DNA from: Deltaproteobacteria bacterium
Lineage (GTDB): Bacteria; Desulfobacterota; Desulfuromonadia; Desulfuromonadales; Geopsychrobacteraceae
Assembly: GCA_024280485.1 (NCBI GenBank)
Contig: JAJRQB010000056.1
Location: 1-64,000, forward strand
Length of the DNA stretch: 64,000 nt
Reading direction: 5' to 3'
Part shown: one piece after another, positions 1 to 64,000 of the stretch
Position numbering within the stretch: position 1 is the stretch's first letter
Layout of the letters: each line of letters opens with the position of its first letter
Notes under the pieces: model-generated
Databases searched by the model: none
What the model saw: the letters and a program-made list of their open reading frames with translations, nothing else
What the model was told of the DNA's origin: nothing
Position numbers and translations under genes: made by a program

Positions 1-29
1 CCATGGACAGAAAATGTTCATGGTTTTTT
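1..29 (+). terminator. Rho-independent terminator of the upstream, unseen gene
   Basis: CCATGGACA (1-9) pairs with TGTTCATGG (15-23) through one G-U wobble, with loop GAAAA and six T residues at 24-29. The stem may extend left of the window edge. It ends the transcript of a gene outside the window and lies only 27 bp before the aminotransferase start. Confidence 0.75.
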
Positions 30-55
30 CGTATCTGAATAACGGGAGAGATAAC

Positions 56-1396
56 ATGCGTAACAACATCGTGCATATCGGTGCCGGAGAGCTGACCTAC
101 GAAATCCGGGCGATTGTCGAAATCGCTGAAAAGATGAACCGCTTTGGCCTCAAAACAAATATGGAGAACATTGGAGATCCGATCGCCAAGGGTGAGAAGA
201 TCCCCCTTTGGATGAAAGAGATTGTTGCTGATCTGGCGATGCAAGACTGTTCCTACGGTTATTGCGCAACTAAAGGACTTCTCGGGACTCGTCAGTTTCT
301 GGCTGAGATGACCAATGTTCGCGGCAAGGCACAGATCACCCCGGAAGATATTATCTTCTTCAACGGCTTAGGCGATGCGATTCAGAAGGTTTATGGCCTC
401 TTGCGCCGTGAAGCACGAGTCATTGGACCTTCCCCCACATATTCAACTCACTCTTCGGCCGAGGGAGCACACGCCGGTCAACCGCCGGTCACCTATCGGC
501 TTGATCCAGACAACAATTGGTATCCCGATCTCGACGACCTACGCCTGTCGGTCAAATATAATCCAGGGATTTCGGCGATTCTGATCATCAATCCCGACAA
601 TCCGACCGGAGCGGTCTACCCGGAGAGAATCCTCAAAGAGATGATCGAAATCGCCAGAGAATACGATCTCTTTCTGATCTGCGATGAGATTTACCACAAT
701 ATTGTCTATAACGGAGAGACGACCAAACCGATCTCCGATCTGATTGGCGACTTACCAGCGATTTCGATGAAAGGTATCAGCAAAGAGCTACCTTGGCCCG
801 GCTCCCGCTGCGGCTGGATCGAAATTTACAATGCCGACAAAGACCCAATGTTCGCCCAGTATATTCAGAGTATCCTGAATTCAAAGATGGTCGAAGTTTG
901 CTCAACGACCCTGCCGCAGAAGGCGATCCCTCTAATCCTCAGCCACCCTGAGTATCCGGTCTACCTAGAAGAGCGCAGGCTCCGTTACGAAAAATATTCG
1001 AACATCGCCTATCAGATGCTCAAGACCGTGCCGGGGATCAAGGTCAATCGCACCAATGGTGCATTCTACATGAGTGTCGTTTTCCAGCCGAAAGTCCTTA
1101 ACGCCCAGCAATCCTTACCGATTGAAAATACCGAAGTCCGCAACATGGTTGAGGAGTTGCTCTCTGGCCCCGACATCAACCTCGACAAGCGCTTTGTCTA
1201 TTATCTGCTTGCTTCAACCGGAATCTGTGTGGTGCCAATCTCCTCTTTCTGTACCGAGGAACGTGGTTTTCGAGTAACTCTGCTCGAGATGGATGAGGGT
1301 GAATTTACCCAGATCTTCGAAACCCTCTCAAAGGCAATAACCGACTATCTTTGTTCCGCTGAGCGTCGTACCAAAAATGCAAAAGTGGTAGACTGA
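56..1396 (+). CDS. PLP-dependent aminotransferase, class I/II fold type I
   Basis: A 446-residue aminotransferase of the AspC/alanine aminotransferase superfamily. It should transfer an amino group between an amino acid and a 2-oxoacid in the cytoplasm; the substrate cannot be told. Visible hallmarks are the NPDNPTG segment that contacts the cofactor, the CDEIYHNIVY segment with the PLP-ring Asp and Tyr, and the Schiff-base lysine in SKELPWPGSRCGW (K243) followed by the phosphate-binding Arg. The start at 56 is chosen because GGGAGA sits just upstream. The longer ORF start at 14 would run through the terminator hairpin. The gene is followed after 5 bp by gshA, so the two are probably cotranscribed. 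Confidence 0.9.
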   Translation: MRNNIVHIGAGELTYEIRAIVEIAEKMNRFGLKTNMENIGDPIAKGEKIPLWMKEIVADLAMQDCSYGYCATKGLLGTRQFLAEMTNVRGKAQITPEDIIFFNGLGDAIQKVYGLLRREARVIGPSPTYSTHSSAEGAHAGQPPVTYRLDPDNNWYPDLDDLRLSVKYNPGISAILIINPDNPTGAVYPERILKEMIEIAREYDLFLICDEIYHNIVYNGETTKPISDLIGDLPAISMKGISKELPWPGSRCGWIEIYNADKDPMFAQYIQSILNSKMVEVCSTTLPQKAIPLILSHPEYPVYLEERRLRYEKYSNIAYQMLKTVPGIKVNRTNGAFYMSVVFQPKVLNAQQSLPIENTEVRNMVEELLSGPDINLDKRFVYYLLASTGICVVPISSFCTEERGFRVTLLEMDEGEFTQIFETLSKAITDYLCSAERRTKNAKVVD

Positions 1397-1401
1397 CAAA
1401 G

Positions 1402-2763
1402 ATGAAAAATGATCCTGCCAATCAGCCGATAAAATCAAGAAATGACCTGTTGGGATCCTTGCGTGGAGGGGGACGACCACGTGAAGATTGGGGAATTGGC
1501 CTTGAATCGGAAAAACTGCTCCTCGATGCCAAAACCGGCGAGGCCGCAAGCTATTCTCAAATTCGTGAAATGCTTTCACGGCTTGAAGGCGTTGCTGGCT
1601 GGCAGGGGATCTATGATGACGAGTATCTGGTTGGACTACAGGGCAAACGTTCATCCGTAACTCTGGAACCTGGAGGCCAACTCGAACTATCTGGTCGCCT
1701 CTGTTGCGATATGCACTGTAATCGACGTGATTTGCAGCGCTATGTTCAACAAATCAGCGAACTGGCCCCCGAGTTAGGGCTCTGCATTCTCGGCTTTGGG
1801 ATTCAACCCTTTACTCCACTGGATAAAATCGACTGGCTACCCAAAAAACGTTACGCCATCATGGGCCCCTACATGCTCAAAACCGGCGATATGGGCCAGC
1901 GGATGATGAAGCAGACTGCAGGGACTCAAGTTAACCTCGATTACTTTGACGAGGCAGACTGTGTACGAAAGCTTCGGCTCCTACAGTGGTTGTCCCCGCT
2001 ATTCTACGCACTTTTTGCAAATTCACCACTGCTGGATAGCGTAGACAGCGGCTTCCTTGCCGTCCGCGGAGAAGTCTGGTCACGCACCGACAACGATCGC
2101 TGTGGCCTGATCCCCGCGTTTATGTCGGAGGGGGGTAGCCTTGATGACTATGTCGATTATGCCCTTGCAACACCGCTTTACTTTTTACAGCGTGATAAAC
2201 GACTGATTGACATGACAGACAATCCTGTCACCTTCTCCGAGTTTCTAGAACAGGGAGCGAAGGGTGAGACCGCACTCCTTGGCGACTGGGATCTGCACCT
2301 ATCGACCCTCTTCCCCGAGGTTCGGTTACGACCACAGTTAGAATTACGCACCCCAGACAGCTTACCCCCTGACCTAGCGCTGGCAGTTGCCGCACTGGTT
2401 AAGGGCCTCTTCTACGACGAAACAGCTCTTGCACATGCTGAAAGCTTGCTCAGTGACATAACAAACACCGAGCGCCTTCAACTCTATCCAGACTCATGGC
2501 GACTCGGATTAAACGCCCGCTTTGGTTCTTCAACCCTGCTTGAACTGTCGCGTGAGTTAGTTGCTGAAGCGCGGCAAGGATTGGTTCGCCAGTACCTTCA
2601 AGGATACAACGCTGATGATGAGTCCTCGTTTCTCAACCCATTAGCACCAATCCTGGATAGCGGAAAGACACTCGCTGAATTGGTTCTTGATGGTTGGCAG
2701 GGGAGCAAGCAAGACAAATTCAGACACCTGCGCAATCTCTGTGAGTACCGATTCAGATCTTAG
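1402..2763 (+). CDS. gshA: Glutamate-cysteine ligase, plant type (GCS2 family)
   Basis: A 453-residue protein resembling the GCS2 (plant and alphaproteobacterial) glutamate-cysteine ligases, which make gamma-glutamylcysteine from Glu, Cys and ATP as the first step of glutathione synthesis. Matching parts are the N-terminal GIGLESEKLLLD strand with its metal-binding Glu residues, the GGQLELSG segment, KRYAIMGPYM, and the TAGTQVNLDY segment that lines the active site. No gshB is in the window, so the end product could be gamma-glutamylcysteine rather than glutathione. It starts 5 bp after the aminotransferase stop with only a weak Shine-Dalgarno, which suggests translational coupling. Confidence 0.85.
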   Translation: MKNDPANQPIKSRNDLLGSLRGGGRPREDWGIGLESEKLLLDAKTGEAASYSQIREMLSRLEGVAGWQGIYDDEYLVGLQGKRSSVTLEPGGQLELSGRLCCDMHCNRRDLQRYVQQISELAPELGLCILGFGIQPFTPLDKIDWLPKKRYAIMGPYMLKTGDMGQRMMKQTAGTQVNLDYFDEADCVRKLRLLQWLSPLFYALFANSPLLDSVDSGFLAVRGEVWSRTDNDRCGLIPAFMSEGGSLDDYVDYALATPLYFLQRDKRLIDMTDNPVTFSEFLEQGAKGETALLGDWDLHLSTLFPEVRLRPQLELRTPDSLPPDLALAVAALVKGLFYDETALAHAESLLSDITNTERLQLYPDSWRLGLNARFGSSTLLELSRELVAEARQGLVRQYLQGYNADDESSFLNPLAPILDSGKTLAELVLDGWQGSKQDKFRHLRNLCEYRFRS

Positions 2764-2991
2764 TTCTAATAAAGAACCTGTGTATTTACACAGTCCGACA
2801 ATGTATATCCATATCCGAATATTTGCGTTAACCCACCTGTTATGCAGAAACAAAAACCCGTAGCATAACGACATCAATAGATTGGTGTGGCAGTCGATCT
2901 ATTGATAACAGAACTCATAGTAAGACCCTCCTGTTCTTTATTGAAAAGGCCGGTTTCGGGAATGCCTCCCCCGTAACCGGCCTGTTTTTTT
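2763..2991 (+). ncRNA. Candidate structured RNA between gshA and tkt
   Basis: No convincing ORF here. Four perfect inverted repeats follow one another: GTTCT/AGAAC (2763-2777), CTGTGTA/TACACAG (2778-2793), GTTATGC/GCATAAC (2839-2869) and ATCAATAGAT/ATCTATTGAT (2873-2906). An intrinsic terminator follows. The arrangement could be a small RNA or a structured gshA 3' UTR. No known riboswitch core was recognised and no promoter is assigned. The first hairpin overlaps the gshA stop codon, which favours a 3' UTR. Confidence 0.3.
2947..2991 (+). terminator. Rho-independent terminator
   Basis: AGGCCGGTT (2947-2955) pairs with AACCGGCCT (2975-2983). The stem continues past a T-T mismatch with CGGG/CCCG, and a run of T residues follows. 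It ends the aminotransferase-gshA transcript or the candidate RNA. The remaining 2992-3220 is AT-rich and non-coding; I see no clear promoter for tkt, only an isolated TATAAA at 3162-3167. Confidence 0.8.
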
Positions 2992-3220
2992 ATGTTTTTT
3001 GTAATCGATAAAAACTTACATCTTCTTGTTAAATAAAAAACCTTTCACAGGTCCTCTTCTCCCTTGTTTTTTGGTCGTTTTCCTGTTTCAATGTCTGCTT
3101 CCGACCGGGTTCAAAATCCCCGTTCCGCCGTGTTTTAACCCCCTCTACCGAATGCAAACCATATAAAGTGTTTGTGCTGGTGAGTCTGTTTGAAGTCAGC
3201 CTGCCTCAAAAGGAGTTTTC

Positions 3221-5212
3221 ATGCTGCCGCAAGAATTAGCTGCCCCTGTCGTCAAAGAATCGATCAACACCATCCGGTTGCTTGCCGCCGATGCTGTCGA
3301 GAAGGCAAAATCTGGTCACCCCGGCACTCCAATGGAGGCCGCCCCGATTGCCTACCTGCTCTTTTGTCGTCACCTGCGGCACAATCCAGCTAACCCGGAC
3401 TGGGCCGGCCGCGATCGCTTTATCCTCTCCTGTGGGCATGCTTCGACTCTGATCTACAGCATGTTGCACCTGACAGGCTACGATCTCAGCCTTGACGATA
3501 TTCGCAACTTTCGGCAGGCTGGCAGCAAAACTGCTGGCCATCCCGAATTTGGTCATACCCCCGGAGTCGAAACGACTACCGGCCCTCTGGGTCAAGGTGT
3601 AGCGGTAGCGGTCGGCATGGCAATGGGCAGTCAGTTTCTGTCTGATCAGGTTGATGCTGAACTCTTCAACTACCGGACCTGGGTCATCTGTAGTGACGGC
3701 GACCTGATGGAAGGTGTTTCAGCCGAAGCCGCTTCCCTGGCCGGTCACCTGCAACTGGGCCAATTGAACTACCTCTATCTCGACAACAAGATCACTATCG
3801 AAGGGGATACATCCCTTGCCTTTACTGAGGATGTCGGTGCGCGCTACCTGGCCTGTGGTTGGCATGTTCAGCGGGTCGAAGGGGAGAACCTGGCTGAAAT
3901 TGATGCTGCAATGGAGTGCGCCAAGAATGATCCGCGCCCCTCGCTGATTATTGCCCGAACTCATATCGGCATCGGTGCGCCAAACAAGCAGGATACTGCA
4001 GGCGCCCATGGCGCTCCTCTGGGAACCGATGAGTTGGCCCTGACCAAGCAGGCCTATGGTCGCGACCCGCAGCAGAGCTTCGTAGTGCCGACTGAAGTCG
4101 AAGCACACATGAATACCTGTCTGCAGCGTGGCGCTGACCTGGAAAAAGCCTGGCAGGAACAGCTTGCGGCGAAGAAATCTATCCCCTCTGTTGCTAACTG
4201 GCTGGCAGTCGCTGACGGCGAACTCCCTGCTGGCTGGGGAAGTGAACTTCCTGAATTTTCACCTGAAGACGGAGCCAAGGCGACTCGCCAGGTCAGCGGC
4301 GCTGCAATTCAGGCACTGGCTAAAAAGATTCCATTACTGCTGGGTGGCTCAGCCGACCTGGCTCCTTCAAACAACACTGAAATAAAGGGCGCCGGTTCCT
4401 GGCGACCCGGCAAAAGCGACCGCAATATTCATTATGGTATCCGCGAGCACGCAATGGGCTCAATCCTCAACGGACTGACACACACACCCGGAGTCATCCC
4501 CTTCGCCGGGACTTTCTTCATTTTTGCTGATTATATGCGTCCGCCGATCCGCCTTGCCGCAATGATGGGACTGGCTCCGATTTACGTCATGACCCACGAT
4601 TCGATCGGGCTGGGTGAAGATGGTCCGACTCACCAGCCGGTTGAGCATCTGGCTTCTCTTCGGGCGATGCCGAACCTTACCGTTATCCGTCCTGGCGATG
4701 CCAACGAGACGGTAGAAGCCTGGAAGGCTGCAATTGCAAATCGCCAAGGTCCAACGATGCTGGTTCTGACCCGTCAAGGATTACCGACTGTCGATCGCAA
4801 GGTATTTGCACCCGCAAGTGGCCTGCAACAGGGCGGCTATGTGTTGGCGGCTGAAGAGGGTGACCTGCAGTTGATTCTGATCGCGACCGGCTCAGAAGTC
4901 CAGCATGCCATGGCGGCACGTGAAACTCTGCAAGCCGAAGGCGTCGGCACCCGGGTTGTCTCTCTGCCGAGCTGGGAGCTGTTTGAGACACAGGATCAGA
5001 GCTACCGGGATGCAGTCCTACCGCCATCCTGCAATAAACGGGTTGCGATTGAGGCGGGATCAACCTTCGGCTGGGAACGCTATGTCGGAAATACCGGTAA
5101 AATCATCGGCATGACTAGCTACGGTGCCAGTGCTCCTATTGCAGAGCTAATGGAGCAGTTTGGATTCACCGCCGAGAATCTGTTGGCTGAAGCCCGCAAG
5201 CTACTCGTGTAA
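3221..5212 (+). CDS. tkt: Transketolase
   Basis: A 663-residue transketolase of usual bacterial length. It moves two-carbon ketol units between sugar phosphates in the non-oxidative pentose phosphate pathway. Visible are [11 protein letters not shown] and GPLGQG at the N-terminus, the thiamine diphosphate/metal motif SDGDLMEG (about residues 158-165) ending at DNK, the Pyr-domain segment [15 protein letters not shown] with the catalytic Glu, and [24 protein letters not shown] precedes the ATG at good spacing. The gene stands alone between two terminators. Confidence 0.97.
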
Positions 5213-5234
5213 ACTTATAAGTCTGAATCGAAAT

Positions 5235-5268
5235 AAAAAAGGGTGGCCCGCATAGGCCACCCTTTTTT
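5235..5268. terminator. Bidirectional terminator between tkt and pepF
   Basis: AAAAAAGGGTGGCC (5235-5248) is the reverse complement of GGCCACCCTTTTTT (5255-5268), with a six-base loop. The A-run and T-run on either side let it stop transcripts from both convergent genes. Confidence 0.9.
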
Positions 5269-5283
5269 ATTCCAATATCATTT

Positions 5284-7062
5284 TCACTCAATGAGCTGCT
5301 TTAACTGCTCGATCATTTCGGCCAGTAAGTCGTAGCCCTGTTGCCAGAATGCAGGGTCATTCAGATCGACATCGAACGGATTGAGCAAATTTTGTGGTGA
5401 AGCACTGCCTCCCGCTTTAAGCAGTTCAAGGTATTTACCAACAAAAGCATCCCCCTGTTGTTGGTATTGCTGGTAGAGAGAGAGCACCAGCAATTCGCCA
5501 AACACGTATGAATAACAATAAAACCGGCTGTGGATGAAATGACTGATATAGCTCCATCCATAGCGGTAGGGCTCAATCATCTCGATATTGTCACCCAGTA
5601 ATTTTTGATTTTCCTGCCACCAGAGTTCGCAATAATCATCTGACGACAGAAGTTTCTCGCCGCGCATTTTATGCGCAGCGAGTTCAAAACGAGTCAGGAC
5701 ATTCTGACGAAAACTCGTTGCGATAATCTCCTCGATCCGCGCGCAGAGCAGTTCGATCTGTACCTGTTTATCCCCCTGCTGTAGCAGCCGACGAGTCAGC
5801 AGCATCTCTCCAAAGACGCTCGCGGTTTCTGCCAATGGTAATGGTGCATTATAGTGACTCAGGTTTTGACCCTGTGAAAGCGAGAAATGCACACCATGCC
5901 CAAGCTCATGTGCGAGAGTCGAGACATCACGCAAAGTTCCGGTGAAATTGAGCATGACGTAAGGCGGCAGCCCCGGCAACATCCCCATACAAAAAGCGCC
6001 ACCACTTTTCCCAGCAGATGGCGGGGCATCGATCCTTTTTTCACTAAAGAAAAGAGCTGCACACTCAGAGAGCTGCGGGGAGAAATCACGAAAGGAATCC
6101 AGAACTAATTTTTGCGCCTCGGAGAAGCTGAACCGCTGATCACTGCCCGGCAGCGGTGCATAGAGATCAGTATTCTTCATGTTATCCAGACCGAGCAGCT
6201 GTTGCTTGAGTCGATAGTAATCACGCGCAAGCGGGTAGTTCTGTTCGCTGACCTTCATCAGCTGCTCGACCATCAGCGGTTCGGTCTCACAGCTGAGATG
6301 GGTTGGAGTCATCAGTTCGGGATAGCCACGCAGATCACCTTCCCGCTCATGATCAAGCAGCAGATTGTTAAAACAGCTGGTAAGAACCAAGGCATGTTCA
6401 CGATGCTTGTTCAAGAAAGTTGAAAATGCTTCCTCGCGGACCTTGTCATCCTGATGATAAAGGTACGCAAGCAGCTCTTCGCCGCTTAGCTCGGAGGAGG
6501 ATTCTTCTGTGGGTCGCGTGAAGCGGTAACTGAAACTGCTCGTCAGTTCATCGAACAGTTGCACAAACCCCTCCTTGCCAGAAAGATCCTTACGTATGAG
6601 CGCCTGCTCGACTTCTTCACTGAGACTGTAGGGTGCACCCTTGCGCAGCTGATGTAAATAATGGGTCCAGGGGCTAAGCTCAGTTTTTTCCAGCAGCAGG
6701 GTAAAAGCTCCTGCTTCAATCTGCAAAATATCCAACTCAAAAAAAATCAATTTTTCACTGATCAAACTGAAGCGTTCGCGGATCTTTGACAACAAAGCCT
6801 GATGACAGGGGGACAGGCTGTCAGCGTAAAAGAGCAATTCTGCAAAAAAATAGGGTTTAAGACCGACCTTTTGCAAATCTTCGTAATCCGCTATCGCTTG
6901 CGAAAGTTCGGCAGCACTAGCAGTGACGATCTGTCCACGCCAGCACTTCTCAAAGGCTTCTGCCAAAGCATTGGCATTATCTAGAGCGGCTTCAATAGCT
7001 GGATCCTCAGCCGAATGATAAAGCAAACCAAGGTCCCAGTTTGGGCCAGTCTTGTTTTCCAT
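5284..7062 (-). CDS. pepF: Oligoendopeptidase F (M3 family metallopeptidase)
   Basis: A cytoplasmic zinc endopeptidase that degrades oligopeptides, 592 residues from the chosen start and typical for PepF. The zinc motif HELGH lies near residues 385-389, and the third ligand is the Glu in SVFGEML about 25 residues later. The C-terminal SYVFGELLVLSLYQ segment is also family-typical. The ATG at 7062 is preferred because GAGTGGA lies eight bases upstream; an in-frame GTG at 7074 would add four residues. It has its own promoter and is convergent with tkt. Confidence 0.93.
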   Translation of the reverse strand: MENKTGPNWDLGLLYHSAEDPAIEAALDNANALAEAFEKCWRGQIVTASAAELSQAIADYEDLQKVGLKPYFFAELLFYADSLSPCHQALLSKIRERFSLISEKLIFFELDILQIEAGAFTLLLEKTELSPWTHYLHQLRKGAPYSLSEEVEQALIRKDLSGKEGFVQLFDELTSSFSYRFTRPTEESSSELSGEELLAYLYHQDDKVREEAFSTFLNKHREHALVLTSCFNNLLLDHEREGDLRGYPELMTPTHLSCETEPLMVEQLMKVSEQNYPLARDYYRLKQQLLGLDNMKNTDLYAPLPGSDQRFSFSEAQKLVLDSFRDFSPQLSECAALFFSEKRIDAPPSAGKSGGAFCMGMLPGLPPYVMLNFTGTLRDVSTLAHELGHGVHFSLSQGQNLSHYNAPLPLAETASVFGEMLLTRRLLQQGDKQVQIELLCARIEEIIATSFRQNVLTRFELAAHKMRGEKLLSSDDYCELWWQENQKLLGDNIEMIEPYRYGWSYISHFIHSRFYCYSYVFGELLVLSLYQQYQQQGDAFVGKYLELLKAGGSASPQNLLNPFDVDLNDPAFWQQGYDLLAEMIEQLKQLIE

Positions 7063-7102
7063 AACAGATTCCACTCTTCATTAGATTTATTGAGTTTTGA
7101 TT

Positions 7103-7132
7103 ACTATGAACATCCCCGAAAAAAACTGTCAA
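7103..7132 (-). promoter_or_regulatory. Predicted sigma70-type promoter for pepF
   Basis: On the minus strand a perfect TTGACA (7127-7132) is followed after 18 bases by CATAGT (7103-7108), placing transcription start roughly 35 bases before the pepF ATG. Confidence 0.5.
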
Positions 7133-7146
7133 CCTCCGCAGTTCTT

Positions 7147-7175
7147 TTGACGATATCCAGAAGTTATGCTATCAG
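7147..7175 (+). promoter_or_regulatory. Possible promoter for the GAF-domain gene
   Basis: TTGACG (7147-7152), a 17-base spacer and TATCAG (7170-7175) lie about 38 bases before the ATG of the GAF gene. The -10 is only a partial match. Confidence 0.35.
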
Positions 7176-7213
7176 ATCTTATCGTCTTTTAGGCATCAAA
7201 GGAGAGTCAGTGA

Positions 7214-7723
7214 ATGGACATCAAGGAATTTTGTCGTAAACTCGATCGTCTGCTCGGCAGCCGTGATCTTCACGGTGAAGGGCTTGACACCGCCATCAAG
7301 GCAATCAGTCAGGGTCTGGCCATCAGCACAGGTGAGATAGCCATCCTTCTCGCGGATGACGACGCTGGTGCTCTCCACTTTCTCTGGCCTCGCGGATTAA
7401 AAAGCTCTGGAACAGTCCCCACTTCCAGTAAAGAATCATTGGCAGCACGGACATACCGTGATGTCAAAGGGACAGTTAATAACCGTTTTTCTGCTATTCG
7501 CCACGCCTCGATCTTCGAAGCCTTGCCTCTCAAAGAACACGGAGGGAAAGCCCTCCCGATTCAGAAAATCATAAGTGTCCCCATCCGTGAGAAAGAGAAC
7601 TGTCTCGGCGTTTTGCAGATATGCCGCAAAGCTGCGGATCGAACTGAAGCTGGCCCTGATTTCACCCCTGCCGAGCTCTTGGGAGCAGGGCTGGTCGCCA
7701 GAACTCTGGCTCGCCATCTGTAG
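7214..7723 (+). CDS. GAF-domain protein
   Basis: A 169-residue soluble protein that looks like one free-standing GAF domain: an N-terminal helix, an ISTGEIAILLADDD strand, the central KIISVPIREKENCLGVLQICRK strands typical of GAF domains, and a C-terminal helix. Such domains bind small ligands or nucleotides or serve as dimerisation modules; nothing here identifies the ligand. There is no attached output domain and no signal peptide. AAAGGAGAG provides a strong ribosome-binding site. The gene lies divergent from pepF and upstream of the Sel1 protein. Confidence 0.7.
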   Translation: MDIKEFCRKLDRLLGSRDLHGEGLDTAIKAISQGLAISTGEIAILLADDDAGALHFLWPRGLKSSGTVPTSSKESLAARTYRDVKGTVNNRFSAIRHASIFEALPLKEHGGKALPIQKIISVPIREKENCLGVLQICRKAADRTEAGPDFTPAELLGAGLVARTLARHL

Positions 7724-7840
7724 GTCAAAACACACAAGATGAATCGCACACAGAAGCGTTGAATACGTGCGGAATTACTGGTAGTTTATATAGAAGTACT
7801 TACTGTTTGGATTTTTTGATATTGAGGGGAGGCTATAGCG

Positions 7841-8941
7841 ATGAGTGGAATGGCTCAATCACATTACCGGCTGGGCATGAATTACTATCATGGCAAAGGG
7901 GTAGAACAGAGCTATACAGAGGCTCTTAAGTGGTTTCAGCTCGCTTCGCAAGAGAACTACTCTCGGGCTTTTTTCATGCTGGGCAGAATGGCGGATACCG
8001 GTAAGGGTTGCGAACAGAACCCAGAAAAAGCAGCCACCTGGTATCGCTTAGCGGCTAACGAAAGATACGCCCGCGCTCAAAATCAATTGGGCCAAGCCTA
8101 TTTCAAAGGGCGTGGTGTAGAAGCAAGCTTTGATGAAGCACTTCAATGGTTTCGGCTTGCCGCTGCACAAAACTTTTCAGACGCCCAGTACAATCTCGGT
8201 TTGATGCATGCCAAAGGGCATGGTGTCCCTAAAAATTTTGCTGAAGCCAAGCGCTGGTGGAGCAAGGCTGCAGAACAAGGAAACCCAAAAGTCCAGTTCA
8301 CTCTTGGTCACATGTCTCTCGTTGGTAAAGGCGTCAAACGCAACTATGCCAAGGCGCGCCAATGGTTCAGGCAAGCATCTGATCAGGGGTTTCCTACTGC
8401 TCAATATCATCTGGGCCTGATGTACGCACGGGGTACTGGTGTCCTGCAGAATTTCAGCGAGGCACGGAAATGGCTCATCAAGGCCGCCGAGCAAAACTAT
8501 GTCGATGCACAGTTTAGCCTTGGCAGTATTCTAACTCGGGGAAATGACGAGATTCGTGACCCTGCAGAGGCCCTGAAATGGTATTTGAAAGCCGCAAAGC
8601 AGAGCCACTTACGGGCAATGGTTGTAGCTGGCCAACTATACGCCAAGGGGATGGGCACAGAGACCAACCTTCAAGAAGCACACCGCTGGTGGCTTGCAGC
8701 CGCAGATGCTGGCAACCCTGATGCACAATTCAACCTCGGCGTGATGTATATCAACGGCAAAGGCGTGACACGCGATTATAACGTAGCGCGTAGCTGGTGG
8801 ACCCGGGCAGCAGATCAGGGACATACCAAATCGCAGTACTGCCTTGGTATTATGTATTCGACCGGAACCGGCGTCGTGCAAGATGTTGATGAAGCGATGA
8901 AGTGGAAAGAAGCTGCAGAGCTCTGGGAAACTCTCGACTAG
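7841..8941 (+). CDS. Sel1-repeat (TPR-like) protein
   Basis: A 366-residue protein made almost wholly of ten tandem Sel1-type repeats of 36 residues, one of 37. Each has the pattern A-x2-LG-x2-Y-x2-G-x-GV-x3-EA-x-W-x3-AA. The repeats form an alpha-solenoid that usually mediates protein-protein contacts. There is no signal peptide or membrane segment, so it is probably cytoplasmic, unlike many exported Sel1 proteins. The start is supported by GAGGGGAGG about seven bases upstream. Its partner is unknown. It ends 32 bp from the convergent rnd. Confidence 0.88.
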   Translation: MSGMAQSHYRLGMNYYHGKGVEQSYTEALKWFQLASQENYSRAFFMLGRMADTGKGCEQNPEKAATWYRLAANERYARAQNQLGQAYFKGRGVEASFDEALQWFRLAAAQNFSDAQYNLGLMHAKGHGVPKNFAEAKRWWSKAAEQGNPKVQFTLGHMSLVGKGVKRNYAKARQWFRQASDQGFPTAQYHLGLMYARGTGVLQNFSEARKWLIKAAEQNYVDAQFSLGSILTRGNDEIRDPAEALKWYLKAAKQSHLRAMVVAGQLYAKGMGTETNLQEAHRWWLAAADAGNPDAQFNLGVMYINGKGVTRDYNVARSWWTRAADQGHTKSQYCLGIMYSTGTGVVQDVDEAMKWKEAAELWETLD

Positions 8942-8973
8942 CCCGCAAATCCTGTCACCTTACATAGATGCTA

Positions 8974-10092
8974 CTAAATGGCCCGTAAGATACCGGCGCC
9001 CAGCTCCCTCAATTGCCAGTTTTTCAGTGCTCCGAGGAGGCTCAAGGCTTGTTCGTCTTGCGGGTTGGCCCGTGCAATCAGCTCAAGGGTCGCATTATTG
9101 ATCAGCACACCCGGGTCGAGTTCAAGCCCGGCCGCGGCCTTCTGCCGCCATTCCTTCAAGCCCATAAATCGCTTCTCAGCTGCCAGATCTTTTTCACGCC
9201 GTTCACCGCGGGGGAAGCTCGGCAGAGAAGCATCATCAAGCGCATTCCCCCGTTCGACCGCTTGCATCAGCTGTTTGCCGTAACGATCCACCAGCCGCGG
9301 GGAGAGTCCCTCAATCCCGGCCAGACTGTGAATTCCTGCGAGAGGTTGAGTTGCCAAGTGTAGCAGGGTCTTATTGCCGAGCACCTTAAAATGAGGAAGG
9401 TCGCGGCGTTGCGCTTCTTGATCACGCCACATCAGCAGCTCTTCCAACAGTCCCAGTTGTCGTCGTGAGAGCTTCCCCGCGCCTTTGAATCGCAAGCAGC
9501 GCGGGCCATCCAGTGTGGCGAAACGCGCCTTCTCAAGCAAAGAACATTCTTCAACCACCCACTCGCGACGACCCAGGACCACCAGCTTCTCTTCAAGAAT
9601 CCCAACCAACCGCTGCAGGTATTCAGTGTCTCCTGCGGCATACTGAATCATTTCACGACTCATCGGGCGCTTGGTCCAATCGGCGCGTTGATATTTCTTA
9701 TCGAGTTTCACACCATAATATTTCCCGAGGATATCCGCCAGACCAAATTTCTCCTCACCAATGAACTGGCAGGAGATCATAGTGTCAAACAGACCAACAA
9801 TCTCGATATCAAAATCACGCGCCAGACAACGAACATCATAATCAGCGGCATGAAAAATTTTACGAATCTTTGAATCAGCCATAACAGGCCGTAATGTTGA
9901 AAGGTCGGCACCATCAAGGGGATCGATCAGGACGGTCTCTTCGCCTGCCGTTACCTGAATCAGGCAAACCTTTTCCTGGTAATGATGCATTGAGTCGGCC
10001 TCTAGATCGACTGCAATTACCTCAAATTGGCTCAGTTCAACAGCAAAACGTTCGATCTCTTCGGTTGTGGTCAATATCTGTGGCAAAGACAT
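8974..10092 (-). CDS. rnd: Ribonuclease D (3'-5' exoribonuclease with HRDC domain)
   Basis: A 372-residue DEDD-family exonuclease that trims RNA 3' ends, in particular tRNA precursors. The exonuclease motifs are clear: VIAVDLEAD (Exo I), FHAADYDVRCL (Exo II) and YAAGDTEYL (Exo III), with FDTMISCQFIGEE and the DWTKRPMS segment typical of RNase D. A C-terminal HRDC region follows (LLMWRDQEAQRRDLPHFKV). The length equals E. coli Rnd. Its ATG follows the mutY stop directly (TGA-ATG), so the two are translationally coupled. Confidence 0.93.
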   Translation of the reverse strand: MSLPQILTTTEEIERFAVELSQFEVIAVDLEADSMHHYQEKVCLIQVTAGEETVLIDPLDGADLSTLRPVMADSKIRKIFHAADYDVRCLARDFDIEIVGLFDTMISCQFIGEEKFGLADILGKYYGVKLDKKYQRADWTKRPMSREMIQYAAGDTEYLQRLVGILEEKLVVLGRREWVVEECSLLEKARFATLDGPRCLRFKGAGKLSRRQLGLLEELLMWRDQEAQRRDLPHFKVLGNKTLLHLATQPLAGIHSLAGIEGLSPRLVDRYGKQLMQAVERGNALDDASLPSFPRGERREKDLAAEKRFMGLKEWRQKAAAGLELDPGVLINNATLELIARANPQDEQALSLLGALKNWQLRELGAGILRAI

Positions 10093-11190
10093 TCAAGCTC
10101 CAATCAGCGGTAATAGTTTTTTGTGCGCCCCATGCAGGGGGAGTTGTTCGAGATCGACGAGTGGCAGCCATTGCTCCGTACCCTCGGCGATCCCGTCATA
10201 AGGGACAAGGTCAACCCGGTAGAAATCTACCTCAAGGTGGAAATGACTGTATGTATGCCGGGCGTGACCTAGCAAGCGGACCTCGGAGATACTTCTTCGC
10301 CCTGCACAATGTTGACGTATAGCTGCAAAAGGTTCTTCTTGTGTTGTCTCAAAGCCGGGGAATTCCCAGAGCCCTCCGAGCAGACCATTCGGTGGCCGCC
10401 GCTGAATAAGACAGCGTTCACGATTAACCAGAAGCAACGCAAGTTGATGGCGAGTCGGAATCTTTTTTCGCGGAGTCTTCATTGGCAACATATCGACCAG
10501 ATTCCGACTTCGAGCCAGGCACAGAGACTCCACCGGGCACTGATCACAACGCGGACTTTTGGGCGTGCAGATCAGTGCGCCAAGATCCATGATCGCCTGA
10601 GTGTAATCATGAGTCCGATGCTGTGGCGTCAGCGACTCGGCCCATTTCCAGAGTTTTTTATCAGCGCTGCCTGATCGTGGCAACTCGTCCAACGCGAACA
10701 CACGGCAGAGGATGCGCCGCACATTGCCATCTAGAATCGGTGCAGATTGATCAAAAGCCAGAGCGGCAATCGCCCCAGCCGTAGAACGTCCAATCCCAGG
10801 CAACATCATTAATTCATCGACCGCTTGAGGGAACTCACCACCTCGGTTTTCAACCAACTCTTGTGCCGTAGCGTGGAGGTTGCGCGCGCGAGCATAGTAG
10901 CCCAGCCCTGCCCAGAGGTCGATCACCTCTTCAAGCGGTGCGGAGGCCAGTATTGTAAGCCGGGGGAAACGCATCAGAAAACGGCGGTAATATCCGATGA
11001 CTGCCGCAACGGTCGTCTGTTGCAACATGATTTCGGAGAGCCAGATCAGATAAGGATCACGCGTTTGTCGCCAGGGCAACTCTCGCCCTGCCAGTTTGTA
11101 CCATTCGAGAAGATGCTCGGAAAAAACCCTCGGCGAAAAAGGCAGAGTCGGTTCGAGATTGCCCTCATCCTTAATCTCTGAATCTGTCAC
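10093..11190 (-). CDS. mutY: A/G-specific adenine glycosylase
   Basis: A 365-residue base-excision repair glycosylase that removes adenine mispaired with 8-oxoguanine. It shows the helix-hairpin-helix with catalytic Asp (MLPGIGRSTAGAIAALAFDQ), the iron-sulfur ligands C-x6-C-x2-C-x5-C (ICTPKSPRCDQCPVESLC), and the C-terminal NUDIX-like domain (RPPNGLLGGLWEFPGFE) that recognises 8-oxoG. The catalytic Glu is in LSEIMLQQT. The start codon is GTG, directly after the hisC stop TAG, so translation probably depends on coupling. Confidence 0.95.
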   Translation of the reverse strand: MTDSEIKDEGNLEPTLPFSPRVFSEHLLEWYKLAGRELPWRQTRDPYLIWLSEIMLQQTTVAAVIGYYRRFLMRFPRLTILASAPLEEVIDLWAGLGYYARARNLHATAQELVENRGGEFPQAVDELMMLPGIGRSTAGAIAALAFDQSAPILDGNVRRILCRVFALDELPRSGSADKKLWKWAESLTPQHRTHDYTQAIMDLGALICTPKSPRCDQCPVESLCLARSRNLVDMLPMKTPRKKIPTRHQLALLLVNRERCLIQRRPPNGLLGGLWEFPGFETTQEEPFAAIRQHCAGRRSISEVRLLGHARHTYSHFHLEVDFYRVDLVPYDGIAEGTEQWLPLVDLEQLPLHGAHKKLLPLIGA

Positions 11191-12243
11191 CTAACCAATC
11201 TCAGTCATCGCCACCAAAGTTTTTTCCATCTCTTCACGTGTCCCAATGGAAATTCGCAGACCATGCTTAAGAAGCGGATCGGTGAAAAATCTCACCAGTA
11301 TTTTACGCTCAAAAAGCTCCGTATAAACACGTTCCGCGTCAAGATCCGGAGGGGTGGCGAAGATAAAATTGGCCTGTGAGGGGATAACGCGATAACCGAT
11401 CTGACGCAGTTCGGTACTGAACCATTCCCGCGTCTTACGAATTTTTGTCAGATTTTCGAGCAACCAGCCCTGATCCAACAGCGCCGCCTGTGCAGCCACC
11501 AGTGCGAGCCTGTCGATATGATAGTGATCGCGGATCTTATCTAATGCCTCAACCACCTCGGGCCGTGCAATCGCCAACCCTAAACGCATCCCCGCCAGCG
11601 AATAACTCTTGGAGAAGGTTCGAGTTACGATGAGGTTCTCGCACTGACTGACCAGATCAAGGGCACTGGTATCGGCAAAATCGGCATAGGCTTCATCGAC
11701 GACCAATACCCCATCACATCGGCTGGCAATGTCCCGGATATAGTCATTGGTAAAACGAAAACCGAGCGGAGCATTAGGGCTGGTCAGAAAAAATAGTTTG
11801 CCCGTATATCGATCCGGAAAATCGGCCAGTCGATAATCATCGTCCAATCCAAAACGAACAATTTTTACGCCCTGAATTTCGGCCAACGTCGCATAATAGC
11901 TGTAAGAAGGATGGACAAAAGCAAGCTCCTCTCCCTCGCCAACAAAGGCACGAATCAGGTTATTGAGCAGTTCATCCGAGCCGTTTGCCATAATGACCCA
12001 GCTAGGGTCAACGCCGTAGAGTTCCGCGGCAACCTTACGCGCCTCATGGCTACCGGCATCAGGGTATTTGCGCAGATTCGAGCCATCGGTCCCAACTTCG
12101 GCAAGAATCGCCTTGCCAACCTCCGGGGAAGGAGGGTAAGGGTTTTCATTGGTATTCAGCTTTAACCACTCAGCCTCATTCTCTGGCTGAAAACCAGGAA
12201 CGTAACCTACCATCGCGGCAATATTTTTACGTAACAGAGTCAT
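11191..12243 (-). CDS. hisC: Histidinol-phosphate aminotransferase
   Basis: A 350-residue class II aminotransferase for the histidinol-phosphate step of histidine synthesis. Family features are [12 protein letters not shown] near the N-terminus, [37 protein letters not shown], and the PLP lysine segment [19 protein letters not shown]. Other his genes are absent; instead it sits between mqnC and mutY, one base after the mqnC stop. Family relatives also act on aromatic amino acids, so the substrate is likely but not proven. The Shine-Dalgarno lies in the end of mqnC. Confidence 0.88.
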
Positions 12244-12244
12244 A

Positions 12245-13309
12245 TCAATACACCTCTAAAATCTCATATTCTGTCGTGCGTCGCACAGGAGTAAATCCGG
12301 CCGTCTGGGCCAGATCGACAATCTCATCTTTCGACATCCGAAAGGAGATGCCCGCAGCAGCAACAACATTCTCTTCAAGCATGGTGCCGCCAAGATCATT
12401 GGCGCCAAAGAAGAGTGCCACCTGAGCCATATCTGCGCCCTGAGTCACCCAACTGGCCTGGATGTTGTCAATATTATCGAGAACGATCCTTGAAAGAGCC
12501 AACACCTTCAGGTAGTCAACTCCGCTGGCGGATTCACCACCCATCTCGGTATTATCAGGCTGAAAAGTCCAGGGAATAAAAGCGGTAAACCCTCCGGTTT
12601 TTGCTTGAATTTCTCTAACCCGAAACAGATGCTCAACGATATCAGCCGAGGTTTCAGTACTACCGAACATCATAGTCGCGGTCGAGCGCATCCCCAGCTC
12701 ATGAGCCGTCTCCATCACCTCGCCCCACTGTTGCCAGCCGATCTTGTTGGGCGAAATCTGTTGACGAACTTCATCGACCAGCACTTCGGCTCCTGCTCCG
12801 GGCAATGACTTAAGCCCTGCAGCCTGCAAACGTCTTAAGCATTCTGGCATAGAGAGTCCGGAAAGTTCCGCAATGTGCCAGATTTCGGCGGCGGAGAGAG
12901 AGTGAATCTGTACCTGAGGAAAGCGTTGCCTCAGCTGGCGAAAGAGTTCTTCGAACCATTCGACTTTCAGATTTGGATGCAAACCACCTTGCATCAACAG
13001 CTGAGTCCCGCCACTATCGACCAGCTCTTGCACTTTGGCAAAGATTGTATCGTAATCGAGCAGGTATGCACGTTCAGAATCTGCATCACAGTAGAATGCG
13101 CAAAACTTGCATTTCGACTCACAGACATTGCTGTAATTGACATTACGATCAACCACAAAACTGACCTGCCCCTGTGGATGCTTCTGCTTACGCACAGCAT
13201 CCGCCAAGGCTCCGATCTCCAACAGGTCCGCCTGCGTCAACAACCAGAGCGCCTGGTCAGGGTCAATAGGCTGACCAGCGCCGATATTTTTTTGAATAGA
13301 ATCGATCAT
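12245..13309 (-). CDS. mqnC: Cyclic dehypoxanthinyl futalosine synthase (radical SAM)
   Basis: A 354-residue radical-SAM enzyme of the futalosine menaquinone pathway, converting dehypoxanthine futalosine to its cyclic form. The cluster motif is CESKCKFC (C-x3-C-x2-C), preceded by [34 protein letters not shown] and [12 protein letters not shown] are typical of the MqnC branch. Its start overlaps the mqnE stop by four bases (ATGA). Both enzymes share ancestry; MqnC is told from MqnE by the MQGG and ATMMFGSTE signatures. Confidence 0.92.
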
Positions 13310-14376
13310 AGCTCGTTATACAGGGTATCGCGCTCCACCGGAACCCTCCCCGCTTTGCGAATCAGATCAACAATTTGGTCTTTACCCATCGCTTGTGGTG
13401 AATCGGCGCCTGCATCGTGACCGATCTTCTCTTCGACCACGGTGCCATCAAGATCATTAACTCCAAAACAGAGCGAGGTTTGAGCTATTTTCAGCCCCAA
13501 CATCACCCAGTAAGCTTTTATGTGTTGAAAGTTATCCAGGTAAAGCCGGCTGATCGCGAGAGTCTTAAGGGCGTCAACCCCGCCGACCCCTTTCGCGCCC
13601 GGCACCCGGGTATTGTCGGGTTGAAAGGCGAGCGGGATGAAGGTCTGAAACCCGCCAGTTTTGTCCTGCAGCTCACGCAACAAAGATAAATGCTCAACTC
13701 GGTCTACGTAAGCTTCCAGATGACCGAAGAGCATCGTGGCATTGCTCCGCAGGCCAGCGGCATGGACCTTTTCGGTCACCTCCAGCCAACGCGCACCACT
13801 GATCTTCTCGGGGCAGATCAGATCACGAACCCTTTGTCCCAGAATTTCAGCACCACCCCCCGGCAGGGAGCCGAGACCGGCGACTTTTAGTGCGGCAATG
13901 ACACCTTCAATACTTAATCCCGACAGTCGAGAAAAATAATCGATCTCCACCGCAGTAAAGGCCTTAATGTGTAGTTTTGGGTCAACCTGCTTTATGGTTC
14001 TGAGCATCTGTAAGTAAAATTCGAACGGCAAGTCCGGATGGAGCCCACCAACTGTGTGAATTTCTGTGGCACCGGCAGCGGCAGCTTCACGCGCCTTTTC
14101 GGCAATCTGTTCCACGGCCAGAGTATAGACGCCCGGCTCTGCTGATTCTTTCGAGAAGGCGCAAAACTTACAACGGTTGACACAGAGATTGGTGTAATTG
14201 ATATGCCGATTGACGTTGTAATAGACCTTATCGCCGTTCTTTTGCCGATTGGCCTGTGCCGCCAATTCACCAATTGCGAGCAAGTCATTAGATTCAAACA
14301 GAGCCAGAGCTTCAGCGTCGCTGATGCGGGTGCCGCAAGCGACTTTGTCTTTGAGGGCTGTAAACAGCTTGTTCAT
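13306..14376 (-). CDS. mqnE: Aminofutalosine synthase (radical SAM)
   Basis: A 356-residue radical-SAM enzyme that joins the adenosyl group of SAM to the chorismate-derived enolpyruvate compound, giving aminofutalosine. The motif is CVNRCKFC after RHINYTNL; VGGLHPDLP, SLPGGGAEIL, ATMLFGH and LAFQPDNT follow. A short AAGG serves as ribosome-binding site. It heads mqnE-mqnC-hisC-mutY-rnd, and ubiX and the prenyltransferase lie upstream in the same orientation across a REP-like repeat. mqnA, mqnB and mqnD are not in the window. Confidence 0.92.
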   Translation of the reverse strand: MNKLFTALKDKVACGTRISDAEALALFESNDLLAIGELAAQANRQKNGDKVYYNVNRHINYTNLCVNRCKFCAFSKESAEPGVYTLAVEQIAEKAREAAAAGATEIHTVGGLHPDLPFEFYLQMLRTIKQVDPKLHIKAFTAVEIDYFSRLSGLSIEGVIAALKVAGLGSLPGGGAEILGQRVRDLICPEKISGARWLEVTEKVHAAGLRSNATMLFGHLEAYVDRVEHLSLLRELQDKTGGFQTFIPLAFQPDNTRVPGAKGVGGVDALKTLAISRLYLDNFQHIKAYWVMLGLKIAQTSLCFGVNDLDGTVVEEKIGHDAGADSPQAMGKDQIVDLIRKAGRVPVERDTLYNEL

Positions 14377-14425
14377 TTATCGACCTTCAAAACTATATAT
14401 TCGGTATCATCAGAACACGACATAT

Positions 14426-14520
14426 CCCCTCTCCCTGAGGGAGAGGATTAGGGTGAGGGGGTGCATCTAAAAGAACCCCCTCATCCAGCCTACGGCCACC
14501 TTTTCCCTCAGGGAGAAGGG
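14426..14520. repeat. REP-like inverted pair
   Basis: Two palindromic units face each other. The left starts CCCCTCTCCCTGAGGGAGAGG (14427-14447 core) and ends GGGTGAGGGG. The right, read on the minus strand, has the closely related CCCTTCTCCCTGAGGG and ends GATGAGGGGG. This is the two-unit form of dispersed extragenic repeats found in many proteobacterial genomes. It abuts the ubiX stop codon and could protect or terminate the upstream mRNA. Confidence 0.7.
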
Positions 14521-15120
14521 CTAATCATTTCCCCAACGTTTAAACAACTGATGTGCGACACCCAGCTGATCGAGCACCTTGCCGACCACAAAGTCAACGA
14601 GATCCTCGATGCTCTTTGGCTTGTGATAAAAGGCGGGCATCGCTGGCAAAATCTGGCCACCTGCTTGAGAAACACGTAAAAGATTCTGGAGATGGATTTG
14701 ATTAAAGGGTGTTTCCCGCGGAACCAGCAGTAATGTTTTTTTCTCCTTGAGTGCGACATCGGCCACCCGTTCAAGGAGACTATCCGACAAGCCAGCTGCA
14801 ATGCGACCGAGAGTCCCCATCGAACAGGGACAGATAACCACAGCGTCCGGCGCATTCGAGCCACTGGCAGCCGGGACAAAGAAGTCATCCATCCCGTAAT
14901 ATTTCAGGCTCTCCCCCGCAGCAAAGTGGTCGCGTAACTGCCGTATACAACTCTCAGGATTTGCATCCAGTTGCAGTCCGGTCTCGTAGGCCAGCACCTG
15001 TCGCCCCGCCGAACTCAGGAGCAGACTCACCTCTTGATTCGCACGCAAGAGCTCTTCGACCAGCCGCAATCCGTAAATAGAACCGGAAGCTCCGGTTATG
15101 CCGACAACAATGCTCTGCAT
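14521..15120 (-). CDS. ubiX: Flavin prenyltransferase UbiX
   Basis: A 199-residue flavoprotein that attaches a dimethylallyl group to FMN, making the prenylated flavin used by UbiD-type decarboxylases. Key parts are IVVGITGASGSIYGLRL (flavin-binding loop), VICPCSMGTLGRIAAG, and LLLVPRETPFNQIHLQNLL. The start at 15120 is chosen because the family motif begins there; the longer ORF would overlap the prenyltransferase. It follows that gene's stop by four bases. A likely partner is the UbiD-like protein at 21040-22386. Confidence 0.93.
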   Translation of the reverse strand: MQSIVVGITGASGSIYGLRLVEELLRANQEVSLLLSSAGRQVLAYETGLQLDANPESCIRQLRDHFAAGESLKYYGMDDFFVPAASGSNAPDAVVICPCSMGTLGRIAAGLSDSLLERVADVALKEKKTLLLVPRETPFNQIHLQNLLRVSQAGGQILPAMPAFYHKPKSIEDLVDFVVGKVLDQLGVAHQLFKRWGND

Positions 15121-15124
15121 CGTT

Positions 15125-16000
15125 TCAGAGTACCGCATCCACCAGCGCAAAGACAAAAATCGTCACGCTGATATAACCATTCATATTGAAGAACGCCGCG
15201 TCCAGCTTCGACAGATCCTCAGGCTTCACCAGGCTGTGTTCATAAAGGAGTAATCCGGAGACCACCAGAACCCCGGCAACGTAGATCCATCCAAGACTGC
15301 TGCCCGGCAGAACCAGGAACAAAAACAATAACATCAAAGCATGGAAGATGCGCACCAGCACAAATGATTTCGCAACCCCCAGCCTGGAGGGGATTGAGTG
15401 CAGGCCACGTTCGACATCGAACTCATAATCCTGCAAAGCATAAAATATATCAAATCCAGCAACCCAGAAGAGCACCGCCAATGCCAACGACATAACAGGC
15501 CAACTCAGCTCACCACGCAACGCAATATATGCTCCGATCGGTGCGGCGGCCAGACAAAGACCGAGGACGATATGGGCAAAGTGAGTGAAACGCTTGCAAT
15601 AGGCATACAAGACGAAAAGACCGATTGCCAATGGAGCCAACATGAGACACAGAGGATTGAGCATCCAGGCCGAAAAAAGAAAGATCGCCAGTGCAGCCAG
15701 AATAAATAGCCAAGCTTCGCTACGTGTCACCTTACCTGCTGGAATGTGACGCTCTGCGGTCCGTGGATTGTCTGCATCGATCCCGGCATCAATCAATCGA
15801 TTCAAGCCCATCGCACCACTACGAGCCCCGACCATGGCAAGACAGATCCAGAAGATCTGACCAAAACCTGGAAGGGTCTGATTGGCCTGAGAAGCGAGTA
15901 CGACGCCGAGTAGTGCAAAGGGGAAGGCGAAGATCGTGTGAGAAAACTTGATCATCTCAAGCAGATCGCTGATTTTGTGAAATACTTGTTCGCGCTTCAT
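15125..16000 (-). CDS. UbiA-family prenyltransferase, probably of menaquinone synthesis (MqnP-like)
   Basis: A 291-residue integral membrane prenyltransferase with about eight hydrophobic helices. The first Asp-rich motif is NRLIDAGIDADNPRTAER (N-x3-D-x3-D) and the second region is DFDVERGLHS-like (DYEFDVERGLHSIPSRLG). UbiA homologues attach a polyprenyl chain to an aromatic acid; next to ubiX, mqnE and mqnC the expected substrate is 1,4-dihydroxy-6-naphthoate of the futalosine pathway, a role assigned elsewhere to MqnP. The ribosome-binding site is weak. Assignment to menaquinone rather than ubiquinone rests on context. Confidence 0.85.
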   Translation of the reverse strand: MKREQVFHKISDLLEMIKFSHTIFAFPFALLGVVLASQANQTLPGFGQIFWICLAMVGARSGAMGLNRLIDAGIDADNPRTAERHIPAGKVTRSEAWLFILAALAIFLFSAWMLNPLCLMLAPLAIGLFVLYAYCKRFTHFAHIVLGLCLAAAPIGAYIALRGELSWPVMSLALAVLFWVAGFDIFYALQDYEFDVERGLHSIPSRLGVAKSFVLVRIFHALMLLFLFLVLPGSSLGWIYVAGVLVVSGLLLYEHSLVKPEDLSKLDAAFFNMNGYISVTIFVFALVDAVL

Positions 16001-16084
16001 AGTCTTTTATGCTCTGTCATTTAAGTGCAAAGAATACCAAAACGACACCTTACACCTGTCTTGCCCGGTCGGCAAGGCCCGAGC

Positions 16085-16113
16085 TTTCATCCATACAACA
16101 GCTCTGGTATAGT
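16085..16113 (+). promoter_or_regulatory. Possible extended -10 promoter for a leaderless transcript
   Basis: TTTCAT (16085-16090), a 17-base spacer and TATAGT (16108-16113) with a TGG extension just upstream. The predicted start of transcription falls on or one base before the ATG at 16121, and there is no Shine-Dalgarno. Confidence 0.4.
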
Positions 16114-16120
16114 CCGGACG

Positions 16121-16573
16121 ATGCCGGAACTTCTGACCGAACATGGGTTACTGTCGCTCTTCTTATTAAGCCTCTGTGCGTCAACCCTTATCCCCCTGGG
16201 TTCGGAGTGGCTGCTGGTAACTCTACTGCTTGGGGGCAGTGATCCACTGACTGCAGTCGCGGTCGCAAGCCTGGGAAACAGCCTGGGAGCCGTCACCAGC
16301 TACCTGATAGGTCTTGGCGGCAGTCGCTGGCTGATCGAAAAGCTCTTGCGGATCAATCCACAGCAACAACAAAGAGCTCAAGGCTGGTTCACCCGCTATG
16401 GCAGTTGGGCGTTACTCTTTTCATGGCTGCCAATAATCGGTGATCCGCTCTGCCTGGTCGCCGGTATTCTGCGACACCGATTTGGAAAATTCATCCTACT
16501 GGTGGGAATTGGTAAAACTGCTCGTTACAGCATTGTTGCGGCCCTGACCTTAACCGGCAGCGGCCTGCTCTGA
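16121..16573 (+). CDS. YqaA-like small membrane protein (VTT/DedA-related)
   Basis: A 150-residue membrane protein with about four hydrophobic segments. The segments IPLGSEWLLV, NSLGAVTSYLIGLGG and the re-entrant-type FSWLPIIGDPLCLVAG match the YqaA branch of the VTT (SNARE-associated) family, thought to act in lipid or envelope homeostasis. The ATG at 16121 fits the family length; the longer ORF start adds a hydrophilic stretch without similarity. It is 11 bp upstream of the MFS gene and probably cotranscribed. Confidence 0.75.
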   Translation: MPELLTEHGLLSLFLLSLCASTLIPLGSEWLLVTLLLGGSDPLTAVAVASLGNSLGAVTSYLIGLGGSRWLIEKLLRINPQQQQRAQGWFTRYGSWALLFSWLPIIGDPLCLVAGILRHRFGKFILLVGIGKTARYSIVAALTLTGSGLL

Positions 16574-16584
16574 GACTTCCGAAT

Positions 16585-17727
16585 ATGCTCTACACCCCCG
16601 CCTTTGCCTCCCTGTTTGTTGCCAATCTGACGATTGTTGCAAGCTTTTCCGGTTTCTTTCTTTTTCCGCTCTTCATCACGGCACATGGTGGCAGCGAAAC
16701 CGATATCGGTTTACTGATGGGGTGTTTTGCCCTGGCCTCAGCACTCTGCAGACCCTGGGTATCGGAGATGATCGATCAGATCGGGCGCAAGCACAGTTAC
16801 AGCATCGGTAGTTTGATCATGGCGATTGCCCCCCTTTTCTATCTGCCTCTCAGCGGGGATATCGCTGACTTTTTCTGGCCACTTCTGTTACTGCGCATCA
16901 TTCACGGTATCGGACTGGCGATCTGCTTTACCGCGATCTTTACCTTTATCATTGACCTGATTCCTGCTGAACGCCTCAACGAAGGGATTGGAATGTTCGG
17001 CATTTCCGGTCTGGTCGGCATGGCGATAGGTCCGGCTCTTGCCGAGCTGGTCATCGACCTTGGAGGGTTCTCTGCTTTCTTTCTTTGTGCAACCGTCCTG
17101 GCGGGCTCGGGCCTTCTCCTTCATCTACCCGTGAAGGAGATCGAGCGTCCACCTGCAAAGACATCTGCAAACATCAGTTTTTTTAAACTATTAATTCAAC
17201 GCAAGCACCTGCTCATTGCTTTGATGACCGGCGTCTTTGGGTTTGGTCTTGCGGCGACAGGAACCTTTGTTGCCCCCTTGGCGGAACAGCGGGGAATCGA
17301 CTTTATATCAAGCTATTATATTGCTTATTCAACAGCTGCCGTTGGTATTCGCTTCATTGCTGGCCGACTTGCAGACCGTTTCGGTGAAGCAGGTCTACTC
17401 CCATTGGGTATTTCACTGGCTGTGACAGGGCTGTTTTGTCTCCCTTATGCAGATAGCAGTACACTTCTTTTGATTAGCGGCCTGCTGTTTGGAACCGGCC
17501 ATGGGCTGATCTTCCCCGCGCTCAATGCGATGGCGGTCCGTGGTGAGGCCTACGAGGTCCGTGGCAAGATAACCGGTATTTTCACCGGCAGCATTGATGG
17601 CGGCATCTTTGTCGGTTCTTTGATGCTAGGCCTGATTGGTGAGTTGGCGGGGTTTCCAACGCTTTTCTTCTGTGCCGGTGGTATTATGCTTATCGCGCTC
17701 CCTCTATTCCTGCTGCGCAGGCGCTGA
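16585..17727 (+). CDS. Major facilitator superfamily transporter
   Basis: A 380-residue transporter with about twelve hydrophobic helices. The loop between helices 2 and 3 carries RPWVSEMIDQIGRKHSYSIG, a variant of the MFS G-x3-D-x2-GRR signature, and the equivalent loop in the second half is AGRLADRFGEAGLLP. Relatives are drug or metabolite exporters; the substrate cannot be inferred. Its 3' end overlaps the convergent TVP38 family gene by 24 bp. Confidence 0.85.
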   Translation: MLYTPAFASLFVANLTIVASFSGFFLFPLFITAHGGSETDIGLLMGCFALASALCRPWVSEMIDQIGRKHSYSIGSLIMAIAPLFYLPLSGDIADFFWPLLLLRIIHGIGLAICFTAIFTFIIDLIPAERLNEGIGMFGISGLVGMAIGPALAELVIDLGGFSAFFLCATVLAGSGLLLHLPVKEIERPPAKTSANISFFKLLIQRKHLLIALMTGVFGFGLAATGTFVAPLAEQRGIDFISSYYIAYSTAAVGIRFIAGRLADRFGEAGLLPLGISLAVTGLFCLPYADSSTLLLISGLLFGTGHGLIFPALNAMAVRGEAYEVRGKITGIFTGSIDGGIFVGSLMLGLIGELAGFPTLFFCAGGIMLIALPLFLLRRR

Positions 17728-18378
17728 TTTTTCCCGTCGACCGATCCAACGTGCCAGCAGAATTCCAAAGACAAGGAATACAACCGATCCAACAAGGAGC
17801 CAAAGTCGATGTTGTACCCCGGCAGAGCCGATCCCGCCGAGCAAAACACAAGCAATCAAACCCGGTAAAATTCCAACAAAAGTACCTATAGCATAATCAC
17901 GGTGGCTTACAGCCGTTAGGCCACAACCATAGTTGACCGGATCAAAAGGCAGCATAAGCAGACGCAGAATCAAGACTGTTACCAACCCGTTGGCAGCAAG
18001 CCTTAGCTCCCATTTTTGCAGTGAAATCTCAGCCTTTTTTTTCACCCAGTCACGTCCGAACCAGCGCGCGACACTAAATGCCACATTGGCGCTGGCGTTC
18101 TCACCAATAATGGTAAAGAGAATCCCAAACCAGGGACCGAACAGCAAACCAGATGAAACAGTCAGCAGAGTGGCAGGAAAGAGCAGGAAAGGGCGCAATG
18201 CGTAGATGACAATATACAGGGTTGCAGCCTTCCATAAACCGAAGCGCTCAAGCTGAGCCTCAAGCCAGTAAGGTATCTCCTGAAGTGACAGTTCACTTTG
18301 TTGCCATAGCACAACAGCAGCCAACAGCAGCAATCCCCAAAGACCACCCAGTCCCCATTTCAGCTTATTTTTATGCAC
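17704..18378 (-). CDS. TVP38/TMEM64 family membrane protein
   Basis: A 224-residue VTT-domain protein with an N-terminal membrane helix and roughly five more. The family core is visible as LRPFLLFPATLLTVSSGLLFG, IGENASANVAFSVARWFGRDWV and LPFDPVNYGCGLTAVSHRDYAIGTFVGILPG. Family members are membrane proteins of uncertain biochemical role, with lipid scramblase or transport activity proposed. The start codon is GTG, directly abutting the xthA stop, with no clear Shine-Dalgarno, so coupling to xthA is likely. Confidence 0.85.
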   Translation of the reverse strand: MHKNKLKWGLGGLWGLLLLAAVVLWQQSELSLQEIPYWLEAQLERFGLWKAATLYIVIYALRPFLLFPATLLTVSSGLLFGPWFGILFTIIGENASANVAFSVARWFGRDWVKKKAEISLQKWELRLAANGLVTVLILRLLMLPFDPVNYGCGLTAVSHRDYAIGTFVGILPGLIACVLLGGIGSAGVQHRLWLLVGSVVFLVFGILLARWIGRREKSAPAQQE

Positions 18379-19194
18379 CTAGAGATTAAACTCCGCCCAG
18401 ATCGGGCAATGATCTGAAGGTTTTTCCATCCCACGCAGCGCGTAATCGATCCCGGTTGCCGTACATTTGTCCATCAGCGGGGTCGTCGCCATAATCAGGT
18501 CAATGCGCAGACCGCGTTTTGGTTCTGCTTCAAACCCGCGGGATCTGTAATCGAACCAGCTGAATCGATCTGAAGCTTCAGGATGCATTGCCCGATAGGT
18601 GTCTGTCAGGCCCCAGGCCTTGACCTTTTCGAGCCACTCCCGCTCTTCAGGCAGGAAGCTGCACTTCCCGGTTCGCAGCCAGCGTTTGACGTTATCTGCG
18701 CCGATACCGATATCGCAATCTTGGGGAGAAATATTCACATCGCCCATAACGACTAAAAGGCTCTCTGGATCTGCTTCGGTTTCGAGCCAATGCTGCAGGT
18801 TGGCGTAAAACTGCTGCTTATTTGGAAATTTGGATGGATGATTCCGGCTTTCCCCTTGCGGGAAGTAACCGTTGACTACCTGTATCTGTCTGCCATCCGC
18901 GAGGGGATAACTGGCGATCAACAAGCGACGCTGATGATCTGCATCTTCATTTGCGAAACCTTTTTGTACCTGCAGGGGGGCAACTTTGGACAACATAGCG
19001 ACCCCGTAGTGACCCTTCTGCCCATGATAAGTGACCTGATAACCCATCTCGGTTATCGTTTCGAGGGGGAATTCTGGATCGTTGACCTTGGTCTCCTGCA
19101 AACCAATAATATCAGGTGCATGTGTGTCGATCAGTTCTTGCAATTGATGAAAACGCGCACGCAATCCGTTAACATTGAAGGATATTATTTTCAT
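18379..19194 (-). CDS. xthA: Exodeoxyribonuclease III
   Basis: A 271-residue AP endonuclease and 3'-5' exonuclease of base-excision repair. Visible are [11 protein letters not shown] with the Asn that positions metal, LQETKV with the metal-binding Glu, the [11 protein letters not shown] catalytic Asp/Asn pair, [11 protein letters not shown], and the C-terminal [10 protein letters not shown] with the catalytic Asp-His. Length equals E. coli XthA. GGAG precedes the ATG. It lies 27 bp downstream of recQ in a repair-gene group. Confidence 0.96.
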
Positions 19195-19221
19195 AGGTTA
19201 TCTCCACTTGCTGCAAAGCAA

Positions 19222-21039
19222 CTAACTGCTCATGTAACCGACTATTTCAGCTATAAATTCAGCACCATAACGTTCTAGCTTCGTCTGCCCAACTCCGTTT
19301 ATATCGAGTAGAGCAGCATTAGTGGTCGGCAAAATCGCAGCCATTTCGGCCAGACTGGCATCTCCGAAAACTACATATGGTGGTACCGCTTCGCGATCAG
19401 CAATCTGTTTGCGCCTGGCGCGCAGCAATTGAAAGAGTTGTTCATCATACTCAATACCGACAATTTTGCGGGCGGTTTTCTTCTTACGTTGCGGCTTGAC
19501 TCTTGGACGGCTCAAGCTCAGATCGACCTCACCACGTAGCAGTGGCCTTGCTGACTCAGTCAGCTTGAGAACTGAATAATTAGCCATATCCTGCTCAAGA
19601 TAACCCAGATGAATCAGCTGGCGTAAAAGGTGACTCCAATGCTCCTGGCTCTCCTCGCGACCAATCCCCCAGGTCGATAATTGTTCATGACGAAGACTGT
19701 ATATGCGTTCGGTCTTGGCACCACGTAAAACATCAACAACATGTCCAATACCGAAACGTTGTCCGACGCGATAAACGCAAGAGAGTGCCTTGCGCGCATC
19801 CTCGGTACCATCAAAACGTTCTGGTGGATCAAGACAGATATCGCAGTTACCACAAGCCTGTTTCAGATGTTCACCAAAATATCCAAGGAGAGCCTGTCTA
19901 CGGCATGTGCCCGCTTCGGCAAAGGCGATCATGGCACTTAATTTTTGTAACTCAATCCGTGTCTGATCAGGATTGCCCCCCTTTTCAATCAGTCCACGCG
20001 AAACGACAATATCGCCGTAACCGAACAACAAAAGAGCTTCGGCCGGCAGTCCATCCCGTCCGGCGCGGCCGGTCTCCTGATAATAACTTTCGATATTTTT
20101 TGGGAGATCGTAATGGACAACAAAGCGCACATTTGGTTTGTCAATCCCCATACCGAATGCAACAGTCGCAACCACGATCTGAACATCATCGCGCAGAAAC
20201 TTCTCTTGCACACTGCGTCGGGTCGCCGCATCGAGGCCAGCATGGTAGGCGGCAGCACGGTGTCCATCAGACTGCAGCTTGGTGGCAATCTCCTCGACCC
20301 GTTTGCGGCTCAGGGCATAAACAATCCCGGCCTCTTCAGTACGACCAGTAAGAAATTGCTTCAATTGCTCATAGGGCTTCTGTTTGTCGATGAGCGTGTA
20401 ACGGATGTTGGGACGGTCAAACCCAGCGATAACCTGTAAAGATTTATGTAGGTTCAAACGCTGCAGGATATCAAGGCGAGTCTGCTTTTCTGCCGTCGCG
20501 GTCAACGCCAACATCGGCACGCCTGGAAACATCTGCTGCAAGCGGCCGAGTTGAATATACTCTGGACGAAAGTCATGACCCCACTGGGAAACACAGTGCG
20601 CTTCATCGATCGCAAACAACGCAATTTCCAACCGTCTCAAGCGTTCGAGAAAATCATTATTCAGCAAACGCTCTGGCGCGACATAAAGCAGGTCGAGCTC
20701 ACCAGCCTGAAGTCGAGCAAGAACCTGTCTCGCCTCTGGTGCCGAGAGTGAAGAATTATAACAAGCAGCTCTCACTCCATTAGCAAGCAGGGTGTCGACC
20801 TGATCCTTCATCAGAGAAATAAGGGGAGAAACGACAATTCCGACGCCATTGCGAAGTATGGCCGGAATCTGATAGCAGATCGATTTCCCCCCGCCGGTCG
20901 GCATCAGGACAAAGGCATCGCCGCCACCGACGACCTGATCAATAATTTGTCGCTGATTTTCACGAAATTGTTTATAACCAAAAACCCGCTGCAGGGTCTC
21001 AGTTGCAGGATCGGACACTTCTATCACTTCAGATTGCAT
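19222..21039 (-). CDS. recQ: ATP-dependent DNA helicase RecQ
   Basis: A 605-residue 3'-5' helicase with the whole RecQ layout: Walker A VLMPTGGGKSICYQ, the DEAH box with aromatic loop (AIDEAHCVSQWGHDFRPEY), a second RecA domain ending QETGRAGRDGLPAEALL, a zinc-binding region (C in GTCRRQALL, then CGNCDIC), winged helix, and a C-terminal HRDC domain (ADREAVPPYVVFGDASLAEMA). It acts in recombination and repair. The ATG directly follows the stop of the UbiD-like gene. Confidence 0.97.
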   Translation of the reverse strand: MQSEVIEVSDPATETLQRVFGYKQFRENQRQIIDQVVGGGDAFVLMPTGGGKSICYQIPAILRNGVGIVVSPLISLMKDQVDTLLANGVRAACYNSSLSAPEARQVLARLQAGELDLLYVAPERLLNNDFLERLRRLEIALFAIDEAHCVSQWGHDFRPEYIQLGRLQQMFPGVPMLALTATAEKQTRLDILQRLNLHKSLQVIAGFDRPNIRYTLIDKQKPYEQLKQFLTGRTEEAGIVYALSRKRVEEIATKLQSDGHRAAAYHAGLDAATRRSVQEKFLRDDVQIVVATVAFGMGIDKPNVRFVVHYDLPKNIESYYQETGRAGRDGLPAEALLLFGYGDIVVSRGLIEKGGNPDQTRIELQKLSAMIAFAEAGTCRRQALLGYFGEHLKQACGNCDICLDPPERFDGTEDARKALSCVYRVGQRFGIGHVVDVLRGAKTERIYSLRHEQLSTWGIGREESQEHWSHLLRQLIHLGYLEQDMANYSVLKLTESARPLLRGEVDLSLSRPRVKPQRKKKTARKIVGIEYDEQLFQLLRARRKQIADREAVPPYVVFGDASLAEMAAILPTTNAALLDINGVGQTKLERYGAEFIAEIVGYMSS

Positions 21040-22386
21040 CTATTGACCTTTTAAGGGAGTAGATTCAGTAGCCGCAATGCGCAGACGGTTTTTCATTTTT
21101 TCAATAATTCGAGCATCATGCTGCAGTTTTGCCGGGTGAGTATTCATCAGCATCCCAAGATCGGCAGCCCCATCCTGCCAGATCTGCGCGGTGGGGATGT
21201 TTTTAAGTAACACACGCCAGTTCGTTTCGCTGACAAAATCATCTGTATTATGCAACAGAATCAGCGTTTTCATTCTCGCCAAATAATCGAGACTCCGCAT
21301 CCGTTGCGATAACTCGTCAACAGAGACCAGAGGATCTATACACGTGACGAAATAAAGTCCATAAAAAGCGGCCTCAAGCGGCATCTCTATTGAATTGATC
21401 TCAGGGATGTCTACCCTCAGTCTAGCGCGGATTATCTCGAGGTTGGCCCTGGCAATCCAGCAATCCTCCATTGGCAGTGGTCCTGCAAGCGTCAGAGGGA
21501 TTAACGGCTCAGAAACCATTGACAGCCCACTGATCTCGACCAGAGGACATACGTTAGATCCGCCATAATCACCAGTATAGCAACCGAAGGGTCCCTCATC
21601 CATAACCGACTCGGTGTCGACCCATCCTTCGATGATTATTTGCGCTGATATTGGGCAACTTAATGGGACCGTCTGACAATGGCAGCTCTGTATTTTTCCC
21701 TGGTTGATAAAAGCACTGAAATGCTCTTCAGAGAAATCAGGTGGCAAGGGCGCGGCAGCAGCAAAAATAAGCGCAGGATCGGCACCTAACAGAATCGCAA
21801 CTGGCATAGATTTACCCATAGATCGCCATTGCTCAAGATGCCTGCCAGCACCGGAACCTGGGAGTAGATTTAGTGTGAAACGCTTGCGATCCACAATACC
21901 GACCCGATAGAGACCGTAATTCTGAATGTTGCTATCTGGGGCGCTAGTGATGACAACTGCAAGAGTGAAAAAGCTGCGCTGTTCTGCGGGCCAGAAACGC
22001 AACTCAGGCAACAAGTCGAGGTTAAGCTGTTGCTTGATGAAGCAGGTTGAAGGCTTCTGTTCTCTTTCAACAGACCGAAGTAACAGTCGCAAGCGCTGAG
22101 CCGAAGAATCCCCTTTGACACCAGCAAGTGCAGCAGTCAGCCATTGTCCAAAGGCTTCAAGGTTGTCATGTCCCAAGGCATTCGCCATACGGCGATCGCT
22201 ACCCAGAAGATTGGTGGCAAGGGATATATTTGAGCCCTTGACCCGAGAAAAGAGTAATCCCGGCCCCTCATGCTTGCACATCAGATCGGTTAAAACCGCA
22301 AGTTCAAACCGCCCATCAACTTCGTCGGGAATCTCCAGGAGTTCCCTGCACCCTCTCAAACTCTCGACAAATCCCCTGATATCCAT
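21040..22386 (-). CDS. UbiD-family prenyl-FMN-dependent decarboxylase, with an altered active site
   Basis: A 448-residue UbiD-family protein expected to use the prenylated FMN made by UbiX for reversible decarboxylation of an aromatic acid. Compared with UbiD/Fdc1, cofactor/metal positions appear kept: Asn156 and Arg161 in NYGLYR, His183 in GAGRH, and Glu253 in IIEGW. In the catalytic segment, normally EGPFGE or EGPYGD, this protein reads EGPFGCYTG: the first Glu (264) is present but the second acidic residue is Cys269. The match to known residues is from memory of the family. With mqn genes and ubiX nearby, a role in menaquinone synthesis (as proposed for MqnL) is possible. It heads a ubiD-recQ-xthA-TVP38 group. 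Confidence 0.8.
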   Translation of the reverse strand: MDIRGFVESLRGCRELLEIPDEVDGRFELAVLTDLMCKHEGPGLLFSRVKGSNISLATNLLGSDRRMANALGHDNLEAFGQWLTAALAGVKGDSSAQRLRLLLRSVEREQKPSTCFIKQQLNLDLLPELRFWPAEQRSFFTLAVVITSAPDSNIQNYGLYRVGIVDRKRFTLNLLPGSGAGRHLEQWRSMGKSMPVAILLGADPALIFAAAAPLPPDFSEEHFSAFINQGKIQSCHCQTVPLSCPISAQIIIEGWVDTESVMDEGPFGCYTGDYGGSNVCPLVEISGLSMVSEPLIPLTLAGPLPMEDCWIARANLEIIRARLRVDIPEINSIEMPLEAAFYGLYFVTCIDPLVSVDELSQRMRSLDYLARMKTLILLHNTDDFVSETNWRVLLKNIPTAQIWQDGAADLGMLMNTHPAKLQHDARIIEKMKNRLRIAATESTPLKGQ

Positions 22387-22422
22387 CCGCCATCATACCC
22401 GATTCTCTCTCACAACGAATAA

Positions 22423-22458
22423 AAAAAGGCCCCCCGTTCAATACCGGGAGGCCTTTTT
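22423..22458 (-). terminator. Terminator at the end of the nuo operon
   Basis: Read on the minus strand, AAAAAGGCC and GGCCTTTTT flank a stem continued by CGGG/CCCG past one mismatch. It lies 20 bases beyond the nuoN stop and could also act on read-through in the other direction. Confidence 0.85.
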
Positions 22459-22478
22459 AAGATTGAAGACTGATTGGA

Positions 22479-23939
22479 TCAGAAGCCAGCCATCTTAGCC
22501 AACTCCATTACCGGCCCAGGGAAGATCCCGAGGTAAAGCACACCGGCAAGTGCCAAAACAATCGACACAACAGCTGGAACCTCGAGCTTGACCCAAGCGA
22601 AATTTTCCTGAGGATCTTTGAAATACATATATACAATGACCCGCAGATAGTAGTAGAGGGAGACCGCTGAATTGAGCACTCCGATGATAGCGAGCCAAAC
22701 GTAACCAGCCTTAAGCGCGCCAGCAAAGACAAAGAACTTACCGGTGAAACCAGCGGTTGGTGGCAGTCCCATCAGAGCGAAGAGGAAGATACACATCGCC
22801 ACGCCCAGAAATGGACGTTTGAAACCGAACCCGGCAAAACCTTCGAGGGTCAGGTTCTCTTCGCCCTTTTTGCCCGCCAGCACCAGCACCGCAAAAGCGC
22901 CGATGTTCATGAAGGTGTAAACCAGCATGTAGAACATGATGGCGGATAGCCCGATCTGATTCCAGGCAACAATGCCGACCATGGCGTAACCGGCGTGAGC
23001 GATTGAAGAATAGGCCAACATCCGCTTGATATTGGTCTGGCTTAAGGCAATGAAGTTACCAATGATCATGGTGAGAACAGCCAGAACCCAGAAGAGTGCG
23101 GTAATATCAGCCTGGATACTGCCGAGGCCAATAATTGAAATCCGCAACAGCGCAGCAAGCGCAGCAGCCTTAGGGCCAGCACTCATAAATGCAGTAATTG
23201 GGGTCGGAGCCCCCTGGTAAACGTCCGGAGCCCACATATGGAATGGAGCAGCACCAATCTTGAAAAGGAAACCGATCAGCAACAGGATGGAACCCGCAAT
23301 AAACATCGGGTTCTCCATGATCGCAGGCATCTGGCTCACATGCTGAGCAATGACCGCAATTTTGGTCGAGCCGGAAACACCATAGAGCAGTGCAATACCG
23401 TAGAGCAGGAAGCCGGTCGAGAAGGCGCCGAGAAAGAAGTACTTGAGTCCCGCCTCGTTTGAACGCACATCACCGCGGAAGAAACCAGCCAGCACATAAA
23501 GCGAAACAGAAAGAACTTCAAGACCGAGGAAGATCGTCATCAGATCGGTACCTGAGGCCATCCACATCGCACCCGCGGTACAGAAGAGGATCAGTGGGTA
23601 ATATTCACCGACCGGATACCCTTCTCTCTGCAGATAACTGTCTGAGATAAGGATCGTCAGCACAGCAGCAATAATAAAGATCATGGAGAAAAAGATGGCG
23701 AAATTGTCGAGAATGACGCTTCCGGCAAAACCCTCTTGCGGGTTGTTCCAGCCTGAAACCGTTACGATTGCAGTGACAACCAGTGCAACAATACTCATCC
23801 ATGCAACATGTGCAGTCCGGCCACGTTTTGAAAAGACCGATATCAGCAGCAGTACCATCCCGAAGCCGCTAAGAACCAGTGACGGCATGATTGCAGCCAT
23901 GTTGACATTCTGCATGGCGATTTGACCCAGATTTTCCAT
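22479..23939 (-). CDS. nuoN: NADH-quinone oxidoreductase subunit N
   Basis: A 486-residue membrane subunit of complex I, one of the three antiporter-like proton-channel subunits. It is almost entirely hydrophobic helices. GLEVLSVSLYVLAGFFRG and the LLIGFLFKIGAAPFHMWAPDVYQGAPTPITAFMS region carry the conserved membrane Glu and Lys residues, and NIKRMLAYSSIAHAGY is the broken-helix segment shared by NuoL/M/N. It is the last gene of the nuo operon, preceded by AAGGAG, 38 bp after nuoM. Confidence 0.97.
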   Translation of the reverse strand: MENLGQIAMQNVNMAAIMPSLVLSGFGMVLLLISVFSKRGRTAHVAWMSIVALVVTAIVTVSGWNNPQEGFAGSVILDNFAIFFSMIFIIAAVLTILISDSYLQREGYPVGEYYPLILFCTAGAMWMASGTDLMTIFLGLEVLSVSLYVLAGFFRGDVRSNEAGLKYFFLGAFSTGFLLYGIALLYGVSGSTKIAVIAQHVSQMPAIMENPMFIAGSILLLIGFLFKIGAAPFHMWAPDVYQGAPTPITAFMSAGPKAAALAALLRISIIGLGSIQADITALFWVLAVLTMIIGNFIALSQTNIKRMLAYSSIAHAGYAMVGIVAWNQIGLSAIMFYMLVYTFMNIGAFAVLVLAGKKGEENLTLEGFAGFGFKRPFLGVAMCIFLFALMGLPPTAGFTGKFFVFAGALKAGYVWLAIIGVLNSAVSLYYYLRVIVYMYFKDPQENFAWVKLEVPAVVSIVLALAGVLYLGIFPGPVMELAKMAGF

Positions 23940-23977
23940 CGAAAGCTCCTTTTGGAACCTAAAGTTTCAGACTGTGA

Positions 23978-25537
23978 TTATTTGAATTTAAGATTCTGAG
24001 CAATCACCGGAACAACCGGTTCTACCACAGCAACCTGCTTCGAATTTATCTGATTAAGCAACTGCTCAATAGCCGGATTCATCTTCGATAAGAAGGTGTT
24101 GGGATAAACACCGATCCAGAAGATAAAGACCAGAAGAGGCAGCATCAATACAATTTCACGAACCGAGAGATCCTTGAGTTTTTCATTTTCGGGATTGGTG
24201 ATCTTGCCGAACATCACGCGCTGGAACATCCAGAGCATATAAACTGCGGCAAAAATTACCCCGAGGGTAGCAACCACAGCGTACCAGCGCAGACCACTCT
24301 CGAAGGCGCCGACCAGGGCCAGGAACTCTCCGACAAAGCCATTGGTGCCGGGCAGGCCGATCGACGAGAAGGTCACAATCAGAAAGATCGTGGCGAGGAT
24401 CGGCATCTTATGGGCTAGGCCACCGAATTCTGAAATCTGACGGGTGTGGCGGCGCTCATAGATGAAACCGACGATAAGAAAGAGCGCACCGGTAGAAATG
24501 CCGTGGTTGACCATCTGAATAATACCGCCGGCCATACCTTGCTGGTTGAGAGCAAAGATGCCGAGCATGACAAAACCGAGGTGAGCAACCGAAGAGTAGG
24601 CTACCAGTTTCTTGACATCATCCTGCATCATCGCCACCAGCGAACCGTAGATGATGCCGAAGACGGCCAAGAATGCCAGGTAGGGTATGTAGGTCTGTAA
24701 TGCCTCGGGGAAGAGCGGCATGGCAAAACGGACATAACCGTAGGTACCCATCTTGAGCAGGATGGCGGCCAAGATGACCGAACCGGCAGTCGGTGCCTCA
24801 GTGTGAGCGTCGGGCAGCCAGGTATGGAGCGGAAACATCGGCACCTTGATCGCGAAACTGAAGGCGAAGGCCAGGAACAACCAGTGCTGCGCACCGGAAG
24901 GAATCCCGAGACGGTAGAACTCCTGGATACCGAAGCCCTCAATCGAAGCGCCGGAGGAGACCGCATAATAATAGATATAGATGATTGCGACCAACATCAA
25001 GAGCGAACCGACTGCGGTGAAGATGAAGAACTTGACCGCTGCGTAGATGCGGTTCTTACCGCCCCAGATACCGATCATGAAGTACATCGGGATCAGCATC
25101 AATTCCCAGAAGATGTAGAACAGGAACAGATCCAACGAGACAAAGGCACCGAGCATCGCCGTTTCAAGCAACAGCAGCAGCGCCATGAAGCCCTTGACAT
25201 TCTTGTCAATAGATTTCCAGGTCGAAAGCGTCGCGATCGGCATGATGAAGGTGGTCAGCATCACCAACCAGAGGCTGATACCGTCGATGCCGATGTTGTA
25301 GTTCATCTTGAAGAAACTGCCGACACTGATCCACTCGTGAAATTCACGATATTGCATCGCGCCCGAGACGGCGAAAACGTCGTCGAAGGCCAGCGGCAGG
25401 CTGATGAAAAATGTAACCAGGGTTACTCCGAGGGCAAAGCTTTTCAGCAACCCCGGATTGTCCCGCGGAATGAAGAGAAGTATCAACATCCCCAGCAGCG
25501 GGAAGAAGGTAATTAAACTAAGTAGATTATCGGCCAT
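23978..25537 (-). CDS. nuoM: NADH-quinone oxidoreductase subunit M
   Basis: A 519-residue antiporter-like subunit. Diagnostic parts are GIDGISLWLVMLTTF, FWELMLIPMYFMIGIWGG with the channel Glu, KVPMFPLHTWLPDAHTEAPTAGSV with the membrane Lys, KKLVAYSSVAHLGFV and the C-terminal GIYPN-type segment. It forms the middle proton channel of the complex I membrane arm. AAGGAGCG precedes the ATG. Confidence 0.97.
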   Translation of the reverse strand: MADNLLSLITFFPLLGMLILLFIPRDNPGLLKSFALGVTLVTFFISLPLAFDDVFAVSGAMQYREFHEWISVGSFFKMNYNIGIDGISLWLVMLTTFIMPIATLSTWKSIDKNVKGFMALLLLLETAMLGAFVSLDLFLFYIFWELMLIPMYFMIGIWGGKNRIYAAVKFFIFTAVGSLLMLVAIIYIYYYAVSSGASIEGFGIQEFYRLGIPSGAQHWLFLAFAFSFAIKVPMFPLHTWLPDAHTEAPTAGSVILAAILLKMGTYGYVRFAMPLFPEALQTYIPYLAFLAVFGIIYGSLVAMMQDDVKKLVAYSSVAHLGFVMLGIFALNQQGMAGGIIQMVNHGISTGALFLIVGFIYERRHTRQISEFGGLAHKMPILATIFLIVTFSSIGLPGTNGFVGEFLALVGAFESGLRWYAVVATLGVIFAAVYMLWMFQRVMFGKITNPENEKLKDLSVREIVLMLPLLVFIFWIGVYPNTFLSKMNPAIEQLLNQINSKQVAVVEPVVPVIAQNLKFK

Positions 25538-25581
25538 GTGGAAACGCTCCTTGTAGCTCTATCACTGTTCGCTGCCGAACC

Positions 25582-27576
25582 TTATTTACCGAGGATGTAG
25601 TAACCAACGATCACCACAACACCGACCACCATGCCCATCGCATAGTTATGCAGGAACCCTGACTGGGTGTAACGCAAGCCAGAACCGATCCCTTTGACGA
25701 CCCAGGCGGTGCCATTGACGATGCCGTCAACCACGCGCACATCGAAACCTTTCCAGAGGAAGGTGCCGATTCGCTTGCAGTTATTGACAAAAACCGCATC
25801 GTAAAGCTCGTCGATGTACCATTTGTTATACACAGTTTTCCAGAGGCCGGGGAAACTGGTCACGAATTTACCGGGGAGTGCAGGGTTCTTGATGTACATG
25901 AACCATGCGCCCAGAATACCGAACACAGCGATACCGATCGAGGCGCCCATCATGGAAAATTCAAGCGCAACCGAGTGAGCCAGTTCTGGCTTAACCGCAA
26001 TTCCGTTAAGCTTCTGTGAATGCTCAAAAACAGGAGCAAGGAAGTGCTCGATGTAGTTCGGCATGTGGCCGAAAAAGTTTCCGAGAACGTGTGGAACACC
26101 GAGGAAACCACCAGCAGCAGCAAGCGCCGCAAGAACCATCAGTGGGATAGTAATCGTCAAACCAGACTCAGGAATATGATCCTTGGCGCGCGCATCTGTT
26201 TTCTGCTCACCGAAGAAGGTCATGAATACCAGACGGAACATGTAGAAAGCGGTCATAAGAGCAGCGACTGCACCAGCTAACCAGAGCAGCCAGTGACCGC
26301 GCTCACCTGCAAAGGCCCACCACAGAATCTCATCCTTGGAGAAGAACCCCGAGAAGAAAGGAATGCCGGATATTGCAATCGTCGAGACCAAAAAGGTCCA
26401 GAAGGTAATCGGCATCTTCTTACGCAGGCCACCCATGTTACGCATATCCTGCGGATCATCATGCAGATGAGCCTTGTGATAGGCATGGTGCATACCGTGA
26501 ATGACCGAGCCGGAACCGAGGAACAGACAAGCCTTAAAGAAGGCGTGAGTCATCAGATGGAAGATACCGGCGGTGAATGCTCCCACGCCCATGGCGAGAA
26601 ACATAAAACCAAGTTGAGAGACGGTAGAATAAGCGAGTACCCGCTTAATGTCATTCTGGGCCAAGCCGATGGTCGCAGCAAAGAGCGCAGTACAGGCACC
26701 AACAACCGCAATGGTCATCATGGTGTCTGGTGACATAGCGAATAAGCCATTCATACGCGCAATCATGTAGACACCAGCCGTAACCATTGTTGCTGCATGG
26801 ATCAGGGCTGAGACGGGTGTCGGACCCTCCATGGCATCAGGCAGCCAAGTAAAGAGTGGAATCTGAGCTGACTTACCGCAGGCACCGAGGAAGAAAGCCA
26901 GGGTTATAACGGTGACAGCAATACCGCCGCTCTCGAGCAGGTGAGCATTCTCGGCAATCTCAACGAAGTTGAATGTCCAGACCCCCTTGCTGCCGAGGGT
27001 CCAAAAGAGGGTCAGCAGGCCACAGAGAAAGCCGAAGTCACCGATACGGTTGACGACAAAGGCCTTCTTGGCAGCATCTCCGGCGCTCTTCTTGTCGAAG
27101 TAGTAACCGATCAACAGATAAGAACAGAGACCGACGCCTTCCCAACCGACGAACATGACCAGTGCGTTGTTACCCAACACCAGCATCAACATCGAGAAGC
27201 AGAAAAGGTTGAGGTAGGCGAAGAAACGGTAGAAACCGCTCTCGCCGTGCATATAACCGATCGAGTAGAGGTGGATCAGCGTACCGACTCCGGTGACGAC
27301 CATGATCATCAGCGCCGAGAGCGGATCGAGCAGGAAGCCCCAGTCGATCTGCAAGCTGCCGACAGACATCCAGGAAGCGATGACCTGCTGGTGAACCTTT
27401 TCTGAATCGTGTAGCAACGCATAAAAATTGCCACAGGACACCAGGAAGGAGAGGAAGATCATCAGGGTACCGATACCGCCGATAATCGCTTCGTTCCTGA
27501 TCTTCTTGCCGAAGAGTCCGTTAAATACGAACCCGACGAGCGGGAAGAATGGGATGAGCCACAGATAGTCGTACAT
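25582..27576 (-). CDS. nuoL: NADH-quinone oxidoreductase subunit L
   Basis: A 664-residue distal antiporter-like subunit. The N-terminal core shows WEGVGLCSYLLIGYYF, GKSAQIPLFTWLPDAMEGPTPVSALIHAATMVTAG and IKRVLAYSTVSQLGFM. The C-terminal part contains the stretch that forms the lateral helix bracing the membrane arm. The ATG at 27576 is preferred (AGGAGAG upstream); one codon upstream is an in-frame TTG. Confidence 0.97.
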   Translation of the reverse strand: MYDYLWLIPFFPLVGFVFNGLFGKKIRNEAIIGGIGTLMIFLSFLVSCGNFYALLHDSEKVHQQVIASWMSVGSLQIDWGFLLDPLSALMIMVVTGVGTLIHLYSIGYMHGESGFYRFFAYLNLFCFSMLMLVLGNNALVMFVGWEGVGLCSYLLIGYYFDKKSAGDAAKKAFVVNRIGDFGFLCGLLTLFWTLGSKGVWTFNFVEIAENAHLLESGGIAVTVITLAFFLGACGKSAQIPLFTWLPDAMEGPTPVSALIHAATMVTAGVYMIARMNGLFAMSPDTMMTIAVVGACTALFAATIGLAQNDIKRVLAYSTVSQLGFMFLAMGVGAFTAGIFHLMTHAFFKACLFLGSGSVIHGMHHAYHKAHLHDDPQDMRNMGGLRKKMPITFWTFLVSTIAISGIPFFSGFFSKDEILWWAFAGERGHWLLWLAGAVAALMTAFYMFRLVFMTFFGEQKTDARAKDHIPESGLTITIPLMVLAALAAAGGFLGVPHVLGNFFGHMPNYIEHFLAPVFEHSQKLNGIAVKPELAHSVALEFSMMGASIGIAVFGILGAWFMYIKNPALPGKFVTSFPGLWKTVYNKWYIDELYDAVFVNNCKRIGTFLWKGFDVRVVDGIVNGTAWVVKGIGSGLRYTQSGFLHNYAMGMVVGVVVIVGYYILGK

Positions 27577-27617
27577 CAAACTCTCCTATTGCTAAAAACC
27601 CGTAGAGCGGGAATCAA

Positions 27618-27920
27618 TTACCATTTCAACAAGTTGAAGTCGTCGCTATCGATCGACTCACGGTTGCGGTAGAACGTGATCATCAGTGCCAGGCCTACAG
27701 CCGCCTCAGCGGCCGCAACGGTCATGACAAAGAAGACAAAGATCTGGCCATCCATATTCTGCAGATGACGCGACAGAGCGATGAAGGTCAGGTTGACCGC
27801 GTTGAGCATCAGTTCGATGCACATAAAGATGACGATGGCATTCTTTCTGGTCAGTACCCCGAAGGTACCGATTGAAAAGATGATCGCACTCAAAATTAAA
27901 TAGTGATATACGGTGATCAT
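27618..27920 (-). CDS. nuoK: NADH-quinone oxidoreductase subunit K
   Basis: A 100-residue subunit with three membrane helices, the usual length. [18 protein letters not shown] contains the conserved membrane Glu, and [21 protein letters not shown] the second one. It belongs to the E-channel that couples quinone reduction to pumping. GGGAGA precedes the ATG. Confidence 0.97.
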
Positions 27921-27947
27921 TGGTTTATCTCCCGAATCCGTTGCGCT

Positions 27948-28451
27948 TTAGACTTCGCGTTTCGACAGGACAACCGCCCCGACAATTGCCACCAACAGCA
28001 GGATGGAAGCAATCTCAAACGGAAGCAGGAAATCAGTAAACATTGCCTTACCGATCAATTCAGTATGGCCATAATTGTGAATCGTCTGGGTTGTAACATC
28101 ACCCACCTTGCCAGTTGGTACCCCACGACGAATAAACGTGTTGGTAACAAAGAGCATGACGACTGACAACCCTGCTCCCCAAGCCAGAGCATGGGTGTAA
28201 CGCTTCTTCACCGCAGTACCCAGATTGAGTAGCATGATGACAAAGACAATCAACACCATGATGGCACCGGCATAAACCATTATCTGGATCGCTGCCATAA
28301 ATGGTGCATCGAGGGTGATGTAAAGAACAGCCAGGCAGATAAATGTTGTCACCAGCCACAACGCGCTGTTAATGGGGTTTCGCGACTTGGTCACATAAAA
28401 GGCCGAGAAGACCGCGACCGTCGCAAAGAGGTAGAAAAGAATCGATAACAT
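27948..28451 (-). CDS. nuoJ: NADH-quinone oxidoreductase subunit J
   Basis: A 167-residue membrane subunit with five hydrophobic segments. NPINSALWLVTTFICLAVLYITLDAPFMAAIQIMVYAGAIMVLIVFVIML is the family core, including the flexible third helix. It lies between nuoI and nuoK with short gaps and a good AAGGAG. Confidence 0.96.
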   Translation of the reverse strand: MLSILFYLFATVAVFSAFYVTKSRNPINSALWLVTTFICLAVLYITLDAPFMAAIQIMVYAGAIMVLIVFVIMLLNLGTAVKKRYTHALAWGAGLSVVMLFVTNTFIRRGVPTGKVGDVTTQTIHNYGHTELIGKAMFTDFLLPFEIASILLLVAIVGAVVLSKREV

Positions 28452-28465
28452 GATGCGCCAGCTCC

Positions 28466-28861
28466 TTATTTGAGAAGACGTTCTTTGTCAAAATTAAAAT
28501 CTTCCCGCTTGTAGTTGGCCAGTTCATATTTATCTGTCATTTCAATGGCCTCAACCGGGCATGCCTCTACGCAGTAGCCGCAGAAGATGCAGCGCAGCAG
28601 ATCAATCTCATAAACCTTGGGATACTTTTCGCCCTGCTCATTTTCAGCCGACTCAACCGTAATGCATTTGGCTGGGCAGACGGTGGGACACAGGTAACAG
28701 GCAACGCACTTCTCACGTTCCTGAGTCGGTACCAATCGATGCAAACCACGGAAGCGGGGGGACATCTCAAGCTTGACTTTCGGGTATTCAACAGTCGTGC
28801 TGTGACCCGGAAGCAGATGCTTCAGTGTGATACTCAGCCCTTTGGCAAACTCTTTAAACAT
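28466..28861 (-). CDS. nuoI: NADH-quinone oxidoreductase subunit I (2[4Fe-4S] ferredoxin-like)
   Basis: A 131-residue peripheral-arm subunit carrying clusters N6a and N6b. The two motifs are CVACYLCPTVCP and CIFCGYCVEACP. It passes electrons from NuoG to NuoB. The amphipathic N-terminus is short, as in other 130-residue bacterial NuoI. GAGGA precedes the ATG. Confidence 0.96.
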   Translation of the reverse strand: MFKEFAKGLSITLKHLLPGHSTTVEYPKVKLEMSPRFRGLHRLVPTQEREKCVACYLCPTVCPAKCITVESAENEQGEKYPKVYEIDLLRCIFCGYCVEACPVEAIEMTDKYELANYKREDFNFDKERLLK

Positions 28862-28887
28862 ATCTATCCTCGCCTTTTAAAAAAGGA

Positions 28888-29952
28888 TTACTGACAGAGC
28901 AGAACTGCAATAGCAGTCACTACGATGTTCCCAAGCGCCAGGGGAATCATCACTTTCCAACCCAACTGCATCAATTGGTCATAACGCAGACGCGGGAAGG
29001 TTGCACGGACCCAGATGAAGAAGAACATGAATCCGAAAACCTTGATCAGGAAGTTAATCCACCCAAAGAAGGGGCCGTCCCAACCACCAAGGAAGAGAGT
29101 CGTTGAGATAGCACTGATCGTGACCATGTTGGCGTACTCGGCCATGAAGAAGAGTGCATACTTCATCGAGGAATATTCGGTACAGAAACCGGAAACCAGC
29201 TCGGTTTCTGCTTCGGGAAGATCGAAAGGGGTCCGATTGATCTCGGCCATCGAACCGACCACAAACAGCCCGAACGCCAGCGGTTGGCTGAAGATGTACC
29301 AGTTATGCATCCAGCTCGGCAACGAGGTAATCCCCCAGAGAACCTCCTGTTGGGCGGCCACAATCCCGCTCAGGCTCAGGGTTTCCGACATCATAAAGAT
29401 GACGATGATCGAAAGACCGGCCGCAAGCTCGTAGGAGATCATCTGCGCCGTAGCACGGATACCACCGATTAACGAATATTTGCTGTTAGAAGCCAATCCC
29501 GCAAGGACAATTCCATAGACACCCAGACCGGCCATCGCCAGAATAAACAACATACCGATATTCAGATCGGTTATTTGCATCGGCATCAGGTAGCTCACAC
29601 CCTGGAAAGAAAATTCATAATCTCCGCCGAAGGGGATGACCGCCATCGAAATCAGTGCCGGAGCCAGAATCATCATCGGTGCTACTATAAAGGCAAACTT
29701 AGAAGCCTCGCCGGGGATGAGGTCTTCCTTGAAGAAGAGCTTGAGTCCGTCGGCAATCGGTTGCAAAAGCCCATTAGGGCCGGTCATTGTCGGTCCAAGT
29801 CGGGATTGCATCCGGCCGATAACTTTTCGCTCGACCCAAGTCGCGTAGGCTACAATAAACATCAATACACTGAATGCGACCAAGATTTTTACCAGCATGG
29901 CGGCTGCCCAGAGTACCGGGGCGTTTGAGAGGCTCAATACTTCTGGCGTCAT
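28888..29952 (-). CDS. nuoH: NADH-quinone oxidoreductase subunit H
   Basis: A 354-residue membrane subunit that forms much of the quinone cavity. Family segments include YATWVERKVIGRMQSRLGP, GLLQPIADGLKLFFKED, EINRTPFDLPEAETELVSGF and EYSSMKYALFFMAEY, with several conserved acidic residues of the E-channel. The second ATG is chosen because AGAGG is correctly spaced for it; the upstream ATG would overlap the ribosome-binding site. Confidence 0.96.
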   Translation of the reverse strand: MTPEVLSLSNAPVLWAAAMLVKILVAFSVLMFIVAYATWVERKVIGRMQSRLGPTMTGPNGLLQPIADGLKLFFKEDLIPGEASKFAFIVAPMMILAPALISMAVIPFGGDYEFSFQGVSYLMPMQITDLNIGMLFILAMAGLGVYGIVLAGLASNSKYSLIGGIRATAQMISYELAAGLSIIVIFMMSETLSLSGIVAAQQEVLWGITSLPSWMHNWYIFSQPLAFGLFVVGSMAEINRTPFDLPEAETELVSGFCTEYSSMKYALFFMAEYANMVTISAISTTLFLGGWDGPFFGWINFLIKVFGFMFFFIWVRATFPRLRYDQLMQLGWKVMIPLALGNIVVTAIAVLLCQ

Positions 29953-30021
29953 GACCATCCTCTTTCTTAACGTTTATGGCGTAGTGCCATTCCTGCGAGC
30001 GTGCCCGCAATTTCAATAAAA

Positions 30022-32493
30022 TTATTTGCTGACTTCGACGGCAATAGCTGTTTGACCGCAGTAAATACGATTCAATTCAAGACTGCCGAAGTGATAAGGA
30101 GCGAAAAAGACCCCCTTTGGCATACGTCGGTCTACTTTGACCTTGGCTGAGATTTCACCGTTAGCAGCCTTAAGTTTGACCAGATCACCATCGGCGATGT
30201 TAAGTTCTTTTGCGTCTTCACGGCCCAACTCAATATAAGGTTCGGCGACCACAGACATCGGGCCCTTGGCGTGCAAACTGGTTGTGCCACTGTGGTAGAG
30301 CGCGCTACCGACGACCAGCTGGTACTTGGCCTCAATCGCCTTGCCACCTGCGACGGCAACAAGGTTGCGTGTTTCCGGAGCCAAAGTATCGCCACCCCAG
30401 ACATAGCCCTGGTCACCGATCATATCGAGGCTGACCATCTCGTAACCGGAGGTTACAGCTGCCAGTTCAGTGAAGGCTGCCGCTTCAGTAGCCGGAGCTT
30501 CTGCGCCCAGCCCGGTGAGCAGGGCCTGAAAGATGGCAAAATCGGTCTTCGCCTGGCCGGGAGAAGTAATCCCCGGGTTCAAGCGCTGGATGCGCCGCTC
30601 GGCATTGGTAAAGGTTCCGGCTTTCTCGGCAAAGCTGGCTGCCGGCAGGACCACATCGGCCTTGCTCGCAGTTTCACTCAGGAAGAGGTCCTGCACAACC
30701 ACGAAGGCTGTTTTGTCGATCGCTGTTTCAACCAGACCTTTGTCCGGATAGGAAACCAACATGTCCTCGCCAGTAATATAGAGAGCCTTGAGCTTTCCTT
30801 CACTGGCAGATTTGAGCATTCCAGTCACTCCAAGAGCACCGGTAACAGGCAGGATCTGCAGATCGATAGCGCCCTGACTGTTGCTCTTCTCGCCACAGAG
30901 ATAAAGCCCTGATCCTGAGCGACCGGCGATACCGGTCAGCAGCGCCAGGTTAGCGGCGGCCAGACCCAGTTCACGGCTATTGGCGGAATAGGGCAGCCCG
31001 TAAGCGAGCAGGATGGCGGCATTCTCTACCGTAGCCAGTTCCTTGGCACTCTGCTTGATCGCATCAGCATCGACCCCGGTAGCCGTAGCAACCGCTTCAA
31101 CCGAGTAGTCAGCCAATGCGTCCTTAAGCTCTTCAACACCCTGTAGCCCTTCGGTCTTGGCCAATCCTTCATCGAGCAGGAAGCGGCACATGGCATTCAG
31201 GATATTGACCTCAAGGCCTGGTTTATGTTGCAGGGTCCGCGCACGAGGCATGCGGGTGAGCTTGCCCTGCTTGTCACCAATAACCGTCAATTGGGCATTA
31301 TTCTGCCTAACCGCCTGATTGACGACCATGCCGAAGACCGGGTGGGTTTCATAAAAATCGGTGCGGATCGCCAGAATCGCATTCGCCTTCTCGACCTGCG
31401 GGAAGGTTGCGGTTGATGCCTGTAGACCCAGAGTCTCTTGCAAGCCCTCGGTCGCCCCCTTGTAACACTCGCCACCGGAGTGATCGAGGTTGCCGGTACC
31501 GATCGCCGTGGAGAGATTCTTGAGCAGGAAGAGTTCTTCGTTGGTCAGACGCGCACCACTGATAATACCGGCATCACTGCCAGCGCTACGCAATCCTGCA
31601 GTTACTTTTTCAAGAGCTTCTTCCCAGCTGGACTCAACAAGTTCGCCGTCTTTACGAATCAGCGGGCTAGTCAGCCGCTTGTCACTGTTGACATAGGAAA
31701 CTCCGAAACGACCACGGATACAGAGGTTGCCGTCATTGACTCCGGTCTTATCGTTAAAACGGATCGTCTGCACCTCGTTATCTTTAGTGCCGAGCGTTAC
31801 CGTACAACCGTTGCCACAATAACCGCAGACCGAGTTGACCTCTTTGAGCTGCCAAGGACGCGCCTTGAATTTGAAAGGCCGTGGCAGAATGGCACCGACC
31901 GGACACATTGAAACGCACTGACCACAGAATTCACAGTTCAAACCACGATCGAAAGCGGTTGCGATCTTAGTTTCAAAACCCCGATTGATGAAGGAATAGG
32001 AGCCGTAACCGACAACCTCATCGCAGACCCGAACGCACTTACCGCAAAGCACACAGCGATTCATATTGCGTTCAATCAGCGGATTCACTTCGTCGGTCGG
32101 CAGATCAAACTTTTCACCCTTGAAACGATTGGCCACGACCTCGTATTCGTAGGTCAGGTCCTGCAGGTCGCACTCGCCGCCCTTATCGCAAACCGGACAT
32201 TCGACAACATGGTTGACCAACAGAAACTCAAGGACGGTCTTACGCACCTTGCGAATCTCATCCGACATGGTGGTCACAACCATTCCCTCAGTTGCGGGAG
32301 TAGTACAGGAAGGAATCAAACGCCCCTTCATCTGTTCAACTTCAACCAGACAGACGCGACAAGCGCCATAAGGGAGAAGTTTCTTGGCGTAGCAGAGAAC
32401 CGGGATGTGAACTCCCGCCTCCTTGGCCGCCTCATAAATCGTGGCGGTTTTGCTTACCGTAACCTCTTTACCGTCAATCGTCAGATTAACCAT
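30022..32493 (-). CDS. nuoG: NADH-quinone oxidoreductase subunit G
   Basis: An 823-residue iron-sulfur subunit. In order: 2Fe-2S domain (CYAKKLLPYGACRVCLVEVE), His-Cys cluster (HVVECPVCDKGGECDLQ), two ferredoxin motifs (CVLCGKCVRVCDE, CEFCGQCVSMCP), then the molybdopterin-oxidoreductase-like fold beginning CGYCGNGC, which here gives an extra cluster site as in N7-bearing NuoG. The C-terminal domain has no sign of bound molybdopterin. GAGG precedes the ATG. It funnels electrons from NuoF to NuoI. Confidence 0.96.
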   Translation of the reverse strand: MVNLTIDGKEVTVSKTATIYEAAKEAGVHIPVLCYAKKLLPYGACRVCLVEVEQMKGRLIPSCTTPATEGMVVTTMSDEIRKVRKTVLEFLLVNHVVECPVCDKGGECDLQDLTYEYEVVANRFKGEKFDLPTDEVNPLIERNMNRCVLCGKCVRVCDEVVGYGSYSFINRGFETKIATAFDRGLNCEFCGQCVSMCPVGAILPRPFKFKARPWQLKEVNSVCGYCGNGCTVTLGTKDNEVQTIRFNDKTGVNDGNLCIRGRFGVSYVNSDKRLTSPLIRKDGELVESSWEEALEKVTAGLRSAGSDAGIISGARLTNEELFLLKNLSTAIGTGNLDHSGGECYKGATEGLQETLGLQASTATFPQVEKANAILAIRTDFYETHPVFGMVVNQAVRQNNAQLTVIGDKQGKLTRMPRARTLQHKPGLEVNILNAMCRFLLDEGLAKTEGLQGVEELKDALADYSVEAVATATGVDADAIKQSAKELATVENAAILLAYGLPYSANSRELGLAAANLALLTGIAGRSGSGLYLCGEKSNSQGAIDLQILPVTGALGVTGMLKSASEGKLKALYITGEDMLVSYPDKGLVETAIDKTAFVVVQDLFLSETASKADVVLPAASFAEKAGTFTNAERRIQRLNPGITSPGQAKTDFAIFQALLTGLGAEAPATEAAAFTELAAVTSGYEMVSLDMIGDQGYVWGGDTLAPETRNLVAVAGGKAIEAKYQLVVGSALYHSGTTSLHAKGPMSVVAEPYIELGREDAKELNIADGDLVKLKAANGEISAKVKVDRRMPKGVFFAPYHFGSLELNRIYCGQTAIAVEVSK

Positions 32494-32531
32494 TGTGACC
32501 TCTTATTAAATCGTAACCCATGGTGGGTCGC

Positions 32532-34316
32532 CTATTTAATTGCCATGAAGCGGCAAGCATCGTAGCAGGATGTACACTCGGTACAGATTTCCTTATCGAT
32601 AACTGCCACTGTTCCTTTTTCCCAGGTGATTGCATCAACCGGGCAGACCCGCGGACAGATTCCGCACTTCTTACACTTATCTTCGATAACCTCGAAGTGA
32701 AGCAGGTGCTTGCAGGAGTGCGATGGACACTCACCCGTTTTGATATGTTCCTCATACTCATGACGGAAGTAACGCAGGGTCGACAGGACCGGATTCGGTG
32801 CCGTCTGCCCCAGACCGCAGAGTGAACTTTTCTTGATATCGTAAGCCATATCTTCAAGCAGTTCGAGATCGCCCTCTTGCCCTTTGCCCTGAGTGATCCG
32901 CTCCAGAATTTCGAGCATGATCTTCAGGCCGATCCGACAGGGAATACATTTTCCGCAAGACTCAGCACGGGTAAAGTTGAGGAAGAAACGTGCGATATCG
33001 ACCATGCAGGTCGTTTCGTCCATAACAACCAGACCACCCGAACCCATCATGGCGCCAGCCTTGATCAGGGAATCATAATCAACGATGGCATCCAAAGCTT
33101 CAGTCGGTAAGCAACCACCTGAAGGGCCACCCGCCTGAACGGCTTTAAACTTACGGTTATTGTGAATTCCGCCGCAAACGTCGTAGATGACTTCTTTAAT
33201 CGTGGTACCAGCCGGAACCTCAACCAGACCGGTGTGCTTTACTTTGCCGGTCAGGGCGAAAATCTTGGTTCCTTTGGTGCCTTCGGTGCCAATCGCGTTA
33301 TACCAATCAGCGCCGTTGTAGAAGATGTAAGAGACATTGGCGAAGGTCTCAACGTTATTGATATTGGTTGGCTTGCCCCAGAGACCGCGGACTGCAGGAA
33401 ATGGTGGTCGTGGGCGCGACATGCCGCGTTCACCCTCAATCGAAGCCATAAGGGCTGTCTCTTCCCCGCAAACAAAAGCTCCAGCACCGGCCTTGATCCG
33501 CATGTCAAGCGGACGTGGGAAACCGAGAATATTTTTGTCGCCAAGATAACCGAGCTCATAGCAAGTATCGATGGCCATCTGCAAACGTTTAATCGCCAGT
33601 GGATATTCAGCGCGAACATAAACATAGGCAAAAGTAGAACCGATGGCATAGGCCCCGATCATCATACCTTCGATGAGACCATAGGGGTCACCTTCGAGGA
33701 TCGAACGGTCCATAAAGGCACCTGGATCACCTTCATCAGCGTTACAGATCAGATATTTTTCGCTGCCCGGAGAGCCTTTTGCGAAAGACCACTTGACGCC
33801 GGTTGGAAAACCACCACCCCCGCGACCACGTAGACCGGATCTCTTGACTTCCTCAATGACTTCATCTTGAGACATGGTCACCGCTTTTTTAATACCGGCG
33901 AAACCAAGATGTTCGATAAAGGCTTCGATGCTCTCGGCATCGATAGTTCCGCAACGCGAGAAGATAACTCGCTGCTGCTTCTCTAAAAACTTGGCATAAT
34001 ATGGACCAGCTTTTTTCTTTTCGACTGGCTCATTAGCAAGGATGTGCTCAGCAACGATCTGTGGCACCAGTTCAGGGGTCACGAAATCGTAAGTCACCGC
34101 TTCCTGCCCGGGGATACAAACATCGACCAGTACGTCATTGGCACACAGCCCACGACAACCGGTGCCGACAACCTCGCAGCGCTTGCCAATAGTCGCCTCA
34201 ACGCCCTGCTTATCGAACTCAGCCTTAAAGGCATCGCCGACAGCAGCAGCTCCGGAAGCAAGACCACCGGTTCCCGTACAGATTAGAATTTGCAGTTTTT
34301 CAGCATTCTCGGCCAT
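32532..34316 (-). CDS. nuoF: NADH-quinone oxidoreductase subunit F, long form with extra iron-sulfur domains
   Basis: A 594-residue flavoprotein, about 150 residues longer than E. coli NuoF. The N-terminal ~100 residues form a thioredoxin-like 2Fe-2S domain (CTGTGG, then GTGCRGLC). The core binds NADH and FMN (RGRGGGGFPTGVKW, NADEGDPGAFMDR, GAGAFVCGEETALMASIEG) and the N3 cluster (ESCGKCIPCRIG). The C-terminus adds two ferredoxin motifs (CKKCGICPRVCP, CTECTSCYDAC). This layout matches HydB/HndC-type subunits of bifurcating or NAD(P)-linked hydrogenases. It could let complex I exchange electrons with ferredoxin; that is inference. Confidence 0.94.
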   Translation of the reverse strand: MAENAEKLQILICTGTGGLASGAAAVGDAFKAEFDKQGVEATIGKRCEVVGTGCRGLCANDVLVDVCIPGQEAVTYDFVTPELVPQIVAEHILANEPVEKKKAGPYYAKFLEKQQRVIFSRCGTIDAESIEAFIEHLGFAGIKKAVTMSQDEVIEEVKRSGLRGRGGGGFPTGVKWSFAKGSPGSEKYLICNADEGDPGAFMDRSILEGDPYGLIEGMMIGAYAIGSTFAYVYVRAEYPLAIKRLQMAIDTCYELGYLGDKNILGFPRPLDMRIKAGAGAFVCGEETALMASIEGERGMSRPRPPFPAVRGLWGKPTNINNVETFANVSYIFYNGADWYNAIGTEGTKGTKIFALTGKVKHTGLVEVPAGTTIKEVIYDVCGGIHNNRKFKAVQAGGPSGGCLPTEALDAIVDYDSLIKAGAMMGSGGLVVMDETTCMVDIARFFLNFTRAESCGKCIPCRIGLKIMLEILERITQGKGQEGDLELLEDMAYDIKKSSLCGLGQTAPNPVLSTLRYFRHEYEEHIKTGECPSHSCKHLLHFEVIEDKCKKCGICPRVCPVDAITWEKGTVAVIDKEICTECTSCYDACRFMAIK

Positions 34317-34354
34317 AAATCTTCCTCAATGCCGGAACAGAGCGAGGGAAGCCC

Positions 34355-34852
34355 TCAGTCCATTTCCATGTATTTTTTGACGACGTCGTCCATTTTCTGA
34401 ACGGTCAGACTACCGTAGGTTGCATCGTTAACCATGATAACCGGTGCCATTCCGCAGGCACCGATACAGGCGACATACTCAGCAGTAAACTTAAGGTCTT
34501 CTGTCGTCTCGGCATGCTCGATACCGAGATGGCCTTTCAGGGTTTCTGCGATACGACCAGCCCCTTTAACGTGACAGGCGGTTCCCATACATACACGTAC
34601 AATATATTTCCCACGAGGCTGCAGGTGAAACTGAGCGTAAAAGGTAAGCACCCCGTAGATCTGGCTGGCATAAACGTTGAGCCGTTCGGAAGTCAGATGT
34701 ACTGTCTCTTCAGGAATGTAACCGTACTCTTCCTGAATACCCTGCAACACCGGCATCAAAGCGCCGTGCATATCGATGTATTTATCGATGACCTGGTTCG
34801 CAGCCGTCAGGTCGATTTCTTCAACTGTTTCCTGCTCAGCAGTTTCAGTCAT
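34355..34852 (-). CDS. nuoE: NADH-quinone oxidoreductase subunit E (2Fe-2S thioredoxin-like)
   Basis: A 165-residue subunit bearing cluster N1a. Ligands are the Cys residues in RVCMGTACHVKG and in YVACIGACGMAP. It partners NuoF at the NADH entry. The start at 34852 is chosen for the strong AGAGGAAG six bases upstream. The longest ORF would begin inside nuoD and carry an unrelated N-terminus. Confidence 0.95.
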   Translation of the reverse strand: MTETAEQETVEEIDLTAANQVIDKYIDMHGALMPVLQGIQEEYGYIPEETVHLTSERLNVYASQIYGVLTFYAQFHLQPRGKYIVRVCMGTACHVKGAGRIAETLKGHLGIEHAETTEDLKFTAEYVACIGACGMAPVIMVNDATYGSLTVQKMDDVVKKYMEMD

Positions 34853-34883
34853 ATCTTCCTCTTTCACCATCCCTTTAAAAGGG

Positions 34884-36059
34884 TTAGCGGTCGATTTCTC
34901 CGAGAACAATATCGAGGGTGCCGATAGCTGCAATAACATCAGCCAACAATGAACCTTCGATCATTTGCGGCAGAGCCTGCAGATTAACAAAGGATGGTGG
35001 TCGGACCTTCATCCGGTAGGGACGTGCCGACCCATCAGAAACAATATAATATCCAAGCTCGCCCTTAGGGGCTTCGATGCCGACATAGACCTCGCCAGCC
35101 TCGGGCTTGAATCCTTCAGTCACAATCTTGAAGTGGTGAATCAAGCCTTCAATAGTATTGACGACATCCTTCTTCGGCGGCAGACAAACCTGCGGGCAGT
35201 CTGCCAGGATCGGGCCGGGCTTAAGCTTGTCGAGACCCTGCAGAATGATGCGGATAGACTGACGCATTTCATCGAGACGGACCTTGTAGCGCGCGAAGGT
35301 ATCGCCCTCGGTACGGACCGGCACATCAAAGTCGTATTCGTCGTAGTTGCAATAGGGCGCATCGCGCCGCAGATCCCAGTCGACACCCGAGCCACGCAGA
35401 GCCGCGCCGGAGAGACCGATATCGATCGCATCCTGGCCGCTGATGTAGCCAACTCCCATGGTCCGTTTCTGCCAGATTCTATTGCCGGTCAGAAGACCCT
35501 CGTAGGTCTCAAGATGACCAGTCATATCCTCGGCAAACTTTCGAATGATCGGCTCAATCCCGTCGGGCAAGTCTTCAGAAAGGCCGCCCACGCGAAAATA
35601 GTTGGTGGTCATCCGCGCGCCGGCAACCTTCTCGTAGATATCGACAATCTCCTCCCGCTCACGAAAGCAGTAGAGAAATACCGTCATGGCGCCGATATCA
35701 AGGGCATGAGTTGCCAGCCATACCAGGTGACTCTTGAGCCGCGTCAATTCGGCCATGATTACGCGAATATTATTGGCACGCGCAGGAATGAGATCGGTTA
35801 TCCCCAGTAGCTTCTCGACAGCCAGCACATAACCAAGGTTATTACTCATCGGCGCCAGGTAATCGAGACGATCGGTCAACGGAATTATCTGATGATAAGT
35901 GCGATACTCCGACAACTTCTCAGTACCACGATGCAAAAAACCGATATGTGGCGTTGCCTTAACAACAATTTCGCCATCGAGTTCCAGGACCAACTGCAAC
36001 ACACCGTGAGTCGACGGGTGCTGCGGTCCCATATTGATGGTCATCGTTTCGGTTGCCAT
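34884..36059 (-). CDS. nuoD: NADH-quinone oxidoreductase subunit D
   Basis: A 391-residue subunit, homologous to hydrogenase large subunits, that forms the quinone site with NuoB. Family parts are NMGPQHPSTHGVLQLVLELDGE, PHIGFLHRGTEKLSE (quinone His), DRLDYLAPMSNN and the C-terminal CIDPL-less end typical of NuoD (GTLDIVLGEIDR). It is separate from nuoC rather than fused. AAGAGG precedes the ATG. Confidence 0.97.
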   Translation of the reverse strand: MATETMTINMGPQHPSTHGVLQLVLELDGEIVVKATPHIGFLHRGTEKLSEYRTYHQIIPLTDRLDYLAPMSNNLGYVLAVEKLLGITDLIPARANNIRVIMAELTRLKSHLVWLATHALDIGAMTVFLYCFREREEIVDIYEKVAGARMTTNYFRVGGLSEDLPDGIEPIIRKFAEDMTGHLETYEGLLTGNRIWQKRTMGVGYISGQDAIDIGLSGAALRGSGVDWDLRRDAPYCNYDEYDFDVPVRTEGDTFARYKVRLDEMRQSIRIILQGLDKLKPGPILADCPQVCLPPKKDVVNTIEGLIHHFKIVTEGFKPEAGEVYVGIEAPKGELGYYIVSDGSARPYRMKVRPPSFVNLQALPQMIEGSLLADVIAAIGTLDIVLGEIDR

Positions 36060-36106
36060 TTTATGCCTCTTCCGTAAAAGGAATTGATTCGAAATTGATC
36101 ACTAAA

Positions 36107-36586
36107 TCAGGAAAGCCGACCCTGATAGGGCTCACGGTCAGGACCCTGAAGCGGATAGTCTTTGCGTAGCGGGAAACCCTCCCAGTCCGCCGGCATCAAG
36201 ATACGACGCAGGTCGGGGTGGTTATTAAAAGAGATCCCCATCAGATCCCAGCACTCACGTTCATGCCAGTTCGCTGTCGACCAGACGCCCGAAACGGTAT
36301 CAACGCTAGAGGCCTGCTCTTCAACCAGAACCTTCACCCGCAGCCGCGTCTTATCGGTGAGGTTGTACATGTTATAAACGACCTCGAAGCGCGGAGTGCG
36401 ACCGAGATAATCGACACCGCAGAGATCGCTGAGGAAATTGTAGCCACAGTCATCACGCAGAAAGGTGCAGATCTTAACAATCTCAGACCGCTCTACCGTG
36501 ACGGTCGTCTCACCACGATACTCGGCGTCACCAAGCACCAGAGGGCCAAAGTTCGCTTTGAGTTTCTCAACAACTTGTTTGCTCAT
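36107..36586 (-). CDS. nuoC: NADH-quinone oxidoreductase subunit C
   Basis: A 159-residue soluble subunit of the connecting arm. The signature is the C-terminal DWEGFPLRKDYPLQG and the preceding REVWDLMGI-like segment (HERECWDLMGISFNNHPDLRRIL). The start at 36586 follows GACAGGAAA; the longer ORF would overlap nuoB and has no family similarity upstream. Confidence 0.96.
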   Translation of the reverse strand: MSKQVVEKLKANFGPLVLGDAEYRGETTVTVERSEIVKICTFLRDDCGYNFLSDLCGVDYLGRTPRFEVVYNMYNLTDKTRLRVKVLVEEQASSVDTVSGVWSTANWHERECWDLMGISFNNHPDLRRILMPADWEGFPLRKDYPLQGPDREPYQGRLS

Positions 36587-36620
36587 TGTTTTTTCCTGTC
36601 TTCGTGTTGACGGACCATTT

Positions 36621-37136
36621 TCAGGCCTCGTTAACGACCTCACCGACGCCGATCGCGGCACCAAAGCTGTTGCGCTCATTCATGATCTTCTCTTGCAGCT
36701 TCATCAGCCCGTAAAGAAGACCCTCGGGGCGAGGTGGGCAACCGGGAATATAAACATCAACCGGCAACACCTCATCAATCCCCTGAACGACACTATAGGT
36801 ATCGAAGACACCGCCAGAAGAAGCACAAGCACCCATGGCGATAACATACTTCGGCTCGGGCATCTGCTCGTAAACAGTCATGATGACCGGCAGCATCTTC
36901 TTGGTGACCGTACCGGCGATAATGATAACGTCAGACTGACGCGGGGAAGCGCGGAAGAGGATCCCCATACGATCAAGGTCGAAACGGGCGGCACCAGCGG
37001 CCATCATCTCGATCGCGCAGCAAGCCAGACCAAAGGTCATCGGCCACAGAGACTTGGCCCGCGACCAGTTCACCAATTTATCCAGGCTCGTGGTCACAAA
37101 ACCGTTACCCAGGGTTTTCGGCTGCTCTATTCCCAT
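36621..37136 (-). CDS. nuoB: NADH-quinone oxidoreductase subunit B
   Basis: A 171-residue subunit holding cluster N2, the last electron carrier before quinone. Ligands are the adjacent Cys pair in [10 protein letters not shown], the Cys in [10 protein letters not shown], and the one in PGCPPRPE. The ATG at 37136 is chosen for GGAG eight bases upstream; it overlaps the nuoA 3' end by ten bases. Confidence 0.97.
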
Positions 37137-37483
37137 TCCAGAGCTCCTTTTTTCCAAACGTAGACGTAGCCGACCAGGAGGATGATAATAAAGACCCCCA
37201 TCTCGACGAAACCAAAAATCCCCAAGCGCTTATACATGACCGCCCAAGGATAAAGGAAGACTGCTTCAATATCGAAAAGGATAAAGAGCATCGCAATAAT
37301 GTAGAATTTGATCGAAAAACGATCCTGCGCCGAACTGAGCAACGGCATGCCGCACTCATAAGGAGCCAGTTTGACCGCACTCGATTTCCTCGGTCCGACC
37401 AGATGCGATGCAACAGTCGCCCCGACAGCAAAGGCAATAGCGATTCCGGTCAGGACGAGAATCGGCAGATAGCTCTCAAGCAT
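37127..37483 (-). CDS. nuoA: NADH-quinone oxidoreductase subunit A
   Basis: A 118-residue membrane subunit with three helices. [45 protein letters not shown] is the highly conserved core with the switching Cys loop. It is the first gene of the 14-gene nuo operon; AAGGAG precedes the ATG and a promoter lies about 90 bp upstream. Confidence 0.97.
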
Positions 37484-37568
37484 AAAACCCGCTCCTTCAA
37501 AAGCTTAAAATAGATAGAGATCCATCAGACACAGATGGACCCTTGACGTTTCCGCCACAGCGTTCCGA

Positions 37569-37597
37569 AAATTAGGATAATCCCCCCTTCATGTCAA
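37569..37597 (-). promoter_or_regulatory. Sigma70-type promoter of the nuo operon
   Basis: On the minus strand a perfect TTGACA (37592-37597), exactly 17 bases, then TAATTT (37569-37574). Transcription would start near 37562, giving a 5' UTR of about 80 bases that contains a short TCCATC/GATGGA hairpin (37521-37539). Confidence 0.7.
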
Positions 37598-37604
37598 GGA
37601 AAAA

Positions 37605-37620
37605 ATACAGTATACTGTAT
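37605..37620. promoter_or_regulatory. Perfect 16-bp palindrome beside the nuo promoter
   Basis: ATACAGTATACTGTAT is its own reverse complement and ends eight bases upstream of the -35 hexamer, the usual place for an activator or a repressor dimer. The cognate regulator is not known. The rest of 37621-37807 shows no convincing gene; a 62-codon plus-strand ORF there lacks a ribosome-binding site. Confidence 0.5.
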
Positions 37621-37807
37621 GCAATAAGAACAGGGTGCGGCAACGCTTTAACTATTGATATTACAAGGAATTACGGAGCAAATGAGAACCTGAATGGTAT
37701 ACAATCAAGACCCGGAAAAGCTGATTTCAGGGGCAGGTTAACCTCTCAAACACTGTTTGTTTCTTTTCACAGTCAATGACTCGCTACTCTCAAAAACCAT
37801 TACCCGG

Positions 37808-38674
37808 TCAACTACGCAGAGAGGTCAGTTCTTCTTCAGTAAAAGAGTAACCTTCACAACAATAGTCGCAACACACCTCGGCGCCAGCCTGTTCGAGAAT
37901 CATTGAGTCGAGTTCAGCGTTCCCCAGACCGCTCAACATGTCGCTGATCTGCTGACGATTGCAGGGACAGTTAAAAATCAATTCCGTCTCCTGCTGCATC
38001 GTAAATTGATGTCCAGACAATACCTGCCTGAGTATCTCCGCCGGACCGATCCCCTGCCGCAACAAACTGGTAGTCGGAGCAAGGTTAAGCAGGCTTTCTT
38101 CAAGACCGACAATCTTCTCTGGATCTCCAGGCGGAAGCGCCTGCACCAGAAATCCCCCGGCGGCAGCGACCTCCCCTTGAGCATCAAGCTCAACCCCCAC
38201 TGCAACACAAGAAGGAACCTGCTCGGAGTGAGTCAGATACCAGGCGAGATCCTCCCCGATCTCACTTGATTGTAATTGCACCATACTGCTGTAGGGCTTC
38301 TTGAGTCCTAGGTCCTTGATCACATGCAGAAAGCCAGCATGACCTATCGCCCCGGCCACATCAAAATGATCCTCACGCGGCGGCAGTCCCGCAACTGGAT
38401 TCTGCAGTTTGCCGCGAATACTCCCCGTGGCGTCGGTCTCGACCATCAACCGCCCCAAAGGGCCATTTCCCTCAATCATCAAGGCGAGTCGCTGGTTCCC
38501 CTTGAGCAAACAACCCATCAATGCCGCGCCGGTCAGTAATCGGCCCAGGGCAACCTTGGCTGTCAGGTCAGCTTGCTGTCTCCGACAAATTTCGCGAACC
38601 AACTCCGTTGTATCGGCGGCGGCAGCGCGCAGCTGCCCGTCCTCAGTGACGACTCTTACCAGATGATCCTGCAT
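37808..38674 (-). CDS. hslO: Redox-regulated chaperone Hsp33
   Basis: A 288-residue cytoplasmic holdase that becomes active when oxidised. The C-terminal zinc-binding redox switch is present as CPC and, about 30 residues later, CDYC. The N-terminal dimer domain shows ALMGCLLKGNQRLALMIEGNGPLG and SMVQLQSSEIGEDLAWYL. The ATG at 38674 is chosen because GGAG is well spaced; a TTG five codons upstream is less likely. It starts 17 bp after the selenoprotein stop, tying two thiol/selenol proteins in one operon. Confidence 0.95.
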   Translation of the reverse strand: MQDHLVRVVTEDGQLRAAAADTTELVREICRRQQADLTAKVALGRLLTGAALMGCLLKGNQRLALMIEGNGPLGRLMVETDATGSIRGKLQNPVAGLPPREDHFDVAGAIGHAGFLHVIKDLGLKKPYSSMVQLQSSEIGEDLAWYLTHSEQVPSCVAVGVELDAQGEVAAAGGFLVQALPPGDPEKIVGLEESLLNLAPTTSLLRQGIGPAEILRQVLSGHQFTMQQETELIFNCPCNRQQISDMLSGLGNAELDSMILEQAGAEVCCDYCCEGYSFTEEELTSLRS

Positions 38675-38691
38675 AATTCTCCATCTCAATC

Positions 38692-38964
38692 TTATTTTTT
38701 AGTGTTCGCTTCGACGCGTCGCATCTGAGCATTAACCCGCCCGGCACTCGCCGCCATGACAATTCCCTGCACAGCACTAATCTGTGCTTCGCCGATGTTG
38801 TTTTCCCTGGCCACGCCAAGGTAATGTTCCATTCAGGGCTCACAGCCCGATGCCAGCGCCGCAGCCAAACCGACAAGAATTGTCGTCTGCAGATCGAGAG
38901 CCGGATCCTCACGAACCAGGTCATAAAAGTCACGGTACATCTTCGCAGTTTCTGTTGAAAGCAT
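38692..38964 (-). CDS. AhpD-like (carboxymuconolactone decarboxylase family) selenoprotein
   Basis: A 90-residue protein if the in-frame TGA at 38833-38835 is read as selenocysteine. The first half ends LAAALASGCEP, then Sec44, then MEHYLGVARENNIGEAQI and a tail ending in NTKK-stop. This gives C41-x2-U44 exactly where AhpD-family peroxidase-like proteins carry C-x2-C, in the matching helical context. A hairpin right after the TGA fits a bacterial SECIS. The start has a strong AAGGAGG. AhpD-type domains reduce peroxides or disulfides; the substrate is unknown. Automated callers would break it into two fragments or miss it. A simple nonsense mutation is the alternative, but the downstream frame is intact to its own stop. 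Confidence 0.85.
38805..38821 (-). promoter_or_regulatory. Putative SECIS element
   Basis: In the mRNA, CCUUGGC (38821-38815) pairs over seven base pairs, one of them U-G, with GCCAGGG (38811-38805), leaving a GUG loop. The loop's first G lies 19 bases after the UGA, inside the range reported for bacterial SECIS elements, and a G early in the loop is typical. Confidence 0.7.
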
Positions 38965-38978
38965 CGGGCACCTCCTTT

Positions 38979-39770
38979 TTAGCTGCGTAATCTCTTTCCG
39001 GTCCCAATCAACCAGGCCGCCCACAAAAACAGGACAACCGTCATCAGGCTACTGACGCCGAAAGAAACGGCAAAGCTGGTATCACCAACACCGAGAACCG
39101 CGTGGCGAAAGCCATCGATCAGATAAAACATTGGATTCAGGTGCGACAAGTTGCTCCAGGGAGCCGGTAGAATCGAGATGGGATAAAACACCCCACCTAA
39201 ATATATTAACGGCAACAGCAAAAAGTTACTGTACATCGACAGCGTATCGAAATTCTTGGCAAAGATCGCTGCAATCAGACCGAACTGTGCAAAAAGAACG
39301 CTGGCCAACAGTGCCATTAATACCGCCAGCAGCGGTGACGTCCAGGGCATCTCGGCAAACAGGGTCGAGATCAGCCAGGTCACCAGACCGACCAGTGAGC
39401 CCCGCAGCATGGCAGCCAGAGTATAGGCCAGAATAAACTGCGACGGCGAAACCGGAGTCACCAACAGATCGACGATCCCACCAAGATAGCGCGACATGAA
39501 GAGCGATGAAGAACAGTTGGCAAAGGAGTTGTTAATCACCCCCATCAGAATCAGACCGGGGATAACAAACTGGGCATAGTTGAAGCCTTCAAGCACACTG
39601 ATCCGTTCGCCCAGAGTCGCACCGAACACAAAAAGGTAAAGCGACGCAGTGATAATCGGGGTCAACAAGGTCTGTGACGCGACGCGCCAGAAGCGCAGAA
39701 CCTCCTTGCGGAGCAGAGGGGTAAAGGGGAGCCAGGGCTTATAAACTCCCTGCCCGTTGGAGCCACTCAT
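38979..39770 (-). CDS. ABC-2 type transporter permease (YadH-like)
   Basis: A 263-residue membrane protein with six hydrophobic segments. PLLRKEVLRFWRVASQTLLTPIITASLYLFVFG, VIPGLILMGVINNSFANCSSSLFMSRYLG and the GGVFYPISILP segment are typical of YadH/NodJ-type ABC-2 permeases. It overlaps the ATPase stop by four bases and is followed by the selenoprotein. The exported substrate is unknown; NodJ-type relatives export glycolipids, polysaccharides or drugs. Confidence 0.9.
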   Translation of the reverse strand: MSGSNGQGVYKPWLPFTPLLRKEVLRFWRVASQTLLTPIITASLYLFVFGATLGERISVLEGFNYAQFVIPGLILMGVINNSFANCSSSLFMSRYLGGIVDLLVTPVSPSQFILAYTLAAMLRGSLVGLVTWLISTLFAEMPWTSPLLAVLMALLASVLFAQFGLIAAIFAKNFDTLSMYSNFLLLPLIYLGGVFYPISILPAPWSNLSHLNPMFYLIDGFRHAVLGVGDTSFAVSFGVSSLMTVVLFLWAAWLIGTGKRLRS

Positions 39771-40687
39771 GAGTTCCTCCCTGATCTGGTCAGTTGTAGG
39801 AAGACGTCTTCTAGGCCGCTCTGTTCTGTTTCAAAATCCTTGATCCCAAGGTGCAATGACGACAATTGGTGTAACAACTCAGAAACACCACTATCGGTCG
39901 GTAAACAAAGGATCAATTGTCGGCCATTCCCCTCCAAACGCGGGTGATAGGTCTCAAGCTCGGTCGGAATCGATTCGAGTGGACTGTCAAGCCAGAGCTT
40001 GAGCGTGCGCCGTGACAGTCGTCGTACCAGATCGCGGGTCGGCTCCAGCGCGACCAATTCACCATGATTCATGATGGCGATCCGATCACACATCTGTTCG
40101 GCTTCTTCCAGATAGTGAGTTGTCAGCAGAATAGTGGTGCCGTTGCGGTTAATCTCACGCACGAAATCCCAAAGGCTGTGGCGCAGTTCAACATCGACAC
40201 CTGCGGTCGGCTCATCGAGTATCAACAAGCGGGGACGATGAATCAACGCCTTGGCGATCATGAAACGCCGTTTCATCCCCCCGGAGAGTTTGATCATCAC
40301 CTTCTCCAGATGCGGACCAAGGTCAAGCCGATCGATCAGTTCCTGACGCCAGAGAGGATCATCCTCCACTCCATAATAGCCAGCGTGCAGGTTGAGTGCT
40401 TGAGCAACAGTAAAGAAATTGTCGATAACAATTTCCTGATGGACCACACCAAGCATCCGTCGCGTCTTACGATAATGGCTGCGATTATCGAAGCCGAAAG
40501 CGGAGATGCGACCAGAATCGATACGAGTGATCCCCGAGACCATATTGATCGTGGTGCTTTTGCCCGCACCGTTTGGACCCAACAGGCCAAAGATTTCACC
40601 CTGCTCAATGTCAAAACTTAAATTTTTGACTGCAGGTACAGATGCAAACGATTTTGATAAATTCTCTATATGAAGTGCTTTATCCAT
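39767..40687 (-). CDS. ABC transporter ATP-binding protein (YadG-like)
   Basis: A 306-residue ATPase. Walker A is GPNGAGKST, the signature is LSGGMKRR, Walker B is RLLILDEPTAGVD, and the H-loop lies in LLTTHYLEEAE. YadG-like features are HAGYYGVED and AGVDVELRHSLWDF. The ATG at 40687 matches the family start, although GGAG lies 13 bases upstream, a long spacing. It is the first gene of the ABC exporter-selenoprotein-hslO operon. Confidence 0.93.
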   Translation of the reverse strand: MDKALHIENLSKSFASVPAVKNLSFDIEQGEIFGLLGPNGAGKSTTINMVSGITRIDSGRISAFGFDNRSHYRKTRRMLGVVHQEIVIDNFFTVAQALNLHAGYYGVEDDPLWRQELIDRLDLGPHLEKVMIKLSGGMKRRFMIAKALIHRPRLLILDEPTAGVDVELRHSLWDFVREINRNGTTILLTTHYLEEAEQMCDRIAIMNHGELVALEPTRDLVRRLSRRTLKLWLDSPLESIPTELETYHPRLEGNGRQLILCLPTDSGVSELLHQLSSLHLGIKDFETEQSGLEDVFLQLTRSGRNS

Positions 40688-40765
40688 GAAGCGAACTATA
40701 CTCCTCTGAAATAATCTGTTGCAAGAATTCAATCGCTCAAACTGGCGGTAAATAAATTGTAAAGC

Positions 40766-40794
40766 GATATCCAGACCGAAGAAATCTGTGTCAA
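40766..40794 (-). promoter_or_regulatory. Possible promoter of the ABC-selenoprotein-hslO operon
   Basis: Minus-strand TTGACA (40789-40794) is perfect; 17 bases on is GATATC (40766-40771), a weak -10. It lies about 75 bases upstream of the ATPase start. Confidence 0.35.
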
Positions 40795-40824
40795 TATAGA
40801 TAATACTCTAGATTGGAGGGCAAA

Positions 40825-41385
40825 ATGCCAACATTAGATCGCATCACCACCGGCGGTGGCGACAAGGGGGAAACAAGCCTGGTCGACGGTAGCCGCGTCG
40901 CTAAATGTTCACCCCGCGTTTGTGCCTACGGCACCGTCGATGAACTCAACTCGATTGTCGGGCTGGTTCGTTGTGAAGAATTGCCCGAAGGGCTCCATGA
41001 AAAAATCTGTCTGATCCAAAGCCAGCTCTTCGATCTGGGGAGTGAACTAGCCACGCCACCTGCGGCTAAAAGTCAAAAACAGGGGTGGGGAATCAGCCAG
41101 AAACATATTGAACAGCTCGAACAATGGCTGCAACAAACCAATGAAAAGCTTGAGCCAGCACCAACGTTTGTACTCCCCGGTGGTAGCAGAGGTGCAGCCT
41201 TGCTCCACCAAGCACGCACCGTCACCCGCCGCACCGAACGCCAGGTCGTCGCCCTGCATCAGAGCGAAGAGGTCGAACCACTCTGTATGCGTTACCTGAA
41301 CCGGCTGTCTGATCTTTTTTTCGTCTGGGCACGATTGTGCAACGACGAGGGTCGCTCTGATCTGCTATGGGAGCGACAGGGCTGA
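40825..41385 (+). CDS. ATP:cob(I)alamin adenosyltransferase, PduO type
   Basis: A 186-residue enzyme that adenosylates reduced cobalamin to give coenzyme B12. Family segments are TGGGDKGETSLVDGSRVAK, YGTVDELNSIVGLVR, VLPGGSRGAALLHQARTVTRRTER and YLNRLSDLFFVWAR. The ATG at 40825 follows GGAGGG; the longer ORF start is a TTG four codons upstream. Divergent from the ABC operon; no B12-dependent enzyme is nearby. Confidence 0.94.
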   Translation: MPTLDRITTGGGDKGETSLVDGSRVAKCSPRVCAYGTVDELNSIVGLVRCEELPEGLHEKICLIQSQLFDLGSELATPPAAKSQKQGWGISQKHIEQLEQWLQQTNEKLEPAPTFVLPGGSRGAALLHQARTVTRRTERQVVALHQSEEVEPLCMRYLNRLSDLFFVWARLCNDEGRSDLLWERQG

Positions 41386-41461
41386 CCAGCGAAACGGATA
41401 CATGGTGATGCGCCCGCACCCATCGACATCGGTGCGACCGGCACCTCTGGGAACCTCCTTC

Positions 41462-41493
41462 TTGCACGGGCGCCATGTATGGCGCCCGTGCAA
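41462..41493. terminator. Perfect 15-bp hairpin after the adenosyltransferase gene
   Basis: TTGCACGGGCGCCAT (41462-41476) and ATGGCGCCCGTGCAA (41479-41493) are exact reverse complements with only GT between. No T-run follows, so it is not a classical intrinsic terminator, but it is placed where the adenosyltransferase transcript should end. A second weaker hairpin, CGCACC/GGTGCG, lies at 41415-41436. The rest of 41494-41800 shows no gene. Confidence 0.45.
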
Positions 41494-41812
41494 TATCGTT
41501 GATCCCCTCAATTCAGTCGAATCGAGCACACCCTTAACAGGAGGAATGGCGCGTGTCGATTAAGACAATCTTTCGATATTTTAAGGCCGGTTGACCCCTC
41601 TCCATATATTACACCTCTGCCTGCTGGCCTAACTAAACATTGGTGTCCATCTTCCATGCCTGCCTCAGTCTTCGCAGGAAAACCTTTGGCACAGCTACTC
41701 GACATTCATAACCTTTCCCCCTTATTTTCAAGACTAGTCAGCACCACTCAGAGCCAATTCATGCCACAGCCTCTTTGTTTGAGTCACAGGTCCGTTTAAA
41801 GGCGCATTTTTT

Positions 41813-41821
41813 TGATATAAT
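41813..41821 (+). promoter_or_regulatory. Extended -10 promoter of the rnf-por-kor operon
   Basis: TGATATAAT: a perfect TATAAT at 41816-41821 with the TGn extension. No good -35 is seen at 17 bases. Transcription would begin near 41828, about 16 bases before the rnfB ATG. Confidence 0.6.
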
Positions 41822-41843
41822 AGTGCGAGGCTTTATAGGACAT

Positions 41844-42734
41844 ATGACACCCATGACCCCTCTGGATTTTGAAAAGATACTCTTGGCCTTTTCCGCAATG
41901 GCCCTACTGGGTCTACTTCTTTCGGCCCTTTTGGCGCTGGCTCATCGAACTCTGTTCGTGCCAGTCGATCCCCGCATTGAGGGGCTGGTCGAGATGTTAC
42001 CGGGCTCCAATTGCGGCGCCTGCGGCAACCCGAGTTGCCAGGCCTTCGCGGAGGCTTTGGTCGCCGAGACCGCTTCGCCTGCCCAATGTACGGTTGTCGC
42101 GCCCGAAGAGGTCAGCCGAATCGCCGCATATCTAGGAGTCGCGGCGGGCGAAATTGACCGCCAGGTGGCGCGGCTGGCCTGCGCGGGGGGAAACAACGTG
42201 GCCCGACAACGAGCCTGGTACGAAGGTTGGCCGAGCTGCCAGGCGGCGGACCAGGTGGCTGGCGGCGCCAAGGGCTGCGCCTGGGGCTGCCTGGGGCTGG
42301 GCGACTGCGAACGGTCCTGCGATTTTGCCGCCATCGTCATGAACGAACAGGGGCTGCCCGAAGTGATTGCCGGCAACTGTACCGCCTGCGGCGACTGCGT
42401 CGATGCCTGCCCCAAGGATCTATTCAGCCTGGAGCTTATGCGACACAAACTCTGGGTAGCCTGCAAGAACCTGCTGTTCGACGAAGAGGCGGAAGCGGAA
42501 TGCGCGGTGGCCTGTAACGGCTGCGGGCTCTGCGTCAAGGATGCCGCCCCCGGGCTGATCAGCATGCAGGACAACCTGGCGGTGATCGATCGCGAGCGGA
42601 TGGAGCTGGCCACCAGAGACGCCATCAAACGCTGTCCGACCGGCGCGATCGTCTGGATCGAAGACGACGAGCAGGAACTGAAAGGAGACAAGGCCAAACG
42701 GATCATCCGCCGCAGTCCCCTGCCGATAGGTTGA
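41844..42734 (+). CDS. rnfB: Rnf complex subunit B (ferredoxin-type iron-sulfur protein)
   Basis: A 296-residue RnfB, the expected ferredoxin-docking subunit. After an N-terminal membrane helix comes NCGACGNPSC (the RnfB-specific cluster), then ferredoxin motifs GCAWGCLGLGDCERSC and CTACGDCVDACP, both complete. The next pair is reduced: CAVACNGCGLCVKDAAP lacks its last Cys, and the final motif keeps only the Cys of RCPTGAI. In a 2[4Fe-4S] fold these lost ligands all belong to one cluster, so one cluster appears cleanly removed. The ATG at 41844 follows TAGGA and fits the promoter position. First gene of the operon; in most Rnf operons rnfB is last. Confidence 0.92.
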   Translation: MTPMTPLDFEKILLAFSAMALLGLLLSALLALAHRTLFVPVDPRIEGLVEMLPGSNCGACGNPSCQAFAEALVAETASPAQCTVVAPEEVSRIAAYLGVAAGEIDRQVARLACAGGNNVARQRAWYEGWPSCQAADQVAGGAKGCAWGCLGLGDCERSCDFAAIVMNEQGLPEVIAGNCTACGDCVDACPKDLFSLELMRHKLWVACKNLLFDEEAEAECAVACNGCGLCVKDAAPGLISMQDNLAVIDRERMELATRDAIKRCPTGAIVWIEDDEQELKGDKAKRIIRRSPLPIG

Positions 42735-42814
42735 CTACCGCTAGCTCGAGATAAGGACGCAGAATTTTTAATTTCTGATTTTTTACAGTCACTCCCATGT
42801 TATCCGGAGGTGCG

Positions 42815-45800
42815 ATGAAGAAGCAGACCTTTAAATATCCCGGCATCCCAAGCGCCATGGACGGCAATACGGCGGTGGTCATGTGCGAGCGGGAATCGAC
42901 CGACGCAGCGGGTGCCTTCCCCATCACCCCCTCCACCCAGATGGGCGAATACTTCGAGGCCAACGCCACCAACGGTCACCTCAACGTCGGAGGCAGGCCG
43001 CTGCTCTTCATCGAACCGGAAGGGGAACACGCCTCGGCGGCGGTGACCGCCGGATTTGCCATGACCGGCTGGCGGGCGGCCAATTTCAGTTCGGGCCAGG
43101 GGATCGCCTACATGCATGAATCCCTGTATGCCGCGGTCGGCAAGCGTCTGACCTATGTGCTCAACATGGGTTGCCGCGCCATGACCAAGGCCAGCCTCAG
43201 CGTTCACGCCGGACACGACGACTACCACGCTATCGACGACACCGGCTTCTTCCAGCTGTTCGCCAAGGACATCCAGCAGGTTGCGGACTTTAACATCCTC
43301 GCCCACCGGATCGCCGAGCTAAGCCTGACCCCCGGGGTGATGGCCCAGGACGGTTTCCTGACCACCCACATGATCGAATCGCTGCTCCTCCCGGAACGGG
43401 AACTGATCGCCGAATTCCTCGGCCTGCCCGATGATCTCATCGACTGTCCGACCCCAGCCCAGAAGTTGCTGTTCGGCCCGCGACGACGGCGGGTGCCCGA
43501 GCTCTGGGACGTCGACAATCCGCTCTTGGCCGGACCGGTGCAGAACCAGGAATCCTACATGCAGCAGGTGGCCGCCCAACGGCCCTACTTCTTCGACCCC
43601 ATCCTGGGGTTGGCCGAGCAGGCCTTCGAGGAGTATTTCCAGCTCACCGGTCGCCGCTATCGGCCGATCGAGGGCTACCTGCTCGACGACGCCGAATACC
43701 TGATCATGGGCCAGGGAAGCATGATCCCCAACGCCGAGGCGGTGGCCGACTATCTCAGAACCAAGAAGATCAAGGTGGGGGTACTCAACCTGAGCCTCTG
43801 GCGTCCCTTCCCGGGAGGCCAGCTGGCGGAGCTCCTCAAGGGGCGCAAGGGGGTGACGGTGCTGGAGCGGCTGGACCAGCCGCTGGCCGAGGATCTACCG
43901 ATGATACGCGAGGTCCGTTCGGTGCTCGGCAAATGCCTGGAGAACGGCAGGGAGGACGTAACCCCCCATGCCAACTACCCCGCCTACCGCCCGGAGCAGG
44001 TCCCGCTCCTCTACTCCGGCAGCTACGGCATGGGTTCCAGGGACCTGCAACCCGAGGCGCTGATCGGCGCGGTGGAGAACATGCTGCCCGAGGGTGCCGG
44101 CAAGAAGTTCTTCTACCTCTCCATCGACTTCATCCACCGGAACCCCGCCACGCCCAAGCAGGAGATCTACTCTCAGAGTCTAGAGGACAGCTTCCCCGGC
44201 ATCGGCGAGCTGGCGGTCAGGGGGAGCGAGAACCCCAACCTGCTGCCGGAGGGAAGCATCAGCGTACGCATCCATTCTATCGGCGGCTGGGGCGCCATCG
44301 CCACGGGCAAGAACCTGACCATGACCCTGGCCGACATCCTCGGCTACCAGATCAAGTCGAACCCCAAATACGGCTCCGAGAAGAAGGGGCAGCCGACGAC
44401 CTACTATCTCTCGGTGGCTCCCGAGCCGATCAGGATCAACTGCGAGTACTACCATGTCGACACCGTCCTCTCTCCCGACCCCAACGTCTTCGCCCATACC
44501 AACCCCCTGGGAGGTCTGAGACAGGGCGGAATCTTCATCATCCAGAGCGACGCCGAAGATCCCGCAGAGGTCTGGGCATCGATCCCCCTCAAGTACCGCA
44601 AGCTGCTGGTCGAGCGACAGATCCGCTGCTACTGCCTCGACGCCTTCAAAATTGCGCGCGAGGAGGCCAGCGACCCGGAACTACTCTTCCGCATGCAGGG
44701 GATCGCCTTCCAGGGAGCCTTCTTCAAGGCCGCACCGCTGATGCAGGAGGCCAAGCTCAGCGAGACGTCCCTGTTCGAGAAGATCGAGACCCAGCTCCGT
44801 CACAAGTTCGGTGCCAAGGGGGAGCAGATGGTGGCCGACAACCTGCGGGTGGTCGAGCGCGGTTTCGCCGAGACCCGCGAAATATGCGAGATGCCGTTGG
44901 ACGAGGCCGAAAGTGCCGAAGAGAGCGGGCAGGTCAAGGAGTTCCTGCCCGCCGAACTCAAGCTGCTGCCCGCTTCCAAGGTGCCGATCAGCGACATCCA
45001 GCGCTTCTGGGAGGAGATCGGTCAATTTTACCACAGCGGTCGCTCCAGCCAGATCCTCAGCGACCCCTTTGCGGCGATGAGTTTGATGCCCGCCAGCAGC
45101 GGAATCTTCCGCGACCTGAGCGGCATCCGCTTCGAGCACCCCGAATTTATCCCAGAACGCTGCACCGGCTGCGGCGACTGTTGGGTGGCCTGTCCCGATT
45201 CGGCCCTGCCCGGTCTGGTCAACGAGATCGGCGAAATCTTCGAGACGCTGATCGACCGGCTGGAACGCAAAGGCCACGAATTCAGCGAGCTGCGCAAAGC
45301 GGTCAGACCGCTCGAGACAGAGCTGCGGGAGCGGATTGATGCCAGCGAGGAAGACAGCATCGATCTCCAGGCGCTGCTGCAGGAGCTGATCGCAGCGAGA
45401 CGGGAGAACGCTTCGGAGAGACTGCAGGAGGAATTAGCGCTGTTGCAGGAAGAGATGGCCGAACTCCAGCTGGCCGTCACCAAGCCCTATTACCGCACCC
45501 CGGAGAAGGAGGCCAAAGGCTCGGGCGGACTGCTCTCGATCACGGTCAACCCCTACAGCTGCAAGGGCTGCATGGAGTGCGTGGCGGTCTGCGGCGACAA
45601 GGCGTTGCGCAACGTCCCCCAGACAGCGCAGAGCATAGCGCAAATGCGCCGCAGGTGGGAGCTGTGGCACGACCTGCCGACCACCCAGGAGCGCTTCAGG
45701 CGGATCGACGATCTGGAGGAGGCGATCGGCGCGCTGGAAGGCCTGCTGCTCGACAAACAGAACTACCTCGCCATGGTCGGCGGCGACGGGGCCTGCCTCG

Positions 45801-47380
45801 GCTGCGCCGAGAAGACACTGCTGCACCTGTTCACCGCCACGGTCACCGCCCTGATGCAACCACGGGTGAGCGCCTTCCTGGCCAAACTGGAGAGCATGAT
45901 CGAAGGACTGGAGGAGAAGATCCACCAGGCCCTGACGGTCCATTTCGACGACCCGGCCAGACTGAGCGAGCTGGTGACGGGGCTCAAACAGCAGGAAGTC
46001 ACCCTGGCCGACATCGCTGGCCAACTCGATCCGCAGCAGACCCCCGTCGATCTGGAACTGCTCAGAACTACCAGCCAACTCCTGAGCGAACTCAAGGAGT
46101 TGATCTGGCGATACCGGGAGGGGGTCAGCGGTCGGGGACGCTGCAAACTGGGCCTGATCAACGCCACCGGCTGCTCGAGCGTCTGGGGCTCCAGCTACCC
46201 CTTCAACCCCTATCCCGTCCCCTGGGCCAACCACCTCTTCCAGGACAGCCCGTCGCTCGCTATGGGCGTCTTCGAAGGACACATGCGCAAGATGGCGGAC
46301 AACTTCAAACTGGTCCGCCGCGCCGAGGTCGAACTGGGAGAGCGGGAAGCGGAGGATTTGACCTACTTCAACTGGGAAGATTTTTCCGACGAGGAATTTC
46401 TGCTCTGCCCGCCGGTGGTGACGGTGGGGGGCGACGGGGCGATGTACGACATCGGCTTTCAGAATCTCTCGCGGATGCTGATGACCGGCAAGCCGATCAA
46501 GGTGGTGGTCCTCGACACCCAGGTCTATTCCAATACCGGCGGCCAGGCCTGCACCTCGGGCTTCACCGGGCAAATCTCCGACATGGCCACTTTCGGCAGC
46601 CGAAGCCAGGGAAAGCAGGAGATCCGTAAGGAGATCGGCCTGATCGGCATGGCCCATCGGACCAGCTACGTGATGCAATCGAGCCTGGCCTCGGCCTCGC
46701 ACCTGATGGAGGGCTTCATCGAAGGGATGATGTGCAAGCGTCCCGCCCTCTTCAACCTCTTCACCTCCTGCCAGCCGGAACACGGCATCGCCGACGATGC
46801 TGCCACCCGCCAGGCGCGGCTGGCCCTGGAATCGCGGGCCTACCCCTTCTTCCGCTACAACCCGGATAAGGGGGTCACCCCGCCCGAGTGTTTCGACCTC
46901 GACGGCAACCCGGACCCGGATCGGGATTGGACCAGCTACGAGCTGCACTACCTGGATGATGCGGGGGAGCAGCAGAGCATGGAAATCACCCTGACCTTTG
47001 CCGACTACGCCGCCAGCGAAGGCCGCTTCCGCCCACACTTCAAACCGCTGCCCCGCGAGACCTGGGACGATGAAAAGCTGAAACCGGTGGCCGAGTTCCT
47101 GGAGTTGGAGCCGGACGAACGCGAGGAGCTGCTCCCCTTCATCTGGGCGGTCGACCGGGAGAACCGCCTCACCCGCCTGGCGGTCTCCGCAACCATCATC
47201 ACCGCCACCGAGGACCGGCGCAGCTTCTGGAAGATCCTGAAATCGATGGCCGGCATCGAGACTACGGCCAGGGATGAACTGGCCGAAGAGATCAAGGGGG
47301 AACTGCTCGGCAATCTGACCAGAAATCTGATTGCCCTGACCAGGGGGGCCGCCGATCCGTCCGAGCCGGAAGAAATATGA
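42815..47380 (+). CDS. Giant pyruvate:ferredoxin oxidoreductase-like protein with insertions and a C-terminal extension
   Basis: A 1521-residue 2-oxoacid:ferredoxin oxidoreductase; ordinary single-chain PFORs have about 1170-1200 residues. In order: domain I with DGNTAVV, FPITPS and EGEHASAA; domain II; the gamma-type domain (RIHSIGGWGAIATGKNL); ferredoxin motifs CTGCGDCWVACP (near 783) and CKGCMECVAVCG (near 916) separated by about 120 residues of charged coiled coil; the TPP domain with CLGCAEK, a second coiled-coil insertion, GCSSVWGSSYPF, the TPP/metal motif GGDGAMYDIG (near 1204) and YSNTGGQ; and a C-terminal extension of about 180 residues also found in the last gene of this operon. It should interconvert a 2-oxoacid plus CoA with acyl-CoA, CO2 and reduced ferredoxin. 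GGAGG supports the ATG at 42815. Pyruvate is the likeliest substrate but unproven. Confidence 0.9.
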   Translation: MKKQTFKYPGIPSAMDGNTAVVMCERESTDAAGAFPITPSTQMGEYFEANATNGHLNVGGRPLLFIEPEGEHASAAVTAGFAMTGWRAANFSSGQGIAYMHESLYAAVGKRLTYVLNMGCRAMTKASLSVHAGHDDYHAIDDTGFFQLFAKDIQQVADFNILAHRIAELSLTPGVMAQDGFLTTHMIESLLLPERELIAEFLGLPDDLIDCPTPAQKLLFGPRRRRVPELWDVDNPLLAGPVQNQESYMQQVAAQRPYFFDPILGLAEQAFEEYFQLTGRRYRPIEGYLLDDAEYLIMGQGSMIPNAEAVADYLRTKKIKVGVLNLSLWRPFPGGQLAELLKGRKGVTVLERLDQPLAEDLPMIREVRSVLGKCLENGREDVTPHANYPAYRPEQVPLLYSGSYGMGSRDLQPEALIGAVENMLPEGAGKKFFYLSIDFIHRNPATPKQEIYSQSLEDSFPGIGELAVRGSENPNLLPEGSISVRIHSIGGWGAIATGKNLTMTLADILGYQIKSNPKYGSEKKGQPTTYYLSVAPEPIRINCEYYHVDTVLSPDPNVFAHTNPLGGLRQGGIFIIQSDAEDPAEVWASIPLKYRKLLVERQIRCYCLDAFKIAREEASDPELLFRMQGIAFQGAFFKAAPLMQEAKLSETSLFEKIETQLRHKFGAKGEQMVADNLRVVERGFAETREICEMPLDEAESAEESGQVKEFLPAELKLLPASKVPISDIQRFWEEIGQFYHSGRSSQILSDPFAAMSLMPASSGIFRDLSGIRFEHPEFIPERCTGCGDCWVACPDSALPGLVNEIGEIFETLIDRLERKGHEFSELRKAVRPLETELRERIDASEEDSIDLQALLQELIAARRENASERLQEELALLQEEMAELQLAVTKPYYRTPEKEAKGSGGLLSITVNPYSCKGCMECVAVCGDKALRNVPQTAQSIAQMRRRWELWHDLPTTQERFRRIDDLEEAIGALEGLLLDKQNYLAMVGGDGACLGCAEKTLLHLFTATVTALMQPRVSAFLAKLESMIEGLEEKIHQALTVHFDDPARLSELVTGLKQQEVTLADIAGQLDPQQTPVDLELLRTTSQLLSELKELIWRYREGVSGRGRCKLGLINATGCSSVWGSSYPFNPYPVPWANHLFQDSPSLAMGVFEGHMRKMADNFKLVRRAEVELGEREAEDLTYFNWEDFSDEEFLLCPPVVTVGGDGAMYDIGFQNLSRMLMTGKPIKVVVLDTQVYSNTGGQACTSGFTGQISDMATFGSRSQGKQEIRKEIGLIGMAHRTSYVMQSSLASASHLMEGFIEGMMCKRPALFNLFTSCQPEHGIADDAATRQARLALESRAYPFFRYNPDKGVTPPECFDLDGNPDPDRDWTSYELHYLDDAGEQQSMEITLTFADYAASEGRFRPHFKPLPRETWDDEKLKPVAEFLELEPDEREELLPFIWAVDRENRLTRLAVSATIITATEDRRSFWKILKSMAGIETTARDELAEEIKGELLGNLTRNLIALTRGAADPSEPEEI

Positions 47381-48696
47381 GTCTGCCGAGCTTTGCCCAG
47401 GGCATCCATCCGCCAACGGCCAAGCAACTGACGGCGGCGAAGCCGATCCGGCGCTTCCCCTTCGCCCCCTATCTGGTGATTCTGCTCTCCCAGCACATCG
47501 GCCAACCGGCCAAGCCGGTGGTCCGCCAGGGGGAGGAGGTCCAGCGCGGGCAGCTGATCGCAGAGGCCCAGGGCTTCCTGTCGGTGCCGATGCATGCGCC
47601 AGCCACCGGCCGGGTGACCAGGATCGGCAAGGCGCTCGACATGAGCGGACGGATGGCGCAGGCAGTGATGATCGAACCCTACCCCGCCGCGGAACAGGAA
47701 TTTCCGGAGCGCCAGGGGACAGATCCCCTGCAGTGCAGCGCCGCGGAACTGCTGCAACTGGTCCAAAACAGCGGCATGGTCGGTCTCGGCGGTGCCGCCT
47801 TTCCGACCCATGTCAAGATTCAGGCCAGTCTCGACAAGGGGGTCGAAACCCTGATCGTCAACGGCTGTGAATGCGAACCCTATTTGACCTGTGATCACCG
47901 GGTGATGCTCGAATATCCCGCCGAGGTGATCCTCGGGATCAGGATACTCCTTAAGAGCCTCTCCATCGACCGGGCGCTGATCGCCATCGAGGAGAACAAG
48001 GCCGATGCCGCCGCTGTCCTGCGGGCCGCAATCGAACCGGACTGGCCGATCGAGGTACAGCTGCTGCAGACCAAATATCCGCAAGGGGCCGAAAAGCTGC
48101 TCACCCAGGCGCTGTTGGGCAGGGAGATCCCGGCTGGAAAACTGCCAGCGGACATCGGCGTGATGGTCTCCAACGTCGCCACCCTGATGGAGATCGCCCG
48201 GCTGATCCCCAGAGGCCAGGGGATCATCGAGCGGGTGGTCACCCTCTCCGGCGAAGGGCTCGGCAAGCCCGGCAACTATCTGGTCCCCATCGGCACCCCC
48301 CTCGATTTCATCCTGGACCGAGTGGGGTTGGAGGCGGAGCAGCCGCGGGTGATCTTCGGCGGGCCGCTGATGGGAAAACCGGTGGCCTGCCTGCAGACGC
48401 CGACCACCAAGGGGGTGACCGGCATCCTGGTGCTCAAGGGGCCGCCGCCCGACCATCCTCGACCCGCGCCCAGCCCCTGTATCCTGTGCGGCGACTGCCT
48501 CAGGGTCTGCCCCCTGCAGCTCAACCCCAGCATGCTGGGACGACTGGCCCAGCGAAGCCTGTACGAGGAGATGGCCCATGAGTATCACCTGCGGGACTGT
48601 TTCGAATGCGGCTGCTGTGCCTATGTCTGCCCAGCGCGAATCCCTCTGGTACAACTGTTCCAGGCCGCCAAGACCAACCTGAGGAAACTGGGATGA
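47377..48696 (+). CDS. rnfC: Rnf complex subunit C
   Basis: A 439-residue peripheral subunit with the NADH/FMN-type Rossmann core related to NuoF. Family parts are GIHPPTAKQLTAAKPIRRFP, a barrel-sandwich region (VPMHAPATGRV), GMVGLGGAAFPTHVK, NGCECEPYLTCDHR, and two ferredoxin motifs, CILCGDCLRVCP and CFECGCCAYVCP. It is the predicted NADH-oxidising subunit. Its ATG overlaps the PFOR stop by four bases (ATGA), so expression of Rnf and this PFOR is coupled. Confidence 0.96.
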   Translation: MSLPSFAQGIHPPTAKQLTAAKPIRRFPFAPYLVILLSQHIGQPAKPVVRQGEEVQRGQLIAEAQGFLSVPMHAPATGRVTRIGKALDMSGRMAQAVMIEPYPAAEQEFPERQGTDPLQCSAAELLQLVQNSGMVGLGGAAFPTHVKIQASLDKGVETLIVNGCECEPYLTCDHRVMLEYPAEVILGIRILLKSLSIDRALIAIEENKADAAAVLRAAIEPDWPIEVQLLQTKYPQGAEKLLTQALLGREIPAGKLPADIGVMVSNVATLMEIARLIPRGQGIIERVVTLSGEGLGKPGNYLVPIGTPLDFILDRVGLEAEQPRVIFGGPLMGKPVACLQTPTTKGVTGILVLKGPPPDHPRPAPSPCILCGDCLRVCPLQLNPSMLGRLAQRSLYEEMAHEYHLRDCFECGCCAYVCPARIPLVQLFQAAKTNLRKLG

Positions 48697-49724
48697 AACA
48701 ACCCGACTATCTCAAGGTGCACCTCAAGGCCGCCCCCCACATCCATTCGGGACGTGAGGTGGAAGGGATCATGCGGCGGGTCGTCTATGCCCTGCTGCCG
48801 GTCGCCCTCTTTGCGGTCGCCAAGTACGGCCTCTCGGCACTCGCGCTGTTGGCCGTCTGCATCCTCGGGAGCTTGGGGACCGAATACTGGATCCTCAGCA
48901 GGCGGGATCCGCAGGCCAGCTTCGGCGGGGACGGTTCGGCACTGTTGACCGGACTGCTGCTGGCCCTTACTCTGCCCGCCGGGCTGCCGCTGTGGATGGC
49001 CCTGGTGGGGTCTATCATCGCCATCCTGCTGGGCAAGCAGGCCTTCGGCGGGCTGGGACAGAACCCCTTCAACCCCGCCCTGGTCGGCCGGGTTTTCCTG
49101 CAGACCGCCTTCCCCCAGGCCATGACCAGCTGGCATCCCGCCTGGGCCGCGGAGCGCTTCGACAAGCTGTTCGGCTCCAGCCTGACCCTCCCGCTGCTGA
49201 GCCCCGAATACGACGGCCTGAGCGGCGCCACCCCCCTGGGTTTGAGCAAGTTCGAAGGGCTCAGCACCGAACTGGGCGCCCTGCTTCTGGACCAGACCGC
49301 CGGTTCCATCGGCGAGGGTTCGCCGCTGCTGTTGTTGCTGGGCGGCCTCTACCTGGTCTGCAAGCGGGACCTCGACTGGCGGATTCCGAGCGCAATCCTT
49401 GCCTCCCTCTTCCTCTTCAGTACGACAGTCCACCTGCTTGATCCTTCAGGCGCGCCCAGCCCCGGGTTCATGCTGATCTCCGGCGGACTGCTGCTCGGCG
49501 CAATCTATATGGCCACCGACATGGTCAGCTCGCCGGTGACGCCCGGCGCGGTCTGGAGCTACGGGATTTTCATCGGCCTGCTGGTGGCAACGATCCGCCT
49601 CTGGGGCGGCATGCCCGAAGGGGTGGCCTTTGCCATCCTGCTCGCCAACAGTCTGGTCCCGCTGCTCAACCGGGCCTTCCCGCCGCGGGTCTACGGCTAC
49701 CGGCAAGGGGGCCGAGATGGCTGA
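48693..49724 (+). CDS. rnfD: Rnf complex subunit D
   Basis: A 343-residue membrane subunit related to NqrB, with about ten hydrophobic helices. GGLGQNPFNPALVGRVFLQTAFP is typical, and LSGATPLG contains the Thr that carries covalent FMN in this family. The true start at 48693 overlaps the rnfC stop by four bases; the longer ORF begins inside rnfC. Confidence 0.95.
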   Translation: MKQPDYLKVHLKAAPHIHSGREVEGIMRRVVYALLPVALFAVAKYGLSALALLAVCILGSLGTEYWILSRRDPQASFGGDGSALLTGLLLALTLPAGLPLWMALVGSIIAILLGKQAFGGLGQNPFNPALVGRVFLQTAFPQAMTSWHPAWAAERFDKLFGSSLTLPLLSPEYDGLSGATPLGLSKFEGLSTELGALLLDQTAGSIGEGSPLLLLLGGLYLVCKRDLDWRIPSAILASLFLFSTTVHLLDPSGAPSPGFMLISGGLLLGAIYMATDMVSSPVTPGAVWSYGIFIGLLVATIRLWGGMPEGVAFAILLANSLVPLLNRAFPPRVYGYRQGGRDG

Positions 49725-50436
49725 AGCGATGGCAAGTCCGCAAACAGAAAAGACCCCGGCCCGCAAACTGATCCGGACCCTGACCCTGACGGCGGCGCTC
49801 TCGGGGCTGCTGATCGTCCTGGTCTACCAGTTGACCCTGCCGATTATTCGACGGAACCAGGCCGCGGCCCTCAAAAAGACGATCCTGCGGATGCGCCCCG
49901 ACACCCAACGGATCGGCTATTTCCAGCTGACGCCTGCCGGACTGACAGCGCGCCGAGAGCGGCAGGAGACACAGAAGCAGGCCAGACCCCTCTACGTCGG
50001 CTATAATGAAAAGGACGAGCTGACCGGCGTCTGGGCCGAGGCCAGCGGGATCGGCTACCAGGATCGGCTCAAACTGCTGTTCGCCATCGATCCCCGCCGG
50101 CAACTGATCATCGGCATGGCGGTGCTGGAGAGCAAGGAGACCCCGGGACTGGGGGACCGGATCGAAAAAGACCCGCAATTCCAGGCCAACTTTACCGCCC
50201 TCGACGCCAGACTGAATCGGCAGGGGACAGAGTTGGAACATGAGATCCACACGGTAAAGAAAGGCCGCAAGCAGCACCCCTGGGAGATCGACGGGATCAC
50301 CGGCGCCACTATCAGCGCCAAGGCGGTGGGGAGGATCTTGAACCAGGCCGCACAGCTGACGCTGCCTCTGGTGGTCAAACATCTGGAGCGTTTGGAAACG
50401 GGAGAGACAGGAGATACGGAAAATTCAGAATTCTGA
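49717..50436 (+). CDS. rnfG: Rnf complex subunit G (FMN-binding)
   Basis: A 239-residue protein with one N-terminal membrane helix and a periplasmic FMN-binding domain. DGITGATISAKAV is the S/T-GAT motif whose second Thr is flavinylated. TPGLGDRIEKDPQFQ is also characteristic. The start at 49717 overlaps the rnfD end by eight bases; upstream in-frame residues belong to another frame of rnfD. No apbE flavin transferase is in the window. Confidence 0.94.
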   Translation: MAEAMASPQTEKTPARKLIRTLTLTAALSGLLIVLVYQLTLPIIRRNQAAALKKTILRMRPDTQRIGYFQLTPAGLTARRERQETQKQARPLYVGYNEKDELTGVWAEASGIGYQDRLKLLFAIDPRRQLIIGMAVLESKETPGLGDRIEKDPQFQANFTALDARLNRQGTELEHEIHTVKKGRKQHPWEIDGITGATISAKAVGRILNQAAQLTLPLVVKHLERLETGETGDTENSEF

Positions 50437-50455
50437 ATTTCCGGGGAGCTTAAGG

Positions 50456-51136
50456 ATGAACGATCAGCCTGATTTCGACATGAACCTCTTTCTCAAGGGC
50501 CTCTGGCGGGAGAACCCGGTCTTCGTCCAGCTGTTGGGGATGTGCCCGCTGCTGGCGGTTTCCAACACGGTGATCAACGCCCTGGCCATGGGATTGGCCA
50601 CCAGCTTCGTACTGGTCATGTCCGCCGCCCTGATCTCCCTGCTGAGAAACCGGATCCCCAAAGAGGTGCGGATCGCCACCTTCATCCTGATCATCGCCAG
50701 CTTCGTCACCTGCGCCGAACTGCTGCTGCAGGCGATCAGCCTGGAGACCCACCGGGCGCTGGGCCCCTTCGTCTCCCTGATCGTGGTCAACTGCATCATC
50801 CTCGGCCAGGCCGAGTCCTTCGCTTCGAAAAACGGCCTGCTGCGCTCCGTCGCGGACGCCCTGGGCAGGGGGGCGGGCTTCACCTTCGCCATCTTCTGCA
50901 TGGGCGGACTGCGCGAAGTGATCGGTAGCGGCAGCTTCATGGGACAAGCCCTGTTCGGCGCCCAGTATCAGCCCTGGGTGATCCTGATCCTGCCCGGTGG
51001 CGGATTCTTCGCCCTCGGCCTGCTGCTGCTGATCTATAACCGCATCAGCCCCGTAAGCAGAAGTCCGCAGCGCGGTTGTCATCTGCTTCAGGAGCTACCC
51101 GATAAGAAGTTCGGCGCCGGAAAGGTCAAGACATGA
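50456..51136 (+). CDS. rnfE: Rnf complex subunit E
   Basis: A 226-residue membrane subunit with six helices, related to NqrD and inverted in topology relative to RnfA. LLGMCPLLAVSNTVINALAMG and LIVVNCIILGQAESFAS carry the Cys residues that, in solved Rnf/Nqr structures, bind an intramembrane iron-sulfur centre together with RnfA. A GGGGAGCTTAAGG stretch precedes the ATG. It overlaps rnfA by four bases. Confidence 0.95.
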   Translation: MNDQPDFDMNLFLKGLWRENPVFVQLLGMCPLLAVSNTVINALAMGLATSFVLVMSAALISLLRNRIPKEVRIATFILIIASFVTCAELLLQAISLETHRALGPFVSLIVVNCIILGQAESFASKNGLLRSVADALGRGAGFTFAIFCMGGLREVIGSGSFMGQALFGAQYQPWVILILPGGGFFALGLLLLIYNRISPVSRSPQRGCHLLQELPDKKFGAGKVKT

Positions 51137-51714
51137 ATAGCGACTCGCTGGGCTATATCTTCATCAACGCGCTGCTGATCAACAACTTCGTGCTCGCCTA
51201 TTTCCTCGGTATCTGCCCCTTTTTGGGGGTCTCGGCCAAGCTCTCCACGGCCTGGCGGATGGGCGCAGCGGTCAGCTTCGTGATGCTGGTTTCGAGCGCA
51301 GCGGCCTACGGCATCTATCAACTGCTGCTGGCCATCGACGCCACCTATCTGAAACTGGTCGCCTATGTCGTGGTGATCGCGGCCTGCGTGCAGTTGGTGG
51401 AGATGTTCGTCAAGAAGACCAGTCCGGCCCTCTTTCAGGCCCTGGGGATCTTCCTCCCCCTGATCACCACCAACTGCGCCATCCTCGGTCTGGCGCTGTT
51501 TCAGACCAGCCGCGACTACAATTTCTGGCAATCGCTGGTCTTCGCCCTGGGCGCAGGTGGCGGCTTCACCCTGGCGCTGGTGATCATGGCAGGTCTGCGC
51601 CACGAGTTGCGTCTGGCACAGATCCCCAATCTGGTGGAAGGGACGGCCCTGACCCTGATGCTGGCGGGAATTTTATCGATGTCGTTCATGGGGTTCGCCG
51701 GGCTGGGTGGGTGA
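51133..51714 (+). CDS. rnfA: Rnf complex subunit A
   Basis: A 193-residue membrane subunit with six helices, related to NqrE. NNFVLAYFLGICPFLGVS and LPLITTNCAILGLALF carry the paired Cys residues expected for the shared intramembrane cluster with RnfE. With it the Rnf set B, C, D, G, E, A is complete. Whether Na+ or H+ is moved cannot be read from the sequence by eye. Confidence 0.95.
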   Translation: MNSDSLGYIFINALLINNFVLAYFLGICPFLGVSAKLSTAWRMGAAVSFVMLVSSAAAYGIYQLLLAIDATYLKLVAYVVVIAACVQLVEMFVKKTSPALFQALGIFLPLITTNCAILGLALFQTSRDYNFWQSLVFALGAGGGFTLALVIMAGLRHELRLAQIPNLVEGTALTLMLAGILSMSFMGFAGLGG

Positions 51715-51761
51715 AAACGCTGCCTTAACAAAGTTCCGCGGCAGGACGGGAGAAGCAGAAA

Positions 51762-53612
51762 TTGGCTATCCATAAGCAATCGGTCAAGGAACATATCCTG
51801 GAGATCGTCTCCGATGCCGGGGAGGGTGCCCAGAAGGCCGGGGAGGTCTTCGCCAAGACTGCGGCCCGGATGGGTAATGGTCTCTGGACCGAGGCGATCA
51901 TCCCGGCGGAGATCCAGCCCCCTGCCCACGGCGTCAGGAGTTCGTCGGGAATCCGCATCCGCTTCGGCTCGGACTTCGTCAGCAACGGCGGCGACCTGAC
52001 CAACCTGGCCCTGGTCTTCAACGAGATGTCGCTCCTCTCGCGGCTCCAGATTGGCAGCCTGGCCGACGACGTGATCGTGATCATCGACGACATCTGGTCC
52101 AAAGACCCCTCCAGGGAGATCCGCGAGCACTACCGGGAACTGCTGGATGGGATTCGGCAGCGCGGCGGACGGGTGGTTGAGGTACCGCTGCAGGAGGAGA
52201 CGCTCAAGATTGTCGAAGAGCCCAACCCGGGCAAGAACATGTTCGCCCTCGGGCTGCTCGGTTTCGTCTACGAGCGGAACCAGAAACTGCTGGCCGCCGT
52301 CGTCAGCGAGGCCTTCCAGGCCAAGCCTGCGGAGGTGCTACGCAGCAACCTGAAACTGCTCGACGCCGGTTACCAATGGGCCAAAGTTCACCTCGATTTC
52401 CAGTTCGAGGTTCCCGGCATGCAGAGCCGAAAGCCGATGCTGGCCATGAACGGAAATCAGGCCCTGGCCCTCGGCTCGATCGCCGCGGGCTTTGAACTCT
52501 GCTCCATGTACCCGATCACCCCGGCAACCTCGGTCTCCCAGTATCTGGCCGCGATTTTCGAAGAGTTTGGCGGCTTCGTCCACCAGGCCGAAGATGAACT
52601 GGCCGCCATCGGTGTGGCCCTGGGAGCCAATTTTGCCGGCAAACCAGCGTTCACCGTCACCTCGGGTCCGGGGATGGCGCTCAAGACCGAGTTCATGGGG
52701 TTGGCGGTGATGACCGAAATCCCGCTGGTAGTGATCGACGTGCAACGCGGCGGACCGAGCACCGGCCTGCCGACCAAGGTCGAACAGGGCGATCTGCTCT
52801 CGAGCATCTTTGCCACCCCGGGTGATGCACCCAAGGTGGTGCTGGCCGCCAGCAGTATTGGCGACTGCTTCAAACTGATGCAGACAGCCCGCCGGATCGC
52901 CGAGGACTTCCGGATGCTGGTGATCCTGCTCTCCGACGCCAACCTGGCCAGCGGGGTGCAACTCTTCGAACGGCCCGAGCTCATGCTGGATGAGATCGCC
53001 AGACCGATGTCGGCGGGCACCAGTCACAAGGGCGATCTCGCCTACGACTGGCAGGAGGAGACCGGGCTCTCCAAACGGCTGATCCCCGGCCGCTCGAAAG
53101 AGGTGGGGATGACCTCGAGCCTCAACCATTCGCCCGCCGGTCTGGTGCGCTCCGACACCGAGTCGAACGAGCTGGCCCACCGGATGCGCAGTCACAAGCT
53201 GGCGGCGCTGCAGCAAGCCCTCAAGCCGCCCGCCCTGCACGGCGCCGAGCAGGGCGAACTGCTGGTGGTCGGCTGGGGCAGCACCAGGGGTGCCATCGAG
53301 GAGGCGGTGGACCGGCTCAGAGCCGCAGGGCAGAGGGTCTCCTCCCTCCACCTGGTATTTCTGAACCCCCTGCCGCCGGGCCTAAAAGAGATCTTCGGCC
53401 GTTTCAAGCAGGTGATGTGCGTGGAGATCAACTATGCCGATGCCGCGGACGACGCCTTCGTCGGCGAGGGCCGCAGATACAGCCAACTGGCCTTCCTGCT
53501 GCGCGCCCAGACTCTGGTCGATGTCGATTGCTTTGCCCGGGTCTGCGGACGGGCACTACGACCGATGGAGATCGCCGAGGTACTGGAGAAGAAACTCGGG
53601 GGCAGCCCCTAG
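51762..53612 (+). CDS. korA: 2-oxoacid:ferredoxin oxidoreductase, fused gamma-alpha subunit (KorA-like)
   Basis: A 616-residue subunit. The N-terminal ~200 residues form the gamma-type domain (GIRIRFGSDFVSNGGDLTNLALVFNE); the rest is the alpha (Pyr) domain with GNQALALGSIAAGFELCSMYPITPATSVSQYL, HQAEDELAAIGVALGANFAG, TVTSGPGMALKTEFMGLAVMTEIPLVVIDVQRGGPSTGLPTKVEQGDLL, and a C-terminal transketolase-like domain. This two-chain form often acts on 2-oxoglutarate, though others use branched or aromatic 2-oxoacids. The start is TTG, 10 bases after GGGAGA; no ATG is suitably placed. It lies 47 bp after rnfA. Confidence 0.9.
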   Translation: MAIHKQSVKEHILEIVSDAGEGAQKAGEVFAKTAARMGNGLWTEAIIPAEIQPPAHGVRSSSGIRIRFGSDFVSNGGDLTNLALVFNEMSLLSRLQIGSLADDVIVIIDDIWSKDPSREIREHYRELLDGIRQRGGRVVEVPLQEETLKIVEEPNPGKNMFALGLLGFVYERNQKLLAAVVSEAFQAKPAEVLRSNLKLLDAGYQWAKVHLDFQFEVPGMQSRKPMLAMNGNQALALGSIAAGFELCSMYPITPATSVSQYLAAIFEEFGGFVHQAEDELAAIGVALGANFAGKPAFTVTSGPGMALKTEFMGLAVMTEIPLVVIDVQRGGPSTGLPTKVEQGDLLSSIFATPGDAPKVVLAASSIGDCFKLMQTARRIAEDFRMLVILLSDANLASGVQLFERPELMLDEIARPMSAGTSHKGDLAYDWQEETGLSKRLIPGRSKEVGMTSSLNHSPAGLVRSDTESNELAHRMRSHKLAALQQALKPPALHGAEQGELLVVGWGSTRGAIEEAVDRLRAAGQRVSSLHLVFLNPLPPGLKEIFGRFKQVMCVEINYADAADDAFVGEGRRYSQLAFLLRAQTLVDVDCFARVCGRALRPMEIAEVLEKKLGGSP

Positions 53613-53629
53613 GGTCCTGTTTTGAAAGG

Positions 53630-53875
53630 GGTCGAAGGTTATAAACATATCCCCTTCGCCGCAGCCGAAGCGCAGTCGCGATTTTGAGGAATTCGAAAGC
53701 AAATGTTTGAGGCGTCAGCCGAGTTTTTGCCCGAACTCAAAAGCGCGATAGAGTGGAGGGAACCCGCCAGCGGCGGGCAAGACGTTGGGGCGCTTTTCTT
53801 TGCTTCGTTTCTTTGGGCGGCCAAAGAAATGAAGGCGCCGTCCGGGGGCGCAACCCCGGGGTCTCAACCATGGCC
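53630..53875. repeat. Non-coding repeat-like element between korA and korB
   Basis: The 278-bp gap holds no credible gene but three tight inverted repeats: CCCGCC/GGCGGG (53763-53777), TTTCTTTGG/CCAAAGAAA (53808-53829) and CCGGGG/CCCCGG (53842-53859). The CTTTTCTTTG...CCAAAGAAATGA type sequence resembles dispersed intergenic repeats of other Desulfuromonadales and gammaproteobacteria, from memory. It splits two genes whose products form one enzyme. Confidence 0.5.
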
Positions 53876-53890
53876 GAGTAAAGGATAAGC

Positions 53891-54859
53891 ATGGACCAAC
53901 TACCGATCGATGAGTTTCTGACCGATCTCTGCCCCTTCGAGAAGCAACTCGATCTCGACGACTACCTGGGCGAAGCGCCGCGCTGGTGCCAGGGCTGCGG
54001 TGATCTGGGGATTCTGACTGCGGTGCAGAAGCTGCTGCGGGACAACCAGGCCGAGCCGACCGAAGTGGTTTGCGTTTCGGGAATCGGCTGCTCCAGCCGC
54101 TTCCCCTACTACCTGAAGGCATTCGGCTTTCACGGCATTCATGGCCGGGCACTGCCTATCTCCACCGGCGTGGCGCTGGCCAACCCAAAACTCAAGGTCC
54201 TGACCGTGATGGGTGACGGGGATTGCTTCTCCATCGGCGCGGGGCATTGGGTCCATGCGATCAGATATAACGTCAACCTGCTGGCCATGGTCCTCGACAA
54301 TGAGATCTACGGACTGACCAGAGAGCAGACCAGCCCCACCACCCCCCTCGGCACCCGCACCCGCACCACGCCGAAGGGCGCTTTTCTGCCGCCCCTGAAC
54401 CCACTGCAACTGATGCTGGGAGTCAGCAACCTCTCCTTTCTGGCCCAGACCGCCACCTGGTTGCCCCAACATCTTCTGGCCACGCTGCAACAGGCCTACC
54501 GGCACCAGGGACTGGCCTTCGTACGCATCCTGCAGCACTGCCCGGTCTTCTCGCCGCAGGCCTTCGGCGAAGGGGGCAAGGATGCAGAGCTGATGGAGTT
54601 TTTGTACCATGTGCAGGGGATTGCCATCGACCCCGCCCTGGAAAGGTTCGGGGGGCGACGCGAGCATGACCCCGCCGACCTGGCGACGGCGCAGAGACTG
54701 GCCAGCGAACGGGAACGTGAGCCGCTGGGGCTGCTCTACCAGAATCCGGATTTGCCCAGCTACGAGACCATCCGCCATGCCGCCCTGGCCCACCCGAGCC
54801 CCGCAGAGAAACTGACGTTGCTGAACCGGCGTCTGGACCGACTAGCCCCCGAGGGATGA
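53891..54859 (+). CDS. korB: 2-oxoacid:ferredoxin oxidoreductase beta subunit (KorB-like)
   Basis: A 322-residue TPP-binding subunit, partner of KorA. It shows WCQGCGDLGILTAV and GIGCSSRFPYY with cluster-binding Cys residues, HGRALPISTGVALANPKL, and the TPP/metal motif MGDGDCFSIGAGHWVHAIRYN ending LDNEIYGLTREQTSPTTPLGT. The cluster ligands in the short form are in this chain. AAGGA precedes the ATG. Its stop overlaps the next start (ATGATGA). Confidence 0.92.
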   Translation: MDQLPIDEFLTDLCPFEKQLDLDDYLGEAPRWCQGCGDLGILTAVQKLLRDNQAEPTEVVCVSGIGCSSRFPYYLKAFGFHGIHGRALPISTGVALANPKLKVLTVMGDGDCFSIGAGHWVHAIRYNVNLLAMVLDNEIYGLTREQTSPTTPLGTRTRTTPKGAFLPPLNPLQLMLGVSNLSFLAQTATWLPQHLLATLQQAYRHQGLAFVRILQHCPVFSPQAFGEGGKDAELMEFLYHVQGIAIDPALERFGGRREHDPADLATAQRLASEREREPLGLLYQNPDLPSYETIRHAALAHPSPAEKLTLLNRRLDRLAPEG

Positions 54860-56592
54860 TGAAACAGCGACTCGAAAAAATCTTCGCGCAGGGTTTTCAG
54901 GACCTGCAACAGCAACTGCTGCAGCGCATCGCGGCCAGTCTGGAACCGGTCGAGGCCTGGCTACGGAGCGAGCAGGAAGCGGAGCGGCAACATCCGCCCG
55001 CTCCTGATCCCTATCTGGATGAAAGGATCCTGAGAGGCCTGTTACGGGAGATCAATATACGCAGCAAGCTCAGTCACGCCGAATGGGAGCGCCTGGAAGA
55101 GGTCAGGGCACGGATCGATACGGTGCGCGCACAGATTCAAGATCAGGCCCCCGCCCCCCTGCTGCTCGACCAGAATGATCCGGCGCAGATCCAACAGGCC
55201 TTCGAGACCCATTACGGATACTATGCCGAACTCTTTCGCGACCTGAGAATACTCGACCTGTCGCTGGCCGGAGAGTACCTTCCGGAACTGCATGATTCAG
55301 CCCTGTCCGCCTTCTCCTGGAAGGAACTGACCGACCGGGAGATGGCGTTGATCCCTCCCCTGGTGGTGTTCCTCGCCACCGAGCGGCCCCTGGTCGAGAC
55401 CACGGCCCTGGCGCTCAAGCTGCTGACCACCGGCCTGCCGCTCAAGCTGCTGGCGCTGCAACAGAACATCCAGACTCCAAGAGAAACGGGCCGCGCCCTG
55501 GCCCATCGGTTCCATCCCGATCTCGGTTTTTTCGGTCTCAGCCTGAGGTCGGCCTATGTGCTCCAGGCCACAGAGGATATCGAATCCTTCGACCAGGAGG
55601 TCATGGCCGCTCTCCGCTCTCCGCGCCCCGCCCTGCTCTCCCTCTGGGACGGAACCGGCGATGACCCGCGCCAGTCCCAGCTGGCACTGGCGTCCAGAGT
55701 CTTCCCCTACCTGCGCTACGACCCCGAGCTGGGACTCGACTGCACGAGCTGCCTGGAGATCGGCAAGAATCCGCACCCCGAAACAGCCTGGGTCTCCGAA
55801 ATTCTGCCGCTGCCAGGCGGCGGCGAGGAGGAGCGACCCTTGACCTTCGCCGAGTTCGCCTGGCATGTCCTGGATCAAAAGGAAGAGTTTGCCCCCTTGA
55901 ACGAACCCGGACCGGAGAATCCCAGTCTGGCCGATTACCTGGAGATGGAGACTGACGAGCGGCACCATCTCAGGCCCTACATCCTGGTCAGCGAGGCAGG
56001 AGAGACACGCGTCCTGCTCCCCTCGAACAACATCCTCTACCAATGCCAGGACCGAATGCGCCTCTGGCGTAGCCTGCAGAGTCTGGCGGGGGCCGATCAG
56101 CCCTCCGAAGATGCAGCTGTCGCGGCCCGGGAGGACAGTCCGCAGGAGATAGCAGGACGAATCGCGGCGGAGCGGGAGCAGGCCGTCGCCCAGGCGCTGC
56201 AGACCCTCTCCCGCAAGTTGCTGGGACTCGAGGAGATGGAGCTTGCCCTCGGCGGCGAAGATTTCAAACTCGACCTCAGGGGGCTCGACGAAGCGCTGAG
56301 TTCGAGCGGGACAGCACCTCCGGCAACCGGCGCGGCGGGCCCCTCCGACCTACCCTGGATCGAAACCAAACTCTGCACCGCCTGCGACGAATGCACCAAT
56401 ATCAACAAACGGATCTTCGTCTACGACAAGGAGAAGCAGGCGGTCATCAAGAATCCCCGCGGCGGCCCCTTCCGCGACATCGTCAAGGCGGCGGAAAAAT
56501 GTTCAGCCGCCATCATCCACCCGGGCAAGCCCCTCGACCCGAAGGAGAAGGATCTGGCCAAGTGGATCAAGCGGGCAGAGAAGTACCAGTGA
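54856..56592 (+). CDS. Degenerate PFOR beta-like protein with a shared C-terminal domain and a ferredoxin-like tail
   Basis: A 578-residue protein with no clear named family. Its N-terminal third is helical. The middle aligns by eye with the second half of the giant PFOR's TPP domain: LLTTGLPLKLLALQQN against LMTGKPIKVVVLDTQ, SAYVLQATEDIESFDQEVM against SYVMQSSLASASHLMEGF, and SRVFPYLRYDPELG against SRAYPFFRYNPDKG. The GDG TPP motif and YSNTGGQ are absent, so it should not bind TPP. The following ~150 residues match the PFOR C-terminal extension (DYLEMETDERHHLRPYI / FLELEPDEREELLPFI; RMRLWRSLQSLAG / RRSFWKILKSMAG). The last ~80 residues are a small iron-sulfur domain, CTACDEC then KCSAAIIHPG. 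It may be an electron-transfer or docking subunit for the POR-Rnf system; that is inference. Confidence 0.75.
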   Translation: MMKQRLEKIFAQGFQDLQQQLLQRIAASLEPVEAWLRSEQEAERQHPPAPDPYLDERILRGLLREINIRSKLSHAEWERLEEVRARIDTVRAQIQDQAPAPLLLDQNDPAQIQQAFETHYGYYAELFRDLRILDLSLAGEYLPELHDSALSAFSWKELTDREMALIPPLVVFLATERPLVETTALALKLLTTGLPLKLLALQQNIQTPRETGRALAHRFHPDLGFFGLSLRSAYVLQATEDIESFDQEVMAALRSPRPALLSLWDGTGDDPRQSQLALASRVFPYLRYDPELGLDCTSCLEIGKNPHPETAWVSEILPLPGGGEEERPLTFAEFAWHVLDQKEEFAPLNEPGPENPSLADYLEMETDERHHLRPYILVSEAGETRVLLPSNNILYQCQDRMRLWRSLQSLAGADQPSEDAAVAAREDSPQEIAGRIAAEREQAVAQALQTLSRKLLGLEEMELALGGEDFKLDLRGLDEALSSSGTAPPATGAAGPSDLPWIETKLCTACDECTNINKRIFVYDKEKQAVIKNPRGGPFRDIVKAAEKCSAAIIHPGKPLDPKEKDLAKWIKRAEKYQ

Positions 56593-56697
56593 AGTTCAGA
56601 GGGTTCAAAAAAGGAGAGAAAAACCGCAACGTTATTACTTCTAGCCTAGCGGATCGGGACGCGAACGGTTTCTTGATGGTATCCGGGGAGAGGAAAA

Positions 56698-57393
56698 TCA
56701 CTGGCTGGCTGAAAGAACCTCAAGCAGTTCGACCTCAAAGATCAGGGTTTGACCGGCTAACGGACCCCGATCGGCATAGGCCAGCTTGCTCGGGATGTAG
56801 AGTTCCCACTTGGCACCTTCCTGCATTAACTGCAACCCCTCAGCCATCCCGGCTACCAGGTTCTGCACATTCAATTCGAGCGGTTTTCCAGCGGTGGAGC
56901 TCTTAGAAAAAATTTCCCCCTTGAGGGTCTTACCCTGGTAATTCAGTTTGACCCGGTCCTTCATTGCCGGCTTTCTGCCTTTTCCTTCACGCAAGATCAG
57001 GTACTGCAATCCGCTGTCACGTACGACCACTTCCCCACGCTGGCCGTTTCTCAGCAGAAAAGTTTCGCTCTCTTTGCGGATCTGCAGGTTTTGAGCGACA
57101 CTGTCTTCGATCAGATACTTTTTCGGATCCCGCAGCATCACTCTCATTACGCCCTTGGACATCAGTGGCCGAACGTTCTTCCGTGCGTCGTTTATCCCCT
57201 TGAGTACGGCATCGGAAACGAGCGTCAGTTTCTGATTTTGGAACATATCTCCCAGCTTGTAGCCCGCCGCATAACTCAGTCGATTGAGACTGCGGTCCCA
57301 ATCGATCGAGGTCTCTGCCTGTTGAATTTCTGCAGTGCCTGCACTGCACCCGGCAACCAGTATCATAAGAAATATGCAGAACCAACGCATCAT
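56698..57393 (-). CDS. FKBP-family lipoprotein, probably without full isomerase activity
   Basis: A 231-residue exported protein. LMILVAGC is a lipobox, so it is likely anchored by a lipid on Cys16. An FKBP_N-like helical region (LSYAAGYKLGDMF) precedes the FKBP domain (RDSGLQYLILREGKGRKP, VKLNYQGKTLKGEIF, EGLQLMQEGAKWELYIPSKLAY). The usual FDSS with active-site Asp reads FSKSS, and the PGW at the pocket floor reads AGM. These changes suggest a chaperone or binding role. Last of three FKBP paralogues downstream of the multicopper oxidase. The preceding plus-strand operon ends 105 bp away with no clear terminator. Confidence 0.88.
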   Translation of the reverse strand: MMRWFCIFLMILVAGCSAGTAEIQQAETSIDWDRSLNRLSYAAGYKLGDMFQNQKLTLVSDAVLKGINDARKNVRPLMSKGVMRVMLRDPKKYLIEDSVAQNLQIRKESETFLLRNGQRGEVVVRDSGLQYLILREGKGRKPAMKDRVKLNYQGKTLKGEIFSKSSTAGKPLELNVQNLVAGMAEGLQLMQEGAKWELYIPSKLAYADRGPLAGQTLIFEVELLEVLSASQ

Positions 57394-57429
57394 GCTGCAA
57401 CCTTTCTGTCTGTCGACAGGGATCGGGAG

Positions 57430-58104
57430 TTATTCGCCGACCTTCACCAACTCGATTTCAAAGATGATTGCCTGCCCCGCCAGAGGAGTGGTGTCTTTGT
57501 ACGCGAGGGAATGGGGAAGAAAGAATGTCCATTTCGCCCCTTCGCGCATTAATTGGAGACCTTCCTGCCAACCGGGAATAACCTTATCAAGAGAGATCTG
57601 CACCGGCTCTAACTTGCCGTTTTTGTCGGTAGAATCGAAAATTTTGCCGTTGATATCCTTGCCTACATAGTTAACCGTCACCAGCTCACCCGGGCCAGGC
57701 TTTTTTCCCGCTCCTGCACGCAGAACCTTGTACTGCAGACCACTCTTCTGGGAGACAACGCCCTCTTTGGCAGCATTGGCAGCCATAAATTCACTACCAG
57801 CACGTCTCATGCCCGGCTTTTGCCGACCGGCCTGCGCGATGATTCTCTCGCGAAAATCCGAAAGTACTTTAATCATCTCGTTGAGCGGAATCATTGCTTC
57901 CTTATTGCCCGTGGCATCCAGGACGCCCTGCGACACCAGCTCTGGATTCACATCGACCCCCTGCCGCGCCAGATCGCGACCAACCTGATGCCCAACGCTG
58001 TAACTGACTTCGTCATCCTGACCATTGATCACAGGTTTTTCCGCCGCCCAAACAAAACTGGCTGAAACCATCAGAATAAGCATCACAGAAATGATTCGAC
58101 TCAT
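57430..58104 (-). CDS. FKBP-type peptidyl-prolyl cis-trans isomerase, exported
   Basis: A 224-residue protein with a Sec signal peptide (MLILMVSASFVWAAEKP), FKBP_N region (EVSYSVGHQVGRDLARQG) and a complete FKBP domain: SGLQYKVLRAG, VTVNYVGKDINGKIFDST with the active-site Asp, VIPGWQEGLQLMREGAKWTFFLPHSLAY, and IFEIELVKV. This is the only one of the three neighbours with both the Asp and the pocket Trp, so it is the likely active isomerase and folds periplasmic proteins. The ATG at 58104 follows GGAGTGGGGCT. Confidence 0.93.
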   Translation of the reverse strand: MSRIISVMLILMVSASFVWAAEKPVINGQDDEVSYSVGHQVGRDLARQGVDVNPELVSQGVLDATGNKEAMIPLNEMIKVLSDFRERIIAQAGRQKPGMRRAGSEFMAANAAKEGVVSQKSGLQYKVLRAGAGKKPGPGELVTVNYVGKDINGKIFDSTDKNGKLEPVQISLDKVIPGWQEGLQLMREGAKWTFFLPHSLAYKDTTPLAGQAIIFEIELVKVGE

Positions 58105-58265
58105 AGCCCCACTCCTTTTATGTAGAATTATCAGCGATGTGAATTGTACCAGATTTTTTGACCCCCCTGCCATGAACCAAATAATGACCCGTTTGTTTTT
58201 TACTGCAGAAACCGCAACTCTCTAGCCTGTCAACCTATTCCCTGTCGGGATCTGGCCATCGCGAT

Positions 58266-59120
58266 CTAACGATACTGCGGCAGAATTTCGAGCAGCTCCA
58301 GATCAAAAACAACCGCCTTCCCGCGCATCGGTCCGCCTCGTCTATAGGCCAGCCCCCGCGGGACATAGAGTTCCCAGCGATCCCCTTCGCGCATCAGCTT
58401 CAAGGCCTCTTGCCAGCCGCGAATAGTCCTGCTGACAACAACCTCCTGAGGTATCCCCGTAGAAGCGCTGTCGGAAAAAACCTGCCCGCCGACTCTTCTC
58501 CCCTGGTAATTCACCAGAACGGCATCGGTCTCTTTTGGCGTTTTCCCGTTTCCGGAAGCAATAATCTTGTACTGCAGGCCACTCGGCAGACTGATGACAT
58601 CTTTTCGCGAGCTATTTTCGGCCAGAAATTTCTGCCCTTTGGAGCGATAGTATTTCTTCTTTGCGGGAGGAGATGTTTTCGATTTACCCATCGTCACTTC
58701 AGGCTGCTGGTTCGTAGAACCCATGATCGAATTCAGGACCAGCGTCATCTGAGCTTCCGCCAGGCGCGGCTCCGACTGCTCAATGGCGTCATAGAGGCCC
58801 TGCCAAAGAGCCGAGCCTCTAAATTCAATCTGCCGCCGAGTCACTTTCTGACCGAGCGCATGACCAAGGTGATAGTCGAGGCTCAGGTTGCCCGGAAAAT
58901 CTTCTCGTCCAGGGCTTGCCAAACCCTCGTTCAAGGTTTTCCACAAAAAATCGGGCTTGAATTCAAGCCCGACCGTCAAAATATCGCGGCCCAGCTGATA
59001 ACCATAGCTATAGTTGATTTCGTCCGGCCGATCCTTGAGCACAGGAAGCGGCACATCCGCAGCATAAACGTTCACACTAACCAGAAACAGCACCAATATC
59101 AGCAACGCAGTGATTCTCAT
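58266..59120 (-). CDS. FKBP-family exported protein, altered active site
   Basis: A 284-residue protein with a Sec signal peptide (ALLILVLFLVSVNVYAADVP). It has the FKBP_N-type INYSYGYQLGRDI, a second helical repeat of the same kind (DYHLGHALGQKVTRRQ), a lysine-rich linker (SPPAKKKYYRSKGQKF), then the FKBP domain (VLVNYQGRRVGGQVFSDS, IRGWQEALKLMREGDRWELYVPRGLAY). The active-site FD reads FS while the pocket Trp is kept. AAGGTG precedes the ATG. It lies nearest to the multicopper oxidase gene, separated by a hairpin. Confidence 0.88.
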   Translation of the reverse strand: MRITALLILVLFLVSVNVYAADVPLPVLKDRPDEINYSYGYQLGRDILTVGLEFKPDFLWKTLNEGLASPGREDFPGNLSLDYHLGHALGQKVTRRQIEFRGSALWQGLYDAIEQSEPRLAEAQMTLVLNSIMGSTNQQPEVTMGKSKTSPPAKKKYYRSKGQKFLAENSSRKDVISLPSGLQYKIIASGNGKTPKETDAVLVNYQGRRVGGQVFSDSASTGIPQEVVVSRTIRGWQEALKLMREGDRWELYVPRGLAYRRGGPMRGKAVVFDLELLEILPQYR

Positions 59121-59216
59121 CTTCGCACCTTATCCAATGCTCGATTTAAGATAGCTAAACCAGTTCCTGTTCAAAAATCTGCCCGAAGAAATCAAGCTCT
59201 ACGCAAAAGAATAATC

Positions 59217-59244
59217 GTCGCCCTTCCCCTAAGGGGAGGGCGAC
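59217..59244 (-). terminator. Hairpin after the multicopper oxidase gene
   Basis: GTCGCCCTTCCCC (from 59217) pairs with GGGGAGGGCGAC (to 59244) with one bulged base. On the minus strand it is followed by a T-rich stretch with interruptions. It may attenuate transcription from the oxidase gene into the FKBP genes. Confidence 0.55.
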
Positions 59245-59274
59245 TTACTGCATTTCATCGAAGGCGAAATGACA

Positions 59275-61950
59275 TCATTTCACCGGGAAACCATCCGGTT
59301 TGGTACCGACGTAATAGGGCCGCATCATCTCATTGTCCTCATGCTCGACAATGTGACAGTGCCAGACATAGAGACCCGGCAGATTGAAGGTCGTCTGGAC
59401 CCGGGTAATCTCGCCCGGATAGGCCAGAACGGTATCCTTCATCCCCGTTTCAGTCGGCAGGGCCGGAATCGGCGGTCCGATGGTCGCCAGAGTCGGGCTG
59501 AGAGGATCAAACGCCTGGCGATGGATGATCTTGTAACGAACCAGGTGCATGTGAACCGGATGACCGTCAACTGTGAAGTTATAAAAGTCCCAGAACTCTG
59601 AGCTGTCGAGGGCGGGGTTCTCGGTGATCGCAGCGCTCCAGGTCAGCGGGACAGGCAGGTTCGTGACCGAATCAACCGTACCCATAAGTGCCGCCTTGGG
59701 GGCTTGAGGGAAGGCCAGCGGGAAATTCGGATCCAGCGCCATACAATCGGCAGCAGGATCTGCGCTTCCCGGAGGCAAGGTTCCAACCGTAAACAGGTCG
59801 CCGGTCGCTCCGTCGATATCGACACAAACCAAAAGCGATTCTTCCTCGTTGAGGCTGAGCCGTCGCGGTGTGGCAACAACGGTAGTAGTTACAGTCGCAC
59901 CAGTGTTGTAATCAACGTAACTCGCCGGGTCATAGATCTCGGCGTTCGGAACCAGCGCCAACGGTGAAGTGGTCGTGGCATCGGCAGTTACAGTCATCAG
60001 ATTGTTGACCACAAACTGCATGACCTGGCCGGAAGTGTCCGGATCGGCCACGCCTGCACCTGCGAACCCGCCAAAGGGAGCATCGTCAGCGGTGTTGATC
60101 ATACGGACAATGGTGCCCTCGGGCAGCCCGCTGAAATCAACAATAACGTCAGCACGCTCGGCAGGAGCCATCAGCAGGGCTTGCATCGGATCGGGAGCGG
60201 CAACCGGGTTACCAAAAGCATTATTTGCGAGTTTTTGCTCATACTTCAGGGTTTTCTTTACTAATTTTGCCTGAAGTTTGGCGATCTCCTTGAGAATTTC
60301 AGCAATCTTCGAGGGCTTGGTAACGCCAACGAGTTTAGCCTCTTTCTTGGCAATCTCCTTGTTAATTTCTGCGAGTTGCTTTTGGAATTCGCGACCAATT
60401 TCAAAAACTTTTTTGGTGTTTTGCGGCGTTATGAAACCGGTACGAACTTCAACCACGTTCGGCAGGAAGCCCTGGTCGCCACCGATCTGATAGAAAGGCA
60501 GCTCAGCGCCAAGGATATCGTCGGCAGTCCCCATCTTACCGTCAATACCGGGGCCAGTAACCTCGAACATCGCCAGATTAAGGAAGCGCGAGTTGCTGCC
60601 GCTGAGCAGGCGGAAACGGTATCTGGCCGGGGCGACATCCAATTGCGGCCAGGTAGTGCCGTTTACAACCATTGTGTTGAAGAAGGCTTCCGGATTCCAG
60701 ATCGGTGCGATGTCGCTATTTTGACCAGCAGCGTCACCGATATAGGGACCAGGGAAGGTATCGAAAAAGGCCCGGTTGTCAGGATAGAAGAGAGTACCGT
60801 CTTTATTGAAGGAACGATCCTGAATAGCGATTGGAATCTCACGGATGGTCATACGGTAATCGGCGTCAAAATTCGGGTCGCCGGCACCAACGGGAGCTGG
60901 GCCAGGAAGAACTGCGGGTGCCTGGCTCATCAGGTCGACGCCACCGTCATTGCCAGAACCGTCTGCGGCGCCGCGAATCAGATAGAAACCGGCCGGACCG
61001 GCATAGACGTTGAGGCGGGTCATCCCGAGAGAGTGGTCATGATACCAGAGGGTCGTTGCGGGTTGGGTGTTCTCATAGGTATAGAAGGCTGCGCCATCGA
61101 CCGCGTCAAAATCGACCGGGTTGAGATAATCCTGAACCTGGCCAGCATTATTCTGAGTATAGAGTGTGCCTGTGGTTTTGTAGCTCGCCGGAATATTGTT
61201 GGCTGCCGGCAGCCACCAGGCTTCAGGATATCCGTCTGACTCGGCGTTGACGTGGGCGCCGTGAACGTGGGTGACGATCGGAACCGGCCCGGTGTAGGGA
61301 GCCGGGTTGGCAGTTGCACAATCGGTTGAGTTTGTGCCGTTGATGCAACCGGTGTTAGTCGGGTTGGCCCAGTGCAGGGTCTGATCAACCGTACCGGTCA
61401 ACAGGTGAGGTAAAAAGTTGCCGGTCTCCGGATCTTTCAGGTCGTTGATCCAGCGCACAGTCGACTCGACACCCGAAATCTCCTCAAGGGTAAATGCCGG
61501 GTAATTGAAGTAGGCTTCATTGATTGCGCCGCCCACCGGGAGGGGCGCAGGTGCGGTATATGCCGCCACAACTGCAGCGTCAGCTTCAGCCGGACCGTAA
61601 CTCCAGATCGGAGTCGCATCGAAAGCATCGGTGCGGCCATTAACAGTGTTCCAAATCCCACCAGGCAGAATCTGCTGACTGAACTGGCGCACGGCAATGT
61701 TGTACTTGGCCGCAGGAACCGTACCACCAGCAGTACCCGCTGCGGGCTGCATGCCGACACTGGTCTGTGGCATCACCGGCGGAATGACCAACGGTTGGAC
61801 ATACTTGGGAATCGTCAGCGGATCCAATGCCTTTGTCAGGTCTGGATTCCCTGGCAGTGGAACCGCCAGAGACGTTGTGGCAAAGCCACATAGAACAAAG
61901 ACCATTGCTGCGAGCCACGGATTTCTTGATCTCCTTCTCCTGTAATTCAT
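59275..61950 (-). CDS. Large secreted multicopper oxidase with a coiled-coil insertion
   Basis: An 891-residue exported oxidase; ordinary three-domain laccase-type enzymes have about 500. The signal peptide begins with an Arg-rich n-region, then AAMVFVLCGFATTSLA. Copper sites are complete: HVHG (228-231), WYHDHS (302-307), GHPVHMH, and HCHIVEHEDNEMM (864-876) with the type 1 Cys865 and Met875. Around residues 513-583 lies a Lys/Glu-rich stretch of heptad-like helix (EINKEIAKKEAKL, EILKEIAKLQAKL) that interrupts a cupredoxin domain. Family members oxidise phenols, Mn(II), Fe(II) or Cu(I). Geobacter uses a secreted multicopper oxidase (OmpB) in metal reduction; orthology here is not established. 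GGAGGAGG precedes the ATG. Confidence 0.92.
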   Translation of the reverse strand: MNYRRRRSRNPWLAAMVFVLCGFATTSLAVPLPGNPDLTKALDPLTIPKYVQPLVIPPVMPQTSVGMQPAAGTAGGTVPAAKYNIAVRQFSQQILPGGIWNTVNGRTDAFDATPIWSYGPAEADAAVVAAYTAPAPLPVGGAINEAYFNYPAFTLEEISGVESTVRWINDLKDPETGNFLPHLLTGTVDQTLHWANPTNTGCINGTNSTDCATANPAPYTGPVPIVTHVHGAHVNAESDGYPEAWWLPAANNIPASYKTTGTLYTQNNAGQVQDYLNPVDFDAVDGAAFYTYENTQPATTLWYHDHSLGMTRLNVYAGPAGFYLIRGAADGSGNDGGVDLMSQAPAVLPGPAPVGAGDPNFDADYRMTIREIPIAIQDRSFNKDGTLFYPDNRAFFDTFPGPYIGDAAGQNSDIAPIWNPEAFFNTMVVNGTTWPQLDVAPARYRFRLLSGSNSRFLNLAMFEVTGPGIDGKMGTADDILGAELPFYQIGGDQGFLPNVVEVRTGFITPQNTKKVFEIGREFQKQLAEINKEIAKKEAKLVGVTKPSKIAEILKEIAKLQAKLVKKTLKYEQKLANNAFGNPVAAPDPMQALLMAPAERADVIVDFSGLPEGTIVRMINTADDAPFGGFAGAGVADPDTSGQVMQFVVNNLMTVTADATTTSPLALVPNAEIYDPASYVDYNTGATVTTTVVATPRRLSLNEEESLLVCVDIDGATGDLFTVGTLPPGSADPAADCMALDPNFPLAFPQAPKAALMGTVDSVTNLPVPLTWSAAITENPALDSSEFWDFYNFTVDGHPVHMHLVRYKIIHRQAFDPLSPTLATIGPPIPALPTETGMKDTVLAYPGEITRVQTTFNLPGLYVWHCHIVEHEDNEMMRPYYVGTKPDGFPVK

Positions 61951-62233
61951 TGTGAGGCCTCCTCCACTTCCGGCACCCTTTTGCGACAGTCCCTCTCAGG
62001 TGAAATAGAGGAAATTACGCTGACCTGAAGCGACCTGCTGTAGCCCGGCTATCTCCCCCATGAAGACCCGCGGCTTTCCGCAACCCCTTTTCAAAGGCTT
62101 TGGCTTTTATAAGTCCGCTGCAGCAAAAGAGCACATGCTCTGTGTACAGCCAACCCTATATGTAACCAAGAAGGTCCACAATGAGCATCTGGCGCAAACA
62201 GGGGGTGTATTTTGCTACTTCCATCAGAAACAC

Positions 62234-62270
62234 AAAGAGGGTCGACACTCTCGAAGTGTCGACCCTCTTT
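62234..62270. terminator. Perfect 16-bp hairpin upstream of the multicopper oxidase gene
   Basis: AAAGAGGGTCGACACT (62234-62249) and its exact reverse complement (62255-62270) enclose CTCGA. Short A- and T-runs on either side suit a bidirectional terminator; it could end the transcript of the small membrane peptide and regulators. Elsewhere in 61951-62341 I see no gene; a GGCCGCGGCC palindrome lies at 62297-62306. Confidence 0.55.
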
Positions 62271-62341
62271 CATGCTCTTAGCAGCCACCCTCTAAAGGCC
62301 GCGGCCACCAGGAACCAAACTTGAATGCTGGTAGAAACGAA

Positions 62342-62446
62342 CTAAGCGCTGACAGCTCCAACCAGAACGATCGTCGCAACAGAAATCGTACTGACAGCCA
62401 AGACAGTCAAAAGGACGGGCACCATAAACCAGTATAAATAACGCAT
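62342..62446 (-). CDS. Small hydrophobic membrane peptide of 34 residues
   Basis: An ORF too short for normal calling: starts MRYLYWFMVPVLL, continues with a strongly hydrophobic Ser/Thr/Val-rich stretch and ends LVGAVSA-stop. It would form one membrane helix. GAGGGAGAA lies seven bases before the ATG, a very good ribosome-binding site that rarely occurs by chance in front of such a sequence. It lies between the response regulator gene and the multicopper oxidase gene, all on the minus strand. Function unknown; it could be a small subunit or regulator of a membrane complex. Confidence 0.6.
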   Translation of the reverse strand: MRYLYWFMVPVLLTVLAVSTISVATIVLVGAVSA

Positions 62447-62626
62447 ATCAATTCTCCCTCACCCCCACCTACAGGACCGTTGCACACTGAATAACTTTAA
62501 TCTGACTTTAGTTTGACTCAATCAACACCACCATACAATGGGCGAACTGCGCAAAGGCACTACGCAAATCCCTACTTTTTTAGTCATATTTTCAGCCGGA
62601 CTACATCCTTACCAGAAATACGAACT

Positions 62627-63298
62627 TTATTCTTCCCAGAAATCAGAATCTAGCAGTCCGGTTCGCAAGGCATACTGCACCATCTGCACCGGGTTATCTG
62701 TGCCGATTTTGCGGCCGATATTGGCGCGATGTTTATCGACCGTTTTGGAACTGATACAGAGGACATCCGCAATCTGATGGCTGGTGTTTCCTTGGACAAT
62801 CAAATGAAATACTTGTTTCTCCCGATCAGACAGACTTTCGATGTGCTCACCGTGCCTTGCTCCTGAACGGCGATCTTCAACATAGCTGCCAATCACCGAA
62901 GCTTGAACCTGCGAACTCAGATAATATTTGCCCGCGGCTGCGGCGCGAACCGCTTCGAGCATATCGGAGCTGGGCGCTCCTTTGACAACGTAACCTAACG
63001 CACCCGCCTTAAGAGCCTGATGAACATAGGCTTCTTTCTCGTAACGTGACAATATCACCACGCCCGTATCAGGGACTGACTGCCGAATCAACTCGAGGGT
63101 TTCCAGGCCATTCATGCGCGGCATACCGATATCCATCAACATTACGTCAGGCTTACACTTGCGGGCTGTCTCCAGGGCCTCAACTCCGTCACTCGCCTGC
63201 CCCACCACCTCCATGTCGGTCTGGCTTTGCAGCAGCAGAACCATCCCTTCACGCATCAGGGCATGATCATCGGCTAGGGCAATTCTTATTGTGCTCAT
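62627..63298 (-). CDS. NarL/FixJ-family response regulator
   Basis: A 223-residue two-component regulator. The receiver domain has the acidic pair D10-D11, phospho-acceptor D56 in MLMDIGMPRMNG, and the conserved Lys in GYVVKGAP. The C-terminal LuxR-type helix-turn-helix is SLSDREKQVFHLIVQGNTSHQIADVLCISSKTVDKHRANIGRKIG. It should bind DNA when phosphorylated. Its ATG overlaps the kinase stop by four bases. Targets are unknown; the neighbouring small peptide and oxidase are candidates. Between its stop and the peptide (62447-62626) I see no gene or clear terminator. Confidence 0.95.
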   Translation of the reverse strand: MSTIRIALADDHALMREGMVLLLQSQTDMEVVGQASDGVEALETARKCKPDVMLMDIGMPRMNGLETLELIRQSVPDTGVVILSRYEKEAYVHQALKAGALGYVVKGAPSSDMLEAVRAAAAGKYYLSSQVQASVIGSYVEDRRSGARHGEHIESLSDREKQVFHLIVQGNTSHQIADVLCISSKTVDKHRANIGRKIGTDNPVQMVQYALRTGLLDSDFWEE

Positions 63299-64000
63299 AC
63301 GTAAGCCTCCACAAATAGATGTTCTTCAGCCGACTTAACCGGCAGAACAACCTTTATTTCCGTGCCTACACCTGGGGCGCTGTCGATGAACACATTGCCT
63401 CCAACTGCGGCGGCACGCTCACGCATACCGAGCAAGCCCAGCCCCCAGCCACCTGGTTTGCGCCGTATCACCTCTTCGTTGAAGCCGATTCCGTTATCAC
63501 AGACAGACAACAGAAGCTCTTCCCCACTCAACTGCAGCTCAACTGAAACACGGCTGGCTTCGGCATATTTACCGACATTATTGAGAGCCTCCTGGCAGAT
63601 ACGATAAAAAGCGATCTCTTTTTCATGCGGCAGGTAAACCTTCTGCTCGACCCCACAAAAGCGGGTGTCAATCTCGGGGTGCTGAGCGGCAAATTGATCC
63701 AGATGCCAATTAAGCGCAGGCACCAGGCCCAGATCATCGAGTATGACCGGGCGTAGATGATCACACATGTGGCGCAGATCAATTTCAAGGCGCTCGACCA
63801 GCGACAACAACCGGTCACACTGAGGCTCATATTGTTCAGGTGGACCATAGTTATGATCCCGGAGCATTTCAACCCCCAACTGAAAAGCACAGAGAACCTG
63901 GCCGAACTCATCATGCAGATCCTGAGCGAGATGCTTCTTCTCTTCTTCTGAACTATGCATAATCTTGCGCGACAAAGTACGAATATCCTCCTCGCTACGG
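63295..64000 (-). CDS. Sensor histidine kinase, NarX/DegS type (5' end beyond the window)
   Basis: The C-terminal part of a HisKA_3 kinase. The phospho-acceptor His is in EEKKHLAQDLHDEFGQVL. The ATPase domain shows ALNNVGKYAEASRVSVEL (N box), VCDNGIGFNEE (G1 box) and GWGLGLLGMRERAAAVGGNVFIDSAPGVGTEIKVVLP (G2 box). The reading frame stays open upstream to the window edge, so the sensor domain lies outside; a TTG at 63975 is not a likely start. It pairs with the overlapping response regulator gene. Confidence 0.93.
   Translation of the reverse strand, partial: RSEEDIRTLSRKIMHSSEEEKKHLAQDLHDEFGQVLCAFQLGVEMLRDHNYGPPEQYEPQCDRLLSLVERLEIDLRHMCDHLRPVILDDLGLVPALNWHLDQFAAQHPEIDTRFCGVEQKVYLPHEKEIAFYRICQEALNNVGKYAEASRVSVELQLSGEELLLSVCDNGIGFNEEVIRRKPGGWGLGLLGMRERAAAVGGNVFIDSAPGVGTEIKVVLPVKSAEEHLFVEAYV

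Follow-up and report, generated by a model that had tools for sequence, protein, structure and literature searches.

Is an oxidoreductase whose gene lies inside an rnf operon a working part of the Rnf pump, or do the genes merely travel together? The question is raised by ten plus-strand genes (41844-56592) in the window, the 64,000-nucleotide stretch of DNA from a Deltaproteobacteria bacterium (Geopsychrobacteraceae; contig JAJRQB010000056.1) that we analysed. Open reading frames and family assignments place a giant single-chain PFOR, a 2-oxoacid oxidoreductase, between rnfB and rnfC; rnfD, G, E and A follow, then korA and korB, which encode a two-chain KOR, and a gene for a 578-aa protein named KorX here (Table 1). 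The original prediction had described one continuous run with several four-base overlaps, and both points are confirmed: the overlaps occur at four junctions (PFOR/rnfC, rnfC/rnfD, rnfE/rnfA and korB/korX), rnfD and rnfG overlap by 8 bases, and the run is not fully tight at the korA-korB gap. All six Rnf subunits (A, B, C, D, G and E) are represented in the predicted operon, with rnfC, D, E and A passing the NCBIfam subfamily cut-offs and rnfG assigned through FMN_bind, below its NCBIfam cut-off. The KOR consists of a gamma-alpha fused KorA and a KorB that is below the TIGR02177 cut-off.

Table 1. The gene block and its surroundings, with positions in the window.
Feature	Position	Strand	Product and assignment
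foreign island	41382-56713		GC 61-66% (about 63%) vs 52% outside; ~600 bases at this site in G007
rnfB	41844-42734	+	296 aa; multi-cluster ferredoxin-type subunit; FeS and Fer4; TIGR01944 narrowly passed (70.7 vs 68.7)
giant single-chain PFOR	42797-47380	+	1527 aa
rnfC	47377-48696	+	439 aa; TIGR01945, 485.9 bits; also placed by tree
rnfD	48693-49724	+	343 aa; TIGR01946
rnfG	49717-50436	+	239 aa; FMN_bind; below TIGR01947 cut-off (86.5 vs 102)
rnfE	50456-51136	+	226 aa; TIGR01948
rnfA	51133-51714	+	193 aa; TIGR01943
korA	51762-53612	+	616 aa; gamma-alpha fused chain of two-chain 2-oxoacid:ferredoxin oxidoreductase; TIGR03710 narrowly passed (485.0 vs 482.75)
korA-korB gap	53613-53890		278 bases; 22-base near-palindrome at 53808-53829
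korB	53891-54859	+	322 aa; NF008820; TPP_enzyme_C; below TIGR02177 cut-off (232 vs 262)
korX (578-aa protein)	54856-56592	+	degenerate PFOR C-terminal region and ferredoxin-I-like domain

The PFOR scores 368 bits on TIGR02176, where the cut-off of the curated equivalog is 911, and it therefore represents a divergent PFOR subfamily. Motif and cluster positions were located by aligning a profile of its relatives to 6cin. The protein keeps the TPP motif (GDG/N) and the 12 cysteines of three [4Fe-4S] clusters, and the 12 cysteines, GDG and the TPP-site Asn are present in 83 of 83 PFORs in the residue table (among the matches listed; one row has an X at T44). R127, which we take to be the pyruvate-binding Arg, is conserved in the same table in 83/83 of the matches listed; this is suggestive only, and points to pyruvate as the predicted substrate. 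Canonical homodimeric PFOR (D. africanus 1b0p, Moorella 6cin) agrees with the giant PFOR in domains, cluster ligands, TPP motif and fold, whereas the giant PFOR has two extra inserts, which are helical in the model of a relative, and most of its relatives have a fused ferredoxin-I domain that is missing from the C-terminus of the window's protein. Confidence in the structure models is moderate (pLDDT 71 and 79). The host's canonical PFOR has no counterpart to the C-terminal extension of the giant PFORs, and its identity to the giant PFOR is only 28%, over the N-terminal part.

Our comparison across genomes was confined to the best 80 of 570 confirmed stretches. Ordinary PFORs may account for many of the 570; the set therefore misses more distant members, and its identity of at least 57% is a product of selection. 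The PFOR-rnf unit occurs in at least nine phyla. Among the matches listed, rnfC lies no more than 2 kb downstream of the PFOR gene in 66 of 68 testable loci (including the half gene of L097), C, D, G, E and A are all present in 50 of 54, and rnfB is upstream in 30 of 50 and downstream in 18 of 50. Given the position of rnfC, such an order and gene content go far beyond what chance would give; the rnfB-PFOR-rnfC arrangement, which had been proposed as something to look for in complete genomes, does recur, alongside loci with rnfB downstream. PFOR and rnfC also diverge together: their distance correlation (rho 0.92) is higher than that of the best Rnf-Rnf pair (0.84), and the remaining PFOR-Rnf pairs give 0.72-0.83, for the 52 of 83 loci in which PFOR, rnfB, C, D, E and A are complete (rnfG was left out). 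In a midpoint-rooted rnfC tree with rows for 29 PFOR1-linked, 5 PFOR2-linked (see below), 12 other and 1 unassigned rnfC, a branch with SH-aLRT 99 divides the PFOR-linked sequences from the 12 others, which include the host's own.

Order, co-divergence and tree agree on joint inheritance of the PFOR and rnf genes, and the dedicated module of the original prediction is supported by this comparative evidence. There are exceptions. L094, from Spirochaetia, has PFOR-korA-korB-KorX with no rnf gene nearby and no rnfC found in the genome; in L097 the PFOR is accompanied by half an rnfC only, and the genome holds no complete copy; L089 has no rnfC within reach of its PFOR and one on another contig of the same genome. 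In L036 and L056 the search downstream of the PFOR left one or two rnf genes unaccounted for. A giant PFOR that is 35% identical (L219) keeps its TPP motifs, has no ferredoxin domain and is located after rnfA, not between rnfB and rnfC.

A ferredoxin-I-like domain accompanies the PFOR in 79 of 79 untruncated loci among the matches listed, a count made without L048, L063, L066 and L092, which are cut by contig ends. It is fused to the PFOR in 75 and forms part of a separate in-cluster protein in 4, including the window, and it matches D. africanus ferredoxin I (1fxr) over 57 columns at 0.9 A. In KorX, which is without a TPP motif, this [4Fe-4S] domain occupies residues ~500-578. The 578-aa protein had been described as a PFOR-derived accessory. 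Its derivation holds good, for KorX has common ancestry with the C-terminal half of PFOR. Its role as a PFOR accessory is ruled out: standalone KorX relatives lie after korA-korB in 17 of the 17 places examined, which makes KorX a partner of KOR (the count leaves out the ferredoxin-only frames G449 228 and G485 117 and the cut PFOR G472:C167). Four KorX proteins without the ferredoxin domain are all in genomes with a ferredoxin-fused PFOR. The helical insert of PFOR was considered as the origin of the KorX N-terminus and is unsupported (best E 0.27).

For 38 of the 80 genome loci (the best 80 of 570) the search covered the entire genome of the host, hereafter a carrier. Six of the 38 carriers have a second subfamily, PFOR2, that is without the thiamine and proximal-cluster motifs and is still encoded between rnfB and rnfC. 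GDG and all four proximal cysteines are gone in five of the five aligned sequences and, by eye, in the sixth, so PFOR2 does not have the make-up of a catalytic PFOR. The PFOR2 profile was built from the five; the sixth was found with that profile and is outside the residue table. The second insert is recognised in 6/6 and the first in 5/6. Some or all of the ferredoxin-cluster cysteines are missing in two of the six, which would preclude the passage of electrons through those clusters. That a motif-less PFOR2 has been kept between rnfB and rnfC argues for a structural role, and PFOR2 is a probable scaffold.

These observations make it probable, in our assessment, that the products of the block form a single electron-transfer unit, with a 2-oxoacid oxidoreductase as the permanent partner of a specialised Rnf pump. 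At its thiamine centre the giant PFOR would draw two electrons from pyruvate, to be passed along the three [4Fe-4S] clusters to the dedicated ferredoxin-I-like domain. That domain, which most relatives have on the PFOR and the window has on KorX, would hand them to Rnf via RnfB or RnfC; Rnf would then reduce NAD+ and move Na+ or H+ outward. KorAB would supply the same Rnf through KorX. Such a unit would couple a 2-oxoacid + CoA + NAD+ oxidoreductase reaction to an ion gradient, and a free ferredoxin pool would not be required. In aerobic metabolism pyruvate and 2-oxoglutarate usually pass through PDH and OGDH, and the energy that these enzymes lose corresponds to about -500 vs -320 mV. The unit would be reversible in principle: oxidation would conserve that energy, and reversal would amount to gradient-driven synthesis of 2-oxoacids. 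A physical association, suggested originally by the place of the PFOR gene in the rnf order, is backed as a sequence-based prediction by that order, by co-divergence, by the separate Rnf group, by PFOR2 in the same slot and by the in-cluster ferredoxin domain.

The linkage might instead be purely functional, with soluble PFOR and KOR exchanging diffusing ferredoxin with Rnf, the genes co-travelling under shared regulation and the ferredoxin domain acting as a convenient carrier. We think this unlikely. PFOR and Rnf coupled via free ferredoxin is the textbook arrangement, L094 keeps PFOR, KOR and KorX without rnf, and the block is mobile, being an island here and present on two plasmid records elsewhere; but free exchange accords poorly with a PFOR2 retained in the rnf operon after the loss of its catalytic motifs, with PFOR-rnfC co-divergence above that of Rnf-Rnf pairs, with a separate group of PFOR-linked Rnf and with fusion of the ferredoxin domain to PFOR in 75 of 79 loci. 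The block of the window was acquired horizontally, as seen from the GC shift, the empty site in the closest relative found (G007) and the lack of a strong KorX relative among 394 other sampled genomes of the phylum. A c-di-GMP-I riboswitch, located outside the block, was the sole hit of Rfam and tRNA scans. Neither the foreign nature of the island nor the ferredoxin domain of KorX had been noticed in the original prediction. A sharp GC shift in a draft genome of 178 contigs could also arise if a foreign fragment had been joined to a host contig in assembly or binning, but this is highly improbable: both flanks are on the same contig and match one G007 contig (the left at 88%, the right at 64-76% close to the island, rising to 94% from 62338 on) with the empty site between them, the reading frames are intact and the PFOR-rnf unit is present in many other genomes.

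The fixed partnership of PFOR and Rnf is compatible with either direction of flux, and a further alternative concerns direction. Rnf is reversible according to the abstract of a 2025 review (PMC12174285), and PFOR and KOR might act as reductive carboxylases powered by an ion gradient together with NADH, in the service of anaplerosis or CO2 fixation. Isocitrate lyase gave no match in 28 of the 38 carriers, a raw count that does not by itself decide the direction, and in these hosts another route of acetyl-CoA assimilation would help. Reversal is nevertheless rather doubtful, given that the window host has isocitrate lyase and that an OGDH E1 match is present in 35 of 38 carriers (34 above the curated cut-off, and one match in two pieces) and an E2 dehydrogenase in 38 of 38, which leaves no clear need for KOR in either direction. 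The same E1 matches, together with that of the window host, rule out KOR as a replacement for OGDH, and they indicate that the PFOR-Rnf unit is not the sole route. With isocitrate lyase, OGDH E1 and other PFOR/KOR-type genes in the window host, growth on acetate need not depend on the block, and the CO2 fixation during such growth that was originally proposed is unsupported. We lean slightly towards oxidation under low oxygen.

The arrangement is already in print for one organism. In the gill symbiont of Solemya velum, the rnf2 cluster has PFOR genes placed between rnfB2 and rnfC2, as in the window, and it was suggested that pyruvate may feed Rnf (PMC4287430, passages available). A record of this symbiont is among our loci (L107; PFOR identity 58%); its ferredoxin domain is on a separate 117-codon frame, whereas that of the window is on KorX, with KOR and KorX in the block. 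The available passages of PMC4287430 do not treat the fusion, the ferredoxin domain, KOR/KorX, the distribution or the PFOR without catalytic motifs. Among the literature passages found by term, it is the only source with a PFOR inside rnf, and an earlier description elsewhere is possible; the 2025 review on Rnf and NQR does not use the term 'PFOR' in its main text, as available (PMC12174285). Tubeworm symbionts and Thioflavicoccus have an rTCA cluster with Rnf in which KorABCD is interspersed with Flx-Hdr, a complex for which direct electron delivery was suggested (PMC6315080, in part). Rnf and 2-oxoglutarate:ferredoxin oxidoreductase genes are thus together there, as in the window, but that KOR has four subunits and the passages available describe no giant PFOR inside rnf. 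Canonical Rnf operons (rnfABCDGE or rnfBCDGEA) share all six subunits with the window, where the order is B-[PFOR]-CDGEA; the window operon differs in being interrupted by an enzyme gene and in having an rnfC of the separate PFOR-linked group. KorAB of Magnetococcus (6n2n), presumably a two-chain KOR, has the gamma-alpha fused KorA and the KorB in common with the window, which adds KorX, with its degenerate PFOR and ferredoxin domains, behind korAB.

A farther-reaching proposal, which we advance tentatively and at slightly less than even confidence, is that the block represents an unrecognised respiratory complex, an ion-pumping 2-oxoacid:NAD oxidoreductase with PFOR as an Rnf subunit and the ferredoxin built in; the PFOR of the second version would have become a scaffold on which KOR and KorX dock to Rnf, and the complex would have spread over many phyla, including aerobic taxa, where it would conserve energy alongside PDH and OGDH. 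Discussion of Rnf centres mostly on anaerobes and nitrogen fixers, and some of the carrier taxa are generally regarded as aerobic. The natural fusion would offer a view of a low-potential ferredoxin domain docking to Rnf, and PFOR2 one of a PFOR turned probable scaffold; culturable carriers, among them Persicobacter, Algoriphagus kandeliae, Allomuricauda and Sedimenticola hydrogenitrophicus, make these ideas directly testable. Relatives in several phyla suggest that PFOR is fixed in the pump, in which case carbon chemistry and membrane energy would couple directly. If PFOR and KOR are built into Rnf, then Flavobacteriaceae, Planctomycetota, Myxococcota and sulfur oxidisers would either draw on membrane energy to reverse two central steps of metabolism or conserve energy that is otherwise lost there.

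The ten genes of the block in the window, namely rnfB, a giant single-chain PFOR of 1527 residues, rnfC, D, G, E and A, korA and korB for a two-chain 2-oxoacid:ferredoxin oxidoreductase (KOR), and the gene for a 578-residue protein that we call KorX, were listed in the original prediction, and open reading frames and family assignments bore out this content. All ten lie on the plus strand, four junctions are 4-base overlaps, and the largest gap within the block (278 bases) separates korA from korB. This gap holds a 22-base near-palindrome, present once in the window, that looks like a small extragenic element.

The block is a foreign island in the contig of its host. In 2-kb intervals the GC content is 61-66% within it, 49-55% outside it and 56% across its right edge, and a single contig holds the island and both flanks. 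In G007, the nearest relative found, the gene just upstream of the island is 96% identical; the flank positions on either side of the island map to one stretch (L171), so about 600 bases in G007 correspond to 15.3 kb in the window. Identity to G007 is 88% in the left flank; in the right flank it is 64-76% close to the island and 94% from 62338 onward. KorX had no relative at E <= 1e-8 among 394 other genomes sampled from the phylum, and among 59 other genomes of a closer set ten gave short ferredoxin-like matches only (E 4e-5 to 9e-4). The host has a second Rnf on contig C106, and an RnfD-family gene scored above the cut-off in all nine genomes of the genus, host included. Three FKBP_N/FKBP_C isomerase genes in a row adjoin the right end of the island, and a c-di-GMP-I riboswitch (Rfam RF01051, 55 bits) sits just upstream of a multicopper oxidase gene.

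Features and their locations
Feature	Location	Strand	Observation
Flank next to island, left	window 41381		aligns to base 11256 of L171
Flank next to island, right	window 56714		aligns to base 11859 of L171
korA-korB gap	window 53613-53890
Near-palindrome	window 53808-53829
KorX gene	window 54856-56592	+	protein bears the separate ferredoxin domain
Isomerase genes	window 56698-59120	-
Multicopper oxidase gene	window 59275-61950	-
Riboswitch	window 62036-62114	-
PFOR-korA-korB-KorX	L094, 10001-19270		separate ferredoxin domain on its KorX counterpart
Separate ferredoxin domain	L029		228-codon frame after rnfA
Separate ferredoxin domain	L107		117-codon frame between PFOR and rnfC
PFOR with cut rnfC	L097, 14847-15770
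Divergent giant PFOR	L219, about 4430-9150

One genome per species was scanned (84,980 species), and the best 80 of 570 confirmed stretches (57-63% identity) were taken. The same PFOR, flanked by rnf genes, is also present on two records listed as plasmids, in Persicobacter psychrovividus at 59% identity and in Gemmatirosa kalamazoonensis at 51%, with 98-99% of the length aligned; these two records bring the loci used for counts of gene order to 82. These replicons are of about 1.1 Mb and are a possible vehicle for the spread of the module. Among the matches listed, PFOR with at least rnfC occurs in Pseudomonadota, Bacteroidota, Acidobacteriota, Myxococcota, Calditrichota, Planctomycetota, Hydrogenedentota, Verrucomicrobiota and Gemmatimonadota, as we interpret the record titles, which are for the most part those of MAGs. 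Among the 82 loci, 68 have 1.2 kb or more of room downstream of PFOR, and rnfC lies at most 2 kb downstream in 66 of these; of the 54 with 7 kb or more, 50 have C, D, G, E and A all behind PFOR. In the 50 loci with room on both sides, rnfB stands directly upstream of PFOR 30 times and downstream 18 times, and two loci lack it. The exceptions to the first count are L089, whose genome has rnfC on another contig, away from PFOR, and L094, from a Spirochaetia MAG, which has no rnf genes nearby and no rnfC found in a search of its genome. L094 is also an exception to the second count, with L036, L056 and L097. In the last of these, on the Myxococcales bin5 chromosome, only the first half of rnfC stands behind PFOR, unrelated genes come next, a search of the genome found no complete rnfC, and the module is either decayed or rearranged.

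PFOR and Rnf are, to judge from their sequences, inherited as one. Over 52 loci, pairwise protein distances correlate with rho 0.92 for PFOR-RnfC, 0.84 for the best Rnf-Rnf pair (RnfC-RnfE) and 0.72 to 0.83 for the remaining PFOR-Rnf pairs, a ranking that should not be overread because PFOR is long and hence less noisy; the top value for any pair in 200 permutations was 0.35. In a tree of 47 RnfC proteins, rooted at the midpoint only, a branch with SH-aLRT 99 separates the PFOR-linked proteins, together with a single unassigned one, from 12 others that include the host's second RnfC. The window's RnfC groups with that of L029, from a Pseudomonadales MAG (support 98).

Twelve cluster cysteines, the GDG motif and the Asn of the TPP site are invariant in all 83 PFOR sequences. 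Compared with the PFOR of Moorella, the window's type has wider spacing between the two ferredoxin motifs and between the proximal-cluster segments, and a model of the C-terminal half of the Allomuricauda PFOR (L045) has helices at both inserts, one of 46 residues (pLDDT 71). Most relatives end in a domain that matches ferredoxin I of D. africanus (57 columns, 0.9 A), the partner of PFOR in that organism. A profile of this domain gave one match per locus in all 79 untruncated loci, fused to PFOR in 75, on a separate in-cluster protein in four (see table) and never outside the cluster; in our reading it serves as a dedicated outlet for electrons. A second intact PFOR with the domain, and with rnfC-D behind it, lies on contig G472:C167.

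Standalone relatives of KorX, in open frames of 504-873 codons, occur at 17 places in 16 of the 38 carriers (genomes of the PFOR loci that were searched whole), each preceded on the same strand by korA-korB. With the window's KorX counted, all 18 match the C-terminal region of PFOR and 14 the ferredoxin domain; the four others come from genomes whose PFOR has the domain fused. The window's KorX has neither TPP motif nor proximal cysteines, and its model (pLDDT 79) aligns with PFOR at E 4e-5 and a low TM-score and with ferredoxin I at a TM-score of 0.86, normalised to the length of the target. Since the domain sits on KorX or on PFOR, PFOR and KOR can each be fitted with this type of ferredoxin plug, and clusters may differ in which of the two bears it.

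The strongest hint that PFOR may be a physical part of Rnf comes from other genomes and is not visible in the window alone. Six of the 38 carriers encode a second subfamily, PFOR2 (24-32% identity to the window's PFOR), always in the order rnfB-PFOR2-rnfC; korA-korB-KorX stands ahead in five, and the contig of the sixth, 5.8 kb long, stops on either side of the three genes. The GDG motif and the four proximal cysteines have disappeared from the five aligned sequences and, by eye, from the sixth. Both ferredoxin clusters persist in three of the five and, again by eye, in the sixth; L154 retains them in part and L149 not at all. The second insert was recognised in all six and the first in five. 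None has the ferredoxin domain, and each genome has a KorX that bears it. Because PFOR2 has lost the chemistry and kept its operon place and inserts, it would most simply be a scaffold between KOR-KorX and Rnf. One contig of the Pseudomonadales MAG ETNP8_MAG_37 (L139/L140/L156) carries korA-korB-KorX-rnfB-PFOR2-rnfCDGEA and rnfB-PFOR-rnfCDGEA with a separate ferredoxin frame in succession, a natural setting in which to compare PFOR with and without its motifs. A third, divergent kind of giant PFOR (L219, contig G486:C189, in the Opitutaceae MAG of L108), a 1574-codon frame of 35% identity, has the TPP motifs, lacks the ferredoxin domain and lies about 2.8 kb behind rnfG-E-A, not between rnfB and rnfC.

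In the excerpts of two papers considered here, PFOR lies between rnfB2 and rnfC2 in the Solemya velum symbiont, where pyruvate was suggested to feed Rnf (PMC4287430), and KOR and Rnf share one rTCA cluster in other symbionts (PMC6315080). For the fused ferredoxin, KorX, PFOR2 as a subfamily, a distinct Rnf group and the broad distribution, no earlier description turned up in the portions of the open-licence literature covered, subscription papers being mostly outside it.

Each enzyme is of a known kind, and the wiring is what differs. The thiamine centre of PFOR would decarboxylate pyruvate or another 2-oxoacid and pass electrons through its three clusters to the ferredoxin domain, from which they would reach RnfB or RnfC and then NAD+, with ion export; electrons from KOR would come in via KorX. 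The steps beyond the ferredoxin domain we infer from the established function of Rnf. By our judgement, oxidation with energy conservation is slightly preferred over the reverse direction. An OGDH E1 match occurs in 35 of the 38 carriers, an E2 dehydrogenase in all 38 and isocitrate lyase in ten, and also in the window's host. The PFOR-rnf unit is thus likely to be an additional route alongside the usual dehydrogenases.
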